Shown in pieces: positions 1 through 64,000 of a stretch of DNA of 64,000 nt (position 1 is its first letter; every line of letters starts with the position of its first letter). The translations under genes were made by a program, and so were the position numbers. The stretch is taken from the NCBI GenBank assembly GCA_023078555.1, contig CM041196.1, forward strand, positions 10,248,985-10,312,984, written 5' to 3'. This DNA comes from Ulva prolifera. Lineage: Eukaryota; Chlorophyta; Ulvophyceae; Ulvales; Ulvaceae. The notes under the pieces are model-generated. The model had not been told where the DNA came from, ran no database searches, and saw only the letters and a program-made list of their open reading frames with translations.

Positions 1-61
1 GCATGCTTGTGTTCTGCGTACGCTGTGTCATCTCCGTTGTCCGTGACTCCCGTGTCTCCCC

Positions 62-68
<7 letters not shown>

Positions 69-114
<46 letters not shown>
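69..114. repeat. (GT)n microsatellite
   Basis: A run of about 23 GT dinucleotides near the window start. The cysteine-valine open frames across it are an artefact of the repeat. Confidence 0.97.
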
Positions 115-117
<3 letters not shown>

Positions 118-1017
118 GTCTCCCGTCTCCCGTCTCCGTTGTCAGTGTCATATCAGTGTCTGTGTCAGGGATTGGCTATGCAATGATGCATGCATGAGTC
201 CACACACTGGCATGTGTGAAGATTTTGCCACTAAAGTTCACCATGTGATCACCAGATGGGAGCTGGTGAGAGATGATTGTGAACTGAGGCCCAGATGCTG
301 ACTGGGAGCTGTCAGTGTGGCCACTGGGACAGCTGTGCAGCTCCTCTGCTGCTCCTGCAGACATGCTGGCTGTGACTGTTGCACAGCACTGACACATAGC
401 TGCATGCCTGCTGCATGAATGAATCTGCCATTGTCTGCAACGATGAGTCACAGGGCAGGACCGGTCCTAGTTGCCTGGGCTCAAACTCACCTTTCCTGGC
501 TCTGTGCCCCAGCTGGGTCGAGCTTCTCTGCTGTGGATTCCTTGTGACCAGGCATGGCAACCCAGTCGTATAGCGGCCACATCACTGGATTGCTACACCA
601 GGTCCAATGCTCTAGAAATTCAGAGTAGAACTTCCCGATCCACAACCGAAATGCATGTTCTTTGCACGTAAACACAGATACCCACTGTGCCCTCTCTTGA
701 AGGCTGCGACTTGCAGCACAGGTCAAGCAACTCAAACTGCCACTGCTGCCACCTATGTCATCACCACATCCCCAGCTTTGGTGAACGCGCCCGCAGCCTC
801 CAATTCCACCTATCGCTGCATCACACACCACCAACACAACATTGTCGGTGGCGTTGGTGTTCTGCCGCTGTGCTTGTGCGCTCCCCTGATGGCCTCTCCG
901 TCGTTGTCCTTGTATCACACGTCACCGTACCCTCAGCCCCCTCGATCACAGCCCAACCACAACCAAACTGCATGTCTGGTCAAGGCCTGTCTGGTCAAAG
1001 CCTCACCCGCCATGCAG
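115..1017. other. Stretch upstream of gene A, no exon assigned
   Basis: The 5' exons of the cysteine-rich gene that starts being recognisable at 1018 should lie here, because that exon begins in mid-codon after a good acceptor (catgcag). I could not identify them with confidence. A short tRNA-like element (A-box type word TCGTATAGCGG) lies at 561-593. Confidence 0.4.
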
Positions 1018-2114
1018 ACGTGCTCGGGAGCGCAGCAGAGATGCCATGCGTCAGCGACAAGTCGCAGCGCATCGCCACATACAAGAAGGGCTGCTCAAGC
1101 CTGACCGGTCTGAGCCTGGGCTGCGCGGCCGAGGGCGACGTCTGCTACGTGAAGGACGGCAAATTCAGCCAGTGCCGGCCGATCAATCGCCACCTGCCGA
1201 GCCTGTGGCCCACGGTGAAGGCCATCTTCTGCGGTGCGCCCCTCCACCACCTGCACACCCCCGGCGCCACGCGTGCCTGAACTCTCTGCATGCGTAACAA
1301 GTACATGCGTAGCCTGCACTCCATGTGGCTGGCGTGAGCCGCAGGGCATTGCTATGCTATGGACTGCTTCAGTATGCCTTCTGAACAATGCATTGAGGCA
1401 GGCATGTAGAGTCAATGCATTGAGGCAGGCATGTAGAGTCAATGCATTGAGGCAGGCATGTAGAGTCTGGTGAAAAATCTGCGATCCGCATCTAGATCAG
1501 GGCGAGCTCTTGGTTTCCCCGCATAGTTCTTTGTCATCCTGCTCTACACGCTGCGTCTGTGCGATGCGTGAAGCCGCACTGCCATGGTTTGTGGCTGAGG
1601 TTGGGGGTGAAATCATGCCTGTCGCCGAGATCTCGCAGTAACACCCGCATGATGCAGAACATCAGTATGATGTGTGACGTCTCGGCTTCCTGCAGAGGGT
1701 GAGTCCCTGCCGGCAATCCCCGACGAACCCCCGAAGGGCCGCCCCCGTGAGCCTGGGCTACAGAACCCCACCGGCTCGACGCTGGTGAAGCACGCCAAGA
1801 CGGCAAAGAGCGAGAAGAAGGGGCACAGCCACGCGAAGGACCACGGCCCGATCCCCCCTGGCCACGAGGGCAACAACTGCAAGAAGTCTGACATGGATAA
1901 GGGCTGCGAGTGCGCGGGCCGCTTCTGGCGGTGCGGCGACCGCATCGACCTCATCGCCAAGGCCTGCGACGACGGGCTCGAGTGCGTGCGGAAGAACGCG
2001 TTTTATGCGGTGTGCGCAACTCCTGCTCGGAAAGACTGGGCGATCAAGGTCGACGGCTGGGAGGGTACTGCAGTGCCATGCGGCCAGGACATCGGGAAGT
2101 TCCGCTCGGGCTAA
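1018..2114 (+). CDS. Cysteine-rich, CBM1-like protein, gene A (partial, 2 exons seen)
   Basis: Two exons, 1018-1233 and 1696-2114 (stop TAA), are joined by a phase-1 intron with donor GTGCGCCCC and acceptor ctgcag. The 5' exon or exons are not identified. Exon 1 encodes a cysteine module ending DVCYV..GKFSQCRP. Exon 2 opens with a linker rich in Pro, Gly and Lys, then a second module (NNCKKSDMDKGC, FWRC, GLECVRKNAFYAVC). The spacing C-x4-C-x3-N/D-x2-Y/F-S/A-x-C resembles the fungal-type cellulose-binding fold CBM1, which suggests an extracellular wall- or polysaccharide-binding protein. That is inference. The neighbour at 12863-16182 is a clear paralogue with identical exon phases. This copy lacks the long Lys/Ser tail of its paralogue and ends shortly after PCGQDIG. 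No catalytic domain is visible. Confidence 0.6.
1398..1466. repeat. Short tandem repeat in intron of gene A
   Basis: About 3 copies of a 27-bp unit (gtcaatgcattgaggcaggcatgta type) lie within the 1234-1695 intron of the cysteine-rich gene. Confidence 0.85.
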
Positions 2115-3369
2115 GCTACGGCTGTGAGCTTGGCGGGCTGTGGTTCCAGGATTGTCTGGGCGGCTCGGGCGGGGTCACAAGTGCGCATGCGCCAATGCAT
2201 GTGAGCTGAGGGTGTAATGTGGTGGTGGGCAGATGCTGTGTTGGGTGGTCGTGGTGTGGTGCTTCGACGTCGCTGCACGCTCTTTGTTGGCTCTTTGTTG
2301 ATGACGGTCTTTGACTGTTCACGCCTCTTGGCAGGGTGACTGGAGCTGCGGTTGTGTGTGTGCATGCGTCTCATGCATGTGCGGCTGTGCCCACTGGTCG
2401 GGATGATGACTGGTCCTCGTGCTGGCATGGTGGTCTGCTTGTGCACGGTTGGATGCGATGCAATTGAATTGATCCAATTTATTCAGTGAAGGCGTGACGG
2501 GCGGGTGCAAGGGGCGAATATGTGTGCTCTATGACGGGCTCAGTGAGACTGTCATCTTGGACAGTGAGCCTGAGAAGTGGTGATTGCTGTGTATGATTCG
2601 ACCTGATGGTATATTGCTTGTCGCTGGAGATTCCTGTGCCTAAGTAAGTGGGCATATGTGGGATCCATGAGTGTCCACACAGTTATGTTTTGTGTGATCA
2701 GGGCCTGAGTTGGCAGTTGGCAGTGCGGTCCCGCTCTTTTGGTGGTATCGATGACATCGCCACAGTGGGACGTGTGCCTTCCAGCCAGCTGTGCAGCCAC
2801 GCTCTCTGCCAGTGGCAGTGTTGCCCACCGCACGTGTGGTGTGGTATCGTGTTGCTATGTTAGGGCTGGGCTGGGCTGCGTTCTGTGTCAACCCCAGAAG
2901 TATGGTCTGATGAGGTAGATGTGTCGTTCTGAGCTCGGCTGCATAACAGGGAATGGCAGTGACAGGTTTTTAAGAGTGGGTCACCGCCGGGGTGTGATGA
3001 GTCGTGGCCTGATGCTGTGGCTTGCGGGAGCACCATGTAAGGCTTGTAGTCCATGTGCACAATGTGCAAGTGAGCGAAGGTCTCGAACAGCTTCCTCTTC
3101 TGCGGCATCTCGTTTGATTCCCGAAATCCGAAGATTTGTGTTTCAGGAGTGATTACGCTGCCCTCAGCTGCAGTGTTACTCCGGCACGTCTTTTGTGGTG
3201 TTTGGTTCAGGTGCAGATGACTTCAGCCATTCCAGCGATCCCACACCATCTGCCATTCAGACACGCCTTGCCGGTGACTTTGGTTGTCCCAGCTCCGCAA
3301 TTCTCGCATTCATTCATTCGTGTGAGCTGACCCATGCATACCCACATCACTATCGCATCAACTAGCTTG
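2115..3369. other. Non-coding stretch downstream of gene A
   Basis: This is TG/CA-rich, CpG-poor sequence with no open frame that looks coding on either strand. No repeat boundary is visible. Confidence 0.5.
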
Positions 3370-3439
3370 CATGTTTAGAGCAGTCAGGAAGCATCATCAA
3401 AGGATGTTTGATGATGCTTCCTGACCGCTCTACAGATGC
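3370..3439. repeat. Near-perfect short hairpin (foldback)
   Basis: Arms 3377-3401 and 3407-3431 pair over 25 bp with a single mismatch (one G-U capable position), and the loop is only 5 nt (ggatg). Pairing resumes outside through GCAT/ATGC. The size suits a small-RNA precursor or a foldback element remnant. Nothing shows transcription. Confidence 0.8.
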
Positions 3440-4080
3440 ATCCTGCATCTGCCTGCAGGCAAAGCCTCGTGAAGCATGGGCACCATTGTACACAGTCCCC
3501 GGAATAGTTTCGTCCCCAGAATACTTTCGTCCACTGTGCAGAAGTCTGCAGCCCTCCGTGGGGTCTGGCTTGGAAGGACCTGGGTGATACAATGCATGCG
3601 TGCTTCCGGATGTGGCCGCAGTGCTTTCTGTGGGCAGTGGCCGGAGGCATCCTGAGGAAAACCCAGAACACGCAGTTGTAAGGCCCGCTGCTTGAGATTC
3701 GTGTTTGTATCACACTTACTTCATTTGTCCCACACGGTCTGTATGGGGCCTGTTGAACTGTCTTTGCTGTGGACCGTCGTGTGGTCCAGGAATGGTGTTG
3801 ACGCCACACGGGCGCACATGCATACCGTCCTCGTACACCCTGCTGTGACTGTCGTCCTCGGCAGCGTCCCAGCCATTGAGAAGATTTGAGAAGCAGCCCC
3901 GGGCCCGCTGGAGCACATGCATCGGCCGCGTGAGCTCCCATCAAGTAGCCTCAACTTCGTGTCACCTGATGATTCAAGGCTGTCCACATGCCACACTCCC
4001 CAGGTCAGCTTATATTCGTCTGTGTTGGGTCACCTTGCACCATTTCCAGGTCTCCGAGCAGCAATTAGGCCTGAGCATGT
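3440..4080. other. Non-coding stretch
   Basis: I see no supported gene or repeat here. Several overlapping open frames exist on the minus strand but have no splice signals or composition that argue for coding. Confidence 0.4.
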
Positions 4081-4084
4081 TTTG

Positions 4085-4305
4085 TGGCATTCCAGTGATA
4101 TGGCCGCTATACCACTGGACCCTTGCATGTCGCGACGTGGCCTGTGGTACAGCGGCCATATCAATGGATTGCCACAGGGATTGTTTTATGTGATCGGGCC
4201 TGATGACCCGGCACTGGTGCTCGCGGCCTGTGGCTATCCGGTGACCTCGCCACTGTACCACATATTGACAGGTCACCACTGTACCACTGGCTTGCCGCAA
4301 AAGTG
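4085..4305. repeat. Cluster of inverted tRNA-like fragments
   Basis: The word CAGTGGTATAGCGGCCATAT occurs on the minus strand (4091-4120), and a close copy (GTGGTACAGCGGCCATATCA) lies on the plus strand at 4144-4163, so the two form an inverted pair. A further inverted pair of related words lies at 4233-4300. The segment TGGTATAGCGG fits the RNA polymerase III A-box consensus TRGYNNARNNG exactly. These look like tRNA-derived (SINE-like) fragments, not intact tRNA genes, since no cloverleaf can be folded. Confidence 0.5.
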
Positions 4306-4412
4306 TGGCGTGGGCACGAAGCCAGGCACTGGAGAACGCAGCTTCCTTGGAGGCTGGAACATGATTTGCTGATGGCTCTGTGTGCTGCTTGGCCTGCAGG
4401 AAAGGGTGTGCA

Positions 4413-4427
4413 GGGGGGGGGGGGGGG
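4413..4427. repeat. Poly-G tract (15 nt)
   Basis: Homopolymer of G on the plus strand. Confidence 0.95.
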
Positions 4428-5055
4428 AGGCAATTTGTGGCAAGTGAAGACTCGTAGCAGCGACGAACACCCATGCATCGTCCGCATGGGCATGGGACCA
4501 CAACGGCATCATCATGGTGCAAGGCAAAGACATATCCAGATCAACTTCATTGCAGTCCCATAGCCAAGACACAATTGCCTGAGAGCGGTCCCCCAGTTGC
4601 AGGCAGTGTCCGTACTACCAGCAGCCAGGGCACCCCGTGGGTTTACACGGAGCACTATGAAAGCTATCTCGAGATAAGTACTGCTGGGGGAATTGACGCC
4701 GATGCCCGCGCACTGCGCCCGTCGTGGCAATTGATGAATCGGACGCGTGTAAGGATTCGGTGGTTGGCAGTCATATCACTGGATGGCCACAGCTGTCTCA
4801 TCGAACCACAGTGCACGGGGAGACAGTCTGGTGGCGTGGGTGTTGCCTGGCCCTTCTCCGCCGTGGCTACCGGTGTCCATGCACAATAGCCACAGGCATG
4901 TGCCGGCCAATGCGGCGAGGCCCCTCAAACGAGCACAGTCCGTATTCTACATTGGTGGTGTATGTAGGCACTGGTGAAAGCAGGTGGATATAAGTTGCAC
5001 TAGGCTCAACCCCTGTTAATGTTCATCTGCTCGCCAAGAAACAAAGCATGCATCA

Positions 5056-5295
5056 TTGTGCTGGGGAACCCGAGCTGGGGAACCCGAGATCGGCGGTTCG
5101 ATCCCTGCCTTGCACATGGTGTCGCGGCCACTCGAGTCACGTTGTGAGGTCACCTCAGGAACCAGTGAGAGTCTGGTTGGATTGGTGATGCAGTCAACGG
5201 GCCGGGGAAGTTGCGGATTGACCTGCCTCAATCTCAGAGGACCCAGCTTTTGTGACAGTCCAGTGATAAGACCGCTCTACCACTGGACTGTCACA
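5056..5295 (-). repeat. SINE-like repeat with Pol III-type boxes
   Basis: At 5251-5295 two perfect 15-bp arms (TGTGACAGTCCAGTG and its complement) enclose a 15-nt loop. Read on the minus strand this contains TGGTAGAGCGG, an exact A-box match. A GGTTCGATCC word (one base short of the B-box consensus) lies at 5094-5103 on the plus strand. The mixture of strands suggests broken or inverted tRNA-derived repeats, not a functional tRNA. The window holds several relatives (561-593, 4085-4305, 4765-4800). Confidence 0.4.
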
Positions 5296-5299
5296 ATCA

Positions 5300-8200
5300 T
5301 CCAGGACATATGGCAAACAACTGGATAATGGAGCCACTGTGGCCGCCCGAGAGGTGTTCCATCGCAACAAAAAAGCAGGCCACATCTGTGATGTGCAGCT
5401 CTAGCATGCTGTGGCGACACGTGCTATGTTCACAATACCAAGCGTCCCTGGCACGTCGTAACGTGCTGGCTGTGTGGGTCTCTTGTGTGTCCACTGTAGT
5501 GAACATCTGTACACGTATTGACGGACTCCACAGCTGCCAACCGTCAGGCGACCGTCTGGTGCTCCAGTAGAGCAAATCAATGCACCCGACGCCTGTTGAT
5601 CAGTCCAGTGCAATTCAACTATGTGTACAGCACTGAAGCTGCAGCATCCGAATGGTTGGGTGAGCAGAACAGCACTGCAGACTCAGCATTCATCGCTTAT
5701 CGCTGAAGCTGCTGCAGAGCAGCACCTGGCCTTCAAAGAATACACTGAGGTTACTCAATGCGATTAAATGGCTGGAAGCCACACGATGCTCTTCTGTGTG
5801 TGGTGTATGGCTTGTGCAGCGGCCGCTTACTAGTCATGGGCGCTGCTTCTGGAATGTAGTCAGTGCATTGGTGGGGTCACATGCACTCTAGAGGTGTGGC
5901 AGATGAGCCTGTGATGCTTTGCTGAAGACACGAGGCCCCCTTATATCTGGTTGACAGGAGAGCTTCTGCTTCAAACGACTGAGACTGCATTCAACGGTGC
6001 ACTGCAGGGCCGCTGCTCAGGTCCCATGAAACACTGCTGTCGGAAGGAGCCAGTGTGGCTCGTGTGCAAACTGGCACAATGGTAGATTTCGACAATCAGC
6101 ACATGGCAATGGCCTTGCCAGGCAGCGCATAGATGATTCACATTGCACTGTGCGACTCAACAAGCTTGACAGTTACAGCGATGATGATCGACTGTGATAG
6201 TCGTTGTATCTGGGGAAGGTCACCCTTGATGTTCACCTGGGCTTTCACATGGCAAGTCGCAAACATGTACAGCCTCAGCAGGTTCGCATTGGCACTAGTC
6301 TAGCACACCTGCGCGCCGTGTGCTCCTTGTCTTGAAGCAGCTCCTTGTGCGCATGAGCGCCTTTTGGTGCATCAATTCATGACTTATTGCTTGCTTGTGG
6401 AGGTGTGTCGACAGGAGAGTGCTCGCCTCAGCCGACCGTGCCGATGACAAAAGCATCCATGTAAATTGGAATGTTACTAACTGACGTGAACTTGTGGCAA
6501 CTCATCCAATTCAATCTTGACGCATTGAGTACAAGCAGTGAGTACAAGTGGTCTTGCTAGAGCGCCCGTGACTCGAACCTGCGTGCCACTTCTGTGGGCA
6601 TCGCATGACTGTGGCCCTCGGGCAGCGATCCACTTCCTTGCTACAATTTGAACAAGGGAGCAGTGGATGACGAGCTTTAAGCACGACTGCCGGAGTGTGC
6701 TATCAGCTGGTCCGTGTGGCGATCGTGAACGGGAGCGCCAACGCCGCTCAAGCAGGCTGTGCTGGTGCACCATTGTGCCTCCGATGATCAATATGTGGAC
6801 ACCTTCATCGTTGGATTTGATAGGATGAAGCGCAACGCTCCTCTCAAGTTTGGACACTGATTTAACACTTCGTGTGGAAAGCCAGCACTGCGTGTCAGCC
6901 GGATGACAAGGATCGTAGTGTTGAAGCCCTACAAACCGGCACAAAAGTAAGCCACGGTGATTATGGTGCTTCGCAGGGGGTGGCGATCGCTGGTGTCCAC
7001 GGGATTCCGCGGGAGCAGGGCTGAGAGCAGTCAGGATGGGGCGTCGGAACGCCAGCCTACTTGCTTCGCTCAAGTGTACGCACGATGCACATGCCACCAA
7101 ACTTTCTGCGACGTTCACAGACTGACGCAGCAGTTCCGGTTAAGCATGTATCGTGCATTGCGGTCGTTAGAGGTCTGGTGCTAAACGGAGACTTCAAAGT
7201 GCGCAGGCGGGCTTGGTCCTTAAAATTGGATCGACAACTGCACTATTCACGACTCGAAGTGTCATACTGTGCACGTTCAGAGGGTTCTGGTGCAAGTATG
7301 CTTGTGCAGCATGTCGCAGCAGATCCAGCCTCACGGGCCACTGGGGCAAGCCTCATGTGCCTCAAGCTCGAGCTTGGAGACGCAACACCAGCTGCAGCCC
7401 CTTTGTCCTCAACCTGTTTGTCCTTAACATTGTCACACATGCATGCTGCAGGTGCACCTTTGCACAGCTCTGCATGTGCAACATGATCAGGTCAACATGT
7501 CATACCAGGTGTGTCAGAAAGCTGCCATGGTGACTGATTTGGTGTACCCAGTACCACCATCATATTGATAAATTGGCGTGTTCTGTAGAAGGACTGTAGG
7601 CTTGCGAGATCTGGGCTTGAACGCCGAGGAATTCAGAATTGCACCAGTATGCAGCATGCAGTCTCGGTGTCTGCAGCTGCTTGTCACCGAATTCCTTGGC
7701 CATGGCCATTATCCCCTGATCCGCGAATGCATACATCTCTCACACATCCACTCTGTAATCATTGTTGTTGGAGAGGACATCGCCGCGTGACCACGGCGGC
7801 GGAAATGATGAGCCTGCCCAGAGGCGAAAGGCCTCGAGCAGAGCGGCAGTGACATGCCTGCAAGCAAAGTGCACTATTTCGACATGTCGAGGAGTCTCGC
7901 AAGCTTACACCACTCCAGCCATGCGCACTCCTCGCCACTGGACTCGCCCAGTGTGCAGGCAAGCACCGAAAACTACGTCGGCAACAAATTCAGCGCGAGT
8001 ATATACAACGAAGCCCTTCGTTACATCTGCTACCACTGTCAGCGCCGAGGAGCTGTCTTCTAGCTTATATATCTGCCTCGAAGCCTCAAAGACATCGCTA
8101 TTCCGGCAAAAAAAAATTGCAGCTGCGGTGACTAGAGCACAAAGCCCTGACGCCAAGTCGAAGTATGCCCCCGCCGCTGCATGCCACACGCACGCCGTTA

Positions 8201-8554
8201 TCCGTAAGGAGCGCAGTCGAGACTCTCGAGCTTAAGTGACTGGTGATTGTGCTTATAATTAGTCCCGTCGGCGTAGAGCGCCCTCGTGTGCGGCGTTGCT
8301 GCATGTCTCGCACGTGTGGAAGCTGCATGTGTTCAAGCCCGTTCACGCTTTCGCAACAGGCGATGTACGAGAATGACTGATATACTGCAGTCGTCTTGAG
8401 CAGCAGCAGCACAGGCGCATATGCATGTGACGGCAGCTCGCTGTTCCGGGCACTGCCGTGGCCCTGGTATGCAGCAACGGCGCCTTTTCGCGTTTTCACA
8501 GTGCGGCCGTGTGCGCGTGGCTGTTGATTCAGAAGAGAGGGAAACTTCCCTGGC
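5300..8554. other. Long non-coding stretch
   Basis: No gene can be supported. The longest minus-strand frame (6477-7118) has no recognisable domain. A tRNA-like B-box word (GGTTCGAGTCA, minus strand near 6573) is present, but its T-stem does not pair, so no tRNA is called. From about 7.7 kb onward the sequence becomes CpG-rich again. Confidence 0.4.
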
Positions 8555-8587
8555 TGTGTTTTTCGATTCCCGTTCACTCTTCTGTAA
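8555..8587 (-). repeat. Dispersed 33-bp motif, copy 1
   Basis: The minus strand reads TTACAGAAGAGTGAACGGGA and then an A-rich stretch ending AAAAACAC. It matches the copies at 9064-9095 and 10199-10230. Similarity stops abruptly on both sides. Confidence 0.6.
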
Positions 8588-9063
8588 GATTCCTTTTTCG
8601 CGTGAGCTGCTAGCTGCGACATCTGCATGTGACGTCTCTAGAGCTCTGCCCGCCTGAGCGGGAGTCCAGCTAGCTAGCCCTCGCACTGCCACCGCCTAGC
8701 CGTTAATAAAATTTAAATGCAATCAATGCCGCAGTAGTTCTTTAAACTAGATGCCGTACTGAAGCTCGTCGCGCCTGCTGCAGCTGCGCACGCGTAGGGC
8801 GATCGCGCCTTTGAAAAGCGCTAGCCCTGTACGTTTACAAAAGCGCTAGCCCTGTACATGTGCCGGCGGTGGTCGCCCAGCTCGTTGCGCTATGCATGCG
8901 TATACCGAGACTCATCAGCTGCAGCTGCCTTGCCGATATGTGTACAATTGTACACTAGTACCAGCTGTTGCGCCTCGCAACTTGCGAGCGTCCTGAATGC
9001 TGTACACGACAACGTGCGTGCGCGATGTATATACCTGGTCAGGGCGTGCACCATGGGGAAAGA

Positions 9064-9095
9064 ACTACAAAAGAGTGAACGGGAGAAAACAAACA
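9064..9095 (+). repeat. Dispersed 32-bp motif, copy 2
   Basis: CTACAAAAGAGTGAACGGGA is followed by an A-rich stretch ending ACAAACAC. See the copies at 8555-8587 and 10199-10230. In all three the frame encoding LQKS-[EK]-RE-x2-NT is open, so a short repeated peptide cannot be excluded. Confidence 0.6.
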
Positions 9096-10198
9096 CTGGG
9101 GCGGTTCGGGGTATGGTGTCACATCGAGATCTGCAGGGCGCCCGGGCCAGACTGCAGCCATGCATGGCCATGGAGCATGCAGCGGCTCCGGCACTCGCGA
9201 ACATGCCACATTCATCAATCAGCGTGGCCGTAGTGTTGGTTGCATATGGGCGTAGTCATGTCTGGGGCTCAGCATCGCGACATCGTTGAGTACGTGGTGC
9301 TATAATGCAGCGAGTTTGCGTGGTGGCGCGTCATGCACGTCAGCCACTGCCGCCGCCGTGTCTTGAGTTCTGGAGGACGTGACGGACATCGACACCGGGC
9401 TGCACTGCCAGCAGCGCTGCGTACTAGTACCAGCTGGTACGCGGTACGCACACAAATGCTTCAGTCACGCGCAGGACGGTCCTGCGCGAAGTATATTATC
9501 TCGAGATATTCTGGCGTCGCTGCGTGGATGTCGTGGGGCGTGTCGCTGCGGATTGCTTCTGTTTTTTTGATCCCCTTTTGATCCCCTTCTGTTCTCGTTG
9601 GCATGCGAGCATGCCCGGCCCGCATGTGTATGCTGCGACTTCAGGATGGGAAAGAAGGTGTGTACGCGGGCATTGTCCATCCGAGCATACGCGCATGCCG
9701 TGGCTGCTCTGCGGGCGGCAGGAGGGTTGGTAGCGTCTCTCGTGCCCGCCGGCCGCGGCCCGGCCTGTCTAGCGCGCTGTGGGCCCAGGGCAGCGTTTTG
9801 ACAGAATGCATGTGCTGCCGCGAGCTGGCCATAACGCGGCACGTGGTCATCATAGTGGAGTTCAAGCGTCGCGTGACCTCCGCGCGCGCGGCGCATGCGC
9901 AGCTGACCTGCATGCATTGCAACCGCACAGCGGCGGTCGCTGCGCATCGTGTTGAGCTCTGCCCAGCACCCTGACTGTGTCTGTGTACGTACCACGTGCA
10001 CACCCAGGGCTATAGCTACGGGAACGCGGCCCCATGAATGTTGTGAACCGATACATGTGCTTTATGTTGAATTGCGCGCATCACAATCGACCGAGAATCT
10101 CCGGCACAAACTATAGTTTCAACTATGTCCCATCCGACGGCTCGAAAGCCGCTACATATCGCAGCGTTGCCACTCGCAAGCCCCACGGCCAACTGCGA

Positions 10199-10230
10199 TT
10201 ACAAAAGAGTAAACGGGAGAAGAAAAACAC
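10199..10230 (+). repeat. Dispersed 32-bp motif, copy 3
   Basis: TTACAAAAGAGTAAACGGGA is followed by an A-rich stretch ending AAAAACAC. It is the third member of the family at 8.56 and 9.06 kb. The surrounding DNA is not otherwise alike. Confidence 0.6.
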
Positions 10231-11748
10231 CTCGAAAGAATCTCATCCGGAATCATCGCAGGCTTGCCCGCCACAGTCGAAATCTGTGCACAGTTCGGCC
10301 GACTTTGTTCATTCTCCAGGACCGTTGGCGTCCGCTTGTGCCTGTGGATACGCAAGCCCAGCATCTTCCGCACCCGTTCGAAATCGTTGCTGTTCGACGT
10401 ACGTTAGGCGGCCAGCTGGCTAGCCATCGCAGCTGCGCACAGGCTGTCCGACGCAGCTGGCCGTCCATGCATGAAAGTTCTCGCCACGTTGCACTTCGAC
10501 GGAACAAGGTACCGTACTGATTTCCCCTCGATCGGAGCTCGAGGCATCGTGCACGATGTGACGCGCGATCATGACGCTTCACTGTTACCGTTCTATCGTC
10601 GCGCCGTCGACCGCACGCAATCGCACCACGCCACTTGCGTTGTTACCCACTCGCCACCCGAATTCACAGCCACCAGCTCTGAGGCCTTTCCAAGCCTCGC
10701 CTGGCATGCACTGCCTTCATGCATTTCCGGATTCGTCGATTGCAATTGCCCCTGCTGCGTTGCCGCATGCTGGCCCGCCCGTGTGTGCAGCTCTCAAAGT
10801 GTCACTGGGTCAGGATATATACATCGCACTAGCTCAGACACGGCACACATATCTCAGGAAATTATCTCGGCCGATTCTCTCGGCGTCTCCACAAGCTTGA
10901 GCGCGCCGTACACAGTTGCAGGACTGCTGAAGACCATCGCGGGCACAGATTCCACTAACTGCGGGAGGCTGGTGCAGACTCTATATCGTAGAGGATGACA
11001 GGAAGTCAAATGGCGAGTCTAGCTTCGAGCATCCTGCTGGTGCTTTGCTCCGCCCCGGCGCTGGCCGTGAAGGGCCCCACGCTTACGTCAAAGTTCCCCA
11101 CGCGAGAACGTGCGCTCCCCTGCTGCGCGCTGCGCACGAGAATATGAACAGTCCCCCGGACACGCAAGCCGGTAGCGTGCAGTGCTATTGCATGCACCAT
11201 GAAGCAGCAGCTAGTACGCTAGTGGCGTTCCTCAGTGTCTATATCGGCTCATCCAGAGTAATGGACCGGTTTCGAGTGCGTGTCGGCGCGCTGCAGGACG
11301 GTCAGTGCTCTGACGAGCGCGTGTCGGCACGCTGCGCAGTGTGCGCCGATTGTGCCATGTGCGTAACACGTGTGGCCGAGCCGTTGATCGTGAATGCATT
11401 CATGCGTTGAGCAGTCTCGCTGCGTGAGCCATTCATGACAGCGCATACCGTCGGCGATCACTGAAACCTGGTCGGCGGCGTCTGAGTGCAGCGCTGTGCA
11501 TGTGCAAAATGGTTTGAAAGCCAGATCGATCGCTGAGCATGCATGAGACGTGGATGCATGCGGCCATGCATGTGGCGCCACCGTGACTGTGACAGTTAAC
11601 TGAACATCGGCTGCAGCGGCCCAGCCCTGGTCGCGGCTACTCCAATCGCTCTGTTTGCATTGCCTCTGACCCTCCGTTCTGGCCAGCTTGCAATTGCCAG
11701 CCTGATCAGACATTTCTTTGCAATAGCTACCATGGCGTCAGTCGCATG
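10231..11748. other. CpG-rich stretch with unassigned open frames
   Basis: Plus-strand frames up to 175 codons (10471-10998) are open, but I recognise no domain and find no paired splice sites that would link them. They are left uncalled. Confidence 0.35.
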
Positions 11749-11809
11749 CTACCAGCACTGCAGTATGCAAGATGCGTTGGTTCCGGGGCTCCATATGGCC
11801 ATGGCTACT

Positions 11810-11997
11810 AGTAGTACTAGCCAATAGTAAATGTAGTTACAAAGGGCAGAGGTCGGGCATGCTACTGGTTTTCTACTGGTTCCCGGAATCCACTCATTCA
11901 TGGCACTGCGCCGGGCAGCCCTACTGGTAATACCGGCCAAAGATTGGAGCCCCATACGCACAGAAGCGTTCCCTTTAAATTTGCACAACGCCACTCA
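11810..11997 (-). mobile_element. LINE 3'-end fragment (copy 4)
   Basis: The minus strand encodes ALCKFKGNASVR and then GLQSLAGIT. This matches the C-terminus of the LINE copies at 38.9 kb (VALCKGNALVLRA, LQSLAGITGRAV) and 43.3 kb. It runs on through a diverged 3' untranslated part to CCCTTTGTAACTACA, the shared 3' terminus of this LINE family. The copy is strongly 5'-truncated, as is usual for target-primed retrotransposition. Confidence 0.75.
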
Positions 11998-11999
11998 CT

Positions 12000-12720
12000 A
12001 ACGGCGCAAAGCAGCATAGTGTATGTCTGTCTAGACTCTGTGTTTCCCACTGGATTGGCTGGATTGGCACATGCGCCCCTGCACTATGTCTCTCTAGACT
12101 TTGGCTGTAGTATATAGTGCCAGAGGCCAAGCTTGCAAGCTCAATAGAGGCTGCCAGGGCGTGTGAGATTGTGTGGGACCACTACCAGCACTTGCATCTG
12201 CACACCCCACTGGCATTGGCAATTCGTGACAGGCAGGGTGCTTGGCCAGCAGACCTCAACACAGCCATGGTAAGTGGTACTAGCAGTACCCACCACTGCA
12301 TGCATGCCACTGGCAGCTCTTCCTTGGCTGCCAGCTGTACCAACTTTCAGTTGACTTGTCACCCATGCCCCTGTGCATGGTTATTGCCAGCATCTGCATC
12401 CTGCCAGCTGCCAACGCCTGTGCAATATTAATGATGCATGGCCTGCATTTGTCATGACTCAGGCCTAATTGAATCCTTGCAATGGAGTGGAGCGGCTGCA
12501 GGCTGTGAGGCATGCCTGCCATACCTGTGAGCCATTCATGCACTGCACAGGCCTAGGTACCTTGCACCCTCAGTTGGGGGGTGACTTTCAACCCCTGCTT
12601 TTCACCCGTTCTCTGCAGTCGATGGTGTCACGTGTAGCTAGCGCTGCTCTGTACATAACGCAAACAACGCATTGCATCTGGCCAGCGATGGCCGCTGCGC
12701 CCCTCTAGAAAATCTGCATC
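12000..12720. other. CpG-depleted non-coding block
   Basis: The block is rich in TG and CA and very poor in CG, unlike the exon just downstream. No gene seen. Confidence 0.45.
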
Positions 12721-12862
12721 CGCAGCTCCCAGCGTGACCCCTGGCCCCCGGCCCCAACTGCCCCTTCACTTGCGCCAATCCTCGCGCACGTCTCTCGCCA
12801 GCCTGCATGCATGTGCTCCTGCTCACCACACCGCTGACGGGGGCCTGTGTTGTGCAATGCAG

Positions 12863-16182
<3,320 letters not shown>

Positions 16183-18733
16183 ACGGGCAAAGTGTTCCGG
16201 GCGGCCTGCAACGGAAACGTGCGCGGCGAGGCGACTATCCGAGGCCCGGGCGGTGGCCATAGGTGGCCAGTGGGTGGGCAGCGCCCGCCGAAGGCCTGTG
16301 CCGATACAGACTCTCCCGCTGGAGAGTGTTCTGGGGTCTTTTTATACAGGTGTGGCGGCTATGGGTTGCGGGCGCGTGATCGCATGTCCGGCGGCGGCAC
16401 ACGTGCGCCGACGTTGTTGTATACGGTGCATGTTCTGCATGCGTACGGAGGCATGCTGCCGGCGTGCACATGCCCCGGATGAAGGTTTTTTTGGTGTCTC
16501 TCCACTGGGAGTGCCTGCGCGCTTCAATGCAGTATAGTAAAGGTGGGTTCAGTGAACTTGGGGTCGCGACTGGCGTGCCGCGATCACCAGTGGTTCACCG
16601 AAGAAAGTGAAGATGGTGCGGGAGGGCGGGAGAGATGCAGCGGCTCTGTGGCGCCATGTGCTGACATGAGGCCTGTTGTGTGGAAGGCCGCAGCATGCAG
16701 GCCTGTGGGATCCTGGCTTCAGGCGACATCCTCCCCGTGGTGTTATCAATTGTGGGTGTAGTTTTTGGGTTGCTTGTTTTTGAGGTCACGCTAGCTGATG
16801 ATCTGGATCGGGAGAGACGAGTTCGCGAGTGTGCTGTTTCTTGCCAGTTCAGTGCGTTTGTCTTTGATGTGCTGGACATCTGAATCTACGCCGTCAGGGT
16901 GCTGAAGGTCGGAAGTGGCTGTGGTGCTGTCATGCCCGCGGCCCCCAGCGTCCGCGCTGAGGTTTTCCGAGACTGTGGCATCCCCCCCAGAACAGCCGGA
17001 CTCGCTCATGAGTTGGGTCGGACGGCCCACCATATGCATATGTAGCCTGTGTTGGGCCGACATGATGACTGTGGCTGAGAGCGCTTCCGCCTTTCAGCCA
17101 GTGCTAGGAACTGGCGCTGGTATGACAGGACCTGGCAAACATGCCATACAATGTTGGGTGAGAGTAAGAACGCGTTGCAGCATCGGCGGCGCGAGATACA
17201 TCTTCAGTCGGGCTGCAGCCTGGCGTGACATGCGCAACTTAAACCCAGCAGGCCGAATAATCAATCACCCTCCTGTACTGCTAGTACATACATACCATAT
17301 ACGGTGCTCAAGAGCACTGCTGAATAACAAGAACTTATCATGAAGCAGCTCACGCCCCCACATGCAACCAGCTCTACTGTGGCCCACCGACACGGCCTCA
17401 CGAGCATCCACAGACCCCCCTATGCCTGCTCCGGCAAGACCCAAGGTGGCCCAAGTATGCCTTGCTAGCGCGACACAACAAGCCCTTGCCGTGCAACACA
17501 TATCAGCATCGAGCCGCCACTGCGACACTGACATCGAGTGCATCACTGCATGCAACAATGCGCCCGTTGTGTCACATCCAGGAGTGTGAAGGGGCGGCGG
17601 CCTCAAGCCGGCCGATGACCCAGGTCAGCATAGCGGCGACATATTCCGGCATGCCCAGCGCTGTGCAAAACCCCTTCAAGCCGGCGTGCAGATAGACCTG
17701 CAGGGCGGCAAGCTCATCAGCCACAGCGCAGTGTTGAACTATGCCAAATGTCAAGGCGGTGCTCATGGCCTACAGCTGGGCAACGTGCCCGTGTGCAAAC
17801 GTAGCACACATGATGTGGCAGCGCCCTGGCGCTGCTGTCCAACCTTTGTCGCGCAAATCTTGTGTTGTTTATCGTTTTGTACCAGTATTGGCCAGTGGGA
17901 GGTGTCTATTCTCAATCAGAGAGGCAATCGGAGAATGCTGCCGTTGTTGATGTTGGCGAGCCAGGATGCGACTGCGACTAGCTGCAGGCTGCCTGTCAAG
18001 GGGACACAGTGCGTGCCTCTGACCGCTGCATGCATTGACACGGTGCCACGCTGCGTGGCCCACGCATGCCTGCTCTGACACATGCATGCGTCCTGTACAG
18101 ACGTCCGGGGCTTAAGCTTGCTGTCGTTGCAATTGTTAACCCCCGTTCCATGCATATGGCTGGATCAAGCACGATGAGTACGGTGTACATGGCAGAGCAC
18201 GCTGCATCATATGATGTGTGCATCAGCGTCAGCAGGCTCGGCACTGGCAGCAGCGCACTGGGGGGCATGCGCAAAAGCAGCCTCGGCTAAGCGGACGTGG
18301 CATGCCATTCATCAGGCCGGCACAGCTGTAGCTCTAGAGGCTGGAATCTATGACTGTGCTGCGTTCAAAACGTACAGCTGCGGCTGGCTGCGCAGTCGAT
18401 GGCCCTCTAGACACATATCTGCGGCAGAGCGGGCATTCCGGCAGGTGCTGAGCATGCAGTGCTAGCGCTGGGCGCCCGTTCCATGGCCAGATCACTTGGT
18501 GTGAGGTGTGGGGCAGAGCACTGCAGTCACAGGGTTGAGCCTCTTCCTGCTATCATTGCATCGGGTGTCTGCCATGCGCGCGAAGGCCCCTAGAAGCGCG
18601 CACGCACGGGCGGGCCTGCATGCATGCATATGACCTGTGTCCGTGCCGCCGCATGGTACCTCGCTGTCGCGTCTGCTGGCCGTGACACATGGCTCCGATG
18701 TCTTGGTGCTCGTCTGGGTTGGAGCGGGGCTCC
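16183..18733. other. Mostly non-coding stretch
   Basis: Apart from a possible minus-strand exon near 17.6 kb, nothing here is supported as a gene. GC content and CpG density vary block by block. Confidence 0.4.
17572..17760 (-). CDS. Possible exon, unknown protein
   Basis: The minus-strand frame reads ...VYLHAGLKGFCTALGMPEYV, then a Trp/Ile-containing helix, and stops after SHSWM. An acceptor-like ctgcag lies just before the GTCTATCTG codons. The composition is more protein-like than its surroundings, but I recognise no family and cannot connect it to other exons. It could be chance. Confidence 0.25.
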   Translation of the reverse strand, partial: TALTFGIVQHCAVADELAALQVYLHAGLKGFCTALGMPEYVAAMLTWVIGRLEAAAPSHSWM

Positions 18734-18751
18734 GGGGGGGGAGGGGGGGGG

Positions 18752-18792
<41 letters not shown>
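18734..18792. repeat. Poly-G-rich tract (about 59 nt)
   Basis: This nearly pure G run with two interruptions (A, C) lies just upstream of the LINE copy. It is a probable G-quadruplex former and a place where assembly length is unreliable. Confidence 0.95.
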
Positions 18793-19049
18793 CTCCATCT
18801 TTCTCCCTGGATGTGTGAAGGGCCCCGGCCCGGGGGGTGTATGCATGCGTGTCAGGACTGCTGGAGCAAATTACAAGAGCTCAGGTCAAAGCATGGCTGA
18901 GCCCAAAACATACTACCAAACATTGTGACGATGTAAGCCTGATGTGTAGGATCCCCCATTACACCAAGGCAGCAGCCACCTCGACATGCATTATTCCATT
19001 GATCAATATTGAACAAATTGAACCACGGCTATGTAATCATGCATGCATA

Positions 19050-20260
19050 CATACATACTGGCGCGTCCCGCGGGACGACCGGCCTGCGTGCGGCCGCACA
19101 AGCCGTCCTTCCAGCGCGCCTCGGAGGCCTGGGCATCATGTCCACGCCGCAGGAGGTCGCGGACGGAGCGTACCTCGCTGCTAGCAGCGCTGCTGCGGTG
19201 AGCCAAAAGGCGTTCGCAGGAGGCCCCGAGTGCATGCAGCCGTTCCGGGGGCCGCACGGGCAACACTTGCAGGAAACCTGGCAGGCCCTCAACGTCGCTC
19301 AGCAGCTCCATCCGGAGCTGCCCGGGCCGGCGAGCGGCGACACCATCGCCAAGGTGTTACCTGGTATGCAGCAGCGTGTCACTAAGGTGGTTGCCCTGCG
19401 CCGCCGGTCGGCTCTGCTTGCCAGCCATGACGTCGCCACGCTCGAGGGTGCATGCAACTTGGCACGGCTTTGCAGCTGTGCTTGCCGTGCAGCCACCCTT
19501 TGGTCGAGCACCCTGCCGCTCTCCCAGGCGCTGCGAATGACTGACATGGAAATCATGCTGAGCATCAGGTATCTCCTGGGCATGTCCCCAGCCCCTCCCA
19601 ATGCGGTCGGCTCGCGCTGCGAATGTGGCACATTCATACAGCCGCATGATCTCGACCACGCGATGAATTGCACACACAATGCGGGGACCTGGACTTCGCG
19701 CCACAATATCGTTGAAAAACAATGGCGCGAGATTGGGTCCCACGCGTGTGTGGCATCCACGCGCATCCCGCGCACAGCGCCGTTTGTCCGCGCGCGGCTC
19801 GCGGCCGCTCCGAGGCAGATCCATGCTGGCCCATTGGGCCCGACCCCCCCTGCTCCGCCCCAGCCCGCCTCCCATGGCCAGGTCGCGGGCCCTTCGCGTG
19901 GGGCGACCTTGCCCGCGGCGCCGATGCCTGCAACCCCGCTGCCGCCGCCAACCGCGCGCGCGGACGAGGCGCCGGCGCCTACGCCTGCTCCGGCCGCCAA
20001 CGCCGATGCTGGACACAGCGCCCAGATGGGGCGCCAAGCGCCAGACGCAGCGCGGGCTGCGGCCCTGGCGGCGGCGGCGGCGGCGCCGGGTGGTCAGGAT
20101 CCGGCGGGGCCTGGGGAGCAGGCCGCTGCCGCGCAGGCGACGGCGCTGGATCAGGTGTTCAGGGCAGTGGCCCAGGAGAAACTGGGGGACATCATGTTTA
20201 TGCCGCCGGGTGACCCTTTGTGCATAGGAGATGTGTCGGTTGTGAACCCCTGTGCTGGTT
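19050..20260 (+). mobile_element. LINE copy 1, 5' part (interrupted by the CACTA element)
   Basis: This is the C-terminal half of a LINE polyprotein. It begins in the region after the reverse transcriptase core (LPARLGGLGI, ADGAYLAA), followed by a CCHC knuckle CECGTFIQPHDLDHAMNC with RHN-I-V after it. A Pro/Ala-rich spacer comes next, then the start of a restriction-like endonuclease-type segment (IGDVSVVNPCAG). The copy is 5'-truncated: no catalytic reverse transcriptase motifs are present. The open frame runs from about 19009 into the transposon. The 3' part resumes at 38659. The CCHC followed by D-x-SVV and K..Y is the order seen in R2/CRE-like elements with a restriction-like endonuclease. 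The subfamily assignment is inference. Confidence 0.8.
20258..20260. repeat. Target-site duplication GTT, left copy
   Basis: GTT immediately precedes the left CACTA terminus and is repeated at 38659-38661. A 3-bp duplication is the rule for CACTA elements. Confidence 0.9.
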
Positions 20261-20278
20261 CACTAGGAGAATGGTGAC
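20261..20278 (+). repeat. Left terminal inverted repeat of CACTA element
   Basis: CACTAGGAGAATGGTGAC, an exact inverted match to 38641-38658. Confidence 0.97.
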
Positions 20279-20600
20279 GTGGTGGTGAGGAACGTGCGAG
20301 GACGGCTCGCGGAAGAGGGGCGGAAGCGTGGCGGAGCCCCCGGAACGGCGAAAGGACTGTTAGCGGAGCGTCCGGAAGGCAGTCCGGAGCGTGGGAGGAA
20401 GTTCCGCGAGCGTTCCGACCGGGTGGTTTCCAAGTGCACTCCACGTGGGTGTTCCGCCGGAACGTTTCCGGAGCGGTGCCGGAACGCGCAAAGGATCCGC
20501 GATGCATCCAGAGGACTGTTTGAGGAAGAATGCTTAAAATTTCGGAATGATTCCGGATCCGGGGACGTTCCGGCAGAGCCTTGCGGAATCCGTCCGGAAG
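20279..20600. repeat. Left subterminal repeat region
   Basis: Recurrent TTCCG, CGGAA and GGAACG words occur in both orientations through this stretch. The right end (38460-38640) is similar. In CACTA elements such subterminal words bind the TNPA-type protein. That role is inferred here from position. Confidence 0.6.
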
Positions 20601-20807
20601 CCCGGACGAACATGCTGGTTCATGAGGGGTTATTACTTGGTTGCTCACTGTTCGACCGTGCCGGAGGCAGAGTACGTGGTGAGGTCAGCGAGGCCTCCTT
20701 TACATGTGTGCCACGTGCATGTTGCCGTTGACACGGATGCGACTCGGTATCGGTGTTTGTTCTCTCTTATTCACTCTATTTTAACAGGTGCACCAGGTTT
20801 TCAACGT

Positions 20808-20945
20808 GAATCGCGAATGGTGCGCACATGACATACGGTCTTGTTGACCGTATTGACCGTATTGTTGACGCATACCATCATGAACGCGTACGCAAAACTG
20901 CCTATCCCGCAAGACCGTATGTCATGTGCGCACCATTCGCGATTC
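20808..20945. repeat. Inverted repeat with perfect 36-bp arms
   Basis: Arms 20808-20843 and 20910-20945 are exact complements over 36 bp, with a 66-nt loop. The loop itself carries short TTGACCGTA repeats. The repeat lies between the left subterminal region and the first gene of the CACTA element. It could be a small-RNA precursor, a nested MITE without obvious target duplication, or a terminator-like structure. Confidence 0.85.
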
Positions 20946-21044
20946 TCGTTCAACCGCGAAACTATATTCATGATGTATACAAGCAGCATGTACACCGTGG
21001 TTCCGAAACAAGACAGCTTTGTTGTTGTGTTCACACGAGTTTGT

Positions 21045-21222
21045 AGGCAGGCGGTCATGCATAGGCCATCATAAACAATCATTGACATTGCTTACATTGA
21101 GATCTCGTCACCTTGTGACCTCTGCATGTCCATACGGAACGACATTACTACTAGAACAGGCGGTCATGCCACGTCTTACATGTCATATACCCCACTCATA
21201 CACTCGGTCACGACCGCCTGTG
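21045..21222. repeat. Small repeats with GGCGGTCATG core
   Basis: The word AGGCGGTCATG occurs near 21050 and 21160, and a related inverted form (CACGACCGCCTGT) occurs near 21208. They lie just downstream of the stop of the minus-strand gene and may be additional subterminal protein-binding words. Confidence 0.4.
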
Positions 21223-21296
21223 TTCAGGGACAGTGTCTTCTGAGCCCCCGTTGGTGTACAACTAATAGACAGACATCTTCAACCTGAGTCTTCACC

Positions 21297-24200
21297 TCAC
21301 GACAGCATCTCAATCAAGGTCTGCATAAGCTCCCGGACCTCCTCCTGCACGCTCCGCCGCTGTGTCATACCGCTGACAGTACACACATATTGAGATATAC
21401 TTGTTCAGATAAACTGTGGCATACCTTGTCCTGTTTGATTGATTCATCGAGCTTCTTTGCCTGCGGACCCTTCCGGTTGCGGGCGGGGCCGGATGCCAGC
21501 TCCGCTAATTCGTCCTCAGACTTGGCTATTCTTTCATTGAGAACCTCGAGGGCATGCCTGAGAGACTCTTCTTCGGCCGCTGCCTGGCGCTTCTCCAGAG
21601 CTGGATGAGTATCTTTTTTCTTTGCCTTCTGCAGAACAACGATGCTGTCACACGATCTCTCGCACCTAAGGAAACAACAAAACTCACATGACCAGCATAT
21701 ATACGATTTTGATGCATCAGCAAGCGCACTGCATCATCATGAACGCGCGTACATGAGCCTGGGCTTATGAAAGCACAGTTTATGTCAACCTTGTGGAGGT
21801 ATGTACAGATCAAGGCGTACCGGTTCATCCTCCTGTATGTCCATCTCTGTTGGGCCGCTCCGCCGAGTCTTGGGCACTGGCATCTCGTCGTCCGCAACTT
21901 CCAGGCCGGCTGCCACTAGGTGGGGTAGGACGTCGAGTTCTACGTCATCGCTGTCAGGTACATCCTTCCGTGTTCGGTTGAGAACCGGAGGTGAAGGGGG
22001 GAGATCGGCGAGTGACCTGTCGCTGCCTCTCTTGCGGGCGCGTCTCCCGCCGTTGCTGGTCTCGGCCTGCGTAGCAAAGCATGTCGCGATTCTGTATCGA
22101 CGCGACTTCCACGGCTGACATCGCTTTAAAATCCCTGCGTCATGTACAGCGTGGCCGCGAAGACGTACCCGTCCACCCTGTTGGCTCCTCCGGTGAGTGG
22201 GACGCAACGGAGATTCCGCTGTCTGTTCCCTTTTCATCTCACCCAGGATGAAATCCCTAAAGTAGTGGTTGTCAGCCACGTACACTCCGTCTTCCCGTGC
22301 CCACTGCGCGGCCGACTTCATCGTGCCATCGCCGTAAGCAGTCCTGGTTCCGATTCTGGACAGCTGCATGTATAGGTGATGTGTCAGTGGCGTGCGCTTG
22401 TCACGTGCACTAGGATGCTGTTGCCTAATGTCTTCGTTGTGCAGTAGCAAAACGTCCGCGACAGATGGGTCAGGCGCGGTGCACGAGAATGGTTGGTGGC
22501 TCACCAACCATTCGGGCATGCCTGCATCTCACTATCCACGGGCCCCGAATGGTTGGTGGGCCACCAGCCATTCGGGCATGCATGCATGTCACTATTAACG
22601 CGCCTCGGAATGGTTGGTGGCCCACCAACCATTCGGGCATTCAGGCATCTCACTATCCACGGGCCCCGAATGGTTGGTGGGCCACCAGCCATTCGGGCAT
22701 GCATGCATGTCACTATTAACGCGCCTCGGAATGGTTGGTGGGCCACCAACCATTCGGGCATTCAGGCATCTCACTATCCACGGGCCCCGAATGGTTGGTG
22801 GGCCACCAGCCATTCGGGCATGCATGCATGTTACTATTAACGCGCCTCGGAATGGTTGGTGGCCCACCAACCATTCGGGCATTCAGGCATCTCACTATCC
22901 ACGGGCCCCGAATGGTTGGTGGGCCACCAACCATTCGGGCATGCATGCATGTCACTATTAACGCGCCTCGGAATGGTTGGTGGGCCACCAACCATTCGGG
23001 CATTCAGGCATCTCACTATCCACGGGCCCCGAATGGTTGGTGGGCCACCAGCAATTCGGGCATGCATGCATGTCACTATTAACGCGCCTCGGAATGGTTG
23101 GTGGGCCACCAACCATTCGGGCATTCAGGCATCTCACTATCCACGGGCCCCGAATGGTTGGTGGGCCACCGGCCATTCGGGCATGCATGCATGTCACTAT
23201 TAACGCGCCTCGGAATGGTTGGTGGCCCACCAACCATTCGGGCATGCATGCATGTCACTATTAACGCGCCTCGGAATGGTTGGTGGGCCACCATCCATTC
23301 GGGCATGCATGCCCGTCACTATTAACGCGCCTCGGAATGGTTGGTGGGCCACCATCCATTCCGAGCAGTCCTGCATGTACGTCACGATCCGGGAGCAAGA
23401 CGCACGCGCCTGTTCTTCCTCCACGTCCTTCACTGCCGCGGTCACTCTCGGGTCCTTGCGGTCTCGCTCGCTCCGCCGCAACTTCTTGTTGTGATCAAAT
23501 GCTCGTCGAGGGAAACCGCTGCAAGAACAGGATGATCACGACTGTGCGTGTGTGCTTACACGAACACAGGATGACCACCGATTACGGCCGAACATGTGCA
23601 TCCTGACGCAGTCGTGATGCACAGTAGTGATGTCGCATGCGCAAGAGGAAACGCACTGGTACTTCACGTCCCTCAACATGGCTTTCTGGCTCCGAAATGC
23701 GGCTGCTATGTTCCTCGCAGCCGTGTACGCCGTCCCCTCTTTGCCCGCCTGCATAAGTCAATCAAGTCTGGTCGTCATCGATGTACTGTGGTGGCCATTG
23801 CCTCCCGCGGAGCACAGTCCGTGGCGACCACTTCCAGCATGAAAACAACAACTGGGTCATTCACACTACACGCTCAGCCATACAACACAACACGAAACCA
23901 TCCCAATCCACCGTAATCTTCACACTACCGTATGGCAACCGCCCCAGCATGTCAGGCCGGCGATACAGAGTCAAGTTGTTAGCAGGCATAGCACAAGCGT
24001 ACCCCCGCTGCTGCCGCTGCGATCGCACAAACGTGCTGATGCATCAGCATACTTCCTTCATACATACGCAGCTTTGGGTCGCCGGTGTCCTTCAGCAGCG
24101 CCTGCATCAGCGGAGACGCCTTGTCCTCGTCCCTCATCTGGCCCAGGATCGCCGACAGCTTGTCAGTCCACATCAGAACTCCCGATTGTAGTACCTCCCA

Positions 24201-24575
24201 CACGTGATCGCTGTCGCACGTCGCAGCGGTAGCAGTGGAGCCCGCTGTGCGTGCCGACGCCCCTGGAGCGGAGCCTCGATTCTTCCGCAGGTTGATGGGC
24301 TGGACCAACACCGGGGGCTCGATGCCGCCAGCGATCTTCCCCTTCTGGAAGTAGAATGAAATACATCTCTTCAGGAACTCCACGCTGTCGAGGTCCAAGG
24401 TGGCGTCCTCGTCGTTGGCCGACGACAGTGTCATGCCGTCCGACCCCCCTCCCCTTCGCCAGATACTCCTCGCTAGCACGTCCAGCATCCCATTCGCAGA
24501 GTCGTCATCCGCAGTGTCTTTATCGACGACGATCGCGGCCTCTCGCTTGAACTGAAATTGAAGGCTGTCCGGCAT
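21297..24575 (-). CDS. CACTA-encoded coiled-coil / basic protein (possible TNPA-like partner)
   Basis: This is a multi-exon minus-strand gene. Supported exons in gene order are 24068-24575 (start MPDSLQFQF), 23657-23748, 23386-23518, 22148-22363, 21821-22066, 21425-21628 and 21297-21359 (stop TGA). From the second exon on, all junction phases agree (donors GTGCGTTTC, GTGACG, GTACAT, GTACGC, GTATGC). At least one small exon between 24067 and 23749 is probably missing, because the phase there does not match. The product has an acidic N-terminal part (ILGQMRDEDKASPLMQALLK), a Lys/Arg-rich middle (NKKLRRSERDRKDPR), and a C-terminal helix-rich part (EKRQAAAEEESLRHALEVLN, then VQEEVRELMQTLIEML) suggesting a coiled coil. 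I recognise no family. Position, divergent transcription from the transposase gene and basic/coiled-coil make-up suggest the second DNA-binding protein typical of En/Spm elements. The intron 22364-23385 contains a palindrome array. Confidence 0.55.
22487..23362. repeat. Palindrome array 1 (121-bp dimeric units)
   Basis: About seven 121-bp higher-order units, each made of two 60-61-bp halves. Each half begins with the core GGAATGGTTGGTGG-C/G-CCACCAACCATTC (arms 13-14 bp) and differs in its spacer: CATTCAGGCATCTCACTATC in one, CATGCATGCATGTCACTATT in the other. The array lies inside intron 22364-23385 of the minus-strand gene. Open frames across it are repeat artefacts. Confidence 0.95.
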
Positions 24576-24906
24576 CGCGACGCGTACACAACAGAGAGGA
24601 CCGGAACTAAACAAGCACTTAGCAGCCAATGCGTATACAGTAACTCCAACTTCTTTGGTACTTGGCAATGCCTATCCGTCGGTGCTGATATCCAAGATTT
24701 TGAAAACACAGTGCCGTGTTGGTGCCCTGCCATTGGCCACAGGGACACTCCCTCGTTACATCCTCACGCATGATATCCCCCGCCACTCAACTCGTCCCCG
24801 AGTACGCTTGCACTACGCCTGATCCTCGTTCATACCACGCCGCTCGCTTGCCGCGACGTCTTTCCATTCATCCAGGCAGAGTTTATCGACGTTTAATGTG
24901 CCGAGA
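24576..24906. promoter_or_regulatory. Divergent promoter region of the CACTA element
   Basis: This is the 331-bp gap between the start codons of the minus-strand coiled-coil gene and the plus-strand transposase gene. It must hold both 5' regions. I see no clear TATA box and no palindrome core here. Confidence 0.55.
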
Positions 24907-27900
24907 ATGGCTCCGCGTAGGCGTAAGCGTGCTGTCGAGATCGACGACGACCTTGCAGAAGTTGGCATTCTGCGCCTTGATCCTCCGCTTCGTGATGGGG
25001 ACCTCAAGTTACTATACCAGTGCACTAAATGTAGTAAACCGTTTGACAGGCTTCTAACCGCCCAGAAGCACCCCCGCGCCTGCCCCGCGGGGCGCGCTCA
25101 AACTCGTGACGATGGCACTGGCGATGACACAGGCAGCCAGCAAGTGGCGGGCAACCAGCCTCCGGGTGATGTCGACCTCGGTCGAGTCGACGAGGTCCTC
25201 ATCGAGGTGTGCCTGTCCCTGAACACCTCGTCTGATCTCCGAGTGCTGACTATCTGGTGATCGTGATTGGTGTCATGTGGCCAGGTCCCTGAGGGCTCCG
25301 ACGTATCCGAAGAAGACTACGGAGACGACGATGCGGACAGCCTTTACGACGACGCCAGCAGTGTCCTCTCCAGCCTGTCGGGAGATGACTGGGACATAGA
25401 CTCCACCGAGGTTTGTCCTCTCGGTGTCTCCCGACGCAGCCTGATTTTCCGAGTTGCTCTTATGCTGGGCACCCACCCCCTGCTCCCTCTCGGTGTCAAT
25501 GGCTGGTGACTATGTGCAGAGCGACTCCCTCGACGGCCGCGAGGGTCCACAGGTCGCAGCCGAGGCTGCAGCCGTGAAGGGGACTGCCGCATGGTGGCAT
25601 CAGAGACGGATGGATCCGGTCTCCGACACCTGCCGTCTCACAGTGTTGACTGTATCAATGTGGATCGCCAGCCTGAAAAGCATGTTCCGGATGAGTGATG
25701 TTGTGGTGGACATGTGGTGTCGTTTTGTGCATTATCTACTCTTACCAGATGGGAATATGTTCCCCCCATCCTTCCACCTGGTCAAGGCTGTCCTGGCGGT
25801 ACCAGATGTCTCCTCGGTTACCCGGCACGTGTGCCCACAGTGCTGGACTCTCTTCCCATGTATAAAGCCGTGTGATCATACCCACCACTTGGACGACGTC
25901 TGCAACACCCCAGGGTGCACCCAGAAGCGTTTCGAGGTGGACCTGGCAGGCAAGGGTGCACCTTGCCGGAGTGTCTTTTACTTTGGGGAGGCCTCATCGC
26001 TGAAAGACCTGATTCTGCAACCCGGCGTCCTTGCCGCGGTTCGTGCTCACCGAGTGCACGCCCTACAGGATCCCGCCGGTTTCTGGAAGTCCCCTGCCGG
26101 ACGTGCCCTGAACGCCAAGTGCGGGGGGATTTTCGACAAGGCTGACCCGGACGAGATTGCACTGCTTTTCAGCTTGGGTGCGCTCCCCTTGAGTTCGACC
26201 TATCCTGCGTCATCATCACTCAGTAGCCAGGCCATTGATATCGTCTGGGTCCAGTACACTAGTGGGGCCTGCAGTAGCCTCTCCCGGACACTGAGCCCGC
26301 TTGCAGGGGGTGACGGCGCCCAACTGTACGTGAACAAGCAACACGGGACCACAATCTGGGGCATCCGCCTGCTGGACCTCCCCCCTCATCTGTCTCATTG
26401 CAATGATGCCTGGATCCCCCTGGGGGTGGTCGAGGGTCCAACTGAACCCACGAACATGGACAGCATCCTTGCACAGGTACTCGAGTTCTTCAAGAAGCAT
26501 GACCCAGGTACGTGTCAGTCTGGCGAGTGTGTTCCCAACGCACACTCATGTCCGGCCAGTGCGTGATGTGGCAGTGTTTGACTATGAACCCCCTACGATG
26601 CAGCCAGGAAGGGGGAGGACGGGATCGAGGCTTTCAAAGTCGAGATGCCCGACGGAACAGTTCTGCGCATCTGGCCTGTGCTCTGCTGTGTGGAGGGCGA
26701 CATTCCATGGATGCAGAAGTTGACCAACAGCATCGGGCACGGCGGCAAGAGGGCGTGCTACCGTTGCGCCCAGAACGGCGTCTGGGTGTTCGCAGCCAAC
26801 ACAGTACGGTATGTTGGCTCCAGTTGCCGTGCTGTCGCCATGCTGCCTCTGACCACCACTGCTTACCCCTGGCATCCCGGCCAAGCCCGCCTCCGCCACC
26901 CCCTCCGACATGGCTTGGGGGCTCCCTACTATCCTTATGAGACATCCGCCGTGCAGCTGGCTTGGGTTCCACGGCCCGGTCATCCAGCCTCAGCCGGTTC
27001 ACGCTGCGGGGCCTGATCAAGGAAAGCCCCTCACAGCGGCGCAAGAGGCCGACATTGCCGCGGGGGCGGTGCCAAGGATGGTGCCCGGCAGTCTGGAACC
27101 AGACCCCGGGCCCCCCCCCCCCCGCACGAAGTGGTCCGAGGTTACCACCATCGACCCGGCGACCCTGGCAAAGGACTGCCGGCTGAAGTACTCTGCTTCA
27201 GAGATGTGCGCTCGCGGCCACACAGCAGACCAGTTGACTGATCAGGTGCGGGTACCCTTGTATATGAATCTTTCCTCTGTCATGCGGCCCATGTGCCTGC
27301 ATGCATGGTCGATGTTCTGCCGATCCGCCCACCAGGAGGCTTGCATGCAGACCACCAGCCCCACGTTGGACCGCTACACTGACAAAGACACCTTGCTGGA
27401 ACGGCAGAAACTTGCGAAGAAGGAGCACATCCGCCTGGGGGTTAAAGGGTCTTCCCTGTTCAGCACCCTCTCATACTTCAAGTGCGCACCCCTACCACAG
27501 GACAGCTGCAGTACCGTCATCTGGACCCATGCATACACCGTGAAGGAGGTTGTTTCTGCAGTCCATGCCACTTCTTCCGCTACGGTGTCGCGCACGTGTT
27601 CCTCCTTGGCCTCCTCATGGACTTCTGGAATCAGTGGCTGCCGAGTTCGAAGAGGCGTAAGAAAGCCCGCCCTGCAGGCCCCAGGCGGTTGTATCAGCTG
27701 CCTAAAGAGGTGGTGGCCCAGATTGCTGCCCGCGCGTCCCACATCATGCACACCTATCTGTTCAAGAAAGTGTACACCGACATCACCAAGTGCGGTTCCG
27801 CGGCCCCCCACAATACGGCAGCGGACACAGGTTACTGCTGGCAGCTGTCCCATGCACACGTGTCGTGAACCTTACAGCTTGTGGAGGCCAGCAGGTGGCT

Positions 27901-29278
27901 CGCTTCAAGTTTGCACTGCTGCAGGCACCGGTCTCGGTGGCTCATGGAGGACTGGCTTGCGTTCACAGAGACGTTCTCCTTGTACTTGCTGCACGACCTC
28001 CATTGGGAGCCCGAGCAGGAGGATGTTCGGCTGGTGTTCGAGGAGATGTGGACGCACCTCCGAGCAGGCACCCTGTATTTCCTGCGGTACGAGGAGCTCC
28101 AGCATACCGCACCCCGGATCAAAGCAGCTCAAGACGCGTTGATGAAGTACGGCGCGATGGCAGAAGATCTCTTTGGGGGGGAGGTGATCTGCACCTTCAA
28201 GCTTCATATTGCAGCCTGGCACCTACCGGACCAGGTGAGATGCTGTGGGCCTGCGTTCTTCTGTCTAGAGTTCTGGATCGAACGCATGGTGCAGCTACTT
28301 AAACGGCTGATCAAATATCGTTCCACCAAATCACCAGAGAAAGTGTATGTCAACGATGAGCTGCTGCGGCGCACATGTATGAGGCTGCTTCACAGCAGCG
28401 AGACGGCAGAGGCGGCCATGCGCACGTTGCAAGAGGCCGTGGCCTCAGAGAAACGCCGTCGGTCAACACGGCGCAAGGTCCGGGCCGCTGTGCACATGGG
28501 CGACACCGACTCTGATGACGGTGATGACGACAGGGTGTTTGGGGCGGGTAAGGACCTCGACGCCGAAGAGAAGAAAGAAGTGATGCCGCTGGGGTACACT
28601 GGGGTCGGTGAGTTGTCCGGGCTGCCTTACCTGCTCTACCACCAGGACGCCCTGCAGGAGGCAGGGTGGCCGACCCAGCGGGTCCTGGGTGCGGGCTACG
28701 GCAGGAGAGAGGCCATCATGCGGGCGCTTGGGCTGCCGGTTGCTGGGGAGGTTGTTGCTGAGCGGCAGCTCTGTGAGGTGCACCTGCGAAAATTCCTGCG
28801 AGGGCGGGCTTTGGTAGGGGATGTCCTGACCTGTGCGCAGCACACTGGTCAGGGTAAGAAAGACAATCGATGGTGCCTGTTGAAGTACCATGTAGTAGAA
28901 GAGGGTACGAATAGGGGCCAGGATCGGTACTATGTCGGCGACTTGCAATACATAGTCCGGGCCAGGCTCAGCACGGCAGACGGGTCGCATGTCTGTAGAA
29001 CCTGCACTGTAGAGGCCAGCGTACTGTACCTCGGTGTGACAGACGTGTACGAGTGTAGTACACCCTATACACCCGGATGCAGGGAGGCGGATGAGGAGCT
29101 GAACCGCGCTCCCGAGTTTTACAGGGTTGAGGGCGTGCATCACCGTTCCTCGGCTTACACTGGCCGGTATGTAGTGAACATTGATTCTATGGCCGGGCAG
29201 CTGGTTCCGGTGAAACGGACGGCAGGAGGTGTTCAGTACTGGCAGACAGCGAACAAGGCCTCCGGGCGTACTGTGTAA
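24907..29278 (+). CDS. CACTA transposase, Tnp2 family with DUF4218
   Basis: I reconstruct eight exons: 24907-25206, 25285-25410, 25520-26177, 26307-26507, 26604-26808, 26957-27481, 27562-27789 and 27925-29278. They sum to 3597 nt (1198 residues), every junction phase matches, and donors are mostly GTGYG type. The N-terminus is basic (MAPRRRKRAVE) with a zinc-finger-like C39-x2-C42-x12-H55-x3-C59 and an acidic stretch. The Tnp2-like core follows, with VCPQCWTLFPC, a second CNTPGC, GGDGAQLY and the DLPPHLS..WIPLGVVEGP segment that is typical of algal and fungal Tnp2 proteins. Then come SIGHGGKRACYRC and CHFFRYGVAHVFLLGLLMDF. DUF4218 follows at about 750-860 (CTFKLHIAAWHLPDQVRCCG, FWIERMVQLLKR). 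The C-terminus has an acidic patch and a Cys-containing tail. Role: binds and cuts transposon ends in the nucleus. An optional extra in-frame intron (27246-27336 or 27351) is possible. Confidence 0.88.
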
Positions 29279-29313
29279 GTAGGTCATCCCCCATATGGCG
29301 GCCACCATGCGGA

Positions 29314-29617
29314 ATGCATGTGCCCAGTCAGCGCCACCGTGGAATGGATGGTGGCCCACCAACCATTCCGCATGCGAGCAATGCATGAGCCCAGTCAGCG
29401 CCACCGTGGAATGGTTGGTGGCCCACCAACCATTCCGCATGCGAGCAATGCATGAGCCCAGTCAGCGCCATCCGTGGAATGGTTGGTGGCCCACCAACCA
29501 TTCCGCATGCGAGCAATGCATGAGCCCAGGACAGCTGAAGTGTCTACAGGATGCCCGCGTGCACAGTGTCGATGCTGTGACGTCCTGTGGAGCTCGCCAA
29601 GGCCAGCCTGGTTTCTA
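29314..29617. repeat. Palindrome array 2 plus flank (left arm of internal inverted repeat)
   Basis: Three 67-68-bp units plus a partial one (29314-29523), each with the core arm GGAATGGTTGGTGG and the spacer GCATGCGAGCAATGCATGAG, are followed by a unique flank to 29617. The whole is an inverted copy of 37292-38180, including the roughly 90-bp flank (29527-29617 pairs with 37292-37379). It begins 35 bp after the transposase stop and ends upstream of the next plus-strand gene. Confidence 0.93.
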
Positions 29618-29800
29618 ATGGCGCGGTAATTCCCTTTATATGAGGCATCGTCGGCCCCGCGTGTCTTCACTGCATCGATCTCGACTCTGACCTGTGTGTA
29701 CGTACGCGGTATTGTCCCTCGGCTACTGGCGCCGGCAGTACCAAAGCGCGTGCTGCGTCCCGTTTAATACACGCGAACTGTTAAATTATTGTTACATAAG

Positions 29801-30361
29801 ATGTCGGCCGTAGGCGGCGAGGGTGCTGTTGCCTGCCGTGAAGGGGATGTCCAGCCTGACACCAGCGTCACAGTAACCATCCCGCACAGCCGTCTGCGGG
29901 CGGCGCTATTGCCCGCTATTGGGACATTAATATCTAGGTCAGGTCATTTCACCAATGTAGGGCGGGTCGGGCCCAAAGGGACGCCCGACTCCCACGCTGC
30001 TTGCGATGCTTGGTTTGACGTCGGGCTACAGGTCGTAGACCGGGTCGAAACATCCGTAGATCAGAGCGTTGCATACGTGAAGTATGCTGTAGTCATCGCC
30101 TGCCTGCAACTCGGGGGGTGGCTGCGCGAGCAGGAGAGGATGTTGGTGCCCGCATGGGGGGGACTATCCGCACCCCCGCCTGGATGTGACGCCCCTTTGG
30201 CCTGGGTCAAGCTGTATGGTAGGAGGAAGGTGTGCCCATCTCAAGTGATTTTGATGCCGTCGGCTCTGCTACAGGACCCCTTGGAGGGTACTCCTAGCGC
30301 CCTTGCCCAGCCGCCACGCCGGGCCATTGTCGGGGCCTTCGACCTTATGTGGTTACCATGA
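29801..30361 (+). CDS. CACTA-encoded protein of unknown function
   Basis: An open frame of 186 codons starts with ATG at 29801 (MSAVGGEGAV). It reads as an ordinary globular protein (DAWFDVGLQVVDRVE, VAYVKYAVVIACLQLGGWLR). Its stop TGA overlaps the next ATG at 30358 (ATGA), so it is either a separate gene on one transcript or a 5' exon whose splice sites I could not fix. No family recognised. It lies directly downstream of the inverted palindrome array that also precedes the Ulp1 gene. Confidence 0.5.
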   Translation: MSAVGGEGAVACREGDVQPDTSVTVTIPHSRLRAALLPAIGTLISRSGHFTNVGRVGPKGTPDSHAACDAWFDVGLQVVDRVETSVDQSVAYVKYAVVIACLQLGGWLREQERMLVPAWGGLSAPPPGCDAPLAWVKLYGRRKVCPSQVILMPSALLQDPLEGTPSALAQPPRRAIVGAFDLMWLP

Positions 30362-33300
30362 GCATGCAGGAACTGGTCAGTGGACATGTGCGCCCACGTG
30401 CCCCACCGGCGCCCGCACAGGCTTCGGATTCGGGTCGCGCCGGGCCTGCCGGCTCCGAGACAGTGCAGCAGAGCGATAGGGCGGTGATTGGGGTTCCGTC
30501 CTTGCCGAAAACCAAGAAGCGGAAGGAGGCGGATCCTGCCCCGAAGGCAGACACCGGTGCGTTTCAGTATTGGGTTTATGCCAAGTCATGCATTGTCGCC
30601 CGACATGTGCAGCCGTATGGTTACAAATGCAGGTTTTGTGGAGTATGCGGTGACCGGCCCCCGGTCCATTCTGTGGGCCTGGTGTTTTTTTTTCAGCCGC
30701 ATCCACCCTGACTCCCAGCCCATGATGGTGCCGTCCAACAAGCGGCAGAAAACCGGGGCGGAGACGGACAGTCAACAGCCCATAGGCAACACCAGGGTGG
30801 CTGGGCCCACCTGTAATGTGCCTGTCGGCATGAATCCGCTGTGCACCCTGTTCTTGACCGAGAAGACACTGGCCCGCACTTATTGCGATGCTGACGATCT
30901 GACCCCAAGCCAGCAGCTGGCGCAGAGGGTGTACCTGCAACCCTCCTGCCGCGCCGTGCTTGCACAGCAAGCTGGCGCCCCCTCTACCACGGTGACACAG
31001 CTCTCCGCCGCCGGTGATCTCCTGTACCAGATCCACATCTACTTCCCTCTTCTGATTGAAGTTTATGTGTGCCCCCCCCCCCCCCCCCCCCCCCTCCCCC
31101 CCCCCCCCCCTGGAACCCCACTCGTGTCAGACATGCATGGTCACCCAGATTCTCGAGGTCCGGTAGTACTCGCTGGTAGCCTGCTGGTGTTGTCCCTAGT
31201 TCTGACTAACAATTGCTCCGTTAGACCGGTCGTGGACTGGGGATAGCTTTTGGCTTACATCCCCTCTGTCTCCAGGACATGGACACCCTCGGGGATTTTG
31301 TGGAAGCTGTCGCAAATCTTGCGCCTTTCGTAGTGCAGTACGCTGCGACGCATCCTCTGATCAAACCGGCGCCGGTGCGGCCTCTATGGACCTGTATCCT
31401 GCTGTAGTCACGCTGATGATAAGTTTACACATTTTTCCATCGACTGGCGCTTTTTTAACAGATCTGCCTTGTAGGAGACCGATGAGTCTGTGATATTGTG
31501 TCCGTGGTTCGCATCTGTCGGGGCGTTTCACCTAGCCATCTTCAACGCTGCTGTTTCGTACATGCCGGTGCGCAAGGGCCGGTCCACCTGCGACTCCGGG
31601 CTGCAGCTGTGCATCCGATCGTACCAGGTTATGGTGTACGGTTCGGCGCACTCAGACCCGGATTTCAGTGATCGGCTGCCAAACTGGCAACTTGAAGCTC
31701 ATCGTTTGGACAGCCGCTGCTTCGAGGACCCTCTTTATGCGGCCATATTCGTCACCGCCGTGAACACCTCGTGTGCGCACCTGGGGTTTCCCATCCAAGC
31801 CCATGTACTGGCGATGACGTATCCGAATCATGGTGTGTTCGGCTCGCCTCCCCGAGTAACTGACCGGGTACACGGCTCGATATGCAGGGCTGACCGCCTG
31901 GGGCGTCGGGGCTCCCGTGAAAGACTTCACCAGCCTCCTCATTCCCTTGTGCCCGCCAGATACACTCTGGCATTGGGGGCTGAGGGCGTGGCGGTACCTT
32001 TGCACCGTCTCTGCAACCCCGGCTGCCGAAGAGCAGGGTGGTGTGAAGAAGAAAGCCAAGTGGTTGACCCTGGTACCCTCGTCGTTCCAGGACATTGACG
32101 ACTGGGGGTACAACGGGGCCACTGCTCTGGCTACAAGAGCCATCGCCATGGGCCTACAGAATGAAGTCTGCTCCAGGTGTGCGGATGTGCCAACACGCTG
32201 TTTGGGGAAGTTCCCATCATACTACAGTTGTATCGGATCGGTATTTTGTAGCTTTTAGGACAGTCGGCTGTAACGCATGCTCTGATTATCCAGGATCGAG
32301 TTCAGCCACATCCCTAACTGCGTCCTGCAGCAGCTCCCCCCCGGTTCACAGCGTGTACCGCAGGTGTCTATTGCCGAGGTGGGTGGCAGTAGTCGCACGC
32401 GTACAGATGACAGTCCATGGGGAGTAGGGGCTGGCGACAAGCGGGACAGAGGTGATCTCGATGTCGCGTCCGGTAAGGGAAGCAAGCCCCGTCATGGCGC
32501 CACAGGTGTGGTGATGGGGCAGTCAGCGGCTGGTGCTGGGGGTGCTGGTGGGGCTGACCCCGCCACCGCGGCCGGGGGTGCCGCTGCCGGCGCTGCTGAT
32601 CAGACCAAGCCCTCTCATGGCGCCACGGGTGACGGGGGGGAACAGTCAGCGGCTGGTGCTGGGGGTGCTGGTGGGGCTGACCCCGCCACCGCGGCCGGGT
32701 GTGCCGCTGCCGGCGCTGCTGATCAGGCCAAGCCCTCTCATGGCGACACGGGTGACGGGGGGAAACAGTCAGCGGCTGGTGCTGGGGGTGCTGGTGGGGC
32801 TGACCCCGCCACCGCGGCCGGGGGTGCCGCTGCCGGCGCTGCTGATCAGACCAAGCCCTCTCATGGCGCCACGGGTGACGGGGGGGAACAGTCAGCGGCT
32901 GGTGCTGGGGGTGCTGGTGGGGCTGACCCCGCCACCGCGGCCGGGGGTGCCGCTGCCGGCGCTGCTGATCAGGCCAAGCCCTCTCATGGCGACACGGGTG
33001 ACGGGGGGGAACAGTCAGCGGCTGGTGCTGGGGGTGCTGGTGGGGCTGACCCCGCCACCGCGGCCGGGGGTGCCGCTGCCGGCGCTGCTGATCAAGCCAA
33101 GCCCTCTCATGGCGCCACGGGTGACGGGGGGGAACAGTCAGCGGCTGGTGCTGGGGGTGCTGGTGGGGCTGACCCCGCCACCGCGGCCGGGGGTGCCGCT
33201 GCCGGCGCTGCTGATCAGGCCAAGCCCTCTCATGGCGCCACGGGTGACGGGGCGGAACAGTCAGCGGCTGGTGCTGGGGGTGCTGGTGGGGCTGACCCCG

Positions 33301-34174
33301 CCACCGCGGCCGGGGGTGCCGCTGCAGGCGCTGCTGATCAGGCCAAGCCCTCTCATGGCGCCACGGGTGACGGGAGTGGGCCATCGCTGTCCTCTTCCGA
33401 GGGGGGGGGGGATGGTGGGAGTGTGGAATGGGGGCTCGCCTCGAGCCTGTATGGACGCAACGCCGCTAGGTGGCCTGATGGGGGAACCCTCCTGGATACT
33501 CTTGCCCGAGTTTCTGGGATTGCCACCCCCCCCCAAGACCCCTCCACCGGGGTCGCAGACGGGGGGGGGGGGGGGGGGGGGGGGGGGGCCTGCAAGCGGT
33601 GGTTTGCCCTCCAACTCACATGACCCTGCTCTCGGCCCGCAATATAACCCTGCATCCGGGCAGGTGCTTCCTAGCTTCGACCCCTCCACCGCTCTGGTTC
33701 CGTCGGTCGGGGTTTCTGTTAACACGCAGGATAACAGTCGGCAAATTGTCATAACCATAGACGACGAGCTGCCTCCGTCCGGGAACAACACCTGCAGCAG
33801 GGAGACTCTCCTGCATTGTGCCGCCGCCACCTGGCGCATCATGACGCGTTGCAACCCGCGGCTCCAGTCGCCCGGTGATGACCAGAGGATCATGCTGATG
33901 ATGGTCATCTCTGGGCACGGCCTGAACCCTGATGCTGCCGCTATGGACGAGGTTATCCTACTAAGTCAGGAGGTGTGTCGCATGCTGGCTCCGGGGCCTG
34001 AATCACTGTGCTTTGAATGTCCTCGTCGATGTGCATGGGATTACGGAGTGAGACAATCAGGGGCAGTGTAACAACTTGGCGCCTGTGCAGACTCCCCAGG
34101 ACGACGTGGGGGACTTACTGGAGACGCTAGACCTACTGGCCGCACCTGGAGATCATGCTGTCGACGATTCATAG
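30358..34174 (+). CDS. CACTA-encoded protein with seven 41-residue Gly/Ala repeats
   Basis: The model joins these exons in phase: 30358-30642 (basic KTKKRKEA, YGYKCRFCG), 30719-31066 (SNKRQKTGAETD, then a helical part ending FPLLIEVY), 31276-31374 (DMDTLGDFVEAVANLAP) and one beginning 31475 (ETDESVILCPWFASVGAFHL). Further exons run through 31917-32258. The repeat exon starts near 32364 and continues to 33972. The last exon is 34091-34174 (DDVGDLLETLDLLAAPGD, stop). The repeat exon contains a 123-bp unit repeated 7 times. The Gly/Ala frame (QSAAGAGGAGGADPATAAGG) ends soon after a 28-G run at 33561-33588, while the frame that looks coding beyond it (RQIVITIDDELPPSG) is shifted by one. Either the G count is wrong or slippage joins them. 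Function unknown. Nuclear localisation is suggested by two basic clusters. Exact splicing between 31475 and 32400 is uncertain. Confidence 0.5.
31072..31110. repeat. Poly-C tract at start of an intron
   Basis: 38 C with one T, beginning 5 nt after the GT of the donor TAT|GTGTGC of the plus-strand gene. Confidence 0.95.
32520..33380. repeat. 123-bp coding tandem repeat, 7 units
   Basis: Units begin at 32520, 32643, 32766, 32889, 33012, 33135 and 33258. They are nearly identical (a few A/C and G/A variants). The length is a multiple of three, so two plus frames and one minus frame stay open across it. Only the Gly/Ala frame connects to plausible flanking exons. Confidence 0.95.
33561..33588. 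repeat. Poly-G tract (28 nt) inside a coding region
   Basis: This homopolymer lies in the repeat-containing gene, and the likely reading frame changes across it. Confidence 0.95.
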
Positions 34175-34639
34175 ATTCCATGGGGTTGGGGTGGCCTGTT
34201 GTGCAGCGTGTACGACAGTGGGGGGATACTTGGTGCCATTCAGCAGTGCTGGAGCCACCACGCCGCATGGTTCTAGGCAAGTACGGTATTGTGTAGTGTC
34301 GGATCTGGTTACGGATTCATCAAGTCCCCTGTACCCCCTGTCCGCTTAGCATTACACACTACAGCTTATGCACTCGAGCTTCCACACGATATGTTACAAC
34401 CGCTGCCGCCCTGACAAGAACCTACGCCTGACCGCAGCCATGCTTTTATAAAAACGCCTGTATACCTGCTATGTCTTTCGATTGAGCGGCGGCAGTGGCG
34501 TCTTGAACAGAGCTTTGTACTGAGCCCCGAACACTCCATCCGGCTTCTGAACACTGCGGAGTATGTCGGGCCACAGTGTCGTCTGGAATAGGTGCCTGCA
34601 ACATTGAGTGATTCAGCTACGGAAGGAGGTCGCACTTGC
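34175..34639. other. Convergent 3' intergenic region
   Basis: This lies between the stop of the plus-strand repeat-protein gene and the stop of the minus-strand protease gene. No gene seen; it should hold both polyadenylation regions. Confidence 0.5.
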
Positions 34640-37290
34640 CTACCTGGTGAAATGCAAAGTTTGCCAGGGTCTATACCTCACTTCTTCTTCTGACTGGTCT
34701 GGGCAGATAGCATCATCCAGATTGATGTCCCATCTGGCGTCGGTCAGGATTCTCCGTGCTTCCGCCACCCCAACGTCACCCGCGTCGTCGCCTGCACGCC
34801 CTCTCTTCTCCCATTCTTGAATCACGGATCGTGCCATGAGGATCCGATACAGGACCACCTCCTCTGCCTTCAGCGCCTTCAGTCTACCGACGACCAACCG
34901 GTCAACGCTGCTGCCATCTCTGAGCTGAAGTGGCGTCTCGTCCTTGCGTTTGTTGTCCACCTGTTTGATTACGTCACACACAGTCTCTGCATACAGGCAC
35001 GTGAAAACGCCGCAGTCGTACGTGTTCCGCTGCTGAGGGACGTCTTTCACCTGTACACACACCTTGTGTATGGGAGCTGAGCCTACGTCTGCCCAGGTGT
35101 TGTATGTCAAACCGGGATGCAACCCCTCCTACAGTGTCAGGCGGCGACTGCCGAGTAGGACGCACCATGCGTAGGTTTAGTGTTTGCTTCGGCATCAATG
35201 CTGGCACATTCCCCTGTTTGGCGCCCCGCTTTGGCAGAACCCTGGGCCGACCACCCGACTGAACCTTGGGCAAGGGGGGGAGGGCGGGGGCGCCGTCAAG
35301 GCACTGACACAGAGCCACGCTCATCACCTCATTGATGGCGGTCGGGGCGGTTCCCGAGGCGCTCGGCAGGGAGTCATACCAGCTCATTGTAGGGCTCTTT
35401 GCTGACAGCAAGAGTCCTGCGAATCGGCATGTGATGTATCAGCCCCCCGTTGCGTGGTGGATGGTGGGGGTAACACCAAGGACATAATGCAGTCAGGGTC
35501 ATTGAAGCCGCACCTGGCGAGTACACCACTGCAAGTGCCCAGTGCTTCCCGGTGGGGACCGGGATGAGGATACACCTCGCTGCTAGTGCTTTCGCCTTCT
35601 TCAGCCACGCGATGAGGTGTTGGAGCATCGCGCGGGCCTCTGCGTCGCTGCTGGGGTCCCGAGTGGCCAGGACCTTCAGGTGGTCGGACGGGACGGCAAT
35701 GACCCCCCCTCCGGCCAATACTGCAGCCTTGACTACCCCATACTGGACTGGAGTGCTGCTGAACCACTCCGCCACCCAGAAGTCCCTGAAGTGCAACACA
35801 GAGACGGTGACGGAGACCGTCGCGTCTCCAAATTTGCCGAGCTGCACCCCTACACCCTTGATAAATGAGGATCCTGAACAACCCTCAATGTCGTCCGGTC
35901 CGAACACCTGGCCACGGAGGCGTACCCCTGTGGGGTCGTCGTGCGAAGGTTCGGCTGCCAGCCGCACCAGCGGGCGCGTCTGAGCCCTCTCCAGTGCTTG
36001 GACTAGAGGCTGCCTCCGAACATCGCTACCCGGAGGCAGCAAGCACGCTGGAGACAGCGTCCCTGGCTGGACTGCCGAGGGGCCTGCAGCGGCCTCCCCA
36101 CCGTCTGGGGTGTCCACCTCCATGGGCGTGGCACCTCCGGCATCCTGGCGCGACGGCCCCAGAGGTGGCTCTGGGGGGACCACTGCAGCCGCAGCTTGTG
36201 CTGCGCCGTGGGCCCGCCGGCGGGGGACGGCGGGCTGCATCAGTGGATGCCCGATTGCAGCCCCCCCCGCCACTGTGGGGCCGGCGCTGCCCCCTCGTTC
36301 CGCCCCCACCGCTCCCTCTTTCCGTCCAGCAGCGCCTGGATCACGTGTCCGGGTCTCACGTGACCCGGGAATACCGCCTGTGCGAACTCGCAAGGTGGAC
36401 TCGTGGACAACACTTTGCCCTGAGGATTCCGCCTGCTGGATCGGCGCCCTGACGGGGGCCGGCGATTGGGCTGCGCCGACCACCCCTCCACGTGAGTCCG
36501 ATGGCTGCCCTCCCATGCTCGCCAGATGGGCCGGCACATCTGGGGCCGAGAGAGGGTGCTCAATGACTGGCTCTCTCGGCCACATCGGGGTGGTCTGCGG
36601 CTCGCTATCCTGCAGCCTTCCCCACCATGCTATAATCGGGGCCCCTCCGACTGTCATCTGGATTCGCAGGAGCATCCCCCCCATGTCCTCGTCGAACCCC
36701 TGGGTCGTGGCTATGGACCGGTACAGCTGAATCTCCGGTGGCCCGCATGGAGCTCCGGTCTGAACCGCCCGCTTAAAAGCGCCCTCACGAAGCACTACCC
36801 ATAACATTTTGAGGTGGATGGTCGCAGCGCTGTACTCAGTCGTCGCCTCCATGTACTCCGTCGTCAGCATTCGTCGCATTGCCTCGAAGGCTGCCATCAT
36901 CCGGGGCCCCGCTGCTTCGTCGCCGGCTAATATGCTATCTATTGTGGCTACATCGCAAGCTGTTAACAGCCACCCGCATTCCATCAAGTCGACTGGAAAA
37001 CCGAGTGGTCGGTACTGGACCAGTCGCGGTATACTCTGCCCTGGTAACCAATTGCCCCGCGCTGCTACCTTTACGAATTCGAAAAATGTGGGCTCGTATT
37101 GTTTTTTTCCCTCAAGGACGGCGAGGTAATGCGACACGTTCGCCGGACTGATCCTGGTAATTATCCTCATTGCGACACTGCAGAGTAGGCACGACCAGAT
37201 TCGCGTCAAATGATCCACGGTGATACTAGGCGCATGGTGTACTGTCAAGGAGGCATATGGATACAGCGCGTGTGAGAAGTGCGTGTCCAT
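34640..37290 (-). CDS. Ulp1-like SUMO/ubiquitin-like protease (C48) carried by the CACTA element
   Basis: I model three exons: 35514-37290, 35166-35416 and 34640-35128, which together give 838 codons plus stop. Phases match with donors GTGCGGCTT and GTGCGTCCT. The second intron would be only 37 nt, so that junction is less certain. The first half (to about residue 230) is a helical unknown domain. The middle is Pro/Ala-rich and probably disordered. The protease domain carries His583 in TGKHWALAVV, Asp607 in SWYDSLPS, Gln708/709 in DVPQQRNTYDCGVF and Cys715, the full C48 set. Ulp1 proteins cleave SUMO from targets. CACTA and related transposons in plants and algae repeatedly carry such genes, and their role in transposition is unknown. 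The start ATG at 37290 abuts the inner edge of the inverted palindrome array, so that array is likely its promoter region. Confidence 0.82.
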
Positions 37291-37291
37291 G

Positions 37292-38180
37292 AGAAACCAG
37301 GCTGGCCTTGGCGAGCTCCACAGGACGTCACAGCATCGACACTGGGCATCCTGTAGACACTTCAGCCGTGTTGGGCACATGCATTGCTCGCATGCGGAAT
37401 GGATGGTGGGCCACCATCCATTCCACGATGGCGCTGACTGGGCTCATGCATTGCTCGCATGCGGAATGGTTGGTGGCCCACCAACCATTCCACGATGGCG
37501 CTGACTGGGCTCATGCATTGCTCGCATGCGGAATGGTTGGTGGGCCACCATCCATTCCACGATGGCGCTGACTGGGCTCATGCATTGCTCGCATGCGGAA
37601 TGGTTGGTGGGCCACCATCCATTCCACGATGGCGCTGACTGGGCTCATGCATTGCTCGCATGCGGAATGGTTGGTGGGCCACCATCCATTCCACGATGGC
37701 GCTGACTGGGATCATGCATTGCTCGCATGCGGAATGGTTGGTGGCCCACCAACCATTCCACGATGGCGCTGACTGGGCTCATGCATTGCTCGCATGCGGA
37801 ATGGTTGGTGGGCCACCATCCATTCCACGATGGCGCTGACTGGGCTCATGCATTGCTCGCATGCGGAATGGTTGGTGGGCCACCATCCATTCCACGATGG
37901 CGCTGACTGGGCTCATGCATTGCTCGCATGCGGAATGGTTGGTGGGCCACCATCCATTCCACGATGGCGCTGACTGGGCTCATGCATTGCTCGCATGCGG
38001 AATGGTTGGTGGGCCACCATCCATTCCACGATGGCGCTGACTGGGATCATGCATTGCTCGCATGCGGAATGGTTGGTGGGCCACCATCCATTCCACGATG
38101 GCGCTGACTGGGCTCATGCATTGCTCGCATGCGGAATGGTTGGTGGGCCACCATCCATTCCACGATGGCGCTGACTGGGC
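37292..38180. repeat. Palindrome array 3 plus flank (right arm of internal inverted repeat)
   Basis: Twelve 67-bp units run from 37394 to about 38180. Each has the core arm GGAATGGTTGGTGG (the second arm is often CCATCCATTCC) and the spacer CGATGGCGCTGACTGGGCTC. The 37292-37379 flank and the array are the inverted counterpart of 29314-29617. The array lies immediately upstream of the Ulp1 start codon. Confidence 0.95.
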
Positions 38181-38240
38181 TCACGCTTATCGATGAGGGC
38201 TCGTTTATCGATAAGGGCTCACGCTTATAGATCGGCGTGT
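38179..38240. repeat. Short GGGCTC...TTATCGAT repeats
   Basis: Three imperfect copies of GGGCTCACGCTTATCGAT-like words (about 18 bp) lie between the palindrome array and the right end of the transposon. Confidence 0.7.
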
Positions 38241-38459
38241 CCGCGTCGCTTGTGCGCATCGCATCTACAGCTTAAAGTACACAATTCATTCCAAAATCCA
38301 CTGCTCGAGGTGCACTGCGTTATCCATGAACATTCCCACGCTTAGACTGCCAGTCCAACCTGTGCGCGACAGGCTCAGCATGCCATGGCTTCCCACTGGT
38401 TCTCACCTGCGCGGGCGGCCTGTTCCTCGCCGTGGAAGAGCCCGCAGTCCTGTCAGCAG

Positions 38460-38640
38460 GAAAGCATAGGACATTCCGCGGCCACCAAGGAAGCCATCGG
38501 ACATTCCGCGGCCACCGAGGAAGCCATAGGACATTCCGCCACCATCGTTCCTTGTGAAGCATACGCACGCGGGCGGAAGGTCAAGAGCCTCGTAGGAACG
38601 TTCCTCTGTCAGCGGAACGCCTTCGGTTCCGCCCCGGAAT
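38460..38640. repeat. Right subterminal repeat region
   Basis: About 2.7 copies of a 30-bp unit (GGACATTCCGCGGCCACC core) at 38467-38543, then GGAACG/TTCCG words up to the terminal repeat. This is comparable in composition to the left subterminal region. Confidence 0.7.
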
Positions 38641-38658
38641 GTCACCATTCTCCTAGTG
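38641..38658 (-). repeat. Right terminal inverted repeat of CACTA element
   Basis: GTCACCATTCTCCTAGTG, the exact complement of the left terminus at 20261-20278. It is followed by the GTT target duplication (38659-38661). Confidence 0.97.
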
Positions 38659-38661
38659 GTT

Positions 38662-39090
38662 CCTATTGCGGCCGTGCGGCCCGCGAGGACGGGGGTGCTG
38701 CGGAGACGCGGGACGTGCAGAAACGCACTGCTTATCGTTTGTACGACCCTGATGCGTATAGTTGTGTGCCGTTGTCGCATGAGACGCATGGTCGATTGGG
38801 ACGGCCTGCCATGAATCACTTGAATCGGCTGGCGGAGGTTGCGTCTCGGTGTGGCGAGGTGAACCGTGCTTTGTTTGTGACGAATGCTCTGCGCCGGTTG
38901 AGTGTGGCGTTGTGCAAGGGGAATGCTCTTGTGCTCCGTGCGGAACTTCAATCTTTGGCTGGCATCACCGGCCGAGCTGTGGTACGTGCTCGTGCCCGGC
39001 CTAGTGCCATGACTGCGTGAGTGGATAAGCGTGTGTATTCCTGGCAACGGCTCGCTTCCCGGCCTCTGTCCTTTGTAACTACATACTGGC
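38662..39090 (+). mobile_element. LINE copy 1, 3' part
   Basis: This continues the frame broken at 20260. After removing the CACTA element and one GTT, CAG-SYCGRAARED follows directly. Then come RDVQKRTAYRLYDPDAY, LSHETHGRLGRPAM, VNRALFVTNALRRLSVALC and LQSLAGITGRAVVRAR to the stop at 39020. The 3' untranslated part ends CCTTTGTAACTACATACTGG. No poly-A tail is present, as in some restriction-endonuclease-type LINEs. Confidence 0.85.
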
Positions 39091-39790
39091 GGGCCCTTCC
39101 CGCAGGGCGACCTTGCCCGCGGACCCGATGCCTGCAGCCCCGCCGCCGCCGCCGCCCGCGCTCGCGGACGCGGCGCCGGCACCTACGACTGCTCCGGCCG
39201 CCGATGCCGATGCTGGACACAGCGCCCAGATGGGGCGCCACGCGCCGGACGCAATGCAGGCTGCAGCCCTGGCGGCGGCAGCGGCGCCAGGTGGCCAGGA
39301 TCCGGCGGGGCCTGAGGAGCAGGCCGCTGCCGCGCGGGCGACGGCGCTGGAGCGGGTGTTCAGGGCAGTGGCCCAGGAGAAACTGGGAGACATCATGATG
39401 CATACAGTTCTGTGCCGTTGTCGCATGAGACGCATGGTCGCTTGGGAAAACCTGCCATGATGCACTTGAATCGGCTGGCAGAGGTTGCGTCCGACGCATC
39501 CTTACCACACCAAGAGTCTTGGTGTGATAAGGTGAACCGTGCTTTTCTTGTGACGAATGCTCTGCGCCGGTTGAGCTCGAGTGTGGCGTTGTGCAACTCA
39601 AGTGTGGCGTTGTGCAAGTGGAATGCTCTTGTGCTCTGTGCGGGGCTTCAATCCTTGGCTGGCATCACCGGCCGTGCTGTGGTACGTGCTCGTACCCGCG
39701 GCCTAGTGCCATGACCAGCAGTACTGCGTGAGTGGATTTGCGTGTGAATTCCTAGCAACGGCTTGCCCGGCCTCTGTCCTTTGTAATTAC
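39091..39790 (+). mobile_element. LINE copy 2, internally deleted
   Basis: It starts in the Pro/Ala spacer (compare 19889) and runs to the same 3' end. An internal deletion joins DIM to the SHETHGRLG region with a frame break. A roughly 30-bp palindromic insert (TTACCACACCAAGA / TCTTGGTGTGATAA) at 39500-39530 is absent from copies 1 and 3. It directly abuts the 3' end of copy 1, suggesting insertion into or next to a pre-existing copy. Confidence 0.75.
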
Positions 39791-42239
39791 TAGAGAGGCC
39801 GGGTACTACCGCTAGTAGCCGCCCGCCAGCCAGCATATGTAGTGCATGCTGGCTGCCACCCCGCTACCCAGCCTCTCTTCTTTGCAACTACATACTGGCC
39901 TGCTGAGTGCTCAGCACGTGCGCAATGTCATCTGGTGCATGACAGTGGTGCTCATGGACGTTTTCAGGAGTTGGGTTGTGTGCGGGCCTCAAGGTGCTGA
40001 TCAGCACGCCGTTATGAGTGAAATGGCGTGATGCCCGATTGCAATTACAACTTTTTGGCCGTTTGCGTGGCAGCTAGCCGTTCACTCTTGTGTCTTGCAT
40101 AGTTACATCAGGCCAGCTGGCGCCCTGGCACGCATTGCGGTGGGTGTTTGGCTGAGATAGTCTCAATTCCCTCGGACGTGGAGCGTCAGGCCTGATCAGG
40201 TTCCTAACCGTTCAGGGTGCCGGCTGATACCGCGGTATACCGACAGCGGTTTCAGCGTCTTCTACAGTACGTACGTAACTTCGGTAGTCAAAAGGTATGT
40301 AACTGCCCGCTTATGTTGTGCAGCTGCACAGGAGCCAGACAGGGACACCATGGCCATCTTGCAAGATTCAATGCTCTCGGCAGTCAGCTTTTGCCCAGAC
40401 TATGCGGAAACATCCGCAGGGACTTCAATCAGGTCCTTCAAATGCCACCCCTTTGCAGCCAGTTGCAATGAGTGCTCAAGGAAGCACTTTCGCGCTGCAT
40501 GATGGTGTATGCATGCGCGCGCGGTCTTCGATCGGAACGGTGTTTGTAATATACCAGAGCGTCGTGTTGAGACATGGACGCAGCCGCGCAGCAGTGGTGC
40601 ACGCGAGCAGCTGCCGCTGCCATTTGGCTGGGCAGATGCAACGGACGCTCACAGCAGAAGCTGCAGTGCGCGTGCGTGTCGACTTCAAACACTACCGAGC
40701 TGTGCAGTTTTGGAAGGAGAGGGCACTCACGTCTGCGCGCCGCGGCTGCGATCGCTGTCGTCTGGTAAGATCTTGCATGAGAGTAGATGTGTATCAATTG
40801 GCGGGCAGTATTAGTAATGTTAACGTGTGCGGGTGTTCACTAAGTCGAGAGCTTGAGTGCCTTGTGGCAGATGTATCCATTCTCTGGATATGTCCGGACA
40901 GATGGGCAGGCCTGCGAGCGATCTAGTTTGTCCGTAAAACAGACGGTGCGCAGTGTGCATCCTTTGTAAAGTAACAACACTGTGTGGATGTCAGCCTTCC
41001 CGGAATGCTATCGCGTTGTATGATCTCGGAGCTCAGCTCGGGCCGTGGCAGAACACAAAGACAGACTGCGTAGCATTGCACAAAGATACACTGGATTTAA
41101 CGACGACCCAACAAGTGCACACAACCTTTAAGGAAATAGTAGTGGTCGGTGGGGAGTTACGTGGTCGTGAAAGTTGCGCAGGCATCGGCTGCATCAGGCG
41201 ACACCGGCGATGGCTGGTCCTACGAGTGCTCGTATACCGAATAATCTGCTGTAGATCTGTTAGCACAAATGTTCCCTTTGACCACTCCGAAAAAAATGTG
41301 AGCGGTCCGGCTACCCTGGCAATTTCAAGGCTTCGGCTGATACAGACGTCCTGATTCTGCCTGTCAAACTTTAGCTCAATGTTTGTGACTTACGGCGCAA
41401 GGCCCCAGCTACGTATCTTCTCTCTGCCTGATGTAGAGCTGCAGCAAGTCTACGTCATCCAGCTACAGATACCAGACCCGGAGCTCATCGTTCCACCACT
41501 CTGTATTAGCAAGTGGCCCTCAGTGGCGAACTTTGTACAGCATGCAGCTGTCTGCTCTTGCATTCACAACATATCTCAGAGATGCAGTTCACCATTATAG
41601 TCTGTTGTGAACTGATTATCTCTGCAAATCGGCCTTGGAACTGTCTGGTTGGCCCTGCAGGGCCCTGGAGGTCCTGTGTACTTGATCCTGTCAACAGATC
41701 AGGATGGCTTGAACCACCAGCAGCAGTCCCAACACAGAGTCTTGGGCAAACAGAGGCACTGTTATACAGGGGGCTGGTAATGTTCGTAGTTCCTCAGCCA
41801 GACAAGTAGGAGCCCATATTTTGTACATTTCCTTGGCTGTGCTGTCCTCCCCAGCTTCATGGTCCATTCTGCTGCAGTGGCAAGTATCACCTGCCACAAC
41901 TCCTGCTTCCTCCGGCAGCGCACCAGACTGGGTTGGTGCCAATCACCATGGTGCTGGGCAACTGTGGATCAGGACAGCAACACCATGCATCGGTTGATAA
42001 GCTAGGCCTGGCTGGCATACATATATCAGCAGCTGCAATGTTGTCACACGTACTGGTACAATGTATCCTTGCAGCCCATACAGAAGCTGGCTTCCCCAGA
42101 AGGTTTCAGGTTCAAGAGAAAGGCCAGCGACACCGAGAGGAGTTCTGTGGACTGGGAACATGGCCGGTGATGTTGACAACTGCTAAATTCCCTGCAGCAT
42201 GCTGCAGTACTCTGTCACATTTGGCTCTGTAAGCATGCA
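39791..42239. other. Stretch without supported gene
   Basis: Another LINE-type 3' terminus word (CTTTGCAACTACATACTGGC) occurs at 39880-39900. Open frames at 40318-40926 and 41379-41600 are not recognisable. From about 41.5 kb the sequence is CpG-poor. Confidence 0.4.
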
Positions 42240-43430
42240 CACATACACAAGCTGTGCTTTCCGTGCGGACACCATATGGTTGAGCACCCTGCCGCTCTCC
42301 CAGGCGCTGCGCATGAACGATGGTGAGTCCATGTTGTGCATCAGGTATCTCTTGGGCATTCCTGCGGCCCCTCCCAATGCGATCGGCTCGCGCTGCGAAT
42401 GCGGCACGTTCATACAGCAACATGATCTCGACCACACGATGAATTGCACACGCATGTCGGGGACCTGGACTTTCCGGCACAATACCGTTGAACACATTGG
42501 CGAGAAATCGGGACCCATGCATGTGTGGCGTCCACGCGCATCCCACGCACGACGGCGTTCGTCTGTGCACGGCGTGAAAACACTCCCTGGCAGGTCAGTG
42601 CTGGGCCCCCGGCCCCGCCCCCCCTGAACCTTGCCTCCCAAGTTGCGGGCCCTTCGCGCATGGCAACGTCGCCCGCGGGGCCGTCGCCTGCGGCCCCGCC
42701 GCCGCCCCAGCCGCCGATGCCGATGCCTGGGCACAGCGCCCATGTTGGGCGACCCGCGCTGGACGCCGCGCAGGCTGCGGCGCCGGCATCGACGGCGACA
42801 GGGGGTGGCCAGGGTGCGGCAGGGCCTGGGGTGCAGGCCGCTGCCACGCGGGAGGAGGGGCTGGAGGAGGTGCTCAGGGCGATGGCCCGAGCGAAGGTGG
42901 GGGACATCATGTTTGTGCCGCCTGATGGCCCTCTGTGCATAGGGGATGTGTCGGTTGTGAACCCCTGTGCGGGAACCTATTGAACCCCTGTGCGGGAACC
43001 CAGCCGGGCGGCTCGGGGGGGCGGGTCTGCTGCGGTGGTGCGGGACGTGCAGAAGCTCGATGCACATCGTGCGTACGACCCTGATGCCTATGACTTTGTG
43101 GCGTAACAGATAAAATATCATGGGACGCAGGGTCGGCTGGGGCGGCCTGCTATGGCACATCTGAATCGGCTGGCGGAGGCTGCGTCTCGGTGTGGTGTGG
43201 TGTGGTGGACCATGGTGTGTTTGGGACGAATGCTTTGCGCCAGTTGAGTGTGGCGTTGTGCAACGGGAATGCTTATGTGCACCGTGTGGGCCTCAATCCT
43301 TTGCTGGAAATATCGGCAGGGCTGTGGTACGCACTCGTGCTTGGCCTGGTGCCACGAGTGATTGGGTTTGTGAGTGGATTCCGAGAACCGGCTCCATGCC
43401 AGGCCTCTATCCTTTGTAACCACAAACGTT
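42240..43430 (+). mobile_element. LINE copy 3, 5'-truncated
   Basis: This is homologous to copy 1 from STLPLSQALRM through the CCHC knuckle (CECGTFIQQHDLDHTMNC), the Pro-rich spacer, IGDVSVVNPCAGTY and the C-terminal ETHGRLGRPAM-like region, to the 3' end CCTTTGTAACCACAAACG. A 21-bp duplication (around 42958-43003) introduces a stop, and further indels break the frame, so this copy is dead. Confidence 0.8.
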
Positions 43431-45914
43431 GGGTTCTCGGAATCACAGAAGATAATCCTCAGCGAACAGTTTCCCGAGAGGGGTTTCCAGGTGGGTCACA
43501 CCATCGGCACGTGGCCCCGGTATTCCGGAGTTGTCAACCTGTCCTCTTAGGGATACAGCAGTGCACATGCAGATTTACTGTGCAGATCAAAGTTCTGCGT
43601 ACATGTGGCATACCTCCTCAACCTAGACTAGCCTGGCAATGCCAGGCACGGACTGCATGTGGTCCTGGCCATCCACAGTTGTCAAAGCCTGACAGTAGCA
43701 TAGGCTAGAAATGCCGGTTGATTGTGAGCAGGGGACCGTATAGCCACAACGTGCACACGGACATGCACATCGTCGACCGGTGTGCATCAATACTTCTTTG
43801 CACTCATGTGGGCGTGTCATGTGCACCTTTTGCAGGAGCATGTACGTGTAGCTACACCTGTCCGAGAGTTAACTCGAGAGTTAAATTCCTTCCCAACTAT
43901 TCATGATCCTGTGTCATGATCTTACAAACGCCCATCAGACTCGCCGAATCAGTTGGTCGCAGCCGAGACACGTTGGCATGGGCAGAGTGTCGCAAACCAA
44001 ACACCTGTTACAGCCTCAACAATCAATGACTTCTACCATATCGGCACCTCGGATGAAACGCCACCACACATGCATGCGACACAGTGACCAGCCGCGCAAC
44101 CCTCGGCAACACTGGGTCCTGAAGAAGTTAAAAATGATTGAACTTGATTGATTCAGAGCAAGCTCAGCAGAGAGTAGCCTATATAACGAGGAACAACCTG
44201 CACGCAGCCTGAGTACTGTGGCTAGGAGCGGCCACATGCATGTGCACGGCTCGCTTGCCCTGAGGCACAGCACACATGCAGCACTAGAGATAAGGGAGCA
44301 GGTTCACTGCTCATCCTAAGTTATTGCTCAACGGGGCTGCGCGGTGGGGTGTGCGAGCAGGTAACGCCACGAGCCGCATACCGTGTCGCTGCACATGCAT
44401 TGCGCACGCAGGGGCGGCCACAGCACGCGACCAGCCGCCAGCACGCGACCGGCCGCCAGCACGCGACCAGCCGCCAGCACGTGACCAGCCGCCAGCACGC
44501 GAGAACCACCGCGTTCACAGCACCATCGCGATCAAAACTTGACAAATGTTATTCGCTTCCAAATCATCATCTGGTATCGCCGCCTCTGGCGCCCCGAACC
44601 CACCCTAACGCTCGCCAGACACGCCCCCTTGTTTCTCCAAACCCTGCCTACAAATCCGATGCCCTCCCGCCAGGCGCTGTCCACCTTCACCACGCTAGCT
44701 GCACTCCGCCTCTTAAGATAGGGTATAAAACTGAATTACTCCCCCTATCGTATCTCCCATGAGTTCGAACGCATGCGGCAACGCCAGCAGCAAGTGCCAC
44801 TGGCAAGATGGCATGGCCTCACCGCCACAGCTGCAGCAGATGCACCACCCCACGCAGACCTGCTGAGGCCTTCTGCTAGAGCACTGCCCTGGTATGCCTA
44901 GTGAAGGCTGCACCCGGCGATACCACAGCTTCAATCCTGCGATGGAGCTGCAGCAAGGTAGTGCCGGAGCCGCCATTGTGGCTGGTGTTGCCGTGCAGGT
45001 TGAGCTCTGTACGCTCTCACGCTGAGGAAGTGGCGCAGGGGGCTGCCTAGCTCTCTATGACTCGGCCCACATTTCCAATTGAGCACAGCGGCGGCGAACG
45101 AAAGTAATAGGAATCAAAAAGAGGAGCATGGTGAGTCCGCCGGCATCAATCCTGCGCGGATCACAAAAGAACACATCGTCCACCGAGACAAGAAAAAAAT
45201 GTAGCAATAAACGCTCAACCATAGAAATGCACGTAAGGCGGCCCTGGTGGTGGCCGCAGCGATGCGCGCCGCACGCATGGCCATTCCGCACAGCTCCGAA
45301 TGCCTAAGCACGACCGCAAGTAAGTGCGAGTACCGATAACAAGAGGTCAACATGCCTGTTTATCGAGTCAAGCCGCAGAGGGGCTCAAGGATCCCCTGGA
45401 CGCCACTGCTGCGATGCCACACCAGGATCTCCCACTATCTCACGCCCACCTCCCAGCCCCTCCCCCCTCTCCCCATCTTCTCCCAACGCCTGTACAGTCC
45501 AGTGTGCACACCGGGAAATGAACAGAATTATGAATTGGCGATGCGCGAGCCTGCACCGCTCCGCGGCGCCGGCACGACACACGCGCCAGGGTTATGGCTG
45601 CGTGGCTGCGCATGGCACCCATGCGCGAACTGGTCCAGAACCCCTGAGAACCCTGCCGGATCTGCCCCGATGCTGGCCAAAAAGACCACGGGGGAACTGG
45701 CTCACGATACATGCGCCCGGCCACGGTCAAGGCAGGAACGAAATCTGGTGCGAGGCGCCGGCGCGGCGCAGCCTACAGCAAGCGCCGCGCGGGCAAGAGC
45801 ACTTACTTCAGCCACACGCCGCAATTCGGACCCGCCGGGTCGCGCTCCATTGTGATGTGCTGTCCCGTGTCGCGGTGGGACCGTCCGGGGGCCAGCGGGG
45901 TGGCGCGGGGGCCG
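43431..45914. other. Stretch without supported gene
   Basis: It contains an 18-bp tandem repeat (44419-44502). Several open frames show no domain and no consistent splice sites. Confidence 0.4.
44419..44502. repeat. 18-bp tandem repeat, about 5 copies
   Basis: The unit is CCAGCACGCGACCAGCCG with minor variants. Confidence 0.9.
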
Positions 45915-48900
45915 TTACTGAGCCGCCGTGGCGGCCGCGGTGCGCGGCGCGAGGCCCCCCCCGGCCACGGCGACGTGGCGCCGCCCGGGGCTGCCGTAGC
46001 CGTATGCATCCTCGGAGCCGCTGGAGCTGACGTTCGCGGCGCTGCCGGCGGGCGAGATGCCGGCGTTCACGCCGACGAGGGTCGACGCGCTTGCAGTCGA
46101 CGCGCTACCGATCTCTGGGAACGCCTCCCCGCCCGACATGTGGGGCGTCTGCATGCATGGCCGGGCTCAGGTGGGGCCACGCGGCGGCTGTGTTTGCGCG
46201 GCCGAGGGCGTGTAAGTCAACAATCACGTGCGCTTGGAAGGTGTGAGAATCGCAGCGCCGCAGCGCCGTTTGTTCACCTGGCAGCTCAATCCCCTGGCAG
46301 TTGGAATGGGTCGGCACTCTATAGCATGACAACAGCCCTGGACAGCAGCGCGGCAGCACCTTGTCCGGGGAGGCTAGAAACGCAACAGAATATGACCGCG
46401 TTGCGCTCATGTCCGTGATTTTATGTGTTGTAAATCCCATTGTGAGGCAGCAGGAAACACGGAAGTGTATGGCATTAAAACGCACGTATGGGCCACCCGG
46501 GCGCACCCCGGCAACAGACGTGCTCTGCAACCGCAGGCTCTCCTGGCTCGGCATCTGCTCCAGGGTCTCCTGCAGCTCCTTTACCATGTCCACCGGCAGG
46601 CCGTTCATAGGGTTCCGTGGGGTCACATGCGCGCCTCCGCCCTTGCCCCCCACCGCCTCGCTGCCGTGGCTGCTCAGCCGCCGCAGCTGCGGCACCGACT
46701 GCTGCGGATCGAGGCCGTATGCATGCTGCTGATGCATGTACGCTGCCTGCTGCTGCTGGTAGTCGACGCCTGCGCGTGGCGTGGGGGTCACGGACGCCTG
46801 GCCGTCTCCCGCAGGCGGCACGATCCCCATGAACGAGCCATAGGGGTCGCCGCCGTGCTGTGGCTGCTGCAGCGGGCTCGTGATGCTACCCGGCTGCGCC
46901 CCTGTGTAATACATCGCGGGTGGTGGGAAGGCCGTCGCGTCGACAGATCGTGGCGGAGGGGCCGAGAAGGGGCCGGGGGGCCCAGACGCCGCCCGGCTGG
47001 CCGTCGGAGACCCCTGCCCGTTCGGACTTCCGAGGAACTGCGAGTCGCCGAGCTGTGGCGTGGGTGGCGTTGGGCCCACCTGGCCGCCGAGGTGCACTTC
47101 ACTGGAGCCGGCGGGGGCGCCCATGAAGCTGCCGTTTGCGACGGAGCCGGCGGCGACGCTGCCGGGGCCGGGGGGTCCGCCCATGAAGCTGCCGGAGGGT
47201 GGGGGGCCGCCCATGAAGCTGCCGTTTGCGACGGAGCCGGCGGCGATGCTGCCGGGGCCGGGGGGCCCGCCCATGACGCTGCCGCCGCCGGCTGGGGCCC
47301 CCAAGACGCTTCCGCCGGCAACACTGCCGCCGCCTGCGACGCTGCCGCCGGCCTGAGAGCCCATCTGGGACTCCGACTGCCGCACTGCGATGTTGCTGAG
47401 CATGTGTTGCATGGCCGCCATGTGTTGCTGCTGCATCATCTGCACATGTCCGGTAAGTGTGGATTTCTGGACGGCCGCTTACACACGCCGGCGAGTGGGG
47501 TCAGCAGAAGCAGACCGGACACTCGCCGGGGTCGCTGCCGCTCCCGGCACGAGGTGGTCAAGGTGACGTGCCTAGCGGCATGCTGGCTGGTATCGGCAAT
47601 GCCTGGAAGGCTCCTGCTGGAGTCATGCGCACGCGCCTGCTCCAGGGCTGCGGGAGACAAGGCCACAGAGTTTGTACAGACATAACGGTCCGCGTCGCAA
47701 AGAAACATGTAATAACAGCAACAGCAGCCGTGAGGCAGGGCATGTGATGTTTGTGTTCTGGCATCACACTGGACACAGCAGCACGCGTGGGGGGGGGGGG
47801 GGGGGGGGGGGGGCATGCCTGCATGTTCATGAAGGAGTGCGCGATCGTGGCTGTGGCGTGCAGGCTGGCCGCGCTCTGTGCGCTCTGCAGGCTGTGCGCG
47901 CTTTGCGCGCTGTGCGCGCTGTACATGCTGGCCGCGCCGTGCACGCTGGCCGCGCTGCTCATGCTGGGCGGCCCGCGCAGGCTGCCGAGGCCGAGGTGCG
48001 AGGCGCCGCCCATCTGCGAGCCGCTGATGATGCTCTCTGCATGCATGCGTCACATGAGTGCACTGTGTGAGCATTCGCTTGTGACAAACGCACACATCAC
48101 AGGCACCCACAGCACGCACAGCACACAGCATCATTCTGGCGGCAGAAAGCTCCACGACATGCAGCGGAGGACCCCTGCACGCGGCCGCACAGCACGCAGC
48201 ACGCAGCACACGCACCGGTGCCGTCGCGCATGATGCTCTTGATCATCGCCTGGCGGTCGCGGATCATCTCCTGCTCAAAGCCGCGCAGCAGGCGCTCCTC
48301 CATCGCCTGCGCCATGTGCTTGTCGACAGACACCTCGCGTGTCTCCTCGTCTTCCTCGGGCACGGCGCCGAGCTGCCGGATGTCGTCGGCGACCTTGAAC
48401 GCGTTGTTGAACACGCCTTTGCCTGCACGCAGGGGCTTGGGGGTCAGCGGCACGTGACGTCCCCACACGGGTTGAGGGACCAGGCACACATACACGGGAG
48501 CGGTGCTACCTACCTCGCCATCTTAGTCCTGGTAACATACACCAAGCGTTGGGCCATGCACACGGTAGCACATGCATCGGGCACGATACAGTGTTCTGTG
48601 TGACAAGGACAAAGTCGGGCGGAAGCCGCACAGCGACAAATCCCGACCCAGGCACACAATGGCCGCCACCACATGCGGATCGACCCTAAAGCACCGCGGC
48701 CACATGACAACGCCCACAAGCAGACACTCGAGCATGCCGCGGCACGTGCCAGGTGCACCCTGAAGGGTGGCTTGCAGGGGCCTGTGGCTTGGACTTGTCA
48801 AGGTCCCCCGTAGCCGCCACCATCCCTGTCGCCACGCCTTGCCCATCATGCACATGTACGCTAAATCGGCCACGGACCATGCTTGACCGAAGCCGTGTGC

Positions 48901-51900
48901 CACCATGGCTACAGGGGACGCTTGCGCATGCACACAGCACCCCCACAAGTGCGCAGCTGGCATCCCAATGTGTGGCCAGAAGGGGCGCACCCTGCTTCTT
49001 GAAGAGCTTCTGCTCATCGAGCTCATTCTTGGTCAACTTGCGCTGCGTCTTTCGCTGCGCCTCCATGCCCCGCAGCTCCCGCAGCCGTTCCGTGAGCTCC
49101 TCCTCACTCTCCTGCAGCTCGCAGTGCACCTCAGGCCACCGCTGACGGAGCACGGACGGGAGCGCCACAGGCACCCAAGCTCGTGGTGCGGACCAGCATT
49201 CTGTTCCGCATACTCCGCAGGAGCGGCTGCCTAGGGTGATCACCAGCACTGTGTTGCGAATTGTGCCGGTCTGTCCCGTAGCCTGTGCTGCGCCGGAGCA
49301 CGCCGCCGGCGTAAGAGGGGCTAGGGGTGCACGAACATGCATGACCGCCACAGCGCCCGAACAGGTTCACAGCACACAGCACTAGCCGAGCACATAGCAG
49401 CGACCAAGCAACCGTGATGCAGAAGCCGCACACTGTAGTGCGGAGCGAATAGAGCGACAACACTACCACCGCAGAATTGGTGGCGAGGCACAGGGGGGCG
49501 CCGGGGTGTGGTCAGGGTGCGGTCAGGGTGCGCACGTCAGAATCAGAGCCAGCACCGGCCGCTGTGGCCATCGTGCTCGCACCGCCGCCCATGAAGCTGC
49601 CGGTGAGCGCCCGCGACTCGCTCGGGGGCGCGCTGGGCGTGGTGGCGACCGTGCTGGGGGCGTTGTGGGTGGTCTGGCTAGGGTGGGCGGAGGGGGGGCC
49701 GGGGGGGGCGCCGGGGTAGCCGTGGGGGGGCTGGTGGGGGTGGGGTGGGTACATGTGGGGCATGTGGCCGGGGAACATCCCGGGCGGAGGAGGGGGGTAC
49801 ATTGAGGGTGGGTATGGCGGCATTCCTGCACAGCACATGCATGGAGTCAATGGGGGGGCTCCTTGCTGTCAGCGAACTTGGTCTTGTGGCATTGCGGGCT
49901 TGTTGCAGGGGCTTGTTGCAGGGGCTTGTTGCAGGGGCTTGTTGCAGGGGCTTGTTCCGCCCACCATACCCCAGCTGCCCAGGAGACAGGTTGTTTCTCT
50001 CTACTTGCTCGCAGTCTGGACATCACGCGAGGTGCAGTGGTGAGGCATGAACCCTGATTGTGCTGTGTGCTGTGTGCTGTGTGATCCTGCTGTGTGATGG
50101 AGTTGGCCAACAGCAGATGGATCTGGGCCCGTGGCAAACCGATCGGACATCATCACATGGTGGGCACCAGCCCAGCTGTGCAGCATGCAAGTCTGGGAGC
50201 AGATCAGCAGGCTTGCTGCTAGACTGGGAAAAGATCAGCAGGCTTGCTGCTCTTGTCTGCCACTGTGAGAGTGTGTATACTTGCATCATTTCTCTGGCAC
50301 AGGCACCCGATGGCTCTGCATGGCAGCCCTGCCTGCTCTCGCTGTGAGCAACTGTCCCAACCACCATGAGATCTCTCTACTTGGACGGTGTTTGAATTTT
50401 GAGTTTGACTCAAAATTGTGATGTGCCATGCTCCATGAGGTGAGCAAGCAGGTCAGCAGGGCAGCAGACATGGAGGGAGCTCAGTCTGTGAGGAGGCGAG
50501 CTCACATGCACACCTCTCACATCACAGAGATCACTCCAAATTTACTTGAGATCACATATACAACCAAGTGATACAACCAAGTGCATGTTTACTCCAGCTG
50601 CCATGGTGATGAGTTCAGCTGACAGTTTTACTTTACAGTGGATGATGCCATGGGGCAGGTGGGAGTGCAGGTGGGAGCTTGGTGGGAAATTGCAGAGACA
50701 CACAATGCACAGACTGCCTGCTTTGTCCTTGTCTATGTGGCTGTGGGATGCTCACTTGCTGTGGGATGCTCACTTGCTGTGGGATGCTCACTTGATGTGG
50801 GATGCTCACTTGCTGTGGGATGCTCACTTGCTGTGGGATGCTCACTTGCTGTGGGATGCTCACTTGCACTTTCACACCTACACCTGTGCATGTGAGCATG
50901 TGAGCAGCAGCATGCAGCACAGTCTGTGGCCATGTCAGATGTCAAGTGGATGAGATGTGGATGATGCCACTGAGCTGAGACATGCTGTGCTGTGGATGAT
51001 GCCCCTGCACTGAGCAGCTAAGGGAACTGCAGAAACTGAATTTTCACTGCACAGGTCACTGGGCAGGTCAAAGACTGGAGGTGGTGATGCTGAGTGGGCA
51101 AGGATTCTTTTGTATGCAGGATGATGCCACCTGTGTGCCTGTGGATCTGATCCAGTGGATGCAGATCTATCTGGCATATACATATTCAACGAGTTCCACT
51201 GCCTGCTGCAGCACTCTCTGATTGCAGCCTTTTGCTCAACATGAATGCCTGTTGCAGACAGGCACAGGCTTTGCATCAGCTCAGGGCAGGTCAAAAACTG
51301 GCAATGGATGTGTGATATGCTGCGGGCCTGCCAGACACGTGTGTTGATAGAGGCACTAGGGGTTTAGGACCAACTTCGATTCTGGCCACTGAGACACCAC
51401 ACAGAGACACTCACAGAGACTGTCTTGGTGACATGCATCATAGGGGGGCCCTGAAGGAGGGCAGCATGTGGCCCCTCAATCGGACACCACCACAGCAAGT
51501 ATTATGGCTCCTCCTCATCATGTGATGAATGTCATCTCCACTGACTCATCTGGCACCAGATGGACTGTGATCAGGACTCTGAAGATGTCAGGATGACAGA
51601 TAATCGGCAACACCACACATGTCTGGTCAGTGATCAGAGATGCCAGGTGTCCACAGGGAGCACACACTTAGGCAGGAGAGCTCAAAGTGCAAAGTGAGAT
51701 GAGGAGTGACGCTATGCAGTGCCCAGGACCAGAAATATGCAGTGCCCAGGACCAGAACGTGGCAGGCTTGCAGCCACTCAGCAGGGATGCCTGCATCACT
51801 CGAGCCCTTGTTGAGTCATGCAGCTGACTGATGTAGACACCACCTCTGACCACTTATCTGCTGGGGCTCATTGCATCATGCCATAATTCCATGACAGGCA

Positions 51901-53126
51901 TGGCCTGTCTGCAGCGCATGGCAACAAGATGGAAGCTTTCAATGCTGGCCTTGAGATTCAACTGGGTACAGACAACTCCGTGACCCTCGCAGACACACAC
52001 AAGCACAGCTTGATGTGGGCTAATGGAGTGGAGCGGCTGCGGTGCCCCCGGCTTGGAGCTGTGCTGTGCTGTGCTGTGCTGGGCGGTGCACCCATCGCGA
52101 GGTACGTCGCGTGGTGTTCTGTGCCACATGCCTCTCCGGACAGGCCCACGCACCATACAGCTCCATTCACACACCGGACACAACCAGTCACCCGGGAGAT
52201 CCGCACCTGGCAGGGAGGGCATTCCCGGCATCCCTGGCATCCCCATCATACCCGGCATACCCGGCATCCCTGGGGGCATCCCAGGCATGGGTGGGGGTGC
52301 TGCGGGGGACTCGGGGGCGCTCCCTGGGGGCTGCGGTGGCGCGCCAGGAGGGGCGCCGTACGGCGACATACCGTGGTACCCTGGAGGAGGGGGGTAGCCG
52401 GGGTAAGGGGGGTACCCATGCATGGGGGGGTAGCCGGGGAAGGGGGAGTACTGTGGCGTAGGTGGCGCGCTACCGGCGTACGTGGGCGCGTGGCTACCTG
52501 CACACGCATGCATGCCATGTCACGGTGCCCAGCAAAGCGCTCCGACTGCCTACAGCAGGGTGAATGGGGATGGTGCCTCTGGGAGCGCAGGAGAACGCAG
52601 TCGCTGTTATCGGCAGAATCACAGGTACGGCAGAGCACAGGGTCAACCCATCTAAGGGGATGCGGCCGGCGGGGCCAGACGCACTTGCAACGGAGTGCGC
52701 GACAGACGCGGCGTAGTGGTTCGCTGCCGCACTCCCCGCCTCCGACGGTGCAGGGCCGACCGTCCCGGCCTCCGACGGCGGCGGCGGCAGGTACTGCCCG
52801 CCGTTGACCGTGCCGGTGTCCGACGGCGACGGCGAGCCGCCGACGCGCGCGCGCGCCTGCGCGGCCGCCGCGACCTCGGCCACGGCTGCGGCCGCAGCCG
52901 CGCCGCGGCGCGCCCCGCCGGCGCCGGACAGCGAGCGCCCGACCTCGGCGCGCGGGGGCCGTGGCGGGAGGGTGGCCATGGTGACGGTGTCGTCGGCGAT
53001 GAGCTTCTTGGCGCGCAGGCGGTGCATGCGCACGAGGATGTCCTGGTTGCGGTTGAGGAGCTTTGCCCACGCGCCGTCCTCCCACTCCGGGGGGTGCATC
53101 TGGCGCTCCCGCATGAACGCCGCGAC
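45915..53126 (-). CDS. Large Pro/Gly/Gln-rich coiled-coil protein, unknown function (5' end not found)
   Basis: Eight exons in gene order: 52685-53126, 52207-52497, 49536-49825, 48991-49111, 48216-48422, 47819-48036, 46507-47439 and 45915-46148 (stop). They sum to 2736 nt (912 codons) and all phases match. Donors are GTGCGT/GTGCGC/GTGCGG, except for a GC-AG intron after 47819. Further 5' exons may exist. Exon order shows a conserved-looking N-terminal helix segment (PPEWEDGAWAKLLNRNQDIL) and Ala/Ser-rich linkers. A PGYPP/PGMPG-rich tract, another PPYPPSMYPPPPPG tract and a charged coiled coil (SEEELTERLRELRGMEAQRK) follow. After that comes VFNNAFKVADDIRQLGAVPE with an acidic/basic helix, Ser/Ala repeats (AHSAQSAHSLQSAQSA), a Met/Gln run and many GSFMGG/GSVAAGS repeats. 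No enzyme domain. The composition suits a scaffold or condensate-forming RNA- or cytoskeleton-associated protein, which is only inference. Confidence 0.72.
47789..47813. repeat. Poly-G tract (poly-C in sense of the minus-strand gene)
   Basis: 25 G, lying 5 nt inside the GC-AG intron that follows exon 47819-48036. Confidence 0.95.
49898..49956. repeat. 13-bp tandem repeat, about 4.5 copies
   Basis: The unit is GCTTGTTGCAGGG, in an intron of the minus-strand gene. Confidence 0.9.
49960..52200. other. CpG-depleted intron of the large minus-strand gene
   Basis: This intron of about 2.4 kb (49826-52206) is almost free of CG dinucleotides and full of CA/TG, while the bounding exons are CpG-rich. 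The pattern fits long-term cytosine methylation with deamination. Confidence 0.6.
50740..50865. repeat. 18-bp tandem repeat, 7 copies
   Basis: The unit is GCTGTGGGATGCTCACTT; one copy has GATGTGGG. Confidence 0.95.
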
Positions 53127-55574
53127 CTGTAGACGCGGGCGCCTCAGTTCTCCACGTCCCTCTCGCGTGCGTTCCGAACAACGCAATTGGACGCGTGTGC
53201 AAGAAAACTCGGCGAAACACCGGCGCGAGCGAGCGGCGGCGTGGAGCGTTGTTGTCAGAAGCGAAAGGGGGGGGGGGGAGAGGCGTGCTCATGTGAGTGA
53301 ATGGATGCAAGTCAAGGAGTGGATCGGCATGCGGGGCAGGACGTCCAGTGTTATCTCTGTCCTGTGGGCTTTGTGTGTTTCAGGGATAAGGCTGTGATGG
53401 AAGCAAGCAGTGATTGGTGCGTCAGTGATCAGTGCATGCAGATGGCAGCACTCTTGCAAGAGGCATGATGTGGCACGGCTCTGCAGCCAAGTCTCTGGCT
53501 GCCATCTCTCAACCCACAGGCACAGTGCTCAGGCTGCATGGAAAATCGTGCATACACGCACTGGTAGAGCAAGGTAAATCTAATTTTACTGAGCCGTATC
53601 CACTGGTAGTCATAGCTCCAATGTGCACACATTTGATGGACATGCCATAGCTGCATGGTGGTCACATGTGTTAGTTCACAGGTATTCTGCATGCACAGGC
53701 AGTGCTGAGTTTGTGGTTCTGCATATGCATGCTGCTCCATGGACATTTATGCATGCTGCCCCACCAGTTTGCAGCAGTGGTGGGCCTCAGGTGTGGCAGA
53801 CAGCAGCTGCCCTGTGCTGTGCTGTGCTGTGCTGTGCTGTGCAGGTGAGGCTGTGAGGCTGTGAGGCTGTGAGCACAGGACAGGCAGATCAGTGACATCA
53901 CCACTGCATCATGCCCCCCAAACAACAAAGACTGCCATAGTGGCACCTGTCCACATGATCTGGCAGCATCATGCACTAGGTAGAAAGTTCACTGGCTGAC
54001 ACTGTATTACATGCACATCACAGACCGGCATGTTGCATAACATGTTTCATAACATGTTTCATATTTCACCGGCATAACATGGCATAACATGTTTCATGTC
54101 TCCTTGGCCTTGTTTCATGTCTCCTTGGCCTTGGCCAACCCAAGAGTAAATGCCCAGACACTCATGAGCTGAGCAGGCTCAGCACAATGCAGAACAGATG
54201 CCCTGTGCTGGCAGAATAAGGCTTCGCTCAGCTGGAGGCTCTCAGCTGTGTACAGGGAGGGTCATGCAGGCAGGAGAGCGGCTGCATGTGGCAGGCAGGG
54301 CAGTCTCTTCAGCATGTGATGGGATGCTGCCTGCACCAGGCTGCCTGCTGTGATAGCCAGTGCCTGCTGTGACGGAACTCCTGCTATTCCAGCACAGGCT
54401 GCAGCATCAACAAACAAGTGACCCAGGTCTCTATAGGCAAGTGTCATGCTTCCCACATCTCGCTTGTGCTTCAAGAAGACACAGATGTGCTTGATTTTGT
54501 GCGGTCAAGGAATGATGTGTTCGGAAGGCTTGTGATCCAAGCAGATCAGAGCACGCAGCTTCATGCAGCAGCCAGCAGTGCACATAGGATATACCCGCAT
54601 CGAGCAAATCGCCGGTTGATCATGTTAACGGGCATCGGCACCCAAGCTGCAAACTTTGGCAGATTGGGCAAGATATGCATCGAGCCGGTGCGCTGATGTA
54701 GCTACATGTAGTCAGGCCTCATCCCGGGTCACACGCCCGCCGAACCTTCTGACTCGTCGCGTTGCGAGAGTGACACGCCGGCGACTGTCAGCGCGCATGC
54801 ATGCCGTGGACCTGCTGCTCGACGGTTCGCACCGGATGCTGCGCCTGTGATGCGATCGCTGTATGCATGCAGCGCATGCATTAGGGGGTGACTTCCGCGG
54901 GTGAGATACCGACCCTGACCTGAGAGATATCACAGCTGGAAGTTACCAGACATCTGGATCGGGTCACTGAGGCTGAGCGCTGAGCAGCCGCACGGCTCTG
55001 TTGAAGCATGTGAAGCATCATACGACCGAGCGGCGTCATAAACAAACCTGTGTAAAGACTGGTCTGCGTAATGCAGGCTTAGGGTACATGGTCGATGCGC
55101 CTACAGAGGACAGGCGGAGCTTCCACACACGAGCAGATGTGTAGCCGTGTACAGCCACAGAGCACGCATGCATGTACGCATGCATGCGCATCGTTGCAAC
55201 GGTTACGCCAACCCGTGACCCCTCAGGGTGGAGGCGTGACCCCGTGCATGCATGCAAGTTGCACCACCTCTTCCAAGGTCTGGCTGAAGAGATAGGATGT
55301 GCCAGGTTCCAGCAGTGCAAGGGTGAGAGGGGCAGGTGGATGTGGTGTGTCCTCAGCACACGCACAGCAGCCTGCTGAGGCAGTGGCAGTGTGCAGCTCA
55401 AGGTAGCACCACAGAGGACACACACAGGGGAGGAGGACACGAACTGGGGCACCACACACGCAAGCAAGCAACCAGCCAACCAGCCAACCACACAGAACAG
55501 AACAAAACAGACAGAACGCCATGCCCGTAGCGCTGTCCACCAGCACAGTGTTCTCCAGTGTGTGACCTGCATCC

Positions 55575-55812
55575 ACTAACATGCACCAGGTGTGGTGTGC
55601 GGGGACTGAGGATCTTGGTGCCGTTGCACCACCACACCTGCGCAGGGGTGGACCTTGCTCGAAACGCAGCCGAAACATTAGATGCAGATGTATTAGGTGC
55701 AGATGTGTTAGGTGCTGATGTAATGACTGGGGCCAGTCCAATCACATCGAGGAGGCGGGCACCGCGGGCGAGGCCGCAGGCACGGGCCCGCAGCGCACGA
55801 GCCTTCAACATT
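55575..55812 (-). CDS. Possible first exon with organelle-targeting-like N-terminus
   Basis: From ATG near 55812 the minus strand reads MLKARALRARACGLARGARL and continues into Ser/Thr/Ala-rich sequence with a triplicated SAPNT-type unit, then CNGTKILSPRTPHL. The Arg/Ala-rich, acid-free start is typical of mitochondrial or plastid transit peptides. Downstream exons could not be identified, so the product is unknown. Confidence 0.3.
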
Positions 55813-56564
55813 GCCACCTCTGGCCACGGCCATTGAATAGACAGACGTCCTCCCCATCCGTCGTAGCGCTCATTCACGCTCACGACAGCAGATGTACATC
55901 TGCATCCTCCGTGCGTGTGCCATGCATGCTGATAAAAGACAGCGCAGGGTGGCGCAAACAGGCGTGGCTACAGGCGAGCCGAGAGGCACTCCAACGTGAA
56001 CAGTCAGCACAGGTCGGCCGAACAAACACGTTGCACGTGCGAGTCATGAATCATACGTGCGAATCCCTCGAAGGGTTATGAACACAGCTACACTGGCATG
56101 TTGACCTATTTAAGCAAGTGTCCACAGGCAAGCAGACGAGCATGAACACTAGTAGACACACCAATAGGCACACAACACATGTGGTATGCATGCCCATGGC
56201 ACGTACACAGGCAAGCACAGGGGCACAGGGCTGCGCTGGGCATGCTGGGCATGCTGGGCATGCTGGGCCTACTGCGGCAGCGCCTACTGCCTGTACCATC
56301 AGACAGGCCCAGCGCACAGCGCATCAGAGCTGTGGTCCACAGCATCCCGACTCTACTATCAGAACTACACACAGCGACGCAGAGGGTCGGATGGTAGGGG
56401 TGTGGAGGAGCGTTGTGGGGGTTTCCGGGCGCGGCCACATAGAACAACTTGGCCACATAGAACAACTTGGAGGCCACGTAGAGCAACTTGGAGGACGAAG
56501 GTGTGGTTTCTGGTTTCTGGACGACAGCCTTGAGTAGGCAGCCCTGGTCTTCTTTTTTAATGAC

Positions 56565-56730
56565 GGCAGGGTGCAGCAGTCCTCCTGTGGCCATGCATGG
56601 GAGGACTGCTGGCTCAGGGTGCAGCAGTCCTCCTGTGGCCATGGCGGCAGGGTGCAGCAGTCCTCCTGTGGCCATGGCAGCAGGGTGCAGCAGTCCTCCT
56701 GTGGCCATGCATGGGAGGACTGCTGGCTCA
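56565..56730. repeat. Tandem repeat with internal hairpins
   Basis: Four copies of GGGTGCAGCAGTCCTCCTGT followed by GGCCATG. In two places this is followed by the complement GGGAGGACTGCTGG, giving foldbacks. Confidence 0.85.
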
Positions 56731-58252
56731 CTCTGTCCGGGTGCCATGACTCTGCCACCGTCTCAAGAGGCTTGCAAACATCACATGCATACGTAATTCA
56801 ATGACTCAATTCCCTGATCAGCACGCTTCTGCTGTCCAGTTCTGATCACACTACTAGACTACTAGACCAGCCCCAGGCCTGTGCGGCAGTGGGCCTTGAG
56901 CAACACTTCCCACAGCGCATGGGCGCTGCTGCCCTGCTGCCTGCTTCTGTGGGCTGCTGCCCGGTTTTAGGTTTTTCGCGAGTTTTATTTTGCTGGCGTG
57001 ATAGTGGCTGAAGTGATGGTGGGGGCATCACATCCCCACCTGCCCCCCCCCCCCCCTTACTGCTAGTATGAGTTGGTTCTGTTTGTTGGTACACAGAAGC
57101 TGCAGTGGTGTGGTCATGTGGGGGCAATGCTGTCTGAAGGCTAGAAACAAACGTATGTGCCGATTCAGGTACCTCAACCCTACAAATATAAGGGCTGCTG
57201 TGTGCTCATTAATGGCTTCAGCGCAAAGGCCTAGAATGGCAGGGACAAGCAGGTCGTCAAGAATGGGAGGCAATAGAATGAAGCAATGGTCCATTGAGTT
57301 GCTGATTTCATGGATAGAAACTTGGTGTGAGTGACACACATCCAGTGGCCAGTTTGTCTGTGCACATGACCATGTTTTCCAGTGAAACTGTAAGGATTAG
57401 GAGTGGAGTGTGCAAACAGGGAGTAGACATGGCTCATTTGACCAGCATACATGACGATATGACCCAGCAGTGCATCAGGGTTGGATGGCAGTATGGTTTT
57501 CCGAGATGTTAGTCATAGCAGGCAGCCCAGAAAAGGGACAATTTCTGGATGATCCCAAACAGCCAGGCTGCCTGGACCCGAGCACGTCGACCACACTCGC
57601 AGTGTGCTAGCTAGGAGGAAAGAGAGAGTGCTTGCAGCACGACGGATTCCTCTGGGGACAATGGCAACCACCGCTATAACAAGGCATTGTGAGTCGTCCC
57701 CGTATCTCCAGAGATAGCTGTCTCCAGCAGCCGGCCCGGAGAGCGGATCTCTCCACAGATGCGTGCACCCAGATCCGATCATCAGTATCATGCACCGACG
57801 AAATTTAGAATGACAATGCGAACTCGCTCGCTGGCCTCGAGGCCGCAGTGAAACGGGGAGCAGCGACACACACGACGGCAGCTTCCACCCAGCTGTGCAC
57901 AGGCGGCCACCTGAAGCCATTACTACTGCCGCGCTGCATATAACACGACAGCTCTGACCTCGCCATTGTGAACGCGCCACATCGCTGGAACAATCGGTCA
58001 TGATGATGAGGGTGACGGGCGTGGTCCGGCGTCACGGGCGCGGGGCATCGGCGATGTTGTGCTCACGCAGAGGGCTCGTCGGTGGGTGCGCGTCGTGGAT
58101 AGTGACTGTGAAATGCTAAAGTATGCATAGATGGCGTATGCATGGTATACGCACGCACTGCCACAACATGCATGCACCTGCGCCCACGCCTGTGCATCGG
58201 GCGATTCGACCGCCAGCTGACAGACACCGAGGCGATGAGGCACTGAGCGGGG

Positions 58253-58450
58253 ATGGCTTCACAGAAGCTGTACAGAGATCTCTCACTGCCTGATGCAGAA
58301 GAGCTAGGCGGAGGCTGGACGTGGTCAAGGCAGAACGAAGTCACTACACGACGTCAGCAAATTCGGAAGAGAGATGACAGCTGGATGAGGGTACGCGCGC
58401 TGTATACAAGTCTAGCATTGATAGCGGTTTGCATGGAGTGCAGGCTGTAG
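58253..58450 (+). CDS. Possible small open reading frame or first exon
   Basis: ATG at 58253 gives MASQKLYRDLSLPDAEELGG and then a basic stretch. A donor-like GTACGC follows WMR at about 58390. Not recognised; it could be a first exon of a plus-strand gene or chance. Confidence 0.25.
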   Translation: MASQKLYRDLSLPDAEELGGGWTWSRQNEVTTRRQQIRKRDDSWMRVRALYTSLALIAVCMECRL

Positions 58451-58616
58451 TTCTGAGAGGAAAGGTCAAGCGCTGTTGCGGATAGAGGGAATGCTGAATT
58501 GTGAACACAGCAACGAGATACGCCAGCTTCTGTAGAGGACAGGAGAGGCCGTAGTTTCATGTGCAGCTACCCGCGACGCACGATGCAAAATTATCTGTGC
58601 GCAGCCACCGATCAAT

Positions 58617-59136
58617 TCACGGCCGTTGCACATCGCGCTGGTACCGGATTGCTCGCGCTTCAACATCGACAGCAACAGGGAAGCCACTCGAACGCACCGC
58701 CGCTGTCTGATCAGACAGATCAGCCTTCATGGCATTCATCTGTTCCTCGTCGTCCTTCTGGTCGATGTCCTGCCTTCTTTGTCGAACCTCGTCTTTCAAG
58801 GTCTCGATGGTGCAATCGGACGCAATGTAACCTTTGTTCTTCGCCAGAGAAATGAGCTTATCGAGTGTCTCCTCGATCTCAGCCATCCGTATGGCAGCCG
58901 TCCCGTCTCCCTGACCCTGCAAACATGTCGCTGGTGACGGTGAATGCTCACAGCTGCAGCGCCTCGACAACAACAATACAGACATGGCATGAAGCCACCA
59001 AGCACAGAAGACAAATGAAACGTACCGTAGCCTCTATTTTGGCCTGCTTCTGCTCCAGGAGCATCTGGGAGTTGATCAAGAGGTAGATCTTATCAACGGC
59101 TTTCGCCACGGCAGTGTTGCCTGGAGGGACGGACAT
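58617..59136 (-). CDS. Small helical (coiled-coil) protein, unknown
   Basis: Two exons, 59026-59136 and 58617-58916, are joined by a 109-nt phase-0 intron (donor GTACGT, acceptor tttgcag) and give 136 residues. The start ATG at 59136 precedes SVPPGNTAVAKAVDKIYLLI. The body is charged and helical (LLEQKQAKIEAT, MAEIEETLDKLISLAKNKGY, LKDEVRQRRQDIDQKDDEEQ), suggesting a coiled-coil adaptor subunit. The last 35 residues look less ordered. A good acceptor (ttgtcgcag) lies just upstream of the ATG, so an additional 5' exon is possible. I do not recognise the family. Confidence 0.6.
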
Positions 59137-60098
59137 CGTGCCCGAGACCTGCGACAATACAGCGGATAAAATGAGATCACCCTGTTTCACTTCGCTTTGT
59201 GACGTTCTCGCTGTCGGCATTGCAGGCTCATGATCCGCTGCCGCGACGCTACGTATACTGATGCAACAGTCCCAGCGCAATCGCCTGAACACTCCCATGG
59301 AAGAGAGGCCCCCAGCACTTTCGAAATGAAGGAAATTTCGAGAATATGAGCGGGTGGGATTGCGGCCCGATGGAACGGCCGCGATAAAAATCCAGCAGCA
59401 TCGCAGCACGTCTCTGTTCCAAGATTACAACCGACCCCCGTCGCAGAACGCGGCCAGACAGGCGCTGCTCACCTTTGTTTCCACGGCGCTCCGACGCAAT
59501 CGACCACAGGCTTAAGCAAACAAGACTGAAGAAAGCCTAAATGTCGTCGATATACTGCGCTGGTCCTGCCTGTTCGCTGGCTGTCACAGAGTTCACGGGC
59601 AGATGTCCACGCATACGTGGACGAGGTTCACAGAATCGATGGTAACGGCAGAATTAAATTAAATGAGTCCGGCAGAAGGCCGGTGCACTGAACTGATATA
59701 CCCGGATCAGCCGCGACGGGGGCATTGCCCGTGGGAGCTTAGTTGATGCAGCTTCTGAAGCGCGCAGCTGAGGGGTGGCCGGTCATGTGCATGCATGAGG
59801 TGAGCAATAAGCTCGCGAGTGATCGCGGGCGAGGTGTGCTCCGGATCCTTCGCCACAGCTGCGAACGCATGCAGCCAGTGGGCGCGAACAGCTAGCATGC
59901 AGACACTCACACGTGAGCGAGTTTGCCGCGGTGATCAGCATTTGTCAATCTTCCGCGGTCAAGCCCTGTTTGACCGCCAACAACGTGCTGTTCGACTGGC
60001 ATGGCAGAGACTGTCGTCAGAGTCAAGTGCGCATTGTGTGCCCCACGCAGACACGCGAGTGCCGAACGCAAGTTATCATACTAGAACAGACAATTCTG
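59137..60098. other. Intergenic, divergent 5' regions
   Basis: This lies between two divergently oriented small genes. An in-frame open stretch (59913-60098) precedes the next gene but looks like 5' leader sequence. Confidence 0.4.
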
Positions 60099-60404
60099 AT
60101 GATCAGGCACGCTCGCCCATCAGTGGGGCTCCGGGGTGGCCTGACTACGCGCAACTGCGCCTGGTCAAGGGCAAGCGTCAGAAGTTTCTCGTCCAGCGGC
60201 CAGGATACGTCATCGGCAATTGCAACTACGCCGATCTTCGCGCTGAAGCTTGCTGCTGGCACTCTGGCAGGAGCCTGCGCTGTCAAGTATGGCAGCTTGG
60301 TCTTGTCGACTCCCTTTCAGCCGGATGCGAGGACGGCAGTCGTGTTTGTGGCCACGCCAGTCATATTTTTTGCACTGTGGTTCCTGCGCCTCTCTAGTGA
60401 TTAG
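60099..60404 (+). CDS. Small membrane protein with organelle-targeting N-terminus
   Basis: This gene of 101 residues starts at ATG 60099. The in-frame extension upstream is less protein-like. Residues 1-33 (MIRHARPSVGLRGGLTTRNC, then Arg/Ser-rich FSSS) form a textbook basic, acid-free targeting peptide. After a short linker comes a hydrophobic helix (FALKLAAGTLAGACAVKYGS), a loop (STPFQPDAR) and a second hydrophobic helix (TAVVFVATPVIFFALWFL). The KYGSL-x-TPFQP loop between two helices reminds me of small uncharacterised plastid or mitochondrial membrane proteins, but I cannot name a family. Single exon in this model. Confidence 0.55.
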   Translation: MIRHARPSVGLRGGLTTRNCAWSRASVRSFSSSGQDTSSAIATTPIFALKLAAGTLAGACAVKYGSLVLSTPFQPDARTAVVFVATPVIFFALWFLRLSSD

Positions 60405-62582
60405 ATTATTTCATAACCGTGACCTCATCACAAGCAGCCCATGGGATGCCTGTGCATCATGCCTGATACATGCCGTGTAAGCAGATGCCGTGTCAGGACG
60501 CAAATCAGCGCATGGCTGTGATGCAGCGTGCAGTGTACAGACTCAATTGAAAATCATACCTCTGCCCTGATGTGTGTGAACTCCCGACAGTGGCAGCAAA
60601 TGCTGTGACCTGGGACGTTGGAATTTTCCTGCCACAGCCTGACTGGAGAGCTCGTAAGCCACCACAACCATCACACCAGATTCATCGTCCAACGCTATGC
60701 TGTGCCCAGTGTGAGGCCCCTGCAACTGTGTCCAGCAGATGTCAGCACAGAACTACCTTGATGTGCCATGTCCAAGGGCCCACGGTCTGCACCATGCTTC
60801 CGATGTGCAGTCCTGGCCGACCGTCCTTGCACGTGGTACAGAGCTGTCGTCCATGCTGAATAAGTTGTGACTGTGCAGCTGAGCCCTCTCTGCCGTGTGC
60901 AATCGCCAGCAGGCCCAGCTTCGCTGTGTGCTGCCGCCTGGCTGCCACCCAGCTCCGTGTGAACTCTACCCTTCTCCTCTCGCAGTTTCAGAAGGTTGCC
61001 AGCTGTGGGCGCCAACCGAAGTCAGAAATTCTGACAGGCTGCTTCATGTCTGACAGGCTGCTCTGACAGGCTGCTTCATGCCATTGGTGAGCCATAGCTA
61101 CGCTATTGTACCCAGTCCAGGCGATCCGTTTGGATATGCAACAGGATTGCCACCCCCGCCACCCGCTCCACTGCAGGGCTCGGGTTCAGGCTCCAGATGA
61201 CACTGCGAACGTGTGACCATAGTCTCCAAGCGCCTATGTACAGCAATCCTGACACTGTGTCCATTAGATTCTCAGTGGTGTGCACAGATCATCTTCCCGT
61301 ACCCACCCGGCCTTACCACTCAGGCCTGGCACAGCTGCTGGCATGCTCTACCAGAAGCTGGGGTGTGGGGTGTGGTGCCCCAGAGGGGTGTGTGGGTCCC
61401 CAGAGGGGGGTGTGGTGCCCCAGAGAAGGGGGCCTCAGAGTCCGTCGTCGCTAGTCTGGTCCATGAACATACGCACACATTCCGAGATAGCCGGCCACAA
61501 ATGATGCAGCCAGCAAACAACACGGTGCATGATGGATTCCTAGCACACACACGCAACAATGATGTAAACAATGATGTATGTACGGCACTCAATTCATGGC
61601 AGCGACAGAATGCCTGCTCATAGGGTGCCTATGTGAATGCTCTACTGGGTAGCTGAAAGGGGCTCGCCTCGGGATCACACGATCGTGCCGGGGCACGCAT
61701 TACACTCATCCCCAGATGTTCCACTGCCGACAGTACCACTTTTACTTTTTAGTACTGGTCAGCGGGGTCCCGCCCGAGATCTCTGCTGCCAGCACATGCA
61801 CCTCCCAGGCTGAGATTCTGTCTGAGGGTGTACTTTGCAAGAGCACACACATCCTACCTGACACGGAGAGACTGTATTCATTGAATCTGGCAGGCGGCAC
61901 CGAGGCTGTGCGACAGCCCATGCCGGCGCTTGTGCACGCACGTCCGTGGGCACGGCAAGCCACCTATAGCCACACAAAGTATGGGAGCTGGATATTGCGC
62001 GGCAGGGGGTCGCTTGACGCCATGCATGAGGCCCTGGAGGCACTTCTGCAGACAGCAAGGGCACACGCGGTGGGTGGATCGCTCTCGGCTGCGCGCTGGA
62101 GTGCGATGCTCGCGTCCACCTTACGGCCGCTGGTGTACACATCTCCCTTTGGCCCAAACGGCGGCTGCTTCTCCTGGAGAATAGCTTCGACAGGTCAGCA
62201 TGGCATGGCACAGCCCGCCAGGTCAGCACGGCACTGTTCAGCATTGGCGCATTGTCACGTCGGTCGGCTGTGCCGCTGTACTTTCAACTGCAGCACGGAG
62301 CACAGCACGGCCGCCCGGGTAGCGACGTACGCTTGGCACTCAACAATGCCATGGGGCTGCTGTGGCGTGAGGGGCCACAGGGCCCCCCTGCAGCGGCCAG
62401 CGCGATCAAGCAGCTCCTCAATTCAACAACACCTGCTCTTCATTTCACACCGACACTGCAACGATCCCTGGCAACGATCCCTGTACTGCGACATACCATA
62501 CGCTCTGCCGTAAAGGCCGCGCCGTGCGGCCGCCCCTCCGTATGCCACGCAGCCCACAGCACGCTCACCGGCGGCCCCCGCG
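60405..62582. other. Intergenic stretch with one doubtful open frame
   Basis: The plus-strand frame 61716-62513 contains a segment that looks moderately protein-like (YGSWILRGRGSLDAMHEALE). It has no recognisable domain or connecting exons and runs into repetitive sequence. No other feature seen. Confidence 0.35.
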
Positions 62583-63494
62583 TCACGGGACATCGATGCC
62601 GACGTGCGCGAGCGCGTCCCGCACCCACTGCGGACTGCCGCCCTCGCCGTGTTGCGTACGCATGAACTGCCGCACAAACCCCGGGAACTCCCCGGCCGTG
62701 ATCGCGGCGCGGATGCAGCGCGTGAGGGTCTGGGTGTACGCGACGTTGTGCACACTCACGAGGGTCGGGCCCGCCGGCGAGCTGTGGCACAGCGTGCTGT
62801 GCAGCGCGGCGCGGCTGTAGCCGCGGCATGTCGTGCACTGGCACGCTGCGTCGATCGGCCGCTCATCTTCTGCACAGCACGGGGCGCGTTGCTGCCGGGT
62901 GGACCTGTTCGATGCGTAGATGGCCAGGCGAATCGTTGCGGCCGCTGCGGTAGAGCGATCGAGAACATGAAGCAAGGGAGCGAGTGCTGATACGGTGCAC
63001 GCTGGGCGGTGTGTGCTGAGATAGACGGTGCCCACGTAAGAGACAGGGTACCTGCCGCACATTCTGGGCGGCCGGAGGCTGATGACACCAACCAGCCTGC
63101 CCCCCTCGCCGGGAATTCCAGGCGTCGGGCGTGTTCATGTGAGAGGAGGGCGGGTGCGGAGCGGCCACGCACCTTTGAACTGCGCCTGCTTGAGCTTAAT
63201 GAAGCCGCCGTGCGTGTCCACAAGCGCGACGCCGAAGCGCGCGGTCCGCGTCGGGAACACCGAGTCAAACATGTCGGCACCGAGCGCGACGCAGACGACG
63301 ATGTCTACGGGGTAGCCGATGCCCATGACGTAGCGGGGCTTGCCGGCCGGCAGCGCGGGCGTGCACTGCGCGACAACGCGCCAGAAGCTCGCCTTGTCTT
63401 CGCCGCCGGCGAGGCCACCGATCGCGTAGCCTGGCAGGTGGCGTGCTGTGAGGTCCGCGAGGCTCTTCGTGCGCAGCGTGGGGTCGAGGCCACC
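62583..63494 (-). CDS. Queuine tRNA-ribosyltransferase, catalytic subunit (3' half, partial)
   Basis: Two exons on the minus strand, 63173-63494 and 62583-62869 (stop TGA), are joined by a phase-1 intron with donor GTGCGTGG and acceptor gtgcag. Upstream exons lie beyond about 63.5 kb and were not found in the window. The enzyme exchanges guanine-34 for queuine in tRNAs with GUN anticodons. Visible signatures are GGLDPTLR (after the usual QGG turn), [25 protein letters not shown], and [17 protein letters not shown] containing the aspartate nucleophile. The zinc site [14 protein letters not shown] with downstream SVHN supplies three Cys and one His. The C-terminal helix region follows ([20 protein letters not shown]). 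Length and order fit the eukaryotic catalytic subunit (QTRT1/TGT). Confidence 0.95.
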
Positions 63495-64000
63495 CTGTAG
63501 CACAGCACGCGGGTGAAGGTTGGTCAAGTAAACCAACTTAAACTGGTGTTTCATTGATGTGAGATTGTGCACGTACCGCGCGTTGCCGCGAGTTGAGTTG
63601 CTGCAGTGGCACGCAAGTCGTGGCACGGGACATGCGGAGCGGGGGGAGGAGCTTCGGCAAAGGTGCTGGTTGTGAGACACAGGGAGAAGGCTAGCCCTGT
63701 GTGGGTGATTGTTGGGCCGGACCGGATTGAGAGTGGCAAAGACTGTGTCAGTATGCAGATGCCGGCCACACGGCCTCGGCGGTGATGGAGGCAGTGGAGC
63801 AGCCGAGAGCAGTGGTTTGGTCTCGGGGGGGGGGGGGGGGCATTCAAACCGGACTGTTGGCCCGGGGGGGGGGGGGGGGGGGGGGGGTCCACATGGCAAC
63901 TTGCTGCACTAGTTACGTTGGAGTGTGGCTACAAGATGAGCCCAGCGTCAGACAGATAGCGCGCGGTATATAGTATACGTGCGCAGCTGAAGCGAACTTG
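63495..64000. other. Intron sequence of the queuine tRNA-ribosyltransferase gene
   Basis: This is upstream intron sequence without a recognised exon. Two poly-G runs (63827-63840 and 63865-63887) are poly-C in the sense of the gene. Confidence 0.5.

Follow-up and report, generated by a model that had tools for sequence, protein, structure and literature searches.

The window analysed here, a 64,000-nucleotide stretch of Ulva prolifera DNA (C1:10248985-10312984 of an 88.9-Mb assembly, C1 being contig CM041196.1), contains its own copy, termed E0, of what is very probably an intact and recently transposed CACTA (EnSpm) element belonging to a high-copy family with module exchange. In this family the right part of about 8 kb, which carries the genes C and D, occurs in two forms, alpha and beta, that are about 58-69% identical and differ in orientation. 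E0 spans positions 20261-38658 (18,398 bp) and has perfect 18-bp inverted ends with GTT flanking both sides. The terminal inverted repeat CACTAGGAGAATGGTGAC is located at 20261..20278 on the forward strand and at 38641..38658 on the reverse strand, and the two copies of the target duplication at 20258..20260 and 38659..38661. When up to three mismatches were allowed, the window contained two matches to CACTAGGAGAATGGTGAC, both of them E0 termini, compared to a chance expectation of 0.01. The first-pass annotation had proposed exact ends formed by 18-bp repeats beginning with CACTA and bordered by the GTT duplication, which was confirmed by the matches in the window and the genome. Directly inside the left terminus lies a region rich in TTCCG/CGGAA (20279..20660, defined by motif density), and the first 400 bp of E0 contain 15 of these motifs versus 2.8 per kb in the interior. 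The last 250 bp contain seven TTCCG motifs, and the tandem-repeat search together with the motif count identified 30-bp tandem repeats with this motif at 38458..38539.

E0 interrupts an open frame on the forward strand (19003..20260) that is resumed, in the same frame, at 38662 beyond the element. This frame showed no match in the Pfam search; from its appearance we take it to be the end of a non-LTR retroelement. We used the joined flanks as a query of 199 bases with a single GTT and E0 removed, and scored 40 of 416 candidates. The joined flanks were uninterrupted in all 40 scored host-repeat copies (39 at full length and one from base 2), and six of them matched at 100% identity with 360 bits over the full length. 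A direct reading of the frames showed that the host frame continues over the junction once the flanks are joined. Since the joined flanks are uninterrupted elsewhere and the host frame reads on, the insertion of E0 was exact. Empty sites with one GTT, as suggested earlier for this element, thus exist in the genome as paralogous copies of the host repeat. The host repeat itself is of high copy number and extends over about 19003-20277 and 38662-39491, and a 312-bp piece of it recurs at 39089-39397. Elsewhere in the window we observed a perfect (CA)157 microsatellite (15067-15380) and an open frame on the reverse strand (63135-63908) which we presume, by its resemblance, to encode a queuine tRNA-ribosyltransferase.

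Genome-wide, the exact 18-mer terminus was found at 61 + 59 places, compared with none for the reversed control, so that the other copies with the same terminus which the first-pass annotation had expected are indeed present. The pairing of termini rests on 100 of these 120 places. Among the 100 listed ends there are at least 38 adjacent +/- pairs (76 ends) with spacings of 6.0-45 kb, of which 14 fall in a class of 6-9 kb and 13 in a class of 16.5-19.5 kb. The other 24 listed ends have no adjacent +/- partner, and other neighbour arrangements below 30 kb are few (three -/+, one +/+ and two -/-). For 20 pairs both flanks were read; the target duplication comprised 3 bp in 16 pairs and 4 bp in two, and the flanks mismatched in the remaining two. 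The apparent 4-bp duplications, GGGC and CCAC, belong to two short copies (C1:1022395 and C2:3195555). The mismatched pairs E8 and E9 are two opposed copies on C6 (1007637-1026717 and 1184628-1203903) and match crosswise: with flanks given in element orientation, E8 has AGG on the left and CAT on the right, E9 CAT on the left and AGG on the right. A double crosswise match is expected by chance in about 1 in 4,000 cases, and the swapped duplications suggest, from the flanks, a recombination that inverted about 158-196 kb between the opposed copies. The alignment of E8 with E9, which are 93-99% identical per kb, revealed no clear crossover point. Furthermore, two right ends at C1:9447810 and C1:9491374 are near-identical to that of E0, share the same 12-bp flank and lie 43.56 kb apart, which we read as a tandem duplication taking in part of an element; the partner of the end at 9491374 is 9536532, 45 kb away, and a matching TGG duplication flanks this pair.

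To E0 we added ten further full-size copies (E1-E10), giving 11 long copies, and one short copy (S1). E1 and E7 are located on different contigs with different 3-bp duplications and show 26 differences over 17,649 aligned bases, plus eight gaps. A 1.6-kb junction segment of E0 recurs in two other copies with a rounded identity of 100% and in a third with 99%. The element had previously been called young, and both the near-identical junction segments and the sister copies E1 and E7 support this. E1 contains an insertion of 294 bp (about 6148-6445 of the element) that is absent from E7 and includes what we take, by the consensus, to be A- and B-box tRNA-like sequences, possibly of a SINE. S1 is 6.5 kb long; its retained ends measure about 920 and 319 bp, and of the genes a remnant of A is left.

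Comparison of diverged copies revealed the gene frames, which were then checked in each fetched copy; their boundaries are approximate. In E0 all 20 tested exon segments are open, though they had been chosen as open frames of E0. Across the ten other long copies stops occur in seven of 200 segment matches, six in E2 and one in E9, and in eight of 200, from E1, E2, E3, E4 and E8, less than 80% of the segment is covered, possibly due to frameshifts. We regard E2 as a decayed copy. For A, the core of B, C and D, dN/dS amounted to 0.22-0.34 in frame versus 1.0-1.9 in the shifted-frame control, and all four genes are under purifying selection. The open exon segments and the intact catalytic residues described below are consistent with E0 being possibly autonomous.

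Gene B (24907..29278, forward strand; modelled as seven segments with approximate boundaries) encodes a CACTA/CMC-type transposase. Its motifs are arranged in the order D (26312), D (26699), C(2)C (26756-26767), H(4)H (28205-28222) and E (28280), where the catalytic D and E are our own choice, presumed from Tnp2 patterns, and the scanned frames contain other CxxC and HxxxH matches. In DDE transposases of CACTA elements C(2)C and H(3-4)H lie between the second D and the E, as stated in the available part of PMC12730594. The D-D-C(2)C-H(4)H-E residues are intact in all 11 long copies, and the core showed a dN/dS of 0.22-0.29 over six comparisons, one of them with E2 (two stops). The Pfam profile Transposase_21 (Tnp2) gave no match in E0; searched against the genome itself, it gave two weak matches elsewhere, none of them over the cut-off and none in E0. 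DUF4218 matched E0 below threshold only (E 0.0032 and E 0.0094). Of the earlier designation as a Tnp2/DUF4218 transposase, the transposase stands by its DDE, C(2)C and H(4)H residues, whereas the two domain names lack a Pfam match above cut-off. The first exon (24904-25236) contains a C2HC finger-like motif, follows the type of the left block described below and diverges faster (76-89% amino acid identity versus 88-100% in the other tested segments), with a looser dN/dS of 0.50-0.69.

Gene D, an Ulp1/C48 cysteine protease gene on the reverse strand of the alpha module (34478..37176, approximate), carries HW, YDSL and QQRNTYDCG motifs, and its splice phases were enumerated by GT/GC-AG. The Pfam Ulp1 profile matched with E 1.4e-9 and 38.5 bits against a cut-off of 20.7, which upholds the label of Ulp1 protease given before, and a 215-aa part matched SENP1 with E 2.5e-6. 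Both the alpha (E0) and the beta form (E1) contain the motifs KHWAL, WYDSL/WFDSL, QQRN/EQRN and DCGV, whose His, Asp, Gln and Cys we assume to be catalytic on the basis of known residue functions. Between alpha and beta the dN/dS of gene D was 0.30 and that of gene C 0.34. Gene C lies on the forward strand (29801..34041 in the alpha form, approximate; modelled as a repeat tract and six conserved segments, the latter tested) and includes a coding tandem repeat of 123 bp (41 aa) at 32483..33374, found by the tandem-repeat search. Gene A (21420..24575, reverse strand, approximate) has exon segments at 24575-24003, 22420-22130 and 21640-21420, and the C-terminal part of its product is basic and possibly a coiled coil. 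Two tested segments of gene A gave a dN/dS of 0.32. A third segment showed a dN/dS of 0.46 and two stops in the copy from E1, and is therefore probably in part intron or non-coding. The Pfam search detected nothing above cut-off in genes A and C, both of which are candidates for a TnpA-like binder of subterminal repeats.

A 27-bp palindrome, GAATGGTTGGTGGSCCACCAACCATTC, has 497 exact sites in the genome versus none for the control. Fifty listed sites, all on C1, lie within paired elements except for one cluster of nine sites with a lone terminus at a distance of about 11 kb. In E0 the palindromes form three arrays. The left array (22487..23361, with a 121-bp TRF unit) contains 15 palindromes at up to four mismatches and is located between exon segments of gene A. 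The middle array comprises three 67-bp units on the forward strand (29306..29529), with an inverted-repeat arm reaching to about 29621, and forms the left joint of the module; the right 67-bp array (37372..38183, reverse strand) is inverted relative to it, its inverted-repeat arm starting at about 37287. At up to four mismatches, long copies contain 12-32 palindromes in two or three clusters. Ten long copies have three clusters, the middle one being single-copy in E5 and E8, and in E2 the same scan detected no middle cluster. Beta modules are also flanked by arrays on both sides, and in their right arrays the palindrome is imperfect. We propose that the palindromes bind a protein encoded by the element.

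Alternatively, the arrays might be passive satellites without function that grow by slippage, and the modules might recombine merely because repeats do. Repeats recombine readily, which counts in favour of this explanation, as does the great variation of array length and unit between close copies. However, the palindrome arms are common to the array types while the spacers differ: the array-type consensuses showed a mean identity of 0.94 in the palindrome and 0.31 in the spacers, the latter value being lowered in part by the inverted orientation of the middle and right arrays. Moreover, S1 still retains 15 palindromes (up to four mismatches) although it has lost most of its genes, and the other short element covered by the listed sites, C1:3873482-3879508, has eight exact ones. 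We regard passive satellites as the less likely explanation.

The palindromes could also be targets of a VANC-like anti-silencing protein encoded by the element itself, with C or A as the candidate, instead of an accessory protein of transposition. According to the available part of PMC5735166, VANC proteins carry tandem peptide motifs and target short, tandemly repeated motifs located in introns and noncoding regions. Likewise, the arrays of E0 occupy intergenic stretches and the gaps separating the exon segments of gene A, protein C contains 41-aa repeats, and Ulp1 is present in the element as it is in some VANDALs (available part of PMC13317346). On the other hand, an array is kept by the short copy too, which fits either role, and we consider an anti-silencing target doubtful. 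The binding of an element-encoded protein, as proposed above, can be taken further: A or C may recognise the arrays and thereby sustain the element's activity or assemble its two ends, the arrays may act as joints for exchange and inversion of the C-D cassette, and arrays and recognising proteins may reassort and coevolve, convergent with VANC. This extended scheme is speculative, and we think it rather improbable as a whole.

The left block, from gene A to exon 1 of gene B, is of type one in E0, E3, E5, E8 and E9 and of type two in E1, E4, E6, E7 and E10; E2 is nearer to type two. The alpha module is found in E0, E2, E3, E5 and E10 and the beta module in E1, E4, E6, E7, E8 and E9, so that all four combinations of left type and module form are present among the 11 copies. 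The left halves of E1 and E10 are 97-100% identical per 500 bp, mostly 99-100%, while their modules are 59-68% identical in 600-bp windows away from the edges. The reverse pattern was observed for E1 and E9, with 95-100% identity in the module and 84-99% on the left. The module profile leaves aside E3 and E5, whose rows are full-length in the left alignment. At the joint, E10 tracks E1 over two 67-bp array units, followed by an E0-like unit and then the alpha edge. This sequence places the switch inside the palindrome array; the right module with C and D is exchanged between lineages at the middle array.

The searches with the module edges scored 40 out of 150 candidates and 40 out of 44. Among these, alpha adjoins the left half in the orientation of E0 at 11 places including E0 (eight unbroken and three with the array split) and is inverted once, in E2. 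The beta edge is opposite to E0 at all 16 full-length places, as are two weaker beta edges on C1 and C11, and no beta module in E0 orientation was seen among the scored edge matches. The other orientation is common to the decayed E2, an alpha copy, and to all 16 strong beta modules, which favours a single event: one inversion between the inverted arrays most likely gave the E0 module its orientation. We also considered recurrent flipping of the module and rejected it, as the ratios of 11:1 for alpha and 16:0 for beta (strong matches) are explicable by one inversion. At C3:4382902-4383782 there is a beta-like module edge of 85% identity next to which no left-half match is listed; it may stem from a decayed copy or from a separate one.

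The right module could instead be a separate transposon nested in the CACTA element, with the inverted arrays as its long ends and its own movement explaining the forms and orientations. Such a transposon would account for the bounding inverted arrays with their inverted-repeat edge of about 300 bp, for the varying orientation and for the weaker edge at C3:4382902 that stands apart from any listed left half. Nevertheless, all 12 alpha and 16 beta strong edge matches have a left half, with no independent copy among them, and in six beta copies the outermost 200 bp or so of the right end are 96-99% like those of E0. In addition, the switch point is located inside the array and not at its edge, and palindromes are absent from the left joint of E2, all of which makes a nested transposon very unlikely. 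Assembly errors at repeats, which arrays reaching about 0.9 kb can provoke, are a still more improbable source of the orientations and swaps, as the module forms differ at about one third of sites over 8 kb and each occurs in many copies, E10 has matching 3-bp duplications, and contigs C1 and C2 measure 12.7 and 12.5 Mb.

For the exchange of modules between lineages of one CACTA family we suggest the following mechanism. Gene B would excise and insert the element, and the TTCCG-rich ends and palindrome arrays would serve as binding sites for B and for a TnpA-like DNA-binding protein of the element, A or C. The 6-9 kb copies may be mobilised in trans. Modules could be reassorted when arrays recombine homologously or when the template is switched from one array to another, the palindromes doubling as recombination joints, and gene D as a SUMO-type protease may modify host or element proteins. 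Cassette evolution of transposon proteins and their target motifs is hard to test, as recombinants are usually old and decayed. E1 and E10 combine near-identical left halves, a readable joint and module genes under selection, and binding and swap experiments can be designed directly from them.

Within the searched text of open-licence papers we recognised no description of the E0 family or of an exchangeable CACTA module. Among green algae, Idaten of Volvox is a CACTA-type mobile element and to that extent resembles E0. This transposon is named in the references of PMC4158355, and the available part of that paper gives a 3-bp target duplication as a trait of the CACTA superfamily. The E0 family combines CACTA termini, a 3-bp duplication, the DDE/C(2)C/H(4)H residues, subterminal motifs and derivatives that keep the ends, all of them CACTA/EnSpm traits. 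In soybean, Tgmt* was described as a CACTA/EnSpm element of 20.5 kb (available part of PMC2613891). Plant elements of this kind share with E0 the CACTA termini, the 3-bp duplication, subterminal motif repeats, large size and a transposase gene. As far as the accessible descriptions go, they contain one complex gene, whereas E0 has four genes on both strands, and E0 further differs in the missing Pfam Tnp2 match, the internal palindrome arrays and the two exchangeable right modules. Similar to E0, the grapevine Cactavine families are CACTA elements (10-25 kb) that carry an Ulp1 domain. In the available part of PMC2528002 this domain is discussed as a transduplicated cellular sequence, and rice proteins joining Tnp2 and ULP1 domains are mentioned. 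In contrast, E0 holds Ulp1 as a gene of its own within the exchangeable module, and this gene is conserved across the two diverged forms. The range of large CACTA elements with several genes, among them a conserved and separate one for Ulp1, is thereby extended to a green photosynthetic lineage. The assembly itself gave 38 matches to chlorophyll a/b-binding proteins, the best of them close to LHCII proteins, which we take to indicate the green lineage, and none to PsaA/PsaB. Arabidopsis VANDAL elements with their VANC proteins also resemble E0, as the consulted parts of PMC5735166 and PMC10398659 describe several genes, noncoding family-specific motif arrays and a protein with tandem peptide repeats. 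The tandem motif arrays of VANDALs are bound by their own anti-silencing protein (same part of PMC5735166). VANDALs are Mutator-like and E0 is a CACTA element, and the likeness lies in array architecture and gene layout. Mutator-like elements such as VANDALs generate a target duplication of about 9 bp, compared to 3 bp in the E0 family. An Ulp1 domain in CACTA elements and bound motif arrays are each known elsewhere; what is new in the E0 family is their combination.
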